Source of the DNA: a virus
Direction: 5' to 3' (one strand)
DNA length: 41,401 nucleotides
Virus record (IMG/VR): IMGVR_UViG_3300047562_003294
Location: 1-41,401 of that record
Notes under the pieces: model-generated
What the model saw: the letters and a program-made list of their open reading frames with translations, nothing else
Database searches by the model: none
What the model was told of the DNA's origin: nothing
In this document: in pieces, positions 1 through 41,401 of the stretch
Layout of the letters: every line of letters starts with the position of its first letter
How positions within the stretch are numbered: position 1 is the stretch's first letter
Program-made: the position numbers and the translations under genes

Positions 1-24
1 ACCACCACCACCACCACCACCACC
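1..24. repeat. (ACC)n microsatellite at the left edge
   Basis: Eight perfect ACC triplets open the window. On the minus strand they read GGT and encode poly-glycine in the truncated gene. The low-complexity tract probably explains why the assembly stops here. Confidence 0.9.
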
Positions 25-81
25 CGTGTTGGGATCTGGGGGTAGTATTGGGGGATCACAATTATCTAAAAAATCTGGCAT
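1..81 (-). CDS. 5' fragment of a virion gene cut by the window edge
   Basis: An ATG overlaps the stop codon of the gp5-like gene (TAATG) and opens a frame that runs off the left edge: 27 codons giving MPDFLDNCDPPILPPDPNTG followed by a poly-glycine run from the GGT repeat. The tight coupling suggests it belongs to the hub/spike operon. A proline-rich start and Gly linker would suit a spike-tip or accessory virion protein, but only the N-terminus is visible and no family can be named. Confidence 0.5.
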   Translation of the reverse strand, partial: MPDFLDNCDPPILPPDPNTGGGGGGGG

Positions 82-959
82 TATTTTTGTTCCTTGTATA
101 CCAACTCTCCATTAGAGTTAGTTGGTTTTTCTTTGTTTGCAGCATAATTTTCATATGTAGAAGGAGTCCAAGTGGACGGAATAGAATTATCACCTATACC
201 CATTTTTTTATTAGTTCCTTTATTCACTTTAGACTCATTAGTGACACCGCACTTGAAATACTTAAAGTCGATTGAAGCAATTTTAACACCTTCATCTAAA
301 AGACCTCCTTTTTCTCTCGGAGTTCTTTTATAGCCTATAATTGTGTTGTCTATGTGATCTTTATCATTAGTAGCAATAACAGAAACATCCGAAAGTTTAC
401 CGTTTGTAAAATCTATACAATCATTAGAGTTTTTTCTTGGAAACTTTTCTGCTACATCATTCTCTAACTGGGCACCTCGTTCATCACCTTTTTTATCTTT
501 ACCGTCTGGATACTCTTTCTTTTTAAACCTAGTAGATGGCTCTTTTTTTAAATCTTCTTCTGTTCTTGGATCTCTAAAACCGTCACCGTAATTGTCCACA
601 CTTTTAATGTCTTTTATTCCCTCTTGGAGCAAATCTACACCAGAAGATTTGTCTTCTTTTGCTATATTGCCAGGAAGAGTACCAACTACAAGAGGATGTT
701 GATATCCCTCACCATCATCTAACCATATTCCAAAAACCCAAGAGCCGGGTGCTAAAGATGCAGATGTTCCGAATCCAGAAACCGAAGCAGATGTTGTGGG
801 TAATGACACTTGGGCCCAAGGAAGATCCTCAACAGGAATATCTTTTTTAACAGGAGAATGATATCCAAATATTCTTACTTTAACTCTGTAAAGTTGCAAT
901 GGATCTTCTCGATCTTCTACTACTCCTATCCAATATGTACCAAATTTAGATCTTTCCAT
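81..959 (-). CDS. 5: gp5-like baseplate hub / central spike protein with N-terminal OB fold
   Basis: About 292 residues. The first ~100 residues (FGTYWIGVVEDREDPLQLYR, then VKVRIFGYHSPVKKD and the PLVVGTLPGN end) match the OB-fold domain of T4 gp5, the spike protein under the tail tube. The rest is charged and Lys/Glu-rich; I see no lysozyme domain (T4 gp5 has one and is 575 residues), so this is a short cyanophage-style version. I prefer the ATG at 959 over an upstream in-frame GTG because it overlaps the gp27-like stop as TGATG. It lies directly after the gp27-like gene; the two proteins form a hub complex in T4. Confidence 0.8.
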   Translation of the reverse strand: MERSKFGTYWIGVVEDREDPLQLYRVKVRIFGYHSPVKKDIPVEDLPWAQVSLPTTSASVSGFGTSASLAPGSWVFGIWLDDGEGYQHPLVVGTLPGNIAKEDKSSGVDLLQEGIKDIKSVDNYGDGFRDPRTEEDLKKEPSTRFKKKEYPDGKDKKGDERGAQLENDVAEKFPRKNSNDCIDFTNGKLSDVSVIATNDKDHIDNTIIGYKRTPREKGGLLDEGVKIASIDFKYFKCGVTNESKVNKGTNKKMGIGDNSIPSTWTPSTYENYAANKEKPTNSNGELVYKEQK

Positions 960-2263
960 CACTCTTCTCCAATAGAATCTTTAAGTGCAGTTATATCACA
1001 ACCATATTGGTACATATCTCCAGATGCTTTGTATATTGTGTGTTTTATAGTAGTTACTAAAAATTTACCAGTATTGATGATATCGCTTCCCTCTTGATCG
1101 TCGAATTGAGGTCTGGAAATCATTATGGTTTTTCCTGCTGAGAGTTTATTAAAATCTGAATTGCCTGTTACAAAAAAATTAATAGACAATTGATTTAGTT
1201 GCTCCATACTACTTATTCTTTTAGTCAACCAATCGTCTTCCCCACCTATTTTATTGTTTCCATTTTTATGTTCTTTACAGCAATGAGAGTGTCTAGATTT
1301 TGCGTAAAATCTTTGAGTAAAGGCTCCATTTACTATATCATAAAATTCAGAACCAGAATCCACTATGGGTTTATTTGAAATATGACTTTGTTTTTCCCAT
1401 ATCTTAGGTAAAAAGAATGTGCTACCAGACCATATTTTTGATACACAATCCAATGTCATAACACTGGAAGAATGCATACCATTCAATGCATTTTGAAATT
1501 GATTTGACTCTCTGGTTGAAAAAGAAAGTATAGATCTTCTAGCAGAATAAAAATCTTCTCCTCTGTTCAATCCAACATAGAACCCATCGTTTTTGGTTCC
1601 AAAAGAAGATTGCTGACTCATCAATTTTCCTATACTAACAAAATTGTGTTTTCCTTCTATATTTTGATAGAAAACATAATTGACATTATTTGGATTTTCA
1701 TTGCTTCTACCATATGGGGTGAGAAACAGCATTTGTGATACTGGTGTTCTATAAGGAAGAACAAAATTGAATTTTTTGTCGGTTTCTTCTACATCATTCC
1801 ATTCTAGTTCTAATTTACTAGATCCTATCTCTTCAACCATCTCCGATATTTTTTTCTTTTTAAAAGATCTAGACATAGTAGATCCTTCATTTTTAAACAG
1901 AGATTTATGAGCAAAATAAACTTCTGCTTGTTGTGTGTAACCATACTGAGATGAGGGTAATATCTTGTAAATGATATAATCGTCACCTTTTATTTTAATT
2001 TCTTTTTGTGGACTGTTACCATCATCTTCGAGACCAGCAAAAGAAAAATCTATCTTGGATGAAAAATCTGTTGGTATTTTCTTTCCTTTAAAAATACTGA
2101 CAGACGCTGGTTCGTTTACCATTAATTTACCACTTATGAAAGATTTGAAAATACTTTCAGTTACTTCTATGTGAACCACCAATGAAGTAATATCATAAGA
2201 TGCAGATCTTGTGGTTACTCTGATATTACTCAATTTACCTAATTTTAAAGTTTTCTGACTCAT
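959..2263 (-). CDS. 27: gp27-like baseplate hub subunit
   Basis: 434 residues; T4 gp27 has 391. In T4 this trimer forms the torus connecting tail tube and gp5 spike. The N-terminal half has the beta-rich pattern of hub proteins (ITSLVVHIEVTESIFKSFIS, then KGDDYIIYKI), and the middle has the FVLPYRTPVSQMLFLTPYGR segment characteristic of gp27 homologues in marine T4-like phages. It overlaps gp53 upstream by ATGA and gp5 downstream by one base, so hub and wedge proteins are translationally coupled. Assignment rests on motif resemblance plus the 48-53-27-5 order. Confidence 0.75.
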   Translation of the reverse strand: MSQKTLKLGKLSNIRVTTRSASYDITSLVVHIEVTESIFKSFISGKLMVNEPASVSIFKGKKIPTDFSSKIDFSFAGLEDDGNSPQKEIKIKGDDYIIYKILPSSQYGYTQQAEVYFAHKSLFKNEGSTMSRSFKKKKISEMVEEIGSSKLELEWNDVEETDKKFNFVLPYRTPVSQMLFLTPYGRSNENPNNVNYVFYQNIEGKHNFVSIGKLMSQQSSFGTKNDGFYVGLNRGEDFYSARRSILSFSTRESNQFQNALNGMHSSSVMTLDCVSKIWSGSTFFLPKIWEKQSHISNKPIVDSGSEFYDIVNGAFTQRFYAKSRHSHCCKEHKNGNNKIGGEDDWLTKRISSMEQLNQLSINFFVTGNSDFNKLSAGKTIMISRPQFDDQEGSDIINTGKFLVTTIKHTIYKASGDMYQYGCDITALKDSIGEE

Positions 2264-3060
2264 TCAGAAATATCCCCTAATGTCTGTCTGACCTCTACAA
2301 TATTGTATGATTTGTCTATTCCATCAAACAATCCCTGAACACCCTTCAGTATATTTTCCAACTGATCTTCTTGTGCCAATAAAATTTCTCGTTTCTCGTC
2401 GTTTATTGTTGTTTCATAATCTATGTTCTTAATAGCATATTCCTCTGCTTCTTGATTAATGTATTGTAAAAGAAGAGTTGCATTTGCCTCCAAATTCAAT
2501 TCTCTTGGATCAGCATACAATCCATCTTTTTCAAAATGATGCAAAGAAAAGATATCTTCATACACTATTCTTCTCGGAACAACATTTGCTTTAATAAGTC
2601 CACCATCTTTATTAAACAAACTAACAGTATCTCCAGATAAAAATCCAGTTATTTTAATATTGGATGTTATTTTGTTTAGATTTCTATTTACCGATTTCAC
2701 ATCATACCTTGTTCCTCTGTGGATAAAGTAATGAACTTTACTGAAAGAAAAATCAATATCATCATCATATATAAAAAAAGAAGATCCAGAATATTTGTTG
2801 TTTAGAACACTTTGTAATTCGTTATAAGAATAAGGCCATTCGTTATTTCTATCAGTTATGTAATTTAACATCAATATTATCCAAGAATATTGTGTGTCTT
2901 TGTACAACGCATAAGACAATGATTCTGGGGTTTCTCCATCTCTTACTGTATAGTTTTCAACATATGAAGATGCTCTAAACTTATCGGAAAACTGAAATCT
3001 CTTTGTTATATCAGTTACCATAATTCCGTTATACTCTGTTGGTGGAAAAAATCTATACAT
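2260..3060 (-). CDS. 53: gp53-like baseplate wedge protein
   Basis: 266 residues from ATG 3060, which sits two bases after the stop of the upstream gp48-like gene; a TTG four codons earlier is in frame but less likely. Residues ~40-80 carry the gp53 signature: YTVRDGETPESLSYALYKD followed by QYSWIILMLNYITD and EWPYS, a LysM-like stretch typical of gp53 in T4-like phages. The C-terminal ~100 residues are acidic and helical and extend beyond T4 gp53 (196 residues). Acts in baseplate wedge assembly and in joining wedges to the hub. Confidence 0.85.
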   Translation of the reverse strand: MYRFFPPTEYNGIMVTDITKRFQFSDKFRASSYVENYTVRDGETPESLSYALYKDTQYSWIILMLNYITDRNNEWPYSYNELQSVLNNKYSGSSFFIYDDDIDFSFSKVHYFIHRGTRYDVKSVNRNLNKITSNIKITGFLSGDTVSLFNKDGGLIKANVVPRRIVYEDIFSLHHFEKDGLYADPRELNLEANATLLLQYINQEAEEYAIKNIDYETTINDEKREILLAQEDQLENILKGVQGLFDGIDKSYNIVEVRQTLGDISE

Positions 3061-3062
3061 AT

Positions 3063-3887
3063 TTAATTCCAATCTTTCTGAACAAGCATATAAATTTCTT
3101 GAAAAGTTGCGCTTATGGAAACTTGAGTTGGTTTTCCGTCTTCGTGAACACCATAAGATCCCTGTACACCATATGTGAGAGTAAATTCAGTACAAGCACA
3201 AGGAAATGTCTTAAAAATTTCGTACTGTTGTCCTTGTTGTCCTTTTCCTCTTGCATAAAAACTTAACTCAAATTCTGCTGGATATTTTAATCTGGTTGCT
3301 CCACCTAAACCCCCCGCTTCTGGGTATATGTAATTTATCATTTCTTTTCTAAAATCAACTATACTTGTAGAATCGCCAGAAGTAAGAGGTATCAAATTCC
3401 AACTGAATTGAAATGTTCTTAGATTTGCAGATTTAAAAAGTATTTCTGTTGCGGGATTTGCGGCACTTCTCAAAAGAGCACCTCTGACTTGTTCCAGTCC
3501 TTCTGCACCCAGTGCATTAAGACCACCAGATATTATAGATCCAAAAGTGCCTGTTAGTTCTCCAGAATCCTTTAATGGACCTCCTGCAATAAATTGTTGA
3601 AAAGCACCAAAATCAGTTTGTTCCCAAGTAAAAGAATTAGATTCAGTTAAGTCGATAGGTAATGGCAGAACCCAAGTTTGAGCAGCACCAGTTCCACTTG
3701 AAGCGCCTCCAGTAACACCTCTTCCGTTTCTAGGAACACCATCTGGATATATTTTTATAACACTCCAAGTTGACAAATCAGAACTTGGAGTATTTCTACT
3801 GGGTGTTCCCTGACTAGGAACTACCGTTTTAAGAGAACCATTTAAACCCTGAAACCCTTTAGATATACTTGAACTTACTGATGGCAT
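3063..3887 (-). CDS. 48: gp48-like baseplate tail-tube cap protein
   Basis: 274 residues. Shows the tube-cap pattern: STWSVIKIYPDGVPRNGRG, TWVLPLPIDLTESNSFTWEQ, a short helical region, then LRTFQFSWNLIPLTS and a C-terminal beta module. In T4, gp48 and gp54 sit on the hub and start tail-tube polymerisation. It is the first gene of the leftward tail operon, preceded by GAGGTAAAT, and is divergent from the gp4 gene with only 31 bases between them. gp54 is the alternative name; the length suits a shortened gp48/54. Confidence 0.75.
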   Translation of the reverse strand: MPSVSSSISKGFQGLNGSLKTVVPSQGTPSRNTPSSDLSTWSVIKIYPDGVPRNGRGVTGGASSGTGAAQTWVLPLPIDLTESNSFTWEQTDFGAFQQFIAGGPLKDSGELTGTFGSIISGGLNALGAEGLEQVRGALLRSAANPATEILFKSANLRTFQFSWNLIPLTSGDSTSIVDFRKEMINYIYPEAGGLGGATRLKYPAEFELSFYARGKGQQGQQYEIFKTFPCACTEFTLTYGVQGSYGVHEDGKPTQVSISATFQEIYMLVQKDWN

Positions 3888-3905
3888 ATTTACCTCGTTT
3901 GAATT

Positions 3906-3912
3906 CTAAATA
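3906..3912 (+). promoter_or_regulatory. late-type promoter box CTAAATA before gp4
   Basis: CTAAATA lies six bases before the ATG at 3919 in the 31-base divergent gap, and resembles the T4 late -10 octamer TATAAATA. With usual spacing, transcription would start on or next to the ATG, giving a nearly leaderless message; no Shine-Dalgarno is present. Confidence 0.5.
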
Positions 3913-3918
3913 ATATGT

Positions 3919-4353
3919 ATGTCGTACAAAGGAATATACAAAGTACAAAATCCTTCCAAATATGTCGGTGACCATAATAATGTCATCTACAGATCTCTGT
4001 GGGAAAGGAAATTTATGGTTTTCTGTGATAACAATTCTAGTGTTTTAAAATGGTCTTCCGAAGAAGTCGCAGTACCATATTTATCGCCAATTGATGGCAA
4101 ATACCATAGATATTTTGTTGATTTTTTGGTAGAGTTTAAAACCAATAATGGATCCGAAATATTCCTGATAGAAATAAAACCAAAAAGACACTGCTCTCCA
4201 CCCAAAAAAGGTAAAAAAATGACAAAAAATTACTTACAAGAAATGCAAACTTGGAAAATAAACAGTTCAAAATGGAGCCACGCAAGACAATTCGCAGACA
4301 AAAATAATTGGAAGTTCAAAATATTAACGGAAGATGATCTCAACATAAAATGA
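3919..4353 (+). CDS. 4: gp4 (gp50/65-type) head completion nuclease-fold protein
   Basis: 144 residues, close to T4 gp4 (150). MSYKGIYKVQNPSKYVGD, then NVIYRSLWERKFMVFCD and YLSPIDGKYHRYFVDFLVEF are near-diagnostic for the T4 head-completion protein. The fold is TnsA-like: E29, D68 and the E85-x-K87 pair (IEIKPK) match a PD-(D/E)XK nuclease site. In T4 it works after DNA packaging, before tail joining. No Shine-Dalgarno is visible and the late box is only six bases upstream. The downstream gene overlaps by ATGA. Confidence 0.9.
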   Translation: MSYKGIYKVQNPSKYVGDHNNVIYRSLWERKFMVFCDNNSSVLKWSSEEVAVPYLSPIDGKYHRYFVDFLVEFKTNNGSEIFLIEIKPKRHCSPPKKGKKMTKNYLQEMQTWKINSSKWSHARQFADKNNWKFKILTEDDLNIK

Positions 4354-4961
4354 AAACCATACAAGAAGCCATTCTAGAAGAAATTCAAAAAATAAACAAA
4401 AACGAAGATTTACCAAAAGATAAATCCATAATTAATAAAATATCAAGAGATTTACAAAAAATAAGAGGTCTTGTTCCCAAAAAAGATCTCAATCAAGCAA
4501 AATTAAAAAAATCATTCCCATCTAAAAAAGATGGTTATCTTTACATGATGGAATATGTCCCTCCAGACAAAAACAAAAGAGTGTTTTTTGATAGATTTCC
4601 TGTGATATTAGTTTTGGGATTTTTTGGGAATAAATTTGTGGGGGTAAATCTACACATTCTTCCGCTCAGGGAGCGAGTGTTACTGATGTTCTTTATCATT
4701 AAAAACATGAGAAAAACAAAAGAAAAATATGCAAGAATTAAAATAAGTTCGCTTCTTTCAAATAAAACAATTTTGAAATACATACTTGAAACAAAAGATA
4801 CTTTTTATGCTACTGGTATAAGATCGAAGATAAGACCAATAGAAAAAGAAGAAATAGTAGAAAGTGTATTTTTACCAGTAGAAAAATTCATAGGTATGCC
4901 AAAATTAAAAGTACACTCAATGATGAGAAAGAGACTAAGAGCAAATGATTTCTTTAACTAA
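4350..4961 (+). CDS. T4-like virion or assembly protein of unknown role
   Basis: 203 residues. An N-terminal Lys-rich helical third is followed by YLYMMEYVPPDKNKRVFFDR and PVILVLGFFGNKFVGVNLHI, a (Y/F)D-x-FP...GxNLHxLP pattern found in a conserved protein of the tail/head-completion clusters of T4-like phages. The C-terminal third is basic (MRKRLRAND). It overlaps gp4 by ATGA and runs 17 bases into the tube protein gene, so it belongs to the same structural operon. I cannot assign a T4 gene number. Confidence 0.6.
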   Translation: MKTIQEAILEEIQKINKNEDLPKDKSIINKISRDLQKIRGLVPKKDLNQAKLKKSFPSKKDGYLYMMEYVPPDKNKRVFFDRFPVILVLGFFGNKFVGVNLHILPLRERVLLMFFIIKNMRKTKEKYARIKISSLLSNKTILKYILETKDTFYATGIRSKIRPIEKEEIVESVFLPVEKFIGMPKLKVHSMMRKRLRANDFFN

Positions 4962-5457
4962 CATCAATATAGCAAGAACAAACAGATTTGCTGTTACTGT
5001 CATTCCTCCTCCAGCATCTGGTTTAGCATCTACAGTATTCAACGACACTTACATAGAATCCGTAGATATGCCTTCCCTTACAATAGCAACGGAAGAATAT
5101 GAAATAGATGGAAAACCCACTATCAGAGTACCTTACAAAAAAACACCAGCAGGAACTATTACTATAAGTATTCGTCTAGAAGAAGATGGTAAATCTAGAA
5201 ACTATTTTAAAACTTGGATGAACAGTATCATCTCTTCAGATCAACAAAAAACCTATTACAGAAAATATTACAATGAGATAGTAGGAACCGTGAGAATAGC
5301 ACAATTAGATGTAAAAGAAAAACCAAAATTTGGTGTTACTTTATTAGATGCTTATCCAGTAACTGTTGATACTATTCAGTACAACTGGGGTGAGCAAAAT
5401 GAATATGTAAGACAAAGTGTAACCTTAGCATATTATGATGAAATAGACTCAATTTAA
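4945..5457 (+). CDS. gp19-family tail tube protein
   Basis: 170 residues; T4 tube protein gp19 has 163. It begins with NIARTNRFAVTVIPPP and contains the ESVDMPSLTIATEEYEIDGK stretch and a C-terminal QYNWGEQNEYVRQSVTLAYY strand, the pattern of the T4 gp19/gp54 tube-fold superfamily. The short length favours a tube subunit or tube initiator over gp48/54. It directly precedes the chaperone and the very long structural gene, the usual tube, chaperone, tape-measure order of tailed phages. If a second gp19 exists elsewhere, this one may be a specialised baseplate-proximal ring. Confidence 0.65.
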   Translation: MISLTNINIARTNRFAVTVIPPPASGLASTVFNDTYIESVDMPSLTIATEEYEIDGKPTIRVPYKKTPAGTITISIRLEEDGKSRNYFKTWMNSIISSDQQKTYYRKYYNEIVGTVRIAQLDVKEKPKFGVTLLDAYPVTVDTIQYNWGEQNEYVRQSVTLAYYDEIDSI

Positions 5458-5472
5458 TTCATGGAGAATATA

Positions 5473-6186
5473 ATGAAATTACCTCGTATTGAAAATCCCA
5501 TATTTGTGACAGAATTACCCTCTAATGGTAAAAAAGTGAAGTATAGACCATTTTTGGTAAAAGAAGAAAAGATGCTTCTAATAGCAGCAGAAACAAAAGT
5601 AGCAACAGAAATAATTGAAAATGTAAATAATGTTATTCAAAATTGTTTAATAGAAAGCGATATAAAGGTTGAAGATCTACCATCTTATGATGCTCAATGG
5701 TTGTTTTTGCGTTTAAGGCAAGTATCAATAAGCGATGCCATAAGCGCAAGAGTCAAATGCCCAATAACTAACAAGTATTTTGAAACAGATATAAAGTTAG
5801 CAAAAACACAAATAATAAAAGAGAACAAAAGAAACAACAAAATATTATTTGAAAACGGAATAGGTGTTGTTTTGAAAGATCTGACTTTAAAGGATGTATT
5901 TTGTGACGGTGCTCTAGAGAATATGGATAGTTACTCGACCGTTCTCAATCTCATAGCAAAATCTATATCTCAAATTTTTGATAAAGAAAATGTATATGAA
6001 TCAAAAGACATGAAGTTGGAAGAAATAGTAGAATTTGTGGAGAGTCTAAGAAAAGAACATTTCGATAAATTAGTGGCGTTCTTCGAATCAATACCCACAA
6101 TGAGATTAGAAGATGAGGTATTTTCGCCGCACGCAAATCAAAATATTAAAGTAGTTTTGGATAACTTTATGGATTTTTTCGCCTAG
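5473..6186 (+). CDS. 26: gp26-like baseplate/tail assembly chaperone (zero-frame product)
   Basis: 237 residues from ATG 5473, chosen over ATG 5461 because a GGAG sits 6 bases upstream of 5473. MKLPRIENPIFVTELPSNGK followed by VKYRPFLVKEEKMLLIAAET is the hallmark start of T4 gp26-type baseplate hub assembly proteins (T4 gp26: 208 residues). The middle (YDAQWLFLRLRQVSISD, then KCP and K-F-E) suits this family. It ends MDFFA-stop, and the last codons form a slippery heptamer leading into a second reading frame. Position just upstream of the longest structural gene matches the tail-chaperone slot. Confidence 0.75.
   Translation: MKLPRIENPIFVTELPSNGKKVKYRPFLVKEEKMLLIAAETKVATEIIENVNNVIQNCLIESDIKVEDLPSYDAQWLFLRLRQVSISDAISARVKCPITNKYFETDIKLAKTQIIKENKRNNKILFENGIGVVLKDLTLKDVFCDGALENMDSYSTVLNLIAKSISQIFDKENVYESKDMKLEEIVEFVESLRKEHFDKLVAFFESIPTMRLEDEVFSPHANQNIKVVLDNFMDFFA
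6174..6180 (+). promoter_or_regulatory. candidate -1 programmed frameshift site T TTT TTC
   Basis: The heptamer is in the exact X XXY YYZ phase relative to the gp26-like frame (GAT TTT TTC GCC TAG). A -1 slip yields TTT TTT then CGC CTA GGG and enters an open frame that runs without a stop to 6368. The zero-frame stop is only one codon beyond the heptamer. Confidence 0.6.
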
Positions 6187-6368
6187 GGCTGTCGCGTGAA
6201 AGTCTGTTAGGAATGTATAAAACAAATTTCATTCTTATGCAGGAACACAAGTACAGCCTGGAAGAATTGGAAAATATGATTCCGTGGGAAAGAACTTTAT
6301 ATGTGAGTTTACTGGTAGATCATGTGAAGATGATAAACGAAAGAATAAAGCAAAGAAGGAAAAAATAA
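6180..6368 (+). CDS. frameshift extension of the gp26-like chaperone (or separate 51-residue ORF)
   Basis: In the -1 frame, 62 further residues follow the slip site: RLGLSRESLLGMYKTNFIL and onward through MQEHKYSLEELENMIPWERT to a basic end. The stop TAA abuts the ATG of the next gene. An internal ATG at 6213 would give a 51-residue protein, but it lacks a properly spaced Shine-Dalgarno, and the LSRESL segment before it also looks coding, which favours a fused product of about 298 residues. This mirrors the lambda G/GT tail-chaperone strategy. Confirmed expression mode cannot be seen from sequence. Confidence 0.65.
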   Translation, partial: RLGLSRESLLGMYKTNFILMQEHKYSLEELENMIPWERTLYVSLLVDHVKMINERIKQRRKK

Positions 6369-9300
6369 ATGGCAACTTCACAGCAAGAATCAAACACCTC
6401 AATTTTAGATTTAGCAAAGTCTCTTGGTCCTGTTGAAAGAGACGAAAACGGAAAAAACAAAGATTTGGTTCTTGCTGTTGAGGAATTGACTTTAACCACC
6501 GAAAATTTAGAAAACACTAACTCTTTACTTGTTAAAGTGCTTTCAGTAAAAGAGTCAACTCTGGAGACCATGCAATCTTTAGGATCTCCTATGCTCGCAC
6601 CAAATGATGAGCCCATTCAAGGTGTAGTCGTAAACAACGAAGAAAAGACAGAACAAGAATTAGAGGAAGAAAAAGAAAACAGAAAAGAAGATGAAAATCA
6701 CCAAGAAAAAGTAGAAAAATTATTAGAACAAATTAAGGATAAACTAGGAAAAGAGGGATCGGATAAGGCCGGTGAGAAAGGACAGGAAGGACAGGAAGGC
6801 GGAGTAATAAACAACTTCTTAGAAACAGTTGGTGGTTTAATTGCCATAAGTGTAACAAATGCTATTTCTAAGAAATTAGGAGGAGGAATTGCTCGTATAG
6901 GATTAGCAATTGCTAAAAAATTTCCAAAAATAGGTGGTGCTGTAACAAAATTTGGTGTAGACACAGCAAAAACGGGAATAAAAGGAGCAACACAAAAAGC
7001 AACACTTTCTGGGTTGTCTAAAGTTGCGACAAAAGTAGGCGCCACTAAATTAGGTGCAAAGATGGCTCAATTAGGAGAGGGGATAGGAGCAAAAGCAGCA
7101 GGATCATCAAAATATGCAGGAAAAGGTGCAGCGTCCGCTGCTAGAGCAGCGTCTGGTGCAGGGGGTGCGGCTGGAGCGGCCGGTGCGGCTGGTGCGGCTG
7201 GAGCGGCCGGTGAAGTTGCAACAGGAACAGCACAAGTAGCATCTAAAGGTGGATTCTTCAAGAATATGCTTACTAGCGTAAAAGGAGGTTTAAGTAATTT
7301 TGCTTCTAGTGCAGTAAATTTGGTCAAAAATCCAATGACTGTTCTAAAACAAGGTGCTCCAAAAATACTATCTGCTGCTAAATCCATACCAATTATTAAC
7401 ACAATATTAGAAAGCATAATAGGTGCTATAAACATATCATCTATTAAAGATGATCCAAATCTTTCAGCAGAAGAAAAGAAAGAACAAATAGGTAAAGAAA
7501 TAGGAGCAAGGTTTGGTTCATTTGCTGGTGGTACTTTACTCGGAGTCATCGGAACTGCTTTAGGTCCACTAGGAACCATTGTCGGTGGTGTTGTTGGTTC
7601 TATGGGCGGTGAGTGGTTGGGCAGTAAAATTGCAGAGTGGGTAGGACCACAAGGAATTTATGATTTTGCTGCAAGCATACCAGGCATAGGAAGTCTAATA
7701 GAAGTCAAAGATGGAAACGAAATACAAGAGGAACAACAAAAACAAGTAGAACAAAATGTTTCAAATGTAACTCCATCTGTAGAAAACCAATCCCCACAAC
7801 TTTCGACCACAGAAACTCCACCAACACCAGCAGTTTCCGCAACACCAGCAGTTTCTGCAATACCAGCAGTTGCTGCTACTTTGGCTACACCAGTTTCTAC
7901 CACTGTTTCTCCACAAACTACAAGTGTTGGAACAGGTATGACGGGCATTCAATCATCAATAAATCCAGCAACAGGAATGATTGCAGCAGCAACAATGTCT
8001 TCCATTCCAGTTACATCGACAGAAACAGTGGATAAATCAACAATACAATCTGTTTCTACAGCAAATGAACCAGTTAAACCATTAACCATTTCCGAATTAA
8101 TCATAGAAAATGCCACAGTAAAAAATCTATATTATGATAAAGATCAAAGCATTATAGCCGAAGAATCTAAAGTAAAGCAAGAGGAATATGAAAAAACTTC
8201 AGAAGAAGAAACAAAAACAGAAACTGTTTCACAAGAAAATAAATCTGAAATTTTCTCTCTTTTAACCTCTTCTCCATTGATGCAAGCAATAAACGCTGGT
8301 GGTACTGGATTTAGTAAACTTTTTTCAAACATCACACTTCCATTTAAAACAATTTCGCAGAAATTGTTTGAATCTTTAGACATAGCAACACAGAATAATA
8401 ATAACAATCAATCAGTAGAAGGAACTACAAACACCACCACTGGACCAACTCTTAATATAACAACTGCTAATGTCGAAACATTAAACATTTCCAACAAATC
8501 AAATCAAACTTCTGAAGAAAATACCACTTCCTCTGTCGGTAATGTAATAGAGCCATTAGCAGTAATAACAGAACCACAAACTACTCAACTTACACAAACA
8601 CCAGAAACTCAATCTTCTGTCCCGATAGCAACCGCTAAGTTAAACACTGGAGCAGCCGCTGGTTCGATTTCTTCTACAACTACAAATACATCACAGCAAA
8701 CATCAAACATTGAAATGGGAGCAGGAAATGCTGGTTTAACTTCCAGTATTTCTCCAGCAACAGGAATGATTGCAGCAGCAACAATGTCTTCCATTCCAGT
8801 TACATCGACAGAAACAGTGGATAAATCAACAGTTGAACCCGTTTCGTCTCCAACAGGAGAAATAAAACCTTTAAGTATTTCTAAACTAATAGTAGAAAAT
8901 GCTACTGTTAAAAATCTATCTTACAATAAAGACCAAAGTGTAGTAACAAAAGAAGAATCAAAACAAAAACAAGAAGAATACAAAGACACATCTAAAGAAC
9001 AAACTGAAACAGCCATATCAGAAAAAACATCTGAAGAATCCAAATCAACTTCATTAATTACCGATATGATCAGCAACACTGGTTCTGGTTTGATGGCAAA
9101 ATTTGTTTCTAATCTTACTAGTCCGATAAAAACTATATCGCAAAAATTGTTTGAAACTCTGGGAATTAGCAGTCAAGACGATAAATCACAATCAATAAAC
9201 GCAACTGCAAATACCACCGGTCCTACTATGAATATATCAACTGCAAATGTTGATACTTTAAATGTTTCAAACCAATCATCCGATCAATCAACAAAACAAG

Positions 9301-11588
9301 ATCAAACAACCAGCAATTCTTCTGTAAACGAGGCAGTAGAACCTATAGCAGAAATGGCAGCCCAAGCAACAGAACCAGGCTCAATATATGTTCACGACAT
9401 ACATGCTGTTGCTGTTTTGACAGAAATACTAGGTATACTTTCGAATAAAATACCCGATGTTCAAACAGAACAAACAACGCAACTAAGTCCAAGTACAACC
9501 AATACGACTAATACTAGCACTGAAGTAAGTCCAAATACGACTAATACATCCAACACCACTACTCAAGTAAGTCCAAATACATCCAACACCAGATCTACTA
9601 CTAGAAATGCAAATTATTATGATAATCATCCAGAAATTGTGGATATTTCACAAGAAGATTGGGATAACGAAGGACAATTACAGAGGATAAAAAATCTAGA
9701 GATACAAAGAATTATTATGGAAGAAGTGGGTTTGTCTCAAGGCATGTTTAGAGCAAATCATTTGGTAGATGAAAACAACAGAGTTATAAATTTTGACAGA
9801 AGATATGCTTCTTCTATACAAGAAGCACAAAATCAAGTTAATTCCGTGTTAGAATTAACAAAATCAATGTCTGGAGAATCTACAACAGAAATCGAACCAG
9901 CACCTTCATCATCGCCACCACTATCACCACAGCCAACCAGTCCATCAGCACCAGGAACTAACCAAACCGCTTCCACAACTGATGTCTCTAGTATGACACC
10001 AGAACAAAGAAGAAAAGCACTGGAAGATGCTTTTAAACAACAAGAACAATTAGAACAAAACAACCAAGTTCTACCCCCACAAACATCCACAGAACAACCA
10101 GCCGCTACACAACAACCTACACAACAACCTACACAACAACCAAGTTCTGTACCAACAACAAGTAATGTGTCGATGGCTTCTTCCACCACCATTTCACCAA
10201 TGTTCAGTGAAGAACAAATAACAAAAATAGTATCTAACCTTCCAGCAGAATCCAGAATTGATGCTGAAACTGCTGCTCAATATTTAAGAGATCTGAATGA
10301 AGAGGAAGATACTAAAACAAGAGAAGAAATGCTTAAACATTTCAAAAATACAGTTTATGGTGAACAGGAAGAAAGCAGCACTCCCCAATATGCTGATGAA
10401 GAGGAATTTAAAAAAGCAAATGTAGCAAAAATGAGAGAAGATGCTGCAAAAATTCAAGATCCAGAACAACAAAGATTGTTCTTGGAGTACATTGATCAGT
10501 ACGAAAAAAATGAAGCAGAAAAGGACACAGAAGCACCAGATCATACAAAGATCATGCTTGATACTATTCCTAGCATGGATTCTGAAAGTGCAATTAAATT
10601 GCTTGAGCATATGGATAATCAAGCAAAGGGAGCACCAGAGGAAAGCACACCATCTCTGAGTAACAAGGAAAGTTTAAAACAGACAATAAATTCTGAAAAA
10701 GATCCTATTACAAAGAAAAAACTGATAGATCATTATCAGAGAACTTTTGGAGAGAAATATACACCCCTCAATCAAAATACTTCAGGACAAGGTGTGCCTG
10801 TTTCCACATCAGTACAATCAGTAAACACATCTTCAGCACAACAAATTAGTAAAGAAGATCAGGTAAAAAGATATGAAGAAATAATAATGGTTATAAAAGA
10901 AACCATATCCAAGATCAAAAAAGAACCAAATACACCACAAAAGAAACAAAAACTAGAAAGAGCACAACAATTACTAAAAGAAGCAATTGCTGCTAAAAAT
11001 CAACTAACAAAGCAAGAAAAACAACAAACTTCTAAAAATAATACAAGTGATGTAAAACCAACATCAAGTTCTGTTTATCCATCTACTTCTAAATCTACAG
11101 TTATTCCTTTACAACCACAGACAACAGCAATATCATCACCCACTAGTGAAACTACTTCCAATCCTGATTTGTCTAGAATGACACCAGAACAAAGAAGAAA
11201 AGCACTGGAAGATGCTTTTAAACAACAAGAACAATTAGAAAAATTTAGGTACATTCATCCAGAAAGTCCAGAAGCCAGATTAAAAGCAGAAGGACTAGCA
11301 GCAGTAGATAAAGATATTTCTCAAGAAATAACACCATCCCCACAATGGACTAGAGAGGAATCAAATCTATCACAAGGATTGTATGCTCAGAGTATGGAAA
11401 GTAAATTCTTAACAACACCGATGGCAAACTATGGTAAATCGGACCAAGAGTCTTCAAAACCATCAACAATAAACATAAACAACAATTCTGGTAGTCAACC
11501 ACACCATTTCTATGCAAAACAAGGAACGCCAGGAGAACCTACTCTAGACGATCTAGCAAGATCACAAGTAACAGTTATGGCAGTATAA
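6369..11588 (+). CDS. 1739-residue repeat-rich virion structural protein, candidate tape measure
   Basis: The longest gene here. Residues ~1-140 are helical and charged; ~144-185 and ~378-425 are glycine-rich hydrophobic segments that could insert in membranes; ~257-281 is a Gly/Ala tract. From ~460 on it is Thr/Ser/Pro/Gln-rich with acidic helical islands. Two ~260-residue modules are duplicated and diverged (each ATGMIAAATMSSIPVTSTET ... ENATVKNL ... KTISQKLFE ... ANV-TLN), and MTPEQRRKALEDAFKQQEQL occurs at ~1209 and ~1604. Its place directly after tube and chaperone genes argues for a tape measure; T4 gp29 has only 590 residues and is less Pro/Thr-rich, so a different long virion or injected protein is possible. 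Confidence 0.55.
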   Translation: MATSQQESNTSILDLAKSLGPVERDENGKNKDLVLAVEELTLTTENLENTNSLLVKVLSVKESTLETMQSLGSPMLAPNDEPIQGVVVNNEEKTEQELEEEKENRKEDENHQEKVEKLLEQIKDKLGKEGSDKAGEKGQEGQEGGVINNFLETVGGLIAISVTNAISKKLGGGIARIGLAIAKKFPKIGGAVTKFGVDTAKTGIKGATQKATLSGLSKVATKVGATKLGAKMAQLGEGIGAKAAGSSKYAGKGAASAARAASGAGGAAGAAGAAGAAGAAGEVATGTAQVASKGGFFKNMLTSVKGGLSNFASSAVNLVKNPMTVLKQGAPKILSAAKSIPIINTILESIIGAINISSIKDDPNLSAEEKKEQIGKEIGARFGSFAGGTLLGVIGTALGPLGTIVGGVVGSMGGEWLGSKIAEWVGPQGIYDFAASIPGIGSLIEVKDGNEIQEEQQKQVEQNVSNVTPSVENQSPQLSTTETPPTPAVSATPAVSAIPAVAATLATPVSTTVSPQTTSVGTGMTGIQSSINPATGMIAAATMSSIPVTSTETVDKSTIQSVSTANEPVKPLTISELIIENATVKNLYYDKDQSIIAEESKVKQEEYEKTSEEETKTETVSQENKSEIFSLLTSSPLMQAINAGGTGFSKLFSNITLPFKTISQKLFESLDIATQNNNNNQSVEGTTNTTTGPTLNITTANVETLNISNKSNQTSEENTTSSVGNVIEPLAVITEPQTTQLTQTPETQSSVPIATAKLNTGAAAGSISSTTTNTSQQTSNIEMGAGNAGLTSSISPATGMIAAATMSSIPVTSTETVDKSTVEPVSSPTGEIKPLSISKLIVENATVKNLSYNKDQSVVTKEESKQKQEEYKDTSKEQTETAISEKTSEESKSTSLITDMISNTGSGLMAKFVSNLTSPIKTISQKLFETLGISSQDDKSQSINATANTTGPTMNISTANVDTLNVSNQSSDQSTKQDQTTSNSSVNEAVEPIAEMAAQATEPGSIYVHDIHAVAVLTEILGILSNKIPDVQTEQTTQLSPSTTNTTNTSTEVSPNTTNTSNTTTQVSPNTSNTRSTTRNANYYDNHPEIVDISQEDWDNEGQLQRIKNLEIQRIIMEEVGLSQGMFRANHLVDENNRVINFDRRYASSIQEAQNQVNSVLELTKSMSGESTTEIEPAPSSSPPLSPQPTSPSAPGTNQTASTTDVSSMTPEQRRKALEDAFKQQEQLEQNNQVLPPQTSTEQPAATQQPTQQPTQQPSSVPTTSNVSMASSTTISPMFSEEQITKIVSNLPAESRIDAETAAQYLRDLNEEEDTKTREEMLKHFKNTVYGEQEESSTPQYADEEEFKKANVAKMREDAAKIQDPEQQRLFLEYIDQYEKNEAEKDTEAPDHTKIMLDTIPSMDSESAIKLLEHMDNQAKGAPEESTPSLSNKESLKQTINSEKDPITKKKLIDHYQRTFGEKYTPLNQNTSGQGVPVSTSVQSVNTSSAQQISKEDQVKRYEEIIMVIKETISKIKKEPNTPQKKQKLERAQQLLKEAIAAKNQLTKQEKQQTSKNNTSDVKPTSSSVYPSTSKSTVIPLQPQTTAISSPTSETTSNPDLSRMTPEQRRKALEDAFKQQEQLEKFRYIHPESPEARLKAEGLAAVDKDISQEITPSPQWTREESNLSQGLYAQSMESKFLTTPMANYGKSDQESSKPSTININNNSGSQPHHFYAKQGTPGEPTLDDLARSQVTVMAV
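7964..8831 (+). repeat. 79-bp identical direct repeat inside the long structural gene
   Basis: 7964-8042 and 8753-8831 are identical over 79 bases, 789 bases apart and in the same reading frame. The flanking coding sequence is similar but diverged, so this is the conserved core of a duplicated module, recently homogenised by recombination or under strong constraint. Confidence 0.9.
9993..11240 (+). repeat. 63-bp identical direct repeat in the C-terminal part of the long gene
   Basis: 9993-10055 and 11178-11240 are identical over 63 bases and encode MTPEQRRKALEDAFKQQEQL plus E. The identity at third codon positions suggests recent gene conversion or duplication. Confidence 0.9.
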
Positions 11589-11594
11589 AAGAAA

Positions 11595-11617
11595 CAGGGG
11601 AGGATAAACCTCCCCTG
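11595..11617. terminator. bidirectional rho-independent terminator
   Basis: CAGGGGAGG-ATAAA-CCTCCCCTG forms a 9-bp stem between two convergent genes. T-rich tails follow on both strands (CTCTTTTCTT on plus, TTTCTTTTAT on minus), so it can end both the structural operon and the gp32 transcript. Confidence 0.85.
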
Positions 11618-11644
11618 CTCTTTTCTTGCTCATAGTGTAAAGTA

Positions 11645-12568
11645 TCACTCTTCGTTAGCAAGTTTCTCGAAATAACTGAGAGCGTCTTCCTCTTCAGCCC
11701 CTTCATCGTATGAAGGCTTCTTCTCTGGAATCTTAGGTGCTGGCTTAGTCTTGATGGTTTTTGCCACAGGAATATCGTCCTCTTCGATCTCGTCATCTTC
11801 TACACTCTTAGGCACAGAGAAAGAACCTCTGTTGACGGAATCGAACTTAGACTTGAGTTCTTCATAAGACTTGAATTCTGAAGGATCGGTGAAAGACTTG
11901 AGTGAGTGTTGTGTCTTCCACAGAGACTCCAACTTGGCATCATCTCCACCAAGAAGCGCAGAAGGTCCATCAAACTCGGACTTGTCGTAGTTCACATAAC
12001 CCGCTACGCTACGAACACGCAACTTAAAGTTGGCTCCAGCCCAGAAATCGAACACATTCAGTGGTTCCACAGGATCGTATTCATTGCTCTCTGGTTGCAA
12101 CTTCTCCATAATCTTATCAAAGATCTTCTTACCAAATTTGAAGAGGAAGACCTTTCCTTCGTTCTCAGGATGCTTTGGATCCTGAACGACAAGGATATTT
12201 GCAATATAAGTCAACTTACGCTTGCGATCACTGGCAATTTTCTTGTTACTGTCACTGCCACTGTTCCAGAGTTCGCTGTTGGCTTCGCAGATTGGACACT
12301 TCTTACCGATTGTGGTTGGGCAGTTCTCAATGAACCAGCCACCTGGTCCCTTGAAACCGTGATTGAAAGTGCGTACCCACGGTACTTCTTCTCCTTCAAC
12401 TGGCGGAAGGAAACGGATGACTGCAAATCCGTTTGATGCTTTGTCGAGTTCGGGACGCCAGAAACGATCATCCTTATAGGACTCGGCGCCTCCCTTGTTC
12501 ATCTTCTCAAGTTCTTGAGTGAGTTTGGAAATATCGGTTGACTTCTTCTTTAGATCTTTAAACGACAT
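11645..12568 (-). CDS. 32: gp32 single-stranded DNA-binding protein
   Basis: 307 residues (T4 gp32: 301). The N-terminus MSFKDLKKKSTDISKLTQEL contains the LAST-like basic motif KKKST (7-11). The core has the zinc site H70, C83, C91, C94 in the order of T4 gp32 (H-x12-C-x7-C-x2-C), and aromatic residues of the OB groove such as NVFDFWAGANFKL. The C-terminal tail is acidic (ends EEEDALSYFEKLANEE), as needed for replication-protein contacts. Shine-Dalgarno AAGGAG. G+C is higher than in the neighbouring structural genes. It has its own sigma-70-like promoter plus a late box. Confidence 0.95.
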   Translation of the reverse strand: MSFKDLKKKSTDISKLTQELEKMNKGGAESYKDDRFWRPELDKASNGFAVIRFLPPVEGEEVPWVRTFNHGFKGPGGWFIENCPTTIGKKCPICEANSELWNSGSDSNKKIASDRKRKLTYIANILVVQDPKHPENEGKVFLFKFGKKIFDKIMEKLQPESNEYDPVEPLNVFDFWAGANFKLRVRSVAGYVNYDKSEFDGPSALLGGDDAKLESLWKTQHSLKSFTDPSEFKSYEELKSKFDSVNRGSFSVPKSVEDDEIEEDDIPVAKTIKTKPAPKIPEKKPSYDEGAEEEDALSYFEKLANEE

Positions 12569-12606
12569 ATGTTTCTCCTTGTACGATGTGTACGATGTAT
12601 GAGTTA

Positions 12607-12642
12607 AGTATACTGCTTATACGGTGTGTGTCAAGTATTTAG
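12607..12642 (-). promoter_or_regulatory. sigma-70 and late promoter pair before gp32
   Basis: TTGACA (12629-12634), a 16-base spacer and TATACT (12607-12612) form a good sigma-70-type promoter 38 bases before the ATG. A late-type CTAAATA (12636-12642) lies just upstream, suggesting gp32 is transcribed both early and late. Confidence 0.6.
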
Positions 12643-12860
12643 AAGGGAAGTCTAGCAGATTTAGGAAGAAGATTGATGGATTCTCCCTCTTCCCTGAGTT
12701 TTTCTATAATTGGTTTTGGAAGATGTTTGGCGATATAGGCGGGTTCTAGGGATAGATCTTCACAAAGTTTGAGAATAGCATCAATATAGGTGTATTTCTT
12801 ATGTAAGACTAATTTTTCTATTTCTGTCTGGATGTTGATATCGCCATTTTCAAGAATCAT
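12639..12860 (-). CDS. 33: gp33-like late-transcription co-activator
   Basis: 73 residues: an N-terminal helix (IQTEIEKLVLHKKYTYIDAI), an acidic helical middle (LCEDLSLEPAYIAKHLPKPI) and a C-terminal INLLPKSARLPF. Small proteins of this shape, ending in a hydrophobic L-P-x-S/A-x-x-L-P stretch, are annotated as gp33 in T4-like marine phages; T4 gp33 bridges RNA polymerase and the sliding clamp. Adjacency to gp32 agrees with T4 gene order (33-59-32), though no gp59 is seen. It overlaps the epimerase by 11 bases. Confidence 0.55.
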   Translation of the reverse strand: MILENGDINIQTEIEKLVLHKKYTYIDAILKLCEDLSLEPAYIAKHLPKPIIEKLREEGESINLLPKSARLPF

Positions 12861-13767
12861 ATCTTTTGTTCTCCATATAATTCAACAAGTTCATGGCTGG
12901 ATCCCAACCCAGATATTCTCTTATTTTTGAAATATCCGCTAGAGTGTGTCTAGCCTCTCCTGTTCTTGCTGGTACATAAGTATACTCTCCACCCATCATC
13001 TTTGCAAGTTCTAATACGGAATAATTTTTACCAGATCCTACATTAAATACTTCACCATAAACATCGGATGTTGCGGCTAAAATATTTGCAATAACAACAT
13101 CAGATACATGGACATAATCTCTTGTTTGGAGTCCGTCTCCCACGATAGTCATTGGTTCTTTGTTTTTCTTTTGTCTTGAGAAAATACCAATCACAGGAGC
13201 ATACGAACCCTTCTTTGGTTGATTCGGGCCATAAACATTAAAATATCTAAGACAAATAGTAGGAAGACCATATAAGTTGGTATACATCTTGCAGGCTTGC
13301 TCTGATGCTAATTTGGAACAAGAATATGCGTTTAGACAGTCGGGAACCATATCTTCGTTCAAAGATACTGCTTCTTCGCCTGGACTATTATTCAGTCCAT
13401 AAACAGCAGATGTGGAAGAAAAGACAAACTTCTTTACTTTGTTTTTCAAACAAAGTTGAAGCATATTCAGAGTTCCTAATAAGTTAGTTTCGTATGCAAG
13501 AATGGGATCATCTACGCAGTTCTGTATTCTAGCAAGAGCAGCAAAATGAAGGACATAATCTGGTCTAAATTTCTCGAACACTTGACTACACATCACATAA
13601 TCTTCTATGTGATACTTGTGATATTTTGCTCCTTCGTGAAATACGAACTCATCGTGTGCATCCGAAGAAAGATTATCAATTACTTCAACTTCGTGTCCAA
13701 GTTGAAGAAGTGCTTTTACTGCATTGGATCCTATGAATCCGTTTCCACCTGTGATTAAGTATTTCAT
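12850..13767 (-). CDS. NAD-dependent nucleotide-sugar epimerase/dehydratase
   Basis: 305 residues, extended SDR family (UDP-glucose 4-epimerase-like). TGGNGFIG at residues 6-13 is the NAD-binding loop; the active site shows SSTSAVYG (117-124) and Y148-x3-K152 (NAYSCSKL). RYFNVYGPNQPKKGSYAPVI is the usual substrate-loop sequence. Converts a UDP- or dTDP-sugar in the cytoplasm for the glycosyltransferases of the operon. Last sugar-nucleotide gene of the operon; overlaps the upstream methyltransferase by ATGA. Confidence 0.9.
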   Translation of the reverse strand: MKYLITGGNGFIGSNAVKALLQLGHEVEVIDNLSSDAHDEFVFHEGAKYHKYHIEDYVMCSQVFEKFRPDYVLHFAALARIQNCVDDPILAYETNLLGTLNMLQLCLKNKVKKFVFSSTSAVYGLNNSPGEEAVSLNEDMVPDCLNAYSCSKLASEQACKMYTNLYGLPTICLRYFNVYGPNQPKKGSYAPVIGIFSRQKKNKEPMTIVGDGLQTRDYVHVSDVVIANILAATSDVYGEVFNVGSGKNYSVLELAKMMGGEYTYVPARTGEARHTLADISKIREYLGWDPAMNLLNYMENKRYDS

Positions 13768-14444
13768 TCTCTAGTCGCTCCATACCAAACAAACTTGTAG
13801 TTGAATTTAGTTTTAAAACCTATTTGTTCTAAATTGTTTATTATGTCCAACATCTGTGTTTCTGCACCATCAATGTTATTATGAAATTGAATCTGTATGT
13901 TTTTAACTTTGCTTAATAAGTTGTTCTGTATCATAAAAGGTAACAATTTATATTCATATCCCTCTATGTTTACTTGAAGAACATCAATAAATTGATCAAA
14001 TACAGAAGAAACTTGCATTATGTTTTTGAGAAGAACTTGTGTATTATTACCTGTTTGATGAAAAAGACTAGAAGCATCGCCAGAATCTGACATACTTTCA
14101 TAATTTGTTTGATCTACGGTCAATCCAAAGTTATCAAGTTTTACTTTGGGATTTTGAAGTATTCTTTGTGCTTTTAAAAAATATTTAGTTAATGGTTCAA
14201 ATCCTATACAATTGCAATTATATTTGCAAAACATATCTTTCAACCAAACACCAGTAAAACAACCAACATCTACAACAATGCTATTTTCGTTTAGATTAAA
14301 ATCTCTGAGAAGATAATAATCATTGTCTTCTTCAAACCAAAACATCAATTCTTCCGAGGGATAGCCTTTTTGTGACCACAATGGCATTTCTATGTTGTCA
14401 TTATCATTCATATTTGGCATTTCTATGTTGTCATTATCATTCAT
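13764..14444 (-). CDS. FkbM-family methyltransferase
   Basis: 226 residues. VVDVGCFTGVWLKDMFCKYN is the SAM-binding motif I; FGLTVDQTNYES and IDVLQVNIEGYEYKLLPFMI are the later FkbM motifs. Such enzymes O-methylate sugars in capsules and lipopolysaccharide. The N-terminus MNDNDNIEMPN is duplicated in tandem by a 33-bp repeat, so the first copy is probably dispensable. The first ATG gives an ATGA overlap with the GT6 gene, which supports the longer start. Confidence 0.8.
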   Translation of the reverse strand: MNDNDNIEMPNMNDNDNIEMPLWSQKGYPSEELMFWFEEDNDYYLLRDFNLNENSIVVDVGCFTGVWLKDMFCKYNCNCIGFEPLTKYFLKAQRILQNPKVKLDNFGLTVDQTNYESMSDSGDASSLFHQTGNNTQVLLKNIMQVSSVFDQFIDVLQVNIEGYEYKLLPFMIQNNLLSKVKNIQIQFHNNIDGAETQMLDIINNLEQIGFKTKFNYKFVWYGATRE

Positions 14445-14448
14445 ATTT
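14382..14448 (-). repeat. 33-bp tandem duplication at the FkbM gene start
   Basis: Two identical copies of a 33-base unit, in frame, duplicate 11 residues at the protein N-terminus and provide two equivalent start codons. The exact identity suggests a recent slippage event. Confidence 0.9.
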
Positions 14449-15133
14449 GATACTCTTTGTGATTTTTATCTAATGCTAAAAGTTTTTTAGGGAAAGGTAT
14501 GTTCGAATTCTCGGGATAACAATAAGAAGGAGTCAATTCTAGACTTGGTCTTGCTACAATGTTATAGTAATGATTGAGATGACTCTCATCATGCCATCTT
14601 GCTATTATGCCTTGTCTTAAGTCTTCATCTACATTGTTCATTATGTGTCTAGACATTTTCAAAAATTCTTCAGTTTTCCCCCCATTGAATCCTCCAGCAT
14701 AATATTTTTTCCCCATATGAGGAGGAATGTACGCTTTACTGTTAGGGTTGTTGTCGTATGTAAAGTGTTTTCTGGGTTTGTTGTAAAAACCTGGATGAGT
14801 TGTTACTACCTTTTCTCCAATTATTTCATTACCAACTTTATCGACAAATAACATATCTGCATCGCAATAATACACTAATTTCATTTCCGATAGTTCTTGT
14901 TCATAACAACAAAAACTATGATAACGCTTAAGAGTTATCATTGGCCAAGGTTCGTGATCTATATGAAGAATTTTGTAATTTCTTTTAGTCTGAGGAACAA
15001 AATCTGTTTTATTAGTAAAAAGAAAATATGTAACTTCGTGCTCCGCACAGAAGTATTTGTCAGCAGAATCATAAAGCCTATTAACAAAATCTGTATATTT
15101 GTTGGTTGCTATTGTTAAAAGACCAATTTTCAT
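14441..15133 (-). CDS. GT6-family (ABO-like) glycosyltransferase
   Basis: About 230 residues from ATG 15133 (ATGA overlap with the aminotransferase), rather than the upstream start. The features are those of family GT6, which includes the human ABO, alpha-1,3-Gal and Forssman transferases: YYCDADMLFVD (DxD-like), HPGFYNKPRKHFTYDNNP, YYAGGFNGGKTEEF, and ARWHDESHLNHYY, the last being the family signature, followed by a SYCYPE end. GT6 enzymes add alpha-1,3-linked Gal or GalNAc with retention. Bacterial and phage forms are short and lack a membrane anchor, as here. Confidence 0.8.
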   Translation of the reverse strand: MKIGLLTIATNKYTDFVNRLYDSADKYFCAEHEVTYFLFTNKTDFVPQTKRNYKILHIDHEPWPMITLKRYHSFCCYEQELSEMKLVYYCDADMLFVDKVGNEIIGEKVVTTHPGFYNKPRKHFTYDNNPNSKAYIPPHMGKKYYAGGFNGGKTEEFLKMSRHIMNNVDEDLRQGIIARWHDESHLNHYYNIVARPSLELTPSYCYPENSNIPFPKKLLALDKNHKEYQI

Positions 15134-16224
15134 TTTTTTAAATATTCTCTGACACAATCACTAATATATTCTATTTCTACTTCTCTTAATTCTGGATATG
15201 ATGGTAGAATTACACATTCTTTATTTAATAAATTTGCAATATTACAACTACACACAATATCATTAAGATGTTTATGTTTATTTATAGGATAAAATAAAGG
15301 TCTAGTTTCTATTCCTTTAGATTCAAAGAAATTTCTTGCTTTATCATATCCCTGATTATCTTCTATTCTTACCCCAAACATCCATTTAGAATGAACACAG
15401 TTATACTCTTCTTGTTGAAAATAAATTCTAGAAGTGTTCATTAAATATTTTTTAAATGTGTTAAAAATAACATTTTTCTTTTGTTTAATTTCATTATAAT
15501 AATCTAATTGTCCCAACAAAAGAGCAGCATGAACATTTGTCATTCTATAATTATATCCTAAAACATCATGTATAAATCTTGTTTCAGTTTGTCCTTGACC
15601 ATGAACTTTATGAATATAATTAAAAACATCTTCATCATTTATTAAAACTGCACCACCTTCTCCCGTTGTTATGTTTTTGTTACCAAAAAAAGAAAGAGAT
15701 GAGCAAAAAGATTCTGTCCCAGTACATTTCTGCTCATATTCTCCAAAAATACCTTCACAGTTGTCCTCTATGAAAATACTATTTGGAAATTTTCTTTTAA
15801 GAGCAGGAACATTAACAGGATTGCCCATATTATGGACAACATAAAACGCTGTATTTTCATCTGGTGTTTCTTCTAACAAAGAATAATCTGCGTTCCATGT
15901 TTTCACATCAGCATCTATACAAATTATTTTAAAATCATTTTCACTATCAAACAGCAAAGAATTATAAGCAGCGATGTAAACATTATTAGGTATAATTATT
16001 CTTTTAATATTTGGATGTTTGTATTTAAGTGCTTTGATTAGTAAATGACCAGCAACGGTTCCATTACTAACAAGAAGACATTTTTTTGTGTTTAAAATCT
16101 TACACAATTTACTTGACGCTAAATTTTTATAATCTCCGATGGAAGAAATCCATCCAGTTTCTATTGCGTCGTATGCATATTTTAAAGAATCTTTAGGAAG
16201 ATATGGTTTGTAGATCGGTATCAT
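15130..16224 (-). CDS. DegT/DnrJ/EryC1-type PLP sugar aminotransferase
   Basis: 364 residues. MIPIYKPYLPKDSLKYAYDA is the classic start; the PLP site is visible as SNGTVAGHLL, EDNCEGIFGEY and SLSFFGNKNITTGEGGAV, in which the lysine forms the Schiff base. YRMTNVHAALLLGQLD is the expected dimer-interface segment. It transfers an amino group to a keto nucleotide sugar, for example making GDP-perosamine or a dTDP-amino sugar; the presence of gmd in the same operon makes a GDP-4-keto-6-deoxymannose substrate (perosamine route) plausible but unproven. Confidence 0.9.
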   Translation of the reverse strand: MIPIYKPYLPKDSLKYAYDAIETGWISSIGDYKNLASSKLCKILNTKKCLLVSNGTVAGHLLIKALKYKHPNIKRIIIPNNVYIAAYNSLLFDSENDFKIICIDADVKTWNADYSLLEETPDENTAFYVVHNMGNPVNVPALKRKFPNSIFIEDNCEGIFGEYEQKCTGTESFCSSLSFFGNKNITTGEGGAVLINDEDVFNYIHKVHGQGQTETRFIHDVLGYNYRMTNVHAALLLGQLDYYNEIKQKKNVIFNTFKKYLMNTSRIYFQQEEYNCVHSKWMFGVRIEDNQGYDKARNFFESKGIETRPLFYPINKHKHLNDIVCSCNIANLLNKECVILPSYPELREVEIEYISDCVREYLKK

Positions 16225-16894
16225 CGTATATTAATTTTCCATGATATGTCCATGTTTTCCACTGTTTTCTTATGTTTAAGATATTATCAACATTTTTTGT
16301 CAAAACAGCGTCAGGTAATGTTAAATATGCGTTGTTAAAATAATAAAAATCTAAACAATATCCTATTTGTTTAAGAACACTTAATCTTTCTTTCCAATCA
16401 TAACCACATTCTATTACTATTATTTTCGGTAATTGTTCATGTTTTAAATTTAAAAAAGTATTTAAAATTTGAATCTCGTGTCCTTCTACATCCAGAACCA
16501 GCACATCAATATTTTTGTTAATAACATTTAAAAAAGATTCATAAGTTATTGTTTTAATTTTAGTCGAAGAGAATGTTGAATTATAAGATTTTAGTTCTTC
16601 TATGTGTTCTTTTGAATGATTTATACTGCTATTTCCTAAATGCGAAGTTACTATAAAATCTTTTTCTCCACAAGTATCAGACAATCCCATGTTAAAAATT
16701 TTTTCTTTATTCTTAATAGAGGATAAGATGTCAAAATCACGCAAAACTGGTTCTATATAAAAACAATCATTATCTTTTTCAAAATTTGCAGTTTCATTGC
16801 CATGTGGGCCTGCACCACATTCTAAAAATGTTTTATTTGACCAATTATCGTAATTGTAGCATGATTTTAAAATTTCAGAAATAAAAGTATTCAT
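16193..16894 (-). CDS. FkbM-family methyltransferase (second copy)
   Basis: 233 residues. SNKTFLECGAGPHGNETANF is an atypical SAM motif I; FNMGLSDTCGEKDFIVT, SSTKIKTITYESFLN and VLVLDVEGHEIQILNTFL are FkbM-type motifs. Overlaps the aminotransferase start by 32 bases, a sign of tight packing. Likely modifies a sugar or lipid carrier product in the glycan pathway; substrate unknown. Only weakly similar to the other FkbM gene, so not a recent duplicate. Confidence 0.75.
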   Translation of the reverse strand: MNTFISEILKSCYNYDNWSNKTFLECGAGPHGNETANFEKDNDCFYIEPVLRDFDILSSIKNKEKIFNMGLSDTCGEKDFIVTSHLGNSSINHSKEHIEELKSYNSTFSSTKIKTITYESFLNVINKNIDVLVLDVEGHEIQILNTFLNLKHEQLPKIIVIECGYDWKERLSVLKQIGYCLDFYYFNNAYLTLPDAVLTKNVDNILNIRKQWKTWTYHGKLIYDDTDLQTISS

Positions 16895-16902
16895 AGTGTT
16901 GA

Positions 16903-17211
16903 TTAGTAGGTTTTGTGACTTCTTTGGATGTTAGAACCATTATCTAATTCCAATCCTTCTTTGGATTGTTTTAGCATTTCTACTATCTTCACATCAACTT
17001 CGTTTATTAAATGATTTCTCTGCACATTAAGGTCGCAGGCTTTCTTTAAAGACTCCCACAATTTTAATGCACCATCTTCTGAAGAAAAATATTCTAATTT
17101 ATATTCTTCGAATGTCATTCTTCTGATTTTGTACAACAATTCTTGATTGTGCCACATTTTCATGTCTACAGTAATCATCTTGTCAATCAAGGAACCCAGT
17201 GTGTCTGCCAT
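16903..17211 (-). CDS. small helical protein of glycan clusters (DUF4254-like)
   Basis: 102 residues, entirely helical: TLGSLIDKMITVDMKMWHNQ and LNVQRNHLINEVDVKIVEML. The pattern of an N-terminal I-D-x-h-x-x-x-x-x-K-x-W-H followed by L-N-x-Q-R-N-x-L-h-x-E-h-D is typical of small proteins (DUF4254 and relatives) found in surface-polysaccharide gene clusters. Function unknown. Its start overlaps the acyltransferase stop as TAATG. Confidence 0.6.
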   Translation of the reverse strand: MADTLGSLIDKMITVDMKMWHNQELLYKIRRMTFEEYKLEYFSSEDGALKLWESLKKACDLNVQRNHLINEVDVKIVEMLKQSKEGLELDNGSNIQRSHKTY

Positions 17212-17792
17212 TAGTGTTGTCCTTTCAAAAAAGTGCTTTCTAAATTTTGTATTTTTTTATAATCTCTATCTTTGTATTCTTTTGCGGGTATACCTTTGGC
17301 TATCTTTCCACTTGAAATGTTTCTTGTAACCAAAGAACAAGCACCTACGGCAGAATAATCACCAACACTACATCCAGGCAAAATCACAGTGTTCGTTCCA
17401 ATCACAGAATGTTTACCTATACTTATAGGTTCTATATTCATTTCTAAAAAATCACTATCTATTGTAGGATTTGTTAAAGAAGATCCATCATAATTTTGAG
17501 AGGAAGAATATAAAGAACATCTAGAAGAAAGTCCAGAAAACATCTTCATATGAACACCACCACTACTGTTTATGTAACAAAAACAACCTATATGGTTATA
17601 GCCATCTAATGTAAAATTGCCTTTGGAGCAAGCAAGCACACAAAAATCATCTATTCTGATATTATCGCCTAATTTTATATTAGGCCCGCCATAGATAGAA
17701 CATTTTTTAGAAATTGATATATTTTTACCAGTATATGTTATTCCAAGATTTGATAATTCTTGCAGAGTGTACCACCCATCATCACTGATCAT
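17211..17792 (-). CDS. hexapeptide-repeat sugar O-acyltransferase
   Basis: 193 residues. Left-handed beta-helix repeats are clear (SIYGGPNIKLGDNIRIDDFC, then ISIGKHSVIGTNTVILPGCS and VGDYSAVGACSLV), ending in the GKIAKGIPAKEYKDR cap typical of the galactoside/maltose acetyltransferase family. The usual catalytic histidine of this family is likely in the HIGCF segment (mid-protein). It acetylates a sugar hydroxyl or amino group, possibly the amine made by the DegT enzyme. ATGA overlap with the SDR. Confidence 0.85.
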   Translation of the reverse strand: MISDDGWYTLQELSNLGITYTGKNISISKKCSIYGGPNIKLGDNIRIDDFCVLACSKGNFTLDGYNHIGCFCYINSSGGVHMKMFSGLSSRCSLYSSSQNYDGSSLTNPTIDSDFLEMNIEPISIGKHSVIGTNTVILPGCSVGDYSAVGACSLVTRNISSGKIAKGIPAKEYKDRDYKKIQNLESTFLKGQH

Positions 17793-18433
17793 AAACCACC
17801 TGCAATCTTAATAACAGAACCATTAACATATGGAGTATTTATTAAAAAAATAATTGTGTTTTTTAGTTCCTCTACTGTTCCCCACCGCTTCATTGGAATA
17901 TTATTCTTAATGGTGTTTCTTTTATCTTCGTCTATTTTATAAAGAAGTCCGCCATCAAAATAACCAAGTTGAATTGTGTTTGCAGTAATATTATGCACAG
18001 CATTTTCTATGCAACAACTTTTTATCAAAGATTCGTTGTATTTTTTACTAGCAGAGTAAATAGAAGTACCTAACTGCGGATTGTCTGAAACTATAGAGGA
18101 TGCAAACACAATTCTTCCATATTTTTTGCTTCTCATTTTGGGCAAACAAGCAGATAAAATATTTAAAGATCCATTTATATTTACTTTTATTTGTTTATCA
18201 TAATGGGATAAATTTTCAGTATTATATTTATGAATAAAACAATCGTAATTGTACACTGCTAGATTCACAACTACATCTATATCGTTTTTTTCAAAAAAAA
18301 TATCTACTTCTTTTTTGTTCGTCAAATCCAAATCTTTAGATGATAGAGAAACAATATCATATTTTTCCTGCTCCATCAATACAGACAATTGCTTACCTAA
18401 CCCACCACTACCACCAAATAAACAAATCTTCAT
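17789..18433 (-). CDS. short-chain dehydrogenase/reductase
   Basis: 214 residues. MKICLFGGSGGLGKQLSVLM carries the GGxGxxG nucleotide loop; KYGRIVFASSIVSD supplies the catalytic Ser and IYSASKKYNESL the Tyr-x3-Lys pair. The short acidic residue pattern after strand 2 does not decide NAD versus NADP. A sugar-modifying reductase role follows from context. It is preceded by a good Shine-Dalgarno (AAAGGAA) and a TATAAATA late promoter, making it the first gene of a sub-operon. Confidence 0.8.
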   Translation of the reverse strand: MKICLFGGSGGLGKQLSVLMEQEKYDIVSLSSKDLDLTNKKEVDIFFEKNDIDVVVNLAVYNYDCFIHKYNTENLSHYDKQIKVNINGSLNILSACLPKMRSKKYGRIVFASSIVSDNPQLGTSIYSASKKYNESLIKSCCIENAVHNITANTIQLGYFDGGLLYKIDEDKRNTIKNNIPMKRWGTVEELKNTIIFLINTPYVNGSVIKIAGGL

Positions 18434-18459
18434 AACAAATTCCTTTAATAATTTTAATA

Positions 18460-18467
18460 TATTTATA
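18460..18467 (-). promoter_or_regulatory. T4-type late promoter TATAAATA inside the glycan cluster
   Basis: Perfect T4 late octamer in the 34-base gap between two glycan genes, 26 bases before the SDR start, with an AAAGGAA ribosome site in between. It would allow late expression of the SDR-to-epimerase part of the cluster independently of upstream genes. Confidence 0.6.
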
Positions 18468-19439
18468 TCACATCACAGAACATATCAAATCAACATTTTT
18501 ACGCAAATCAAATTCCACAGAACTAGTAACCGAATAAAATTTATCAGGAATAATAGTATGCAATCCTGCACTTGCTAAAGATATATGACATATTCCTACA
18601 AACTTAGTTTTATTATTTTTAATGTTTTCTTCAACCAAAGAATAACTATATGTTCCTGTTGATTTTCCTATTATGACATCACAGAATGTACTAAAATAAG
18701 AACTCTCTATCAAATCTGGAGATTTGTTGCAATTTCCACCACCTGCTGTGCCTGGTGGGTGTCTGCTAAAAAGTTCATCATGTGTAATCACTTTTGAATC
18801 AGTGTTATGAATTATATCACCAGTGTAAAAAACATTATGTGATTTAAAAACAGGATCAGTAATATAAAAATTTATATTTTGATATTTTTCACTCAATATT
18901 CTTATCAAAGGAACTAAACTTTCAGTTGTTGCTTGATCCGATCTAGGATAAGAAGTTGATATAAAAATATTTTTCTTTTGGTTATTTTTAAAATGATTTT
19001 TTATATTTTTAGTATCATAAACATCGTAATTTATTTTTGGTAGAAAGTTTAAAACATTTTCATCCATCTCAACTTCAAATATTTTATAAAAATCAGAAAA
19101 AACACAACTTATTGTTTTTAAACTACAACCATATATGTTGTGATATTTTTTAAAATCAGCACAATACCAAGTATTGTAATACAAAGTTTTATTCTTAATA
19201 AACCATTTAGATTGAGCATCAATTAAGTGAAGTTGCTTGTCATAACCGTCCAAATAATTCCATTTATAGTGTTCTTCACAGAGATCTTTAGTGTAATATT
19301 TGTCCCAACAAGTAACATAAGAATATTTTATATTATTTGGAATTAAAATATTTTCTATAGCGTGTTTGACAAATCCTCGACCTATAAAAACATCTCCTCT
19401 AGCAGCAGCATTAAAAAATACAACTTTCTCTATATTCAT
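18468..19439 (-). CDS. putative GT-B glycosyltransferase, family unknown
   Basis: 323 residues. The N-terminus has a GT-B-like opening (VVFFNAAARGDVFIGRGFVK), the middle has KKNIFISTSYPRSDQATTES and the C-terminal half a conserved-looking FCDVIIGKSTGTYSYSLVEE, resembling the donor-site helix of GT9/GT-B-type enzymes. I do not recognise the family. Gene context (between an SDR and a GT25 gene) supports a transferase. TGA/ATG spacing with the next gene is tight. Confidence 0.5.
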   Translation of the reverse strand: MNIEKVVFFNAAARGDVFIGRGFVKHAIENILIPNNIKYSYVTCWDKYYTKDLCEEHYKWNYLDGYDKQLHLIDAQSKWFIKNKTLYYNTWYCADFKKYHNIYGCSLKTISCVFSDFYKIFEVEMDENVLNFLPKINYDVYDTKNIKNHFKNNQKKNIFISTSYPRSDQATTESLVPLIRILSEKYQNINFYITDPVFKSHNVFYTGDIIHNTDSKVITHDELFSRHPPGTAGGGNCNKSPDLIESSYFSTFCDVIIGKSTGTYSYSLVEENIKNNKTKFVGICHISLASAGLHTIIPDKFYSVTSSVEFDLRKNVDLICSVM

Positions 19440-20074
19440 CTAAACAAACTCCAAAGCGGGGCTATTGTTTTTTCATAAGCATCTTTGTTGTCTTGTAGAC
19501 AATCTTGATAAAACATAGGATGTTTACAAGCATAAACTCGGAATTGGTTCATTCTACTCGCCATCAAAACATCGCAATGATTGTTTCCGTCATCCTTCTC
19601 TATTAAATCTATACAATGTTGCTTATACCTGTCGGTGACATAAAGTATGGCATGTGTTGTCAACATTCCACCTATTCTGTAAAAATGTTCTTTTCTTTCT
19701 AAAACAACAGGATTCGCACAGCAAGCGGCATTTGGGTGTCTAGATTTCCACTCAGGATGTAATCCATTCAAGCATGTCCCGAGATATACTGCATCAGCAT
19801 CATCTGGTATTTGAAATGTTTTTTTATAGTATTCTGTGATATTTACATCATCTTCCAGTATAAGACAAGGTGATCCCAGAGAGTGTTTTAGAGCCTTTAC
19901 ATGACTCTTACCGCAACCAATTCTGACTGCATTTACTGGATCGTTGCTTATAAATGGTTCTACAAATTCAGGAATTAAGCCTGCTTTAGTAGTGTTTTGT
20001 ACAAATTTTTCCTTTCTACCAGACTTTATACCACCATACCATAATGTTTTTGTGTTCATTAGATCTATATTCAT
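19436..20074 (-). CDS. GT25-like glycosyltransferase
   Basis: 212 residues from ATG 20074 (ATGA overlap with the fucosyltransferase); an in-frame TTG lies four codons upstream. RIGCGKSHVKALKHSLGSPC followed by LILEDDVNITEYY is the GT25 (LPS beta-1,4-galactosyltransferase) signature, with EDD as metal-binding acidic cluster, and DDADAVYLGTCLNGLHPEW and GGMLTTHAILYVTDRY agree. Similar in build to the gene at 20783-21463, so two diverged paralogues flank the fucosyltransferase. Confidence 0.75.
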   Translation of the reverse strand: MNIDLMNTKTLWYGGIKSGRKEKFVQNTTKAGLIPEFVEPFISNDPVNAVRIGCGKSHVKALKHSLGSPCLILEDDVNITEYYKKTFQIPDDADAVYLGTCLNGLHPEWKSRHPNAACCANPVVLERKEHFYRIGGMLTTHAILYVTDRYKQHCIDLIEKDDGNNHCDVLMASRMNQFRVYACKHPMFYQDCLQDNKDAYEKTIAPLWSLFR

Positions 20075-20799
20075 ATCAATATCCAATCTTTACAATAAAT
20101 ATCGTTCGGTGTTATATTCAGATCATTTTTACCAATAAACCATCTCAAAGGCGCTACTACTTTCTTTTGTTCTCCTAAATAGGCCCCCCACCAAGAAAAG
20201 GTGCTGTTTGCCATAATAAGTCCAGAACAAATACTCATCTGATATAGATCAATATAGTGATTTTGGTTTTCCGCATAAAAATCACCGATATTATTTTCCT
20301 TACACCATTCTATATCATCCGAAAAAACTATGAATTTTTTATTTGGAAAAAATGTTTTTGCTTTATTGATGTAGTCCGAAGAAACAACTGGGTGAAAATG
20401 ATTTCCAACATAATCACCTCTTCTTATATGGATTCCGACGATATTTTGTGTGTCTTGTGAAAGAGGAATTTTCCATTCTTCTCTAAATTTAAGAGTTTGC
20501 AAGAGTTCGTTCTTACAGTGTTTAAAATATTTTTCAGATTGATAATAACCAGTATAATTTGTTTCGTCTGCATAAAAAGAAGGAAAGTTTGTGTCAAAAT
20601 TGAAAAATTTTTCTTTGTTTGTGGATATTGATATCTTACTTGAAATTTTACAATTTATATCAAAACACTTGATCAAATCTGTATTTGGAGGAATACAATA
20701 ATCATATCCTTTTGCTTTATGTAATCCATAAAGAAAAGAAAATTGAAAAATTTGATTTCCCAATCTTCCGTTCTTTCCCAAATTATGCATTGTTATCAT
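20071..20799 (-). CDS. GT11-family alpha-1,2-fucosyltransferase
   Basis: 242 residues. Motifs are textbook: GRLGNQIFQFSFLYGL (11-26), GIHIRRGDYV (HIRRGDY at 124-130, GDP-fucose binding) and MANSTFSWWGAYLG near the C-terminus. It transfers fucose (or a related 6-deoxy sugar) from a GDP donor. The GDP-mannose dehydratase in the same operon provides the precursor of GDP-fucose, although no GDP-fucose synthase (WcaG) is visible in this window. Overlaps the upstream GT25-like gene by 17 bases. Confidence 0.9.
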   Translation of the reverse strand: MITMHNLGKNGRLGNQIFQFSFLYGLHKAKGYDYCIPPNTDLIKCFDINCKISSKISISTNKEKFFNFDTNFPSFYADETNYTGYYQSEKYFKHCKNELLQTLKFREEWKIPLSQDTQNIVGIHIRRGDYVGNHFHPVVSSDYINKAKTFFPNKKFIVFSDDIEWCKENNIGDFYAENQNHYIDLYQMSICSGLIMANSTFSWWGAYLGEQKKVVAPLRWFIGKNDLNITPNDIYCKDWILI

Positions 20800-21463
20800 A
20801 GATTATCTGCCTATCAAAATTCAATGATCCATCGTGATTGTAAGAAGACCATCTATTTAGTTCGGGTTCTGTGGTGACATGTGTAGTAGTAACACAACCA
20901 TTATTTTGGTAGAAAAGAACCTTTTTTGGAGCATATAGTTTAATGTTACCAAGAACATTCTTAGCATAAGACATATCCAAAGCCTCTTTTTCTATTATGC
21001 TTTTATCACTATCCAAGATAAAATTGTTTATCTTGTCGTTTAAAAACAACATGGCGTGTGTAGCCATGCAACTTTTTAGACGCATCCATTTATTGTTTAT
21101 ACTTTCTGCTCTGAACCAATCGTTGTGTCCTGCCGTCGAATAACCCAAATACACAACATCAGCATCATCTGGAACTTCTATTTTTCCGTCTATAACATAT
21201 TCATTATACCATTGTGTAGGTCTACAATCGTCTTCAAGCAAAAGAAAAGGAACAGAAGTCTTATACCTTTTCATAACAGAATTGTGGCTTTGACTACAAC
21301 CAACATTGAAACAATTTTTTTGTTTACGCAAAAGAATTGCTTCAAATCTTTCATAGTTTCGATAATCCAATTTTTGCATAAATTGTCTTATGTTTTGATT
21401 TTTTTGAATATCTTTTGCAAGATTTATGTAAACTTTTTTGATATTTTTTAAATCAATTATCAC
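20783..21463 (-). CDS. GT25-like glycosyltransferase (second copy)
   Basis: 226 residues with a GTG start that overlaps the upstream stop (GTGA). NVGCSQSHNSVMKRYKTSVP, then FLLLEDDCRPTQWYNE, DDADVVYLGYSTAG and CMATHAMLFLNDKIN parallel the GT25-like gene at 19436-20074 throughout, so they are paralogues with probably different acceptors. EDD is the likely metal-binding motif. Confidence 0.75.
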   Translation of the reverse strand: MIIDLKNIKKVYINLAKDIQKNQNIRQFMQKLDYRNYERFEAILLRKQKNCFNVGCSQSHNSVMKRYKTSVPFLLLEDDCRPTQWYNEYVIDGKIEVPDDADVVYLGYSTAGHNDWFRAESINNKWMRLKSCMATHAMLFLNDKINNFILDSDKSIIEKEALDMSYAKNVLGNIKLYAPKKVLFYQNNGCVTTTHVTTEPELNRWSSYNHDGSLNFDRQIIYDNNA

Positions 21464-22230
21464 ATTATACCTCTCTGATATGGACGGGTACTTCTATTCA
21501 ATAACAAAGGATCGAATATAGATCCAACATTTATATTGAAATTATTATCAAAACTCATCTTGCTTATAGCAATATTACCAAAGAAACCAGCACAACAAAG
21601 CAAAACACAATCCTTTACATTCATCATCTTTTGATTTATGTCCTCATATATCGCAGCATCATATTTCCAAGCATCTCTTCTGGATATTTTCCAAGTTTTT
21701 TTGATGTTTAATCTCAAATTTGATGTTGTTGCGTCTTGAGAACATACCAGATAAATCTCTCTATTCATCAACTGAGATAAAAGATCAGTCTTGCATCTTT
21801 GGTAAAAATTACAGAATATACGAGAACAGGTATATCTTTCTCTTGGTAAATTTCCTAATTTTACAACTTGTTCTCTTTGTTTAGTAAATTCGTTATTCGG
21901 TCTACCTTTTTCCGCTGGTTTATATGTGTAAGACTGAATACCAACAAAATAATTTGAATGATCTATCTTTGCTGCTTCTTCTAGATCTTTTACATAAAAA
22001 TTGTTACTTTCAGTAGACGGATCGAAAGATAATTCAGGTCTGTCTAGTTTTTGTTCTTTTAGGATTATTCTACTCTCACCTTCACCAAATCTAACAAGAG
22101 AAAAATGCTGATTGTTTTTTAATCTTTGTAAGAAGTAATCAAACTCTTGCTCAGAATACTTCAGATCTTTTTCTTTCGAATAATTTGTCCAATCAGAAAA
22201 ATATTCCCATTGTTCATTTGTGTATGGCAT
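21460..22230 (-). CDS. GT-D-fold glycosyltransferase (DUF1792-like)
   Basis: 256 residues. FSLVRFGEGESRIIL matches the S-h-x-R-F-G-(D/E)-G-E motif of the GT-D superfamily (DUF1792), where the acidic pair binds the metal. Other matching features are the RPELSF, NYFVGIQSYTYK and VLLCCAGFFGNIAISKM segments, the last resembling the nucleotide-binding G-x-h-x-x-h-h of the family. GT-D enzymes are known from streptococcal serine-rich-protein glycosylation; phage members are less described. Ends inside the GTG start of the GT25-like gene. Confidence 0.65.
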   Translation of the reverse strand: MPYTNEQWEYFSDWTNYSKEKDLKYSEQEFDYFLQRLKNNQHFSLVRFGEGESRIILKEQKLDRPELSFDPSTESNNFYVKDLEEAAKIDHSNYFVGIQSYTYKPAEKGRPNNEFTKQREQVVKLGNLPRERYTCSRIFCNFYQRCKTDLLSQLMNREIYLVCSQDATTSNLRLNIKKTWKISRRDAWKYDAAIYEDINQKMMNVKDCVLLCCAGFFGNIAISKMSFDNNFNINVGSIFDPLLLNRSTRPYQRGIM

Positions 22231-22840
22231 TGATTTTTCCTTTCAGTCTTCTACTTGCCTGAGTGTGTTCTATTACAACTGGTTTCTCTTCCTCGAACCA
22301 CGGAGCATCAAATACCCTGCAATATGTCTGGGGAAAGCAGAATGTCTTCAATCCATTCTTGTCGTGACGATCCCACACCTTCTGTAAACTCTGCTGTTCC
22401 CACACCGTGGGGTTCTTCGTCGCTTCTTCTTTCCAATCGTTTATTAGATCTACTGCTTTGGTGGTATTGTTAAAATACATCGTTCCGCCAGCAAGTGCTT
22501 CATTTCCCCTATCTGGACCCCAGGGTCGAAGATGAGCATTTCTCTTTTGGTTCCAGACATTAGGGATCCAATAGCAACCAAAATCATATGCATCCAACCT
22601 ATCAAACAGAGAAGGAACATCCTTAAATCTGGCATCCGCATCCACCCACAACACACCACACTCAAACTCGCTCAACGCTTCCAGTATGACTTCTGCTTTC
22701 ATCGTGCAGTTGTGAACCCAAGATCCCTTGCTTGGTTTAGCGTAAGCCTTGACATCAATACCGAACTTGTAAGCGGAACTTACAAGTTGTTCTGCTTCTT
22801 GAGTGTATTCTGGTGTATAAAAAGTGACAACTTTTAGCAT
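22214..22840 (-). CDS. putative GT-A glycosyltransferase (DxD type), copy A
   Basis: 208 residues. Opens [20 protein letters not shown], has [20 protein letters not shown] (DADAR as the DxD motif) and [20 protein letters not shown], plus a [12 protein letters not shown] segment. Clearly paralogous to the gene at 23850-24467: both share opening, SWVHNC/SWVKNC, the DxD block, a gap of about the same length and a Y-C-(R/Q) end. A nucleotide-sugar transferase of GT8/GT77-like build; donor unknown. G+C is higher than most of the operon, like the adjacent gmd. Confidence 0.65.
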
Positions 22841-23853
22841 CTTGGAGCCAATTTATTATCGTGAACATACAACATATAATCTCTGCGTCCTAACTGAAAA
22901 TCGTGATCTACCATCATATTGATCAATTCATCTGTAGTCACTTTCGGTTCCCATCCCAACTTGTCTTTTGCTTTTGTAGGATCGCCTAGCAACTGATCTA
23001 CCTCTGCTGGTCTGTAATATCGAGGATCTATCTCGACATAATCCTCATAGTTCATATTATATCTTGCAAATGCTTTCTGACAAAATTCACGAACGCTTAT
23101 CATCTTACCTGTCGCAACAACATAATCGTCGGGTTTCTCCTGCTGCAACATTCTCCACATCGCTTCCACATAATCCCCAGCAAAACCCCAATCTCGCATC
23201 GCATCAAGATTTCCAAGATAAAGTTTCTTTTGTAATCCTTGGTATATTCTACCGACTGCACGGGTGATCTTTCTTGTAACAAATGTCTCGCCGCGTCTCG
23301 GACTTTCGTGATTAAACAGAATACCGCAGGATGCGTGTATATCATACGATTCGCGGTAGTTTACAGTCAACCAGTGCGCGTATACCTTTGCACAACCGTA
23401 TGGAGAACGGGGATAGAAGGGTGTAGTTTCCTTCTGTGGGACTTCCTGCACCTTACCGAACATCTCGCTAGAAGACGCTTGATAATAGCGCACTTTCTTT
23501 CCGTGCCTCTTTTCGTAGAGACGAATGGCTTCTAGAACATTCAGAGTTCCAATACCTACAGTTTGACCAGTATAAACAGGAGCATCAAACGAAACCTTGA
23601 CATGGCTCTGAGCACCAAGATTGTATATCTCGTCAAAGTGCTGTGTGTCGATCAAATTTGCTACTGTGTTATAATCTGTCAAATCACCGTGATGGAGAAA
23701 CAACTTAGGGTTCTCCATTAAATGATCTATTCTTGATGTGTTAAAAGAAGAAGAACGACGAATGATGCCATGAACTTCGTATCCTTTTTCGATAAGAAGA
23801 TCTGCTAGATAAGAACCGTCTTGTCCTGTAATACCCGTAATCAGTGCTTTCAT
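22834..23853 (-). CDS. gmd: GDP-mannose 4,6-dehydratase
   Basis: 339 residues, the usual size. [20 protein letters not shown] is the NADP loop; QASSSEMFG (125-133) and SPYGCAK with Y152-x3-K156 give the catalytic residues; [18 protein letters not shown] and [20 protein letters not shown] are diagnostic of Gmd. It makes GDP-4-keto-6-deoxymannose, precursor of GDP-fucose, GDP-rhamnose or GDP-perosamine, feeding the GT11 and possibly the DegT enzymes. Base composition is noticeably more GC-rich than its neighbours, suggesting a separate acquisition. Seven-base overlap with copy A of the GT-A pair. Confidence 0.97.
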
Positions 23854-24467
23854 AATCTATTAACTTTCTGTATCACCGATGCCAGATCGTGCAAGATCAC
23901 AGCATCTTTATCACCGTGTAACTTATGTATCTGACAATACGAACGGGGCAACCAAAGAGTAGGTGGTTGTACTTCTGCCCATGCTTCCTGCAAAGTCCAC
24001 TGATCCCATCTATTGTTGTGCTCTCCTAATTTTATCCACAATTCTAACATATCAATTATTGTGTTTGTGTGACGAAAAAATATAGTGCCAGATTCAAACC
24101 AAGCAGGTTCTCCTGTCCATTTTTTAGGCAAATGAATTGTTTCTCTTCCCACTGGTTTTATTGTTTTTGGGCCTGGTTTTGCTCTTATTGCAAAATCTTC
24201 TTTTATGTTTAGAAACAATTCTGGGTATTTCACGACTCTAGAATCCGAATCCAACCAAACAACACAAGAATTAATATTTGTTTGTTTTACCTTTTCTAAA
24301 ATGTAATTTGCTTTTTGAGCGCAGTTTTTAACCCAAGAACCTAGATCATTTCTTTGATCCACCTCGACTAAAATATGATTGTGTTCACAAGACTGTTTTA
24401 GTCTTTGCGCCATCTCTGGATATATTCCATTTGGTGTGTGAAAACATACCACCTTTACATCATTCAT
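23850..24467 (-). CDS. putative GT-A glycosyltransferase (DxD type), copy B
   Basis: 205 residues, paralogue of the gene at 22214-22840. [54 protein letters not shown] (DSDSR as DxD) and [19 protein letters not shown] occupy the same relative places. Flanks gmd on the other side, so a GT-gmd-GT block exists. ATGA overlaps on both sides. Confidence 0.65.
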
Positions 24468-24577
24468 TTGAGTCTACTCTCTATGTCTTTGTTGATCCTT
24501 TTATACTCTTCCAATTTGTAATCTGTTATTGTCTTTGAACGAAAGTTGACAGCGGGTGGTGGAATCTTTTTAAACAT
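24464..24577 (-). CDS. 37-residue small protein between glycan genes
   Basis: ATG 24577 to TGA 24464 encodes MFKKIPPPAVNFRSKTITDY and a helical [16 protein letters not shown] end. Its stop overlaps the next start as ATGA, as with real genes of this operon, but the AGGA ribosome site is only three bases from the ATG. Translation is therefore plausible, not certain. No family recognised. Confidence 0.45.
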   Translation of the reverse strand: MFKKIPPPAVNFRSKTITDYKLEEYKRINKDIESRLK

Positions 24578-24603
24578 AGATCCTGTTTGAAAAGCAACAG
24601 GAA

Positions 24604-25278
24604 CTATGACTTTTTTTTTATTCCCTCAATCATATCTGGTGTAAAGGTAGGAACCATATGTGAAAACACATCACCACACTCCCAAGAATACCACTCAAAA
24701 CCTTTCATTTTTGCTATAGGATACCAACCTTGCATACAAATTCTTACTTGATCCAATGTCTTTGAGAAATTGTGTTTTTTCTTCATATCAAATTTTTGAA
24801 ATTCGTATGCATATTTTTTCTCCACAGTCTCTGCTTTTAAATCGTTCCCTGCAAATATGAGTTTTTTTGCTCCTCTGCTGTGAGCCCACTGTATTGCCAT
24901 TGTAACAGTCTTATGTGGTCCTCTGAACAAAGGTAAACTTGGATTAAAAAGATCTCTTTGATGATTATCAGTTGCTTTATTACTCTCCTGAACATCTACT
25001 ACTATGAAATCTTTTCTATTCTGATCTCGGTGTCTGTTTAAAGTTTTTGCTCTAGGAACAACTTTCAGTATGTTTGGATCTTCCCAAGCAAGTTTACCTT
25101 CTGGACCATGCATTTCGTTGAGATGATCCGCAAGAATCCAGTAATCTGCTTTTTTTAGATATCTTATTGCTGTGCTTATTACAAGAACAGGAACACCCAA
25201 ACTAAAACAGTCCACCTTTTTTAGAGATGGACCGGAACAAGCGATCACACAAGTTTCGTCAGGAAACAAGTTCTGCAC
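24604..25278 (-). CDS. DUF115/MptE-like putative transferase of the glycan cluster
   Basis: 224 residues with a GTG start. CVIACSGPSLKKVDCFSLGV is a Rossmann-like G-x-S-x-x-x loop, followed by PVLVISTAIRYLKKADYWIL and the later VTMAIQWAHSRGAKKLIFAG and GNDL. This layout matches DUF115/MptE-like domains, seen in Maf-type flagellin glycosyltransferases and sialyl/pseudaminyl-transfer enzymes. Exact reaction unknown. First gene of the glycan operon on the minus strand; it overlaps the nuclease end by 20 bases. Confidence 0.5.
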   Translation of the reverse strand: MQNLFPDETCVIACSGPSLKKVDCFSLGVPVLVISTAIRYLKKADYWILADHLNEMHGPEGKLAWEDPNILKVVPRAKTLNRHRDQNRKDFIVVDVQESNKATDNHQRDLFNPSLPLFRGPHKTVTMAIQWAHSRGAKKLIFAGNDLKAETVEKKYAYEFQKFDMKKKHNFSKTLDQVRICMQGWYPIAKMKGFEWYSWECGDVFSHMVPTFTPDMIEGIKKKS

Positions 25279-25912
25279 TGTTGTATTCCTTTATTGCATT
25301 AAACAAATTGGAAACATAGTCGATAGGATTTTTCTGAAATACATTTACCATACCATCTTCAGATGACATTATGATTACAATGTTTTCAATAGGTTTACCA
25401 TAACGCTCCTGATACATTATGGCATATGCTGTTGCTTGCATAAAGTATTCGTTGATGTCCTTCTCTGGTTTTTCCTTTGAAGCACTCTTAAAATCAATAA
25501 CTGAAAGTTTACCATCAAACTCTGCTATACAATCCACTCTTCCAGCCAATTTAAGAGCATCCGACCAAAGAGTTGCTTCTAGAAGATGAATATTATCTAT
25601 CTTGTTTATTTCAATTTCAGCATTTGAAAAAAGAAACAACTCTGCAAAGTTTATTTTGCTTCTATCTAGTTGTTCGTTGTTTAAATATTTCTCTACCAGT
25701 GAATGAAATCTTGTTCCTCTGGTTGTGACTCTTCTTGCTTCTTCTGGATTCAATCTTCTCCACTCAGCAAAAAATTCTCTCTTCGAGAAACCAGTAACAG
25801 TGGTCACAGATGGATATCTGTTTCCTTCTGGGGTGAGATAGAAGCGTTTACCATCAACTTCTACTTTATTTAATTCTTGTTTTTCCAACTCAATATGATT
25901 AAAAATTCGCAT
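25259..25912 (-). CDS. PD-(D/E)XK exonuclease (RecB/Cas4/MGME1-like)
   Basis: 217 residues. The nuclease core is visible: GTRFHSLVEKYL (the RecB-family H), AGRVDCIAEFDGKLSVIDFK (D, then D-x-K), and QATAYAIMYQERYG (the QxxxY motif IV). These proteins in T4-like marine phages are annotated exonucleases; they probably trim DNA ends in recombination or host DNA breakdown. A late box CTAAATA is 19 bases upstream of the ATG and overlaps the previous gene's end. Confidence 0.8.
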   Translation of the reverse strand: MRIFNHIELEKQELNKVEVDGKRFYLTPEGNRYPSVTTVTGFSKREFFAEWRRLNPEEARRVTTRGTRFHSLVEKYLNNEQLDRSKINFAELFLFSNAEIEINKIDNIHLLEATLWSDALKLAGRVDCIAEFDGKLSVIDFKSASKEKPEKDINEYFMQATAYAIMYQERYGKPIENIVIIMSSEDGMVNVFQKNPIDYVSNLFNAIKEYNSAELVS

Positions 25913-25925
25913 CTGTATACCTCTA

Positions 25926-26552
25926 TCAAGTATTTAGATCGTGTTGAGTGGTGAAAGCACCAGTTCTTCTATCAATTCCACCAGATTTTACTGGCGTAGC
26001 ATCTCTGTGGTGTACATTAGCAAGTGTTGTTTTTGTTCTATTTTTACCAGTTGTCTTCATAGTGGTTATTTTTAGATGATCTGGATGTACTTCCACGGAA
26101 TGTATAGGATGTGCTTTTTCGTTATTACCTTTTGCAAAATATTTGGTTTTGGTTTCTTGATGATGATGAACATAACCAAAACCACCATCAACAAGATCAA
26201 CACCTAAAGTCTCTCCTGGTCTTAAAGATTCTATTTGCTCATTTGCTCCTGCTTCACTTTTTGTTTTGGAAATTCTTGCGGCCAATTCAGCGGCTGCTCT
26301 TGCTTTTGCTTCACCTTTTGCTTTTCCTTCTGCCGCGGCTGCTGCTTTTACTTTGTCTCTTATTCTACCAGCATTTTCTATTCTTGCCGCTGCTGCTGTT
26401 TGATCACCGTATGTCGATTCTCTAGAACCAAAAGCGGCTCCCGAATCTGGAACCCAAACAGGTCTACTATCTCGATGTTTTGCTTGGTATTTTGCAACTC
26501 CTGCTCGGGATGCTTCAGCAACAAATTGTACAAGTTCTTTGAATTTACGCAT
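25926..26552 (-). CDS. putative internal head protein with capsid-targeting N-terminus
   Basis: 208 residues. The start MRKFKELVQFVAEASRAG resembles the capsid-targeting sequence of T4 internal proteins (MKTYQEFIAEA), which the prohead protease cuts after the I-A-E type site; VAE-A would be the cut here. After an Ala/Lys/Glu-rich helical region (~70-110) the C-terminal half is basic and His-rich (GFGYVHHHQETKTKYFAKGN), suited to DNA binding. It has its own TATAAATA late promoter and AAAGGAA ribosome site. The function after injection, if any, is unknown. Confidence 0.5.
   Translation of the reverse strand: MRKFKELVQFVAEASRAGVAKYQAKHRDSRPVWVPDSGAAFGSRESTYGDQTAAAARIENAGRIRDKVKAAAAAEGKAKGEAKARAAAELAARISKTKSEAGANEQIESLRPGETLGVDLVDGGFGYVHHHQETKTKYFAKGNNEKAHPIHSVEVHPDHLKITTMKTTGKNRTKTTLANVHHRDATPVKSGGIDRRTGAFTTQHDLNT
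25931..25937 (-). promoter_or_regulatory. late-type box CTAAATA before the exonuclease gene
   Basis: CTAAATA overlaps the last codons of the upstream gene (LNT-stop) and lies 18-19 bases before the exonuclease ATG, with AGAGG in between as ribosome site. Confidence 0.45.
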
Positions 26553-26571
26553 AATAGAGTTCCTTTTATTC

Positions 26572-26579
26572 TATTTATA
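26572..26579 (-). promoter_or_regulatory. late promoter TATAAATA for the putative internal protein
   Basis: Perfect T4 late octamer 19 bases before ATG 26552, with AAAAGGAA between. It begins immediately after the terminator hairpin at 26581-26608, so termination of the small RNA and restart of transcription are juxtaposed. Confidence 0.7.
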
Positions 26580-26580
26580 A

Positions 26581-26608
26581 AGCCACCATCTCTTTTCAGA
26601 GATGGTGG
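26581..26608 (-). terminator. terminator of the structured small RNA
   Basis: An 11-bp perfect stem (GCCACCATCTC / GAGATGGTGGC) with a TGAAAA loop on the minus strand, followed by CTTTATAAA. The uridine run is short, but the stem is strong and ends the GC-rich RNA block. Confidence 0.7.
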
Positions 26609-26722
26609 CCGGTAGCGAAATTCCGTGTCGGAGGACTATGACTCCCTTCGACGCGCGGTGAATAGCGTAATCACGCTTGCACCGTCCCCACGACCGATTC
26701 AGTGAAAAGATGTGGGGCGAAC
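26609..26722 (-). ncRNA. candidate structured small RNA with own promoter and terminator
   Basis: A GC-rich block in AT-rich surroundings, non-coding on both strands. On the minus strand three hairpins follow in order: CCCCAC/GTGGGG (26712-26717 with 26686-26691); GGTG-GCGT/ACGC-CACC (26680-26683 and 26673-26676 with 26665-26668 and 26657-26660); and GTCG..GGGAG/CTCC..CGAC (26626-26652). A CTAAATA box lies just upstream (26728-26734) and an 11-bp terminator stem directly downstream. Total transcript about 140 nt. I do not recognise an Rfam family. Confidence 0.65.
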
Positions 26723-26727
26723 ATAGG

Positions 26728-26734
26728 TATTTAG
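26728..26734 (-). promoter_or_regulatory. late-type box CTAAATA before the structured RNA
   Basis: CTAAATA stands 8 bases past the stop of the upstream gene and about 6-8 bases before the first base-paired segment of the small RNA, the spacing expected of a late -10 box. Confidence 0.55.
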
Positions 26735-26741
26735 TATTGTA

Positions 26742-27137
26742 TTAAGTTACAAACTTCTTGCATTTTTTAATATACTCTGCGACTTTTTGATCGTGTCTCC
26801 TTTTAATTGATCTCATATAAGCGGCTTCTTGCTGTGGAGTATAAGGAGTGCCTTTACTACTTGCTCTGGCTATCGCATCTTGCGCTTGTTTTTCTGCTAA
26901 AGTCAACTCATCATCAAAATCGCCTCTTGTTTTATTACAAAAAGATTGTAAATATTGTTCTTCTTCCTCTGCATCCGCTTGACCAACAAAAGCATCTCCT
27001 AACTCTTTGCCACCAGCATTCTTACCGAGTAAACCCATAAAAGGATTATTTCTTGCTTTTTTAACAAATCGTCCAACAGAGCCAAATATACTTTCATCCA
27101 ACTCACGCTCTTTAGTATAATGCAAAAATGTCTTCAT
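26742..27137 (-). CDS. small putative internal/virion protein
   Basis: 131 residues. MKTFLHYTKERELDESIFGS begins like T4 internal-protein targeting sequences (MKTY-x-E-F), then a basic KKARNNPFMGLLGKNAGGK stretch, an acidic AEEEEQYLQSFC region and a basic helical tail. It is preceded by a GATAAATA late box and AAAGGA. Unknown family; late expression, and the shared M-(K/R)-x-F start with the genes at 25926 and 40314, suggest a head-associated protein. Confidence 0.5.
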   Translation of the reverse strand: MKTFLHYTKERELDESIFGSVGRFVKKARNNPFMGLLGKNAGGKELGDAFVGQADAEEEEQYLQSFCNKTRGDFDDELTLAEKQAQDAIARASSKGTPYTPQQEAAYMRSIKRRHDQKVAEYIKKCKKFVT

Positions 27138-27154
27138 AGTTCATCCTTTATTTG

Positions 27155-27162
27155 TATTTATC
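27155..27162 (-). promoter_or_regulatory. late promoter GATAAATA
   Basis: GATAAATA is 17 bases before ATG 27137; an AAAGGATGA ribosome site lies between. One mismatch to the T4 octamer TATAAATA. Confidence 0.6.
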
Positions 27163-27163
27163 A

Positions 27164-27814
27164 TCAGTGAACAGTGCGAAGTTGTTCGTCCAGTTGTATC
27201 TGTATCTGATTTCTTGTTTCTTCCATTTTCTCAACAACTATTGACATATTCTTTTGCGTCAACTTGGTTTTAGCGGGACTTCCCCACTGAAGCATCAAGA
27301 AACCGCAAACACTATTCTCGCAACGAACAGGGAGAACCATATACGAAACTATACTACCAGAAACCAAAAAGTTCTTAAAATAACAGTCCTTATCATCTTT
27401 TGTAAGATGTAGGTGTGCCTCATCTTCCAAAACCTTGCCAATCAGAGGACTGAAAAGAGAAATCAACATTCCCTGCAATCTATCACTATCTGCCGAAACA
27501 CCTTTGGCAAGAGATTCGTGAGTAAGAGACATCTTACGCATAGAAACCCCATCCATAAAGTATTCCCCATTATGAAACTGCGCCAATTGTGCTCTTGCGG
27601 CATCAGTGGAAAAACGAAGTTCTGTCAATAATTCGTGTATCTGACTATGAATAAACCAATTAGTTTCTTTATTGGCTTTTTGTTTTTTCTTTTTTATGTT
27701 GCAACCTTTTCTTTTCCACCCCACCATAAATCCAGAAATGAGTGCGAACAAACCTATACCAATTTCCATCCAAGATCCAAATGATATGCTAGAAAAAAAA
27801 TTTGTAATTCCCAT
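27164..27814 (-). CDS. membrane-anchored GAF-like domain protein
   Basis: 216 residues from ATG 27814, chosen because AAGGAAGG sits five bases upstream; a longer frame would run through a terminator and the tmRNA-like RNA. One transmembrane helix (WMEIGIGLFALISGFMVGW, ~15-33) is followed by a basic stop-transfer KRKGCNIKKKKQK, then a soluble domain with RAQLAQFHNGEYFMDGVS and a SYMVLPVRCENSVCGFLMLQ strand pair, the pattern of a GAF-like sensor. Similar proteins occur in large marine phages. It may sense a small molecule or modify host membrane signalling; no catalytic domain is attached. Confidence 0.6.
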   Translation of the reverse strand: MGITNFFSSISFGSWMEIGIGLFALISGFMVGWKRKGCNIKKKKQKANKETNWFIHSQIHELLTELRFSTDAARAQLAQFHNGEYFMDGVSMRKMSLTHESLAKGVSADSDRLQGMLISLFSPLIGKVLEDEAHLHLTKDDKDCYFKNFLVSGSIVSYMVLPVRCENSVCGFLMLQWGSPAKTKLTQKNMSIVVEKMEETRNQIQIQLDEQLRTVH

Positions 27815-27883
27815 AAAGCCTTCCTTATATTGTAACATATTAATAAGATCGACCAAAATGGTATGCAAATATGTATAAACAAA

Positions 27884-27904
27884 CAAACCCCCAGAGGGGG
27901 TTTG
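27884..27904 (-). terminator. terminator after the tmRNA-like coding piece
   Basis: Minus-strand CAAACCCCC-TCT-GGGGGTTTG, 9-bp stem, followed by TTTGTTTATA. It closes the RNA region and separates it from the gene starting at 27814. Confidence 0.85.
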
Positions 27905-28063
27905 AGCCAATTCAGATGCGGGATGGCCAGTCCCCGCTGCTTCAGGCAGCACGACGCATTGGTGCGGCGTTTAAAATTGCAACATTTTTTTAACGACACC
28001 TATTGCACGGTGACGGACATCTCCCTGTTGATTACTTAACGCCAGTCGATTCTGTTCGGTCCC
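27905..28063 (-). ncRNA. ssrA: candidate permuted tmRNA, coding piece (tag RNA)
   Basis: The minus-strand RNA begins GGGACCG (28063-28057), then AACAGAATCGACTGGC, with the AUCGAC motif of tmRNA D-loops. GGGACCG pairs with CGGTTCC at 28276-28270 over seven positions (one G-U). A tag frame starts at GCA (27980) and reads AILNAAPMRRAA before TGA (27944-27942); the double-Ala end is typical of proteolysis tags. The stop lies in the loop of hairpin GCTGC-CTGAA-GCAGC (27950-27936), as in helix 5 of tmRNA. A GC-rich pseudoknot-like hairpin and a terminator follow. The 5' half of tmRNA thus lies after the 3' half, the permuted order. Confidence 0.65.
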
Positions 28064-28068
28064 GAAAG

Positions 28069-28142
<74 letters not shown>

Positions 28143-28148
28143 TTAGTT

Positions 28149-28265
28149 GACACTATGATGGATTGCACCATCTACCTTGCTTTGTCGGTCAATTACTAGA
28201 TAAACCGTTTTACGCAAGCGCATCTCTTGTCAAGACCGCGTTTTCGACAGAACGCCAATAGTGTC
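28149..28265 (-). other. structured intervening segment of the candidate permuted tmRNA
   Basis: GACACTAT (28265-28258 on the minus strand) pairs perfectly with ATAGTGTC (28156-28149), an 8-bp stem that brings the acceptor piece's 3' end close to the tRNA-Pro 5' end. Inside are further hairpins: GCGTT/AACGC and GATGG/CCATC. No ORF is seen. It is probably removed during RNA processing. Confidence 0.5.
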
Positions 28266-28268
28266 TAA

Positions 28269-28327
28269 TGGAACCGAGGGGATTTGCACCCCTGTCCTGA
28301 TCGTCTTTCTTCTTCAGATCATAAATG
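28269..28327 (-). ncRNA. ssrA: candidate permuted tmRNA, acceptor piece
   Basis: Minus strand: GGAC, then AGGGG-TGCAAAT-CCCCT (5-bp T-stem with a 7-base loop) and CGGTTCC plus A73, the exact layout of a tmRNA 3' end (GGAC before the T-arm). The T-loop has G instead of U at position 55. No D-arm or anticodon arm precedes it: a coding sequence ends at 28328, so a normal tRNA does not fit. The 5' limit is approximate; CTTTC-type pairing of AGACGATCAG with CTGGCGTT of the coding piece may form helix 2. CCA is not encoded. Confidence 0.6.
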
Positions 28328-28693
28328 TCAATAATATGTATGTTGTTTTTTTGGCATGATGGGAAAATATTTTTTCAAACTATTAAGAGGAATTTCACTA
28401 TCGAGTAGCATTTTTGCTTGATTGTTTTTATGCGATTGGAGAACTTCTACTTGAAGTTCTAGTTCCGCAACTTTCTTCTCTAGACGATCAATCTCAAGCA
28501 AACACTGATCGTTCTCGTCCTTGAGATCCTGCAACTTCTGTTTGTTACAAGTCATCAAACTAGACACCATCAGGTTAGGATTGTCACTAATGAAAGTAAC
28601 CGTATATTCCCAGTTATTGCCTGGTCCAAGAAGTTTTCTCACATCACAGGAAAGAAAACCAAACTCATTTTCCGTTGGATTCGGGTTGTTCAT
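28328..28693 (-). CDS. small coiled-coil phage protein
   Basis: 121 residues. N-terminal half is globular (EFGFLSCDVRKLLGPGNNWE, then YTVTFISDNPNLMV); residues ~50-90 form a heptad-rich coiled coil (LLEIDRLEKKVAELELQVEV). Its start is overlapped by 29 bases of the preceding 45-residue gene. Not recognised; conserved-looking early protein in the tRNA region. Confidence 0.6.
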   Translation of the reverse strand: MNNPNPTENEFGFLSCDVRKLLGPGNNWEYTVTFISDNPNLMVSSLMTCNKQKLQDLKDENDQCLLEIDRLEKKVAELELQVEVLQSHKNNQAKMLLDSEIPLNSLKKYFPIMPKKQHTYY

Positions 28694-28802
28694 TTTTTTC
28701 CTCTTTGGCCAAACGCTTCATCGCTTCGTTGTAACGAGCAAAGATACGATTTCGAATATCCTCTATGTGTTCATCGTCATCGTAGTTCTCGTCAGGTTTC
28801 AC
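28665..28802 (-). CDS. 45-residue acidic helical protein with GTG start
   Basis: GTG 28802 overlaps the upstream stop as GTGA; the product reads VKPDENYDDDEHIEDIRNRI and FARYNEAMKRLAKEEKNE before a short Ser/Gly end. It fills the 105-base gap between two genes exactly and ends within the next one, in agreement with the overlap style here. Unknown function. Confidence 0.5.
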   Translation of the reverse strand: MKPDENYDDDEHIEDIRNRIFARYNEAMKRLAKEEKNEQPESNGK

Positions 28803-29053
28803 TGCTCTACCTCCAAGCGAACCTTGAAGTGATTTTCCTTTGCTTGTTCTACGATAAGACCAGTGATCTTACCGAAGCCAAGATCGTCTCCGACCATAAG
28901 CATAGGACCACCTTCAGGATCAAAGTAGGCAATCTCAGTATTCTCATCATTCATTCCGACACGGTAGTGACGCGCTTCACCTTCAATGGTATACATTCCG
29001 TGACCATTGTTGGTGATAGTCCTCTTATTACCATAACCATCAATCATACTCAT
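28799..29053 (-). CDS. 84-residue beta-rich phage protein
   Basis: MSMIDGYGNKRTITNNGHGM followed by YTIEGEARHYRVGMNDEN and a C-terminal EVEQ: beta strands with a small-barrel feel. TAATG overlap with the upstream gene. No family recognised. Confidence 0.6.
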   Translation of the reverse strand: MSMIDGYGNKRTITNNGHGMYTIEGEARHYRVGMNDENTEIAYFDPEGGPMLMVGDDLGFGKITGLIVEQAKENHFKVRLEVEQ

Positions 29054-29346
29054 TAGTCGGCCCCTTCCTTATATTGTGCAATTCTGTAAAGAACGCTATA
29101 ACTTTTTGCTTCAGAAATGTCGTCTCTCCATTTTACCCAATATCCACGACGAAGCAACTCTTTCATTGCAGAAATCTGATATTCTCTGAAATGATATTGC
29201 ACATTTTGAGAATCGTCCTGTATCATTTGTAGAACTTTATATTCTACATCAGAGAACCATCCTGCGTTCAGGGTGTCTTGTGAATATTGTGAGATGGCAT
29301 CTTCAGTCATCTCCTTGAGATATTTCATTTCATATTCTATTGGCAT
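29053..29346 (-). CDS. 97-residue helical phage protein
   Basis: Helical throughout (YEMKYLKEMTEDAISQYSQD, ISAMKELLRRGYWVKWRDD). Start supported by TTAGGAG six bases upstream. It is located directly 3' of tRNA-Tyr with 14 bases between. Not recognised. Confidence 0.6.
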   Translation of the reverse strand: MPIEYEMKYLKEMTEDAISQYSQDTLNAGWFSDVEYKVLQMIQDDSQNVQYHFREYQISAMKELLRRGYWVKWRDDISEAKSYSVLYRIAQYKEGAD

Positions 29347-29360
29347 AACAATCTCCTAAG

Positions 29361-29441
29361 TGGTTGCGGAGGGACTCGAACCCCCGAAGCCTATGGCAGC
29401 AGATTTACAGTCTGCCCTCGTTGCCGCTTGAGTACACAACC
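29361..29441 (-). tRNA. tRNA-Tyr (GTA)
   Basis: Class II cloverleaf: acceptor GGTTGTG/CGCAACC, loop CTGTAAA with anticodon GTA, a variable arm, T-loop TTCGAGT, A73. Confidence 0.93.
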
Positions 29442-29456
29442 TTATATCACACACTT

Positions 29457-30257
29457 CTAAAATAGAACAGATTTTGTTTTTTGCAAAATTCGATTATTGG
29501 CAAAATTCAAATAATCGCTATCCATCTCAAACCCAATCCAGTCAATTCCTTTGTTGATTGCTGCTACAGCAGATGAACCTGTTCCCATAAACGGATCTAA
29601 AAGAACACCTTGATTTATTCCTGAAATGGAGATACAGTCTTCTACCAACTTTACTGGAAATACAGCAGGATGTTTTCCTTTTAAGTCTTTGCTGTTTATT
29701 GTTTCATATGGAATAAACCAAGTATTTCCCTTACATCTGAGATTTGGTTTCGTGTTTTTTGTCTTTTCGTTTCGAAGATTTGATTCATAATATTCATAAG
29801 GAACACCAACTGCTAATCTGTTTATTTCCACATTTCCATTTTTAGTAAAATGGAAGATACTTTCATTTGTTGGCGTTATGAACCTGTTTGAGTTGATTGG
29901 TTTGAAATGTCCTCTTGTCCTATTGTCTATTGCTATAGATTTAACCCAAGTGATATTATTTTGTAAAATAAACTTTTTCCGAAAAATATTAGCAACATCC
30001 ATCGCTATAAAAGGACTGATGTTTGAGTATCCAACATTTAAAAACAAATGACCATTTTCTTTCATTACTCGATGAATAGCATTACATACCTGCTCTATCC
30101 ATATAAGATAATCGACATTTGTTTTGTTGTCCTTGTATTTGTTGTATTTAATGTCTAGATTATATGGTGGAGAAGTAACAACAATATCTACACTTTCGGG
30201 TAAGATCTTGTTCATTCCTTCAACACAATCATCCAAATATATTTTGTTTTTCTCCAT
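29457..30257 (-). CDS. DNA methyltransferase, beta class (putative M of an R-M pair)
   Basis: 266 residues. Catalytic motif IV TSPPYN is at 28-33 and the SAM motif LLDPFMGTGSSA at ~219-230, the order of beta-class amino-methyltransferases. The SPPY form is commonest in N4-cytosine enzymes; N6-adenine is possible. ITPTNESIFHFTKNG and GNTWFIPYETINSKDLKGKH are typical target-domain and motif-III-like parts. The start overlaps the end of the putative endonuclease gene by 29 bases. Confidence 0.85.
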   Translation of the reverse strand: MEKNKIYLDDCVEGMNKILPESVDIVVTSPPYNLDIKYNKYKDNKTNVDYLIWIEQVCNAIHRVMKENGHLFLNVGYSNISPFIAMDVANIFRKKFILQNNITWVKSIAIDNRTRGHFKPINSNRFITPTNESIFHFTKNGNVEINRLAVGVPYEYYESNLRNEKTKNTKPNLRCKGNTWFIPYETINSKDLKGKHPAVFPVKLVEDCISISGINQGVLLDPFMGTGSSAVAAINKGIDWIGFEMDSDYLNFANNRILQKTKSVLF

Positions 30258-30687
30258 ATTTTATCTCTGTGTTTGAATATTGAGAAAGTAAGACATTTCC
30301 ATTTTTAAAAACAATTTTAATTATTGGGAACTCAGTAATATCACACAGTATGTAGTCTGTATAGGACGCAATTACCTTCATTCTATTATAATCAAATTTT
30401 CTACCTTTACCTACCATATTAGAAGGACAAAATTTACATCCTCTTTTGGTAAAGGTTTTCATCTCATATTTTTTATTACTATTGTCTTCAAAATCATATT
30501 CTTTTTTGCAGTTGTTCTGACGAACTAAAGAAGAAAACCAATATGGTATTTGTCTTTCTAATAGATGACTGCTTGCTCTTCCATCTGTAAACACTTCTTG
30601 CAATTCTTTTGTTGGTAGACTTCCGAACTTAATTTCTTCCGAAAGATCGAATGTATAAACGGTATTATAGAGAATAACACTGGTCAT
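30229..30687 (-). CDS. putative type II restriction endonuclease
   Basis: 152 residues. KKYEMKTFTKRGCKFCPSNM contains an E75-x-K77 pair with aspartates upstream (D65, D68), followed by VGKGRKFDYNRM and a DYILCDITEFPIIKIVF strand pair, which fits a small PD-(D/E)XK enzyme such as the HincII-like group. Translational coupling with a methyltransferase strongly suggests a restriction-modification pair. The ATG is only 3 bases after the 3' end of tRNA-Asn and has no Shine-Dalgarno. If not a restriction enzyme it could be a nicking or repair nuclease. Confidence 0.5.
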   Translation of the reverse strand: MTSVILYNTVYTFDLSEEIKFGSLPTKELQEVFTDGRASSHLLERQIPYWFSSLVRQNNCKKEYDFEDNSNKKYEMKTFTKRGCKFCPSNMVGKGRKFDYNRMKVIASYTDYILCDITEFPIIKIVFKNGNVLLSQYSNTEIKYGEKQNIFG

Positions 30688-30690
30688 AAA

Positions 30691-30762
30691 CTGATCTGAC
30701 TGGACTCGAACCAGTAACCCTCGACTTAACAGGTCGATGCACTGCCATTGTGCTACAGATCA
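30691..30762 (-). tRNA. tRNA-Asn (GTT)
   Basis: Acceptor TGATCTG/CAGATCA, loop CTGTTAA with GTT, T-loop TTCGAGT, discriminator G73 as usual for Asn. Confidence 0.93.
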
Positions 30763-30763
30763 A

Positions 30764-30851
30764 CGGAAGATGTGGGATTCGAACCCACGGTACACTAAAC
30801 GCGCACACAGCATTTCCAATGCTGCTCCTTCAACCGCTCGGACAACCTTCC
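30764..30851 (-). tRNA. tRNA-Ser (GGA)
   Basis: Class II with long variable arm: acceptor GGAAGGT/ATCTTCC, loop TTGGAAA with GGA, T-loop TTCGAAT, G73. One base separates it from tRNA-Asn. Confidence 0.93.
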
Positions 30852-30856
30852 AACAA

Positions 30857-30927
30857 AGCGGACAGCGGGATTCGAACCCGCGAGAAAAGTTTGGAAAACT
30901 CTTATGTTGCCACTACATCATGCCCGC
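30857..30927 (-). tRNA. tRNA-Gly (TCC)
   Basis: Acceptor GCGGGCA/TGTCCGC, anticodon stem AGAGT/ACTTT, loop TTTCCAA with TCC, T-loop TTCGAAT, U73. Confidence 0.92.
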
Positions 30928-30930
30928 AAA

Positions 30931-31003
30931 TACTCCCTGACGGATTCGAACCATCGACTTCTTCCGTGTAAAGGAAGCACTCTAGCCGCTGAGTTAAGGG
31001 AGC
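30931..31003 (-). tRNA. tRNA-Val (TAC)
   Basis: Acceptor GCTCCCT/AGGGAGT with a G1-U72 wobble, loop TTTACAC with TAC, T-loop TTCGAAT, A73. First tRNA of the Val-Gly-Ser-Asn array, preceded by a TATAAATA box. Confidence 0.92.
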
Positions 31004-31010
31004 GCAAATT

Positions 31011-31018
31011 TATTTATA
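31011..31018 (-). promoter_or_regulatory. late promoter TATAAATA in front of the tRNA array
   Basis: A perfect late octamer lies 7 bases before the first base of tRNA-Val, overlapping the stop codon of the upstream gene. Transcription would start at or next to the tRNA 5' end. Confidence 0.6.
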
Positions 31019-31208
31019 GCAATGCACCAATGTCTTTATGTGTTATGTTTCTGAGAGACATTTCTGCAACTGCTGCAATGCTACGAGGATCTTTTCCATC
31101 TGTCAATTTCTTATATTCTTCGTCAGTAACAAAACAGATGGAACAATCTCCAATTTTATACCATTGTCCATTTCTTGTTATTACTACTAAATTTGTTTTG
31201 ATGTTCAT
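31014..31208 (-). CDS. 64-residue phage protein, unknown
   Basis: MNIKTNLVVITRNGQWYKIG, CSICFVTDEEYKKLTDGKDP and a helical SIAAVAEMSLRNITHKD end: a strand pair followed by helices. TAATG overlap with the zinc-finger gene. No family recognised. Confidence 0.55.
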   Translation of the reverse strand: MNIKTNLVVITRNGQWYKIGDCSICFVTDEEYKKLTDGKDPRSIAAVAEMSLRNITHKDIGALL

Positions 31209-31420
31209 TATCGACCTCTTACTGCCTCTCGTTCCAACCGACGAGCACCTTCCTTTGTCCTTGCTACGAACAAATCTCCACCTGTCTTATGTGGAAAGAT
31301 CTGCCGAGCAACATAACGAAAAGTGTGCTTGTCTGAACACTTGACGCAGTATTCTGTATCGGGAAGAAACTCAAGCCGGGCGGCAGGAATACCTTCACCA
31401 CATTCTTCACAATTACGCAT
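31208..31420 (-). CDS. small C4 zinc-finger protein (DksA/TraR-like)
   Basis: 70 residues from ATG 31420. MRNCEECGEGIPAARLEFLP and TEYCVKCSDKH give a C-x2-C...C-x2-C ribbon as in the C-terminal finger of DksA/TraR proteins, with their (I/L)P-x-x-R-L-x-h linker. It lacks the DksA coiled coil; instead a basic helical tail (TKEGARRLEREAVRGR) follows. Could bind RNA polymerase or nucleic acid. A longer frame exists upstream but overlaps the previous gene by more. Confidence 0.7.
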   Translation of the reverse strand: MRNCEECGEGIPAARLEFLPDTEYCVKCSDKHTFRYVARQIFPHKTGGDLFVARTKEGARRLEREAVRGR

Positions 31421-31613
31421 ATGAAATCTTCTCAAATGAAAACTTGATGGTCTTTCGTTCGATGAATGCTTCTCCATCGGCATGCATCTTACGCTGCTTG
31501 GTAATGGTCTTTCCTAGACCAAACGGTTTGCAGATGGTGCGATTATGCTTTACAACAGCGGCACCTTCGCGCTCTGCTTCTAGATCAAATCTATCAAGAA
31601 CTCGTTTTGGCAT
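31413..31613 (-). CDS. 66-residue basic phage protein, probably leaderless
   Basis: MPKRVLDRFDLEAEREGAAV, then KHNRTICKPFGLGKTITKQR and a strand-rich end. Its ATG is 6 bases after a perfect TATAAT, so the mRNA would begin at the start codon; no ribosome site fits. It overlaps the zinc-finger gene by eight bases. Not recognised. Confidence 0.55.
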   Translation of the reverse strand: MPKRVLDRFDLEAEREGAAVVKHNRTICKPFGLGKTITKQRKMHADGEAFIERKTIKFSFEKISYA

Positions 31614-31619
31614 GTGAGT

Positions 31620-31647
31620 ATTATACTCCCTACAGAAAAGAAGTCAA
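31620..31647 (-). promoter_or_regulatory. sigma-70-type promoter TTGACT-16-TATAAT
   Basis: -35 TTGACT at 31642-31647, 16-base spacer, -10 TATAAT at 31620-31625. The expected start point is at the ATG at 31613, implying a leaderless transcript of the zinc-finger operon. Confidence 0.75.
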
Positions 31648-31715
31648 GAAGAGTTTAGATCAAACCAACTCTTGATTACGCATCATAATATCTTCGATGT
31701 TCGTGGAGTTCATAA

Positions 31716-31805
31716 CGGACAGAGAAGGATTCGAACCCTCGGATGGTTTCTAGAACCATCGGCGGTTTAGTAAACCGCAGCATTAGACCACTCTGCCATC
31801 TGTCC
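31716..31805 (-). tRNA. tRNA-Ser-like, anticodon ACT
   Basis: Class II: acceptor GGACAGA/TCTGTCC, anticodon stem GCGGT/ACCGC with loop TTACTAA, long variable hairpin GATGGTT/AACCATC, T-loop TTCGAAT, G73. All Ser features, but position 34 is A where GCT is expected; A34 in this box is unusual. Confidence 0.85.
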
Positions 31806-31809
31806 AAAA

Positions 31810-31883
31810 TGATCGCACGGGGACTCGAACCCCGACTCATCGCCTTGAAAGGGCGAGGATTTAACCAGTTAATCTATGCGACC
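31810..31883 (-). tRNA. tRNA-Glu (TTC)
   Basis: Acceptor GGTCGCA/TGCGATC, stem TCGCC/GGCGA, loop CTTTCAA with TTC, T-loop TTCGAGT, A73. Confidence 0.93.
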
Positions 31884-31887
31884 GAAG

Positions 31888-31960
31888 TAGCGCGAGTGGG
31901 ATTCGAACCCACACTGTATTGATTTTGAGTCAATTGACTCTGCCGTTGGTCTACCGCGCC
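31888..31960 (-). tRNA. tRNA, anticodon CAA (Leu by anticodon), class I shape
   Basis: Acceptor GGCGCGG/TCGCGCT (G1-U72), stem ATTGA/TCAAT, loop CTCAAAA with CAA, T-loop TTCGAAT, A73. The variable loop has only five bases, whereas bacterial tRNA-Leu has a long arm, so its charging identity is uncertain. Confidence 0.8.
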
Positions 31961-31965
31961 ATTTA

Positions 31966-32514
31966 TTAGAGAACTTTTGAGCAGTAATCGTACATGGCGA
32001 TTCCGCTTGCTGTTCCTACATTGAGTGATCTTACGCTTCCATACTGTCTAATATACACGATGTCGTTACACAAGTCAAGTAGTTCTTCGGGAATTCCCAC
32101 TTGTTCCTGTCCAAAGATCATCAGCGTGTGTTCGTTCTTGGGCCACTGATAGTTGTTGATAGGTGTGGCGTTTCTTACATTATCAATACCGACGATACGA
32201 ACATACTTGTGCTCGTCCACAAGTTCACGAATAGAGTTCTTTACATCGGCGATCTCTTTCACATGGCGAAAATTCATATAGTTATGAGTTCCGACCGTGC
32301 CGCGGCGATCATATTGCTTCTTGCCGTAGATCCAAACACTCTTTGCAAGAAATGCATTTGTGTTGCGAATGACAGTAGCAATATTGAAATCATTGCCAAG
32401 ATTGCTGCAAAGCACAGTGAAGTTGTTGCGCTTTGTGTCAAGATCGGCAAGAATGGCTTCATGCGACCAATAGTGATAAGGGTCGATGATGTTACGAGTT
32501 TCTGCGATGCTCAT
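31966..32514 (-). CDS. SpoU/TrmH-family RNA 2'-O-methyltransferase
   Basis: 182 residues with the three SPOUT motifs: NIATVIRNTNAF (N and R of motif 1), LMIFGQEQVGIPEELL (FGxExxG) and YGSVRSLNVGTASGIAMYDY (SLN motif 3). Such knotted enzymes methylate ribose in tRNA or rRNA. Its gene ends five bases from the class I CAA tRNA and sits amid fourteen tRNA genes, so a phage or host tRNA is the likely target. It lacks an N-terminal RNA-binding domain. ATGA overlap with the small membrane protein gene. Confidence 0.85.
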   Translation of the reverse strand: MSIAETRNIIDPYHYWSHEAILADLDTKRNNFTVLCSNLGNDFNIATVIRNTNAFLAKSVWIYGKKQYDRRGTVGTHNYMNFRHVKEIADVKNSIRELVDEHKYVRIVGIDNVRNATPINNYQWPKNEHTLMIFGQEQVGIPEELLDLCNDIVYIRQYGSVRSLNVGTASGIAMYDYCSKVL

Positions 32515-32645
32515 ACGAAAAACATTTTAATAAACAAGGTAGCGTAACAAATTACATTCAGAAAAAATGAAAACAATGCTATTGCCGTTGCTATACGGGT
32601 TTCGTAGTATATTTTATCAATATACTTTTTATCTTCTTCTGTCAT
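32511..32645 (-). CDS. 44-residue single-pass membrane protein
   Basis: MTEEDKKYIDKIYYETRIAT then AIALFSFFLNVICYATLFIK: a charged head and one transmembrane helix. The stop overlaps the SpoU start (ATGA), which supports reality, but no clear ribosome site precedes the ATG. Function unknown; small membrane proteins of this kind can block superinfection or lysis. Confidence 0.5.
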   Translation of the reverse strand: MTEEDKKYIDKIYYETRIATAIALFSFFLNVICYATLFIKMFFV

Positions 32646-32702
32646 AAAGGAAATGATGGCGTTTCCACCACCATTTCCGTGTGCCAAGATTATTCAATCT
32701 AA

Positions 32703-33506
32703 TCAGAACTTAAAACTGATGCCAGCAGATAGGACCACATTTAGGTCCGCTGATTGAGCATCATATACAACTGGGACATCCACAGATGCATTAAAAATTG
32801 CATTCTTGGAGAAATTCCAAGAAACTTCTGGTCCTACGAGGAACACAGAACTACTTCCAGAGTATCCTTGTTCTGCATTAACAGAAACAACAAACTCATC
32901 GTTCATAACATAAGAAAGAGTGGTCACACCACCGTAAACATCATCGTTGACAAATCCTCCAAACACTGGAGAATAAGTGTATTCATCAACGAATGAATAA
33001 GTGAAAGTTTGATTGAGAGCAATATTGCCCCAAGCAACACCTGCTTCACCGCCGACATACACAACAACATCACTGGACGAGTAAGCACCCTGAAGTGGGA
33101 TCTTACTACCGACAACGAAATCAAGAGTTGCGAAATCTGTCTTGAGGAAATCGCACTTACTATCAATCAGATTATAAGTGAGGGAAAAATCTAAATCGCC
33201 CAAACCTGTACCAGAAACATCATTCACTCCATCATTGAGTTGCCAGGCAAACTCGCTTGGATTGTATGACTTATTCTGGTCATTAAACAGAGAAATAGAA
33301 GCACCCAACTCGATTTTCTCATCGACTGTGTATGCAAACTTCTCTGTTACGGCAACAATATTGCCATCTTCGAAATTGAAAAGGGAAACATCCGATGCAA
33401 GATCGAACTTAAACCCATTACAACATTCCTTTGCTGGCTGCGTCTCTTGTGCTGCGGCAACTCCGCAGGAAAGAACGGCAGCCAAATATGCTAAACTATA
33501 CTTCAT
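32703..33506 (-). CDS. phage-encoded outer-membrane beta-barrel protein
   Basis: 267 residues from ATG 33506 (GGAGG nine bases upstream). MKYSLAYLAAVLSCGVAAAQ is a Sec signal peptide with an A-x-A cut site. The mature part alternates amphipathic strands (FKFDLASDVSLFNF, FAYTVDEKIELGASISLF, LGDLDFSLTYNL) and ends AGISFKF, the C-terminal Phe that the Bam machinery recognises. Likely a 12-14-stranded porin-like barrel of the transporter/MetA-degradation type. Could change host permeability, mask a receptor or block competing phages. Composition is GC-richer than the tail genes. Confidence 0.75.
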   Translation of the reverse strand: MKYSLAYLAAVLSCGVAAAQETQPAKECCNGFKFDLASDVSLFNFEDGNIVAVTEKFAYTVDEKIELGASISLFNDQNKSYNPSEFAWQLNDGVNDVSGTGLGDLDFSLTYNLIDSKCDFLKTDFATLDFVVGSKIPLQGAYSSSDVVVYVGGEAGVAWGNIALNQTFTYSFVDEYTYSPVFGGFVNDDVYGGVTTLSYVMNDEFVVSVNAEQGYSGSSSVFLVGPEVSWNFSKNAIFNASVDVPVVYDAQSADLNVVLSAGISFKF

Positions 33507-33537
33507 TTTTGGATCCTCCAATAAGGTTTTATAAAAA

Positions 33538-33560
33538 GTCCCTTCCTTGGCAAAAGGGAC
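33538..33560 (-). terminator. terminator or attenuator in the 5' UTR of the barrel gene
   Basis: Minus-strand GTCCCTT...AAGGGAC hairpin followed by TTTTTAT. It lies between the promoter at 33565-33594 and the barrel ATG, so it would act on that promoter's transcript as well as on the tRNA-Ile transcript. Confidence 0.65.
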
Positions 33561-33564
33561 AGAG

Positions 33565-33594
33565 ATTGTATCTAGGTTAGTTTTCATAAGTCAA
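33565..33594 (-). promoter_or_regulatory. sigma-70-type promoter TTGACT-18-TACAAT
   Basis: The -35 TTGACT abuts the 3' end of tRNA-Ile, and the -10 TACAAT (33565-33570) precedes the attenuator-like hairpin and the barrel gene. Confidence 0.55.
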
Positions 33595-33669
33595 TACGCC
33601 GTCTTGGATTCGAACCAAGTCTTATTCGATTATAAGTCGAACTGAGATAACCAAGACCTCCCACGGCGC
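33595..33669 (-). tRNA. tRNA-Ile (TAT)
   Basis: Acceptor GCGCCGT/ACGGCGT (G1-U72), stem TTCGA/TCGAA, loop CTTATAA with TAT, T-loop TTCGAAT, A73. A genuine UAU anticodon is rare in bacteria, which mostly read AUA with lysidine-modified CAU. Confidence 0.88.
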
Positions 33670-33681
33670 GTTGTTGTATAG

Positions 33682-33709
33682 ATTATACAGCGTTTTCGCT
33701 GCTTGTCAA
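33682..33709 (-). promoter_or_regulatory. sigma-70-type promoter for tRNA-Ile with palindromic spacer
   Basis: TTGACA (33704-33709), 16-base spacer, TATAAT (33682-33687), 12 bases before the tRNA. The spacer holds a perfect inverted repeat CAGCG-AAAA-CGCTG, possibly an operator. The -10 overlaps the stop codon of the nucleotidyltransferase gene. Confidence 0.75.
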
Positions 33710-34126
33710 GTAGTTCTTGAGAATCCAACTAGAAGAGTTCATCTTATAGTCGCCACCCACTCCAAACTCAAAAGAAAGATTGGAGTCGTTCACATCCATC
33801 TCAGGAATGTTCGTTGCAGTTCTATCGCCACCGTTAGCAAAAACGATATGCGTTTCAGGAAAATATTCACGAACGACACGAATCGCGTCCTTAGCACTAT
33901 TATCATCGTCATTAAAACCAATGACCACATCTACATGCCGAATACTTCCAACTATCTCAAATCGTTCGGAGATCGGTAGAAAGAATTTTCCCTTCTTGCG
34001 AGTAAGCCAAGCATCGGAATTCACACCGACAACCAACATATCGCCAAGTTTTCTTGCTGCTCGCATATAGGCAATATGCCCACTGTGGAGTGGATCAAAG
34101 CCACCAGTGATCAATACTGTCTTCAT
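33683..34126 (-). CDS. cytidylyltransferase-type nucleotidyltransferase (RfaE/TagD-like)
   Basis: 147 residues. MKTVLITGGFDPLHSGHIAY carries the H-x-G-H nucleotidyltransferase motif, followed by LGDMLVVGVNSDAWLTRKKG and ISERFEIVGSIRHVDVVIGF, like the C-terminal domain of HldE/RfaE. It activates a phosphorylated sugar or alcohol with ATP or CTP. It lies away from the glycan operon, but may serve lipopolysaccharide heptose or cofactor metabolism. ATGA overlap with the upstream gene; the tRNA-Ile promoter is inside its 3' end. Confidence 0.8.
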   Translation of the reverse strand: MKTVLITGGFDPLHSGHIAYMRAARKLGDMLVVGVNSDAWLTRKKGKFFLPISERFEIVGSIRHVDVVIGFNDDDNSAKDAIRVVREYFPETHIVFANGGDRTATNIPEMDVNDSNLSFEFGVGGDYKMNSSSWILKNYLTSSENAV

Positions 34127-34377
34127 GCTTGCACCTCGTAACTGATCTTGCTTTTCTTGTTGTTCACATGGCCGTTTTCGTTCTTCTGAAAGTAGTTACT
34201 CTTCTGACGATCTTCGTCGTGTCCAAGACGATAATTAACAACCTCGACGCCGAGATCACGCATCTGCTTCTCGGCGATATGATTGTCAAAGCAAAACCTT
34301 ATGATTTCGCCGGCGGTCTTCAGAGCATCTTCTTCACTACCATTAATCGGAATATCAATATGAAGTCGATAAGTCAT
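34123..34377 (-). CDS. 84-residue phage protein, unknown
   Basis: MTYRLHIDIPINGSEEDALK suggests an alpha/beta ferredoxin-like start, followed by GEIIRFCFDNHIAEKQMRDL and a basic disordered tail. GAGGTAAAGA precedes the ATG. Not recognised. Confidence 0.6.
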   Translation of the reverse strand: MTYRLHIDIPINGSEEDALKTAGEIIRFCFDNHIAEKQMRDLGVEVVNYRLGHDEDRQKSNYFQKNENGHVNNKKSKISYEVQA

Positions 34378-34385
34378 TCTTTACC

Positions 34386-34703
34386 TCAGTACGGCCAACG
34401 ATTCTCCTGCGGAATGTAGCCTAGTTGCACAAGTTCTGTCAAAAATTCGTCAATCATGCCAATCGGTATTTCAGAAATAGGCCACTTGACTGGAGATTCC
34501 GTGTTTTCAGCATCTTCGCAAGGTTTGCAATTTTGCGATTGCTTGCACTTCTCCATCTCCGATACGACATGATCTGCTATTCTACAGACATTCATCAGAG
34601 TTTCAAGCGTCTTTGCGGATTGGTAGTACAAATCTTTATTTACAAGATTGTTTTCCTTTCGGGCAAGGGTGCGGAGTTCGTAAATCATTTCTGCTACTTT
34701 CAT
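34386..34703 (-). CDS. 105-residue helical phage protein
   Basis: Helical N-terminal half (VAEMIYELRTLARKENNLVN, KTLETLMNVCRIADHVVSEM), then a cysteine pair region (CKQSQNCKPCEDAE) and a C-terminal MIDEFLTELVQLGYIP helix. Start preceded by AGGAGGACTGCC. No family recognised. Confidence 0.6.
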   Translation of the reverse strand: MKVAEMIYELRTLARKENNLVNKDLYYQSAKTLETLMNVCRIADHVVSEMEKCKQSQNCKPCEDAENTESPVKWPISEIPIGMIDEFLTELVQLGYIPQENRWPY

Positions 34704-34718
34704 GGCAGTCCTCCTATG

Positions 34719-35078
34719 TTAGAGGGACAAAATGCCCTCATCTGTAGTATATTTAATACTTTCGAAGGCTTCCATACACCAAGGCAGACACAATTCGCAC
34801 GGTTTTGCCATACGAAGATTTCCTTCTTTATTGAACCGAATATTCAACAAATGAAGTTTTTTCCCCTTCAACTTTCTAGGAACCTTTCTATATGCATCAA
34901 ATTCAGAATGCATTTCTTCAAAAGGATAGCCAATTTTCTTGGCTTCTGGATGTGTTTTGAAACGATTACACCCAACCGAAATCAATCGGTTCTTGTGGAA
35001 GATTAGAGAAAGATGCTTCTTCTGTCGCGGAATTTGCATACAGAGAGGAAACATTTTTTCGAGATATTGTTCCATCAT
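34719..35078 (-). CDS. cytidine-deaminase-fold protein
   Basis: 119 residues. HLSLIFHKNRLISVGCNRFK, EEMHSEFDAYRKVP and AKPCELCLPWCMEAF give the zinc site of the deaminase superfamily: H-S-E (in place of H-A-E) and P-C-x2-C. Substrate may be a free nucleotide, a base in tRNA or DNA. The ATG is 6 bases after tRNA-Arg with no ribosome site. Confidence 0.65.
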   Translation of the reverse strand: MMEQYLEKMFPLCMQIPRQKKHLSLIFHKNRLISVGCNRFKTHPEAKKIGYPFEEMHSEFDAYRKVPRKLKGKKLHLLNIRFNKEGNLRMAKPCELCLPWCMEAFESIKYTTDEGILSL

Positions 35079-35084
35079 AAAAAG

Positions 35085-35158
35085 CGTCCCTGGCAGGATT
35101 CGAACCTGCGACTTACTGCTTAGAAGGCAGTTACTCTATCCAACTGAGTTACAGAGAC
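35085..35158 (-). tRNA. tRNA-Arg (TCT)
   Basis: Acceptor GTCTCTG/CAGGGAC, stem ACTGC/GCAGT, loop CTTCTAA with TCT, T-loop TTCGAAT, G73. Confidence 0.93.
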
Positions 35159-35163
35159 AAAGA

Positions 35164-35191
35164 AATGTTGGCGGATTTCTCCGCCAACATT
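35164..35191. terminator. strong hairpin terminator
   Basis: 12-bp stem AATGTTGGCGGA/TCCGCCAACATT with a GAAA loop on the minus strand, directly after the stop of the gene at 35192. T-runs are modest on both strands. It separates that gene from tRNA-Arg. Confidence 0.75.
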
Positions 35192-35548
35192 TTAGGTTGC
35201 GAGAGTAAGTTCGGGAGCGGGTGCTTCAACCTTATTGGAAGGAAGAATCAGACCATTTCCGTACTGGGCATTATACTGATTGGTGATCTCTTGTCTAGGC
35301 TCTGTTGCCCAGACAATATTGTTCACATTCAGACTAACACCCTCTTTCTCTGCTACAGTGTAGAGAAGCCATGGCGCCATGCCAAGACCCTTTTCCGCTG
35401 CAACAAGAACAGCAGGATTCTTCACCGTAACCGAGGAGTTCGACCAAACATCCTCACTTACCTTTCCCATCACTTGCTCTCCGCTTACGAGGCCGAGAAG
35501 CATTACCTTTTCCTCCGATTCCTTCACTTCCTTCTTTGCTTTGCTCAT
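35192..35548 (-). CDS. small Sm-like/beta-barrel phage protein
   Basis: 118 residues from ATG 35548. KVMLLGLVSGEQVMGKVSED is an Sm1-like strand pair (h-x-G-x-x-x-G-x-x-h-x-G-x-h) and NPAVLVAAEKGLGMAPWLLY continues it; the C-terminal NGLILPSNKVEAP tail is probably disordered. Proteins of this kind are frequent in marine T4-like phages without assigned function. It overlaps the upstream gene by 95 bases, so its start might be later. Confidence 0.55.
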   Translation of the reverse strand: MSKAKKEVKESEEKVMLLGLVSGEQVMGKVSEDVWSNSSVTVKNPAVLVAAEKGLGMAPWLLYTVAEKEGVSLNVNNIVWATEPRQEITNQYNAQYGNGLILPSNKVEAPAPELTLAT

Positions 35549-35666
35549 TACGAACCTTGCCTTTCTTGGTTTTCTTACCAAAGATTTTGTCCCAGTTTTC
35601 AGACCACTTCTGGTAGTCTACAGGTCTATATGTATCACCTTTACCAGCGCCGTGCATTCCTTCCAT
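35454..35666 (-). CDS. 70-residue conserved small phage protein
   Basis: MEGMHGAGKGDTYRPVDYQK followed by WSENWDKIFGKKTKKGK. The G-K-G-D-x-x-R-P-V-D-...-W-D-x-I-F signature recurs in small proteins of many tailed phages. The second half is basic and overlaps the next gene by 95 bases. GGAGAAATGT precedes the ATG. Unknown function. Confidence 0.65.
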   Translation of the reverse strand: MEGMHGAGKGDTYRPVDYQKWSENWDKIFGKKTKKGKVRNEQSKEGSEGIGGKGNASRPRKRRASDGKGK

Positions 35667-35680
35667 ACATTTCTCCTATA

Positions 35681-35752
35681 AGCCACCTGTGAGATTCGAA
35701 CTCACGACCTTCGCATTACAAATACGAAGCACTACCCCTGTGCTAAGGTGGC
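35681..35752 (-). tRNA. tRNA-Thr (TGT)
   Basis: Acceptor GCCACCT/AGGTGGC, stem TCGTA/TGCGA, loop TTTGTAA with TGT, T-loop TTCGAAT, U73. Confidence 0.93.
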
Positions 35753-35755
35753 AAA

Positions 35756-35826
35756 CTACCCCGCTTGGATTCGAACCAAGAAAAAGAGATCCAAAGTCTC
35801 CTGTGATACCGTTTCACCACGGGGTA
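35756..35826 (-). tRNA. tRNA-Gln (TTG)
   Basis: Acceptor TACCCCG/CGGGGTA, stem GGAGA/TCTCT, loop CTTTGGA with TTG, T-loop TTCGAAT, G73. Three bases from tRNA-Thr. Confidence 0.93.
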
Positions 35827-35862
35827 ATGGATAATGGGGAGTATTTCATCCCCATCATCCAT
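35827..35862. other. hairpin between the winged-helix gene and tRNA-Gln
   Basis: ATGGAT-x-ATGGGG pairs with CCCCAT-x-ATCCAT around a 10-base loop, immediately before the tRNA-Gln 5' end on the minus strand. No U-run follows, so an RNA-processing signal is as likely as a terminator. Confidence 0.4.
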
Positions 35863-35879
35863 CACACTGAATTATTTAT

Positions 35880-36137
35880 TCAGCGACCACCAACGCTGTA
35901 GTTGGACGGACCAACCAGGCGAACGCGCTTCATGCTGTAGCGAGTCTCACCATCGCGGGTGTTGGAAGTCACGATTCGCCAGTTTCCGTAACGCTCAACC
36001 TGCTCCTTGATGTCGGAGATGGTCGCGCGGAAATTCGCAACCTTGAACATCTTCCTGGCCTCCGAAGCGGTAAGACCGCGACCACTGTGAAGATATTCGA
36101 GAACCTGTGACTTCTTACTCTGAGTTGCAGTTGCCAT
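35880..36137 (-). CDS. small winged-helix / HTH protein
   Basis: 85 residues from ATG 36137, nine bases after AGGAGG. SKKSQVLEYLHSGRGLTASE then ARKMFKVANFRATISDIKEQ reads as a helix-turn-helix whose recognition helix is NFRATISDIK, followed by a wing (WRIVTSNTRDGETRYSMKR). Winged-helix proteins of this type are common in phages and could regulate the adjacent tRNA promoters. Confidence 0.65.
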   Translation of the reverse strand: MATATQSKKSQVLEYLHSGRGLTASEARKMFKVANFRATISDIKEQVERYGNWRIVTSNTRDGETRYSMKRVRLVGPSNYSVGGR

Positions 36138-36221
36138 TAGTAGCAACCTCCTAATATTAGACGGCTGTTAGAATTTACAAGAACAAACCCAGCCGTATGG
36201 TCTAGAACTTGTTGTTTGAAA

Positions 36222-36294
36222 TACCCCCAGTAGGGATCGAACCTACGACCTAGAGATTAAAAGTCTCCTACTCTACCAACTGAGTTATAGGGGC
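36222..36294 (-). tRNA. tRNA-Lys (TTT)
   Basis: Acceptor GCCCCTA/TGGGGGT (G1-U72), stem GGAGA/TCTCT, loop CTTTTAA with TTT, T-loop TTCGATC, A73. Directly behind a consensus promoter. Confidence 0.93.
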
Positions 36295-36510
36295 GTGAGA
36301 CAACATTATACACGGTAGTAGTCCTGTTGTCAAACGGTTTTTAGGAGATCCGTAAACTCGCAAACGGTTTTTGTTCGACGCGAAAGAGACCGTAAACTTT
36401 CCGCGTCGTGAAGAGTTCAAAGCACTCAACTGGCTCTTTAAGACCTTCTCAATCTCAACAATAGGTCTAGGACTGCCGCGCCGGCTTGGCCCGATAGTTT
36501 GTCTCTGCAA
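36268..36510 (-). CDS. doubtful 80-codon ORF upstream of tRNA-Lys
   Basis: From TTG 36510: QRQTIGPSRRGSPRPIVEIE and KVLKSQLSALNSSRRGKFTV look protein-like, but there is no ribosome site, the start is not ATG, and the frame runs through the tRNA-Lys promoter and into the tRNA. The segment also folds (CGACGCG..CGCGTCG), so a non-coding role is equally possible. Confidence 0.25.
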   Translation of the reverse strand: MQRQTIGPSRRGSPRPIVEIEKVLKSQLSALNSSRRGKFTVSFASNKNRLRVYGSPKNRLTTGLLPCIMLSHAPITQLVE

Positions 36511-36608
36511 GGAAACAAACCCAAATTTATAATAATACTAATATATCTCAACCAACATTTCTAAATACTATACATTGCACACCTCCGCACTGATTGTCTT
36601 ACGCATAG
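36295..36608. other. 314-base region with promoter, repeats and hairpin
   Basis: Contains the tRNA-Lys promoter, two copies of CAAACGGTTTTT exactly 30 bases apart (36331-36342, 36361-36372), two copies of CCGTAAACT (36350, 36390) and a long inverted repeat built on CGACGCG/CGCGTCG (36376 to about 36408). The right part (36511-36600) is AT-rich; a GGAGG followed by ATG at 36570 opens only a four-codon frame. It may be a regulatory RNA or replication-related element. Confidence 0.4.
36305..36333 (-). promoter_or_regulatory. perfect consensus sigma-70 promoter for tRNA-Lys
   Basis: TTGACA (36328-36333), 17-base spacer, TATAAT (36305-36310), 11 bases before tRNA-Lys. It fully matches the E. coli consensus. 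Confidence 0.9.
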
Positions 36609-36636
36609 ATTATACTTCAGATTCCGATTTAGTCAA
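36609..36636 (-). promoter_or_regulatory. sigma-70-type promoter TTGACT-16-TATAAT
   Basis: -35 at 36631-36636, -10 at 36609-36614. It sits inside the last codons of the gene at 36610-36888, its -10 containing that gene's stop codon, and points into the 36295-36608 region. Confidence 0.7.
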
Positions 36637-36888
36637 GTTAAACTTGTCAACATCCCACAAAAACATTTGGCCTTCTAGATCGCTTGGATCGCAAAAAGTA
36701 TTAATAGCATTATCAATTGCATTTCTAATGGCTACCAATTCTTTTGGAGAATATGCATCCACTGGCTCTTCGATATCAAAATTAGATAATACAAATCCTT
36801 TTTTGGCTGTCATAGGATTTTCAACAAAAACAATTGTTGGTCGAAGATGAGGAAGCGGCCCTTCTGTCAAACTGATAATTTTGGACAT
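36610..36888 (-). CDS. 92-residue phage protein, unknown
   Basis: Start at ATG 36888, nine bases after AAAGGA. SKIISLTEGPLPHLRPTIVF, then VENPMTAKKGFVLSNFDIEE and a helical KELVAIRNAIDNAINTF: alternating strand/helix, single domain. Not recognised. It has its own promoter at 36920-36947 and hosts another in its 3' end. Confidence 0.6.
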   Translation of the reverse strand: MSKIISLTEGPLPHLRPTIVFVENPMTAKKGFVLSNFDIEEPVDAYSPKELVAIRNAIDNAINTFCDPSDLEGQMFLWDVDKFNLTKSESEV

Positions 36889-36919
36889 AATATATTCCTT
36901 TGTTTTAGATGGCACAGTT

Positions 36920-36947
36920 ATTATACTGTTGCTTTTAGAGAAGTCAA
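36920..36947 (-). promoter_or_regulatory. sigma-70-type promoter TTGACT-16-TATAAT
   Basis: -35 at 36942-36947 overlaps the stop codon of the SET-domain gene; -10 at 36920-36925 lies 31 bases before the next ATG. Confidence 0.75.
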
Positions 36948-37357
36948 GTTTTTGATCTGGTTTTCCAGTAATTAGCACCATAAGAAACAAATACCTCATC
37001 CCCCTGCTTGATGTCTTCTTTAGCAACAACTATCAAGGTTTGATTTGAATAATTTATTTCCATATTTGTGTTGGGAGAATCTGAGTGATTGTAAAGAGAT
37101 CCAAAACCCATTGCTAAAAACATATTTTGACCATGTGTTTGACATTCTTTACATTGACAATTAGAAACCCAAGAATAGTCTCTCAATACTTTATCGTATT
37201 GGTACTTCATTCTCCACTCTAGTTTAAGCAATCTAGAAATTTCCAAAAGTTCTCCTTTTGAAATATCTTCTGCTGCAAAAACACCTATACCGTGAATTTG
37301 TGATTTTTTTACATGTAACTTGGACGACACACTATAAACATTATCACTATTGTTCAT
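36944..37357 (-). CDS. SET-domain protein lysine methyltransferase
   Basis: 137 residues. KKSQIHGIGVFAAEDISKGE is the SET opening (G-x-G-h-F-A), FGSLYNHSDSPNTNMEI is the N-H-S pseudoknot motif, and DIKQGDEVFVSYGANYW the final G-D-E-h-x-h-x-Y motif with catalytic tyrosine. A minimal SET domain like that of viral vSET. The insert contains C-x-C-x2-C (NCQCKECQTHG), maybe a zinc knuckle. Its protein target is unknown; host ribosomal or DNA-bound proteins are candidates. Confidence 0.85.
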   Translation of the reverse strand: MNNSDNVYSVSSKLHVKKSQIHGIGVFAAEDISKGELLEISRLLKLEWRMKYQYDKVLRDYSWVSNCQCKECQTHGQNMFLAMGFGSLYNHSDSPNTNMEINYSNQTLIVVAKEDIKQGDEVFVSYGANYWKTRSKT

Positions 37358-37358
37358 T

Positions 37359-37799
37359 TTATTCCTGTTGTAACATAGATTGTATTATTTGTTCTGCTTC
37401 ATCTTCAGCCATACCTTGCTGGACGAGTTGGGCTAAAACTTCTTCGGGAGAAGCACCTTGAGATAGCAAGTCTTGTGCAACCATAGAAGGATCTTGCATT
37501 CCCCTTATAGTATCCTCTGGAGTCATTGTACTATTATTTAGTTGTGATTCAACATCTTCTTGATTGTTTTCTGGTTCATCTTCAACCACACTACTTCTCT
37601 TCATTTTAACAACAGCGTGATATTTTCCTTTTTTGCCTAGATTCTTTTTCTTGGCAGATTCTATTTCTTTTGCACCTTTACCTAGTTGATAGTTTGTTTG
37701 GGGAAACAATCTGGCTAAACGACTTTCTGTTTCCGATACTTCTACTAGTGTCTTTACTTGCTCGTAAAGTTCCGTGTAACGCTGCTCTTTTGATTTCAT
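37359..37799 (-). CDS. small acidic phage protein with UBA/CUE-like C-terminus
   Basis: 146 residues. N-terminal helix (QRYTELYEQVKTLVEVSETE), Lys-rich middle (KKKNLGKKGKYHAVVKMKR), then Gln/Glu/Ser-rich and two repeated helical motifs: VAQDLLSQGASPEEVLAQLV and GMAEDEAEQIIQSMLQQE. Family not recognised. The beginning overlaps the upstream gene by 122 bases. Confidence 0.6.
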   Translation of the reverse strand: MKSKEQRYTELYEQVKTLVEVSETESRLARLFPQTNYQLGKGAKEIESAKKKNLGKKGKYHAVVKMKRSSVVEDEPENNQEDVESQLNNSTMTPEDTIRGMQDPSMVAQDLLSQGASPEEVLAQLVQQGMAEDEAEQIIQSMLQQE

Positions 37800-37908
37800 T
37801 TGATTTACCTTTATGTTTTGCGACGAACATTAGAATTGCGTTTGCTGTTTCTTCTCCATATAGGCGAACAAACTCTTTGTAAGTGTTATCAGCATCTTTG
37901 TCAAGCAT
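37678..37908 (-). CDS. small phage protein overlapping its neighbour by 122 bases
   Basis: 76 residues from ATG 37908. MLDKDADNTYKEFVRLYGEE and TANAILMFVAKHKGKSNEIK look genuine; the last ~40 residues lie inside the next gene in another frame and may be untranslated junk if a frameshift or assembly indel exists near 37799. The TATAAATA box is only seven bases before the ATG, and no ribosome site is seen. Confidence 0.45.
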   Translation of the reverse strand: MLDKDADNTYKEFVRLYGEETANAILMFVAKHKGKSNEIKRAALHGTLRASKDTSRSIGNRKSFSQIVSPNKLSTR

Positions 37909-37915
37909 AATCAAA

Positions 37916-37923
37916 TATTTATA
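37916..37923 (-). promoter_or_regulatory. late promoter TATAAATA overlapping a stop codon
   Basis: Perfect octamer; the upstream gene's TAA is part of it. The following ATG at 37908 would be at or next to the start point (leaderless). Confidence 0.65.
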
Positions 37924-38296
37924 AAGGAGCCCTAGTGATACTTATGATCTTCTGTAATTGTAGATCACATTGTGCTAATCTTTGTGCTCCAGGCCAAAAA
38001 ATATAATCTCTGTCTTTATTCTTCTTCAAGTTTAGTAAAAGAGGAATTATATTTTTCTCAATTTCTTCCATTCTGGCTTTTACCAATTGATCGTATTGCG
38101 CCTTTACTGCTATCGCACCCTCACAAGTAGAATTCATTTCCAATATAAGATCCAACTTTTCTTTTATGTTGTTTATCTCTGGATTGGATTGTGGTGTTAC
38201 TATTGCGTTCAATTCATCTTGATTTACCGCAGTAAAACCAAAATCAGAATTTTCATCCATGTATAATTTCAAAATGTCGTCGGGGTTTGGTATCAT
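37919..38296 (-). CDS. 125-residue conserved-looking phage protein
   Basis: MIPNPDDILKLYMDENSDFG, then a helical region (NNIKEKLDLILEMNSTCEGA) and DRDYIFWPGAQRLAQCDLQL, a strong motif seen in hypothetical proteins of T4-like marine phages. Function unknown. Its stop overlaps the late promoter. Confidence 0.6.
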   Translation of the reverse strand: MIPNPDDILKLYMDENSDFGFTAVNQDELNAIVTPQSNPEINNIKEKLDLILEMNSTCEGAIAVKAQYDQLVKARMEEIEKNIIPLLLNLKKNKDRDYIFWPGAQRLAQCDLQLQKIISITRAPL

Positions 38297-38411
38297 TTCA
38301 AGCCTTTCTATAACTATTCTAATAGATCAAAGAATTGGGTGCAGATATTCTTTCACTGTAACTACTTTCCCAAAAAATAGAGACCTGGTGAACTCGTAAA
38401 TCCTCCTTTAT
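38297..38411 (-). pseudogene. possible remnant or unusual-start mini-gene (24 codons)
   Basis: After a late box and a strong AAAGGAGG, the frame from ATT 38391 reads IYEFTRSLFFGKVVTVKEYL then HPIL-stop. This looks coding, but no ATG/GTG/TTG is in place: ATT touches the ribosome site, and ACG in another frame gives TSSPGLYFLGK-stop. A point mutation or base error at the start codon would explain it. Confidence 0.3.
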
Positions 38412-38418
38412 TATTTAG
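38412..38418 (-). promoter_or_regulatory. late-type box CTAAATA
   Basis: CTAAATA between the terminator at 38429-38446 and the AAAGGAGG ribosome site of the degenerate mini-gene. Confidence 0.5.
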
Positions 38419-38428
38419 AAAAATAAAA

Positions 38429-38446
38429 CCCCCGATTTCTCGGGGG
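38429..38446 (-). terminator. terminator with GAAA loop
   Basis: Minus strand CCCCCGA-GAAA-TCGGGGG, 7-bp stem, followed by TTTTATTTTT. It ends the transcript of the small basic protein gene. Confidence 0.9.
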
Positions 38447-38470
38447 CCGAATTCCTATAGGACGGGGAAC

Positions 38471-38599
38471 TTAGGAACTCTTATTAAGATAATCTCTTTT
38501 TCTGTTTGCTTTCTTTCGCATTATCTCTTCTTTTCTTTTTCTCATGCTTATTTTTTGTATACCACCAACACCCTTACCTTTATTTGTGTTTCTTGCCAT
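38471..38599 (-). CDS. 42-residue highly basic small protein
   Basis: ATG 38599 follows AAAGGATTAAATT. MARNTNKGKGVGGIQKISMR then KRKEEIMRKKANRKRDYLNK: 16 Lys/Arg in 42 residues. It is bounded by its own ribosome site and terminator, so it is a real small gene. Probably binds nucleic acid; could be a packaged DNA-condensing peptide. No family recognised. Confidence 0.6.
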   Translation of the reverse strand: MARNTNKGKGVGGIQKISMRKRKEEIMRKKANRKRDYLNKSS

Positions 38600-38656
38600 A
38601 ATTTAATCCTTTCAATTTATTCCTAAAATTGTAACATAAATTTTAAAAACTTCAAC

Positions 38657-39442
38657 TCAACTCCAGTTGTTGAACAGTATCGTCAAATCAGAAGCACCAA
38701 CAACACCATCACCATCAAGGTCGTATGGATTTTCTCCAAATGATACTGCTCCCCAATTACTCAAAAGCATTGCCATGTCAGCAGAATCTACTACACCATT
38801 TCCATCAAAATCACCAGCAAGTGTTTGTGCTCCAACGATCACAGCATTTGTGGTGGTTCCCAGAACATCTAGACCAGGAATATAACTGCCATATACTCTA
38901 GTTTTTGCTGTGGAATTTGCTGTCATCTCGGGTATGAAGAATACTTCTGTTTGAGCGAACGAATCAATCACTCTAAAACGCAAACGAACAATATTTACCT
39001 CTGCGTTTGTAACGATGAATGTTTGACCGAGTTCACCGTATCCAAAATACAAAGCATTTCCGTCTGCTGGAGGCATCGCCTCATTGATTCCATAGAAATC
39101 TCTTAGACCATTACAAAGAGGATCATCTATTGCATTTCCATTCTCGTCCTCTACGCAGGGTAGACCTGATATGGCAAGCCAAATATATGGATGGGAACCA
39201 GTATGATCTACACCAAGAAACTCCAACTTGGTGTTGTCCCAACCAAAGATAATATCTGCAACACTATATCTCTGATCTGTTGTATCCGCGTTCATGCGAA
39301 TCTGAACACCAAATGTGTCTCCAACTTGCACAGGTTGATCGGCAAGAGAAACCATTGATAGATTAATCTTGCCATTTGGATCGGTTTGACCATAAACATT
39401 TGTAATTACGAATAAACTCAATAAAAACATTAAAGTCTTCAT
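38657..39442 (-). CDS. secreted cohesin-like protein with C-terminal dockerin repeats
   Basis: 261 residues. MKTLMFLLSLFVITNVYGQT is a signal peptide. Residues ~28-200 form a beta-sandwich compatible with a cohesin/adhesin domain (VQVGDTFGVQIRMN, DIIFGWDNTKLEFLGVD, VNIVRLRFRVID). Residues 210-261 hold two dockerin-type calcium loops, DFDGNGVVDSAD and DLDGDGVVGASD, each followed by a hydrophobic helix ending N-W. Such G-D-x-D-G-x-G-x-V-x-x-x-D repeats with terminal W are abundant in Planctomycetota and related phyla. Strong ribosome site AGGAGG and a CTAAATA late box precede it. It likely acts at the host or virion surface. Confidence 0.75.
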   Translation of the reverse strand: MKTLMFLLSLFVITNVYGQTDPNGKINLSMVSLADQPVQVGDTFGVQIRMNADTTDQRYSVADIIFGWDNTKLEFLGVDHTGSHPYIWLAISGLPCVEDENGNAIDDPLCNGLRDFYGINEAMPPADGNALYFGYGELGQTFIVTNAEVNIVRLRFRVIDSFAQTEVFFIPEMTANSTAKTRVYGSYIPGLDVLGTTTNAVIVGAQTLAGDFDGNGVVDSADMAMLLSNWGAVSFGENPYDLDGDGVVGASDLTILFNNWS

Positions 39443-39468
39443 ATTACACCTCCTTAAGTGTGCAAATG

Positions 39469-39475
39469 TATTTAG
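39469..39475 (-). promoter_or_regulatory. late-type box CTAAATA before the dockerin gene
   Basis: CTAAATA 26 bases before ATG 39442; AAGGAGG lies in between. Confidence 0.5.
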
Positions 39476-39485
39476 GTAAAAAGAA

Positions 39486-39505
39486 ACGCCCTCTTTCGAG
39501 GGCGT
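39486..39505 (-). terminator. terminator with GAAA loop after the heat-shock gene
   Basis: Minus strand ACGCCCTC-GAAA-GAGGGCGT, 8-bp stem, then TTCTTTTTAC. Confidence 0.9.
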
Positions 39506-39537
39506 CGGACCTGAGATGCGGTCTCAAGTGGGGTTAT

Positions 39538-39933
39538 TTACTGAATTTTTATAATCTTTGGTTTCTTCTCTTCTGGAACCAATGTCCCAATCACAATACG
39601 AAGAATACCATCCTTATATTCTGCACTTTCTACAACCGAATACTCGGAGAGTGCGAACTTCTTCTCAAAAGAGCGAAGTGCGATTCCTTTGTATGTATAA
39701 TTTTCCGTTTGGGTCTTTTTCTCTTTCTTGGCGGAAACCTTGAGAGTGCTGTTCTCCACCATCACCTCGATATTGTCTTTCGAGTAACCGGCGAGAGCGA
39801 ACTCCAGTATCGTGTTTTCTCCGTCCTTGTATGCGTCGAACGGTGGGTAGGGACTGGCATCTGGCTTCCCTCTGCTGTAGAACAGATCACGATCAAACCC
39901 AATCAAATAATCAAACAATGTCGGTACAGTCAT
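39538..39933 (-). CDS. Hsp20/alpha-crystallin small heat-shock protein
   Basis: 131 residues from ATG 39933, which has AAAAAGGAG eight bases upstream. TLFDYLIGFDRDLFYSRG is the IbpA-like N-terminus; YPPFDAYKDGENTILEFALA and GYSKDNIEVMVENSTLKVSA start the alpha-crystallin domain; GIALRSFEKKFALSEYSVVE and A-x-Y-K-D-G-I-L-R-I-V-I close it. A holdase that protects folding proteins; many marine T4-like phages carry one. It forms a single-gene unit with its own terminator. Confidence 0.95.
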   Translation of the reverse strand: MTVPTLFDYLIGFDRDLFYSRGKPDASPYPPFDAYKDGENTILEFALAGYSKDNIEVMVENSTLKVSAKKEKKTQTENYTYKGIALRSFEKKFALSEYSVVESAEYKDGILRIVIGTLVPEEKKPKIIKIQ

Positions 39934-40018
39934 TTTTGTCTCCTTTTTAAGCAAGACTGTCTAACGATGGCCACCCCCGAAGGCGATGGCATAGTATGTA
40001 TACGCGCCAAAAGAAACA

Positions 40019-40038
40019 ACCCCTCATTTCTGAGGGGT
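40019..40038 (-). terminator. terminator overlapping a stop codon
   Basis: Minus strand ACCCCTCA-GAAA-TGAGGGGT, 8-bp stem whose loop and 3' arm include the TGA of the periplasmic protein gene; TGTTTCTTTT follows. Confidence 0.85.
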
Positions 40039-40317
40039 GTATCGAATTATTACATTACCTTGCCAGATGCGTATGCTCTCTAGATCGGGATACTCGTCCT
40101 CCAGCAACTCCAACAACGCTTTCTCAAGTTCCTTGCGTGTCTTGCGATCCATTTTAGGAGGTCGGCCCACCTCGACCCTTCCCTCCAGAGCGGTTCCAAG
40201 GTTGAACTTGGGTGGAAGATAGTTTCGATGCTCAAACAGCAAATCCTGCACAGGAAGAATGATTGTCTCCGCTGATGCAGACGCAGTGAGAAAGAGTGCC
40301 ACTAGAAATGCTTTCAT
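40024..40317 (-). CDS. small secreted/periplasmic protein
   Basis: 97 residues. MKAFLVALFLTASASAETII is a clear signal peptide with an A-S-A cut, leaving ~81 residues with a basic KMDRKTRKELEKALLELLED helix and a C-terminal strand (SIRIWQGNVIIRYTPQ). Not recognised. GGAGAGGACA precedes the ATG and the start overlaps the previous stop by ATGA. Coexpression with a putative internal protein is notable. Confidence 0.65.
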   Translation of the reverse strand: MKAFLVALFLTASASAETIILPVQDLLFEHRNYLPPKFNLGTALEGRVEVGRPPKMDRKTRKELEKALLELLEDEYPDLESIRIWQGNVIIRYTPQK

Positions 40318-41030
40318 TGTCCTCTCCTTGCCTTGCTGATCTCAATCGCTGCCAATTGTCTCATAGCCTTTTTTCTGCTGCTGTGTCTGCCAAAGACTTT
40401 TTTCTCACTCTCCCCGCCTTTTTTTCCTTTCACCACCCACTGCTCTCCTTCTTTCTCGACCGTCTCTGCAACAGTCTCTCCCCCGACAATGAATGGCTTT
40501 CCTGCCAGACGAGACTTGAAATCACCCGCTTCAATCTCTGGCCCAGACTTCAGACCAGCACCACCGATGCGTGATCTCTTACCTTTCGGAACCCAAGTGG
40601 ACTCGCCTGTTCCGTGAAAGACGCTGCCGTGCTTTTGTGACACCGTGAGAACCGTGTCCTGTCCGTACATCTCTCCGTGCTTCTTCATATCGCTCATAAA
40701 CTCTGAATGTAGGGAAGAGGGATTCGATTCCTTGTGTCCAGCCATCAGTGATCCCGAGTGAACCATGAAAGACTTCTCTTTCACAGGTCTTCTCTCGCCA
40801 TTGTGATCTTCGATGTACTCACCTTTCACAGCAATCGGTGCATACCCGTGCTGTATGAGACTCTTCTTGAGTTGCTTGGTTCTTCTGTTGTTCTCAGATG
40901 GACTGAGATTTGCACGACTTGCAGAGATGAAACCAACCATGTGTCCTGCGCTGATGTGGGTGTGCAGACGGGAAAGAGATCTCTTTGCTGCTTCGGATAG
41001 TTCCGTGGTATAGTGTCTGAAAGATTTCAT
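40314..41030 (-). CDS. putative internal head protein with DUF3293-like domain
   Basis: 238 residues. MKSFRHYTTELSEAAKRSLS resembles a capsid-targeting start. Residues ~30-90 (MVGFISASRANLSPSENNRR, LIQHGYAPIAVKGEYIED, VKEKSFMVHS) follow the DUF3293 pattern: N-x-x-R-x-x-x-L-x-x-x-L ... G-Y ... E-x-S-F-h-V. The rest is basic, ending KKAMRQLAAIEISKARRGQ. If packaged, it could act early in the host. The alternative is an ordinary cytoplasmic early protein. No ribosome site is obvious. Confidence 0.5.
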   Translation of the reverse strand: MKSFRHYTTELSEAAKRSLSRLHTHISAGHMVGFISASRANLSPSENNRRTKQLKKSLIQHGYAPIAVKGEYIEDHNGERRPVKEKSFMVHSGSLMAGHKESNPSSLHSEFMSDMKKHGEMYGQDTVLTVSQKHGSVFHGTGESTWVPKGKRSRIGGAGLKSGPEIEAGDFKSRLAGKPFIVGGETVAETVEKEGEQWVVKGKKGGESEKKVFGRHSSRKKAMRQLAAIEISKARRGQ

Positions 41031-41037
41031 CTATTCA

Positions 41038-41283
41038 CTACTTTCCGATTGGACCGTCGTGGTAATGATTTCTCAGAATCCAATCATAATCCCCATTTTT
41101 GTGGCGTTTGATTGCTTCTTTGTGTCGTTTAGAATAATGTTCATGCACACCCTTCAACCACTCTATGTGTTTTTCTAGATCTTTCAGTTTACCTTCCATG
41201 TCTTTGATGTTGCGTGCAGATTCCTTCTTACCGTCAGAATTCTTGATGGCTGGTAGTTTTTGTTTTGTTGGATCTTTCTTCAT
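41038..41283 (-). CDS. 81-residue basic coiled-coil protein
   Basis: MKKDPTKQKLPAIKNSDGKK then a heptad helix (IKDMEGKLKDLEKHIEWLKG) and a His-rich end (GDYDWILRNHYHDGPIGK). AAAAAGGAACTCCT and a CTAAATA box lie upstream. First gene of the right-end minus operon visible here. Unknown function. Confidence 0.55.
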   Translation of the reverse strand: MKKDPTKQKLPAIKNSDGKKESARNIKDMEGKLKDLEKHIEWLKGVHEHYSKRHKEAIKRHKNGDYDWILRNHYHDGPIGK

Positions 41284-41300
41284 AGGAGTTCCTTTTTCTG

Positions 41301-41307
41301 TATTTAG
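41301..41307 (-). promoter_or_regulatory. late-type box CTAAATA at the right end
   Basis: CTAAATA 17 bases before ATG 41283, with AAAAAGGAA between, the same arrangement as at 26572 and 27155. Confidence 0.55.
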
Positions 41308-41401
41308 AATAATACGGGAGTGGGGGATCCTAATGGAAAAATTTACAGTTTTGGGGGGGGATGGGTCCCACGGGGAAAGTCTGTAGGATTTGGGGGGTAG
41401 G
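41308..41401. other. right-end segment with G-runs, no gene seen
   Basis: The last ~70 bases contain GTGGGGG, an eight-G run and GGGGGG, unlike the rest of the window. No long frame or RNA structure is convincing. Low read support or a misassembled end is likely. Confidence 0.5.

Follow-up and report, generated by a model that had tools for sequence, protein, structure and literature searches.

What does a phage gain from a gene for a secreted protein that joins a cohesin to a dockerin, and where did it obtain that gene? Few non-covalent protein locks are as strong as a cohesin–dockerin pair, and such pairs have, to our knowledge, been studied almost only in cellulose-degrading bacteria. The gene lies in a stretch of 41,401 nucleotides (positions 1 to 41,401 of the IMG/VR virus record IMGVR_UViG_3300047562_003294; hereafter the window), where an earlier note had read a signal peptide, a cohesin-like beta-sandwich and a dockerin with paired calcium loops in one phage protein and had taken the combination as a clue to a planctomycete host. 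The domains, the phage origin and the host clue have all held up, and the note's idea that a phage might attach to, or block, host complexes through the protein is plausible; the phage gene family, the phage proteins that carry only cohesins or only dockerins, the late promoter and the upstream RNA element had escaped that reading. Our preferred explanation, to which we give a probability of roughly 55%, is that the protein derives from a host adaptor which T4-like phages of planctomycetes have turned to their own use.

There is very little doubt that the gene encodes a cohesin–dockerin protein, predicted to be secreted, whose features are collected in Table 1. PF00404 matches residues 209–258 of the protein at 30.8 bits (E 3.5e-7), and a profile search of the whole window returned a single dockerin match (31.8 bits, E 7.7e-9). 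The two calcium loops read D-F-D-G-N-G-V-V-D-S-A-D and D-L-D-G-D-G-V-V-G-A-S-D, each followed by a helix that ends in NW and that the structure model places at residues 220–228 and 250–258, respectively. The GC-type dockerin model NF041540 rejects the window copy, which scores 10.5 bits against an NCBIfam cut-off of 29. At the N-terminus, MKT leads into a hydrophobic run (Kyte–Doolittle values up to 2.98) and then VYG–QTD; the signal peptide is a reading of this hydropathy profile, made without SignalP, and secretion is predicted from sequence only. A cohesin and a dockerin are thus found in one protein with a predicted signal peptide, the make-up expected of an adaptor.

Table 1. Features of the cohesin–dockerin locus in the window
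Feature	Position	Strand	Details and basis
Secreted cohesin–dockerin protein gene	38657..39442	-	261 aa, ATG, stop included; ORF call
Predicted Sec signal peptide	39389..39442	-	~residues 1–18, cleavage before or near Q19; hydropathy
Cohesin-fold domain	38831..39385	-	~residues 20–204; AlphaFold2 and Foldseek, family Pfam scores, alignment
Type I dockerin	38669..38818	-	residues 209–258; PF00404 30.8–31.8 bits, cut-off 22.9
Calcium loop 1	38777..38812	-	residues 211–222, DFDGNGVVDSAD; sequence reading, alignment to solved dockerins
Calcium loop 2	38687..38722	-	residues 241–252, DLDGDGVVGASD; sequence reading, alignment to solved dockerins
Shine–Dalgarno AGGAGG	39449..39454	-	upstream of the cohesin–dockerin gene start; sequence
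T4-type late-promoter-like motif	39468..39475	-	CTAAATAC; sequence motif
Intrinsic terminator of upstream gene	39485..39506	-	covarying stem; part of conserved RNA element
Two-hairpin RNA element with terminator; gene-swap boundary	39480..39533	-	CCCC[A/G/C]CTTGAGA..GCATCTC..G[U/C/G]CCGAC + terminator; conservation, covariation
HSP20 small heat-shock protein, upstream neighbour	39538..39954	-	PF00011 56.4 bits

Judged by its genes, the window contig is that of a T4-like phage, as befits an IMG/VR virus contig: it codes for a gp32-like protein (E 1.5e-112), baseplate hub and wedge, tube cap and tail tube, together with an S-adenosylmethionine lyase-like protein, HSP20 and many tRNA genes. It has no close isolate, since its gp32 is only ~54% identical to the best-ranked cyanophage proteins, and it may be a fragment, since the IMG/VR record is listed as linear. 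Several other features of the minus strand were observed. A long block (12850–24467) reads by eye as sugar-nucleotide, glycosyltransferase and methyltransferase genes and suggests surface-glycan modification; positions 36944–37357 encode a SET-domain protein (PF00856, 60 bits); and a permuted tmRNA found by ARAGORN (27851–28359) overlaps a tRNA-Pro, its segment 28137–28297 being 91% identical to L037.

The region upstream of the gene bears on when the protein may be made. A late-promoter-like motif stands just upstream of the ribosome-binding site, as in late genes of T4-like phages; it is a near match and not an exact one, given that the T4 and cyanophage consensus reads TATAAATA / NATAAATA (PMC2984593). 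Of 28 cohesin-family loci, 8 have a strict late motif in the 60 nt before the gene, as against 0.75% of random 60-mers, and the probability computed for this enrichment is too small because the loci are partly copies of each other. On these motifs, late secretion of the protein is likely. Next to the promoter lies the two-hairpin element, whose exact core recurs in 52 viral stretches (L009, L015–L017, L024–L072), usually once per locus, 3' of genes for ribonucleotide reductase, HSP20, outer-membrane-protein-like or PEP-CTERM-like proteins and 5' of variable late genes. In the structure computed with RNAalifold, one hairpin pair is A-U in 15, G-C in 4 and C-G in 1 of 20 aligned copies, and several pairs of the terminator stem covary as well, which supports a real RNA structure. 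Neither Rfam nor a blastn search of isolate phages gave a match to the element. The mobile regulatory cassettes of T4-type phages, attributed to Arbiol et al. 2010 (as cited in PMC4177764), are said to consist of a stem-loop and a promoter that bound exchanged genes; the window differs in its late-type promoter and conserved extra hairpin, and a role of its element in recombination is inferred.

Freshwater Phycisphaerae have been proposed to hold peptidases on their surface through cohesin–dockerin pairs, with a secreted adaptor of one dockerin and one cohesin that carries a signal peptide (PMC6461901); this planctosome is itself a hypothesis. We propose that the phage gene would be transcribed late from the T4-type promoter suggested by the motif and that its product, as the N-terminal motifs indicate, would leave the cytoplasm by the Sec pathway of the host and lose its signal peptide near VYG–Q. 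Calcium would then fold the dockerin outside the cytoplasm, the phage dockerin would dock into cohesins of the host extracellular network, and the phage cohesin would offer a site for dockerin-bearing proteins, so that the surface network would be occupied or re-wired. The docking step has slightly better than even odds. The benefit can be named only tentatively: sites might be blocked against competing phages or host proteases or, slightly less probably, phage-made dockerin enzymes might be recruited. An example of such an enzyme is found in contig 3300036770_001972 (G395), which is T4-like by its major head, scaffold and protease genes and encodes, ~4 kb from its own cohesin–dockerin gene, a subtilase with a signal peptide and a C-terminus that is dockerin-like by the family profile.

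Related phages hold a wider set of such proteins. A second phage family comprises two-cohesin proteins without a dockerin, most of them with a signal peptide (L114–L126, L050, L053, L060); besides its cohesin–dockerin protein, G394 encodes a secreted beta-helix protein whose C-terminus resembles a dockerin, and a PEP-CTERM-like gene comes directly after it. The window contributes one dockerin to this set, and dockerin enzymes are carried by the related phages. Could these proteins serve the phage particle instead, linking tailspikes, fibres and proteases to it or coating released virions after lysis? Dockerin-like or half-dockerin motifs do occur in tail-protein-like beta-helix proteins and in a collagen-like tail fibre (L012), although several of these are half-dockerins that score below the cut-off; two phages (L123, L125) pair a two-cohesin gene with a trypsin-like dockerin gene within ~3 kb, and a trypsin-like dockerin protein lacks a signal peptide. 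Surface delivery is likewise not universal, because family members L112, L113 and L127 and the two-cohesin proteins L053 and L060 have no signal peptide. However, the window protein and most of its relatives carry one, and the pair Cys96/Cys110, which is invariant in the alignment of the close family, fits an exported protein. Moreover, no dockerin was found in 65 kb of a close relative that carries a two-cohesin gene. We consider assembly on the virion unlikely as the main function; a virion role is possible given the members without signal peptides and the virion-type dockerins. Slightly less probable is a combined scheme in which dockerin-bearing tail proteins of the virion would grip host cohesins as a receptor and the secreted cohesin–dockerin and two-cohesin proteins would then saturate this lock, bringing about superinfection exclusion and progeny release.

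The planctosome has been proposed to serve peptide degradation (PMC6461901), and the subtilase–dockerin protein of G395 would suit a phage that boosts a peptide-degrading complex on the host surface, in the manner of auxiliary metabolic genes. Expression from a late promoter would nonetheless leave little time for any benefit before lysis, and the single PF00404 match means that the window fragment has no dockerin enzyme of its own. We regard such a fitness gene as improbable and continue to prefer the captured adaptor.

A search with models of both domains, as the earlier note had advised, was positive for the dockerin and negative for the cohesin of the window copy, which scores 13.9 bits against the cut-off of 24.1 of the Pfam Cohesin model (PF00963). 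The domain might accordingly be read as an adhesion or carbohydrate-binding beta-sandwich that shares the cohesin fold and binds no dockerin, so that the dockerin alone would anchor the protein; cohesin-like folds do occur in other adhesins (9ifr in the fold search), and the insertion between C96 and C110 was modelled poorly. Yet relatives that align to the window protein over its whole length or over the cohesin domain pass the same cut-off (L127 at 25.7 bits, the two-cohesin protein L060 at 31.2 bits). An AlphaFold2 model built from 16 relatives (mean pLDDT 78.3), searched with Foldseek, retrieved cellulosomal or other cohesin modules at PDB ranks 1–42, the best with E 5e-9 and a probability of 1.00; an earlier model from 5 sequences (pLDDT 42.9), for which the fold search was merely suggestive, was set aside. 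The beta-sandwich is thus borne out as cohesin-like, and a purely adhesive function appears doubtful.

The adaptor belongs to a phage gene family. Full-length homologues, 43–84% identical, occur with different neighbours in at least 21 other IMG/VR contigs, some of which are identical copies from related samples. There were no close relatives in isolate phages, and the dockerin alone gave only matches with E of 5–9 against them. The copy in L002 is 84% identical to that of the window and has a nuclease gene on one side and a tubulin-like gene on the other; the gene follows a ribonucleotide reductase gene in L010 and HSP20 in the window. A tubulin/FtsZ-like protein adjoins the gene in L002 (5138–6331; PF00091, 49 bits) and L007 (8179–9366). 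The window also encodes, at 32703–33587 (-), an outer-membrane-barrel-like protein that had no isolate-phage match and has a look-alike in L002 (3050–3844), two genes before the cohesin–dockerin gene. Between the window and L002 the mature part of the protein has a dN/dS of ~0.12 (NG86) or ~0.09 (YN00) and, by this measure, is under purifying selection.

Two comparisons indicate how the gene moves. First, the promoters and signal peptides of the window and L002 are unrelated, but the 45 bases that begin at codon 21 are all identical in the two genes, which suggests recombination at the signal-peptide junction. Second, contig 3300032320_001622 (L054/L116), the close relative without a dockerin mentioned above, matches the window at 87% over 4.6 kb (31664–36220), at 89.6% over 39469–40318 and at 96.8% over 40312–41030; between these conserved flanks the cohesin–dockerin gene is replaced by a large gene and one for a secreted two-cohesin protein, and the match stops at 39469, inside the promoter. 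Such a swap means that the gene has been exchanged within phages, and an assembly chimera, which the earlier note would have read from a close match confined to bacterial chromosomes, or host contamination is rejected as next to impossible, although the nearest cellular homologues are chromosomal, on the independent viral contigs, the shared flanks and the GC content (40% for the gene and 37% for the window versus 57–65% for the planctomycete genes).

The cellular homologues point to the source. In the planctomycete order of G001, a MAG of a Planctomycetia bacterium, the search found dockerin matches at E <=1e-8 in 68 of 151 genomes and the complete architecture in five (E ~1e-50 to 1e-38, ~35% identical); the order was chosen around the best dockerin match, which introduces some ascertainment. 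By comparison, another Planctomycetota order gave 0 of 148 genomes at 1e-15, and Bacteroidota (1 of 395) and Acidobacteriota (5 of 396) at 1e-8 gave matches to the dockerin region only and none at full length; ratios between orders or phyla are approximate because each genome contributed 17 candidates in the order of G001 and 6 in the controls. Across 199 Planctomycetota genomes, matches were to the dockerin region save for one weak cohesin-region match. A scan of GTDB contigs with two short patterns found no full-length homologue, a limit of its sensitivity, since the order-level profile search did find them. By eye, the five planctomycete homologues lie near chromosomal-looking genes (ribosomal protein S7-like, biotin carboxylase-like). 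A tree of 22 proteins splits the viral from the planctomycete rows by one branch with 100/99 support; the direction of transfer is our inference because the root of the tree is not known. From these sequence comparisons we conclude that T4-like phages have probably captured a host adaptor of the proposed planctosome. Its partners in the host are uncertain, as Pfam detects a cohesin in just 7 of 101 genomes from that order.

The restriction of full-length homologues to one planctomycete order agrees with the host clue of the earlier note, as do PEP-CTERM-like tails in proteins of related phages, which imply use of the host exosortase. A signal-peptide-like start together with such a tail (..PGAIALLGMAGLxGRRRR) was seen in L016, L017, L033, L047, L061, L070, L071, L104, L107, L119 and others. 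Several of these genes lie directly before cohesin genes, one just before the cohesin–dockerin gene of G395; their model scores are sub-threshold, and among the 199 Planctomycetota genomes the tail matched in G001 only. At the level of DNA, the matches listed fall at tRNA positions with 78–91% identity and include no clear spacer and no prophage link, the spacer search having covered the window beyond its first 26.5 kb. Overall, a planctomycete is very probably the host of the window phage.

How does the protein compare with known systems? The planctosome adaptor of Nemodlikiaceae (Phycisphaerae, PMC6461901) is similarly a secreted planctomycete protein with one dockerin and one cohesin and no link to cellulose, but it is chromosomal and ordered dockerin, HYR, cohesin, whereas the phage protein has a cohesin followed by a dockerin and no HYR. 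The homologues of the order of G001 (L139–L143) share its length and domain order, with ~35% identity over 238–249 aligned residues; they are cellular, with a GC content of 57–65%, and at three of the five loci the gene is followed by one for a second secreted dockerin protein that is partly cohesin-like. Adaptor scaffoldins of cellulosomes, such as ScaA of Acetivibrio cellulolyticus, likewise unite a cohesin and a dockerin of the same folds in one secreted protein; they are large, multi-cohesin and cellulase-binding, and the window has no such enzymes. In the literature searched, neither dockerins nor cohesins are described as a gene family of phages, and phages are mentioned once, in a structural-homology remark on a tailspike (PMC5967307). 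Both domains are familiar; what appears to be new in that literature is that they recur in phages as a family of exchanged genes.

A recurrent, exchanged cohesin–dockerin family in phages would show viruses entering this game of molecular locks. It would also allow phages of the mostly uncultured planctomycetes to be traced by sequence and make the planctosome hypothesis approachable from the virus side.
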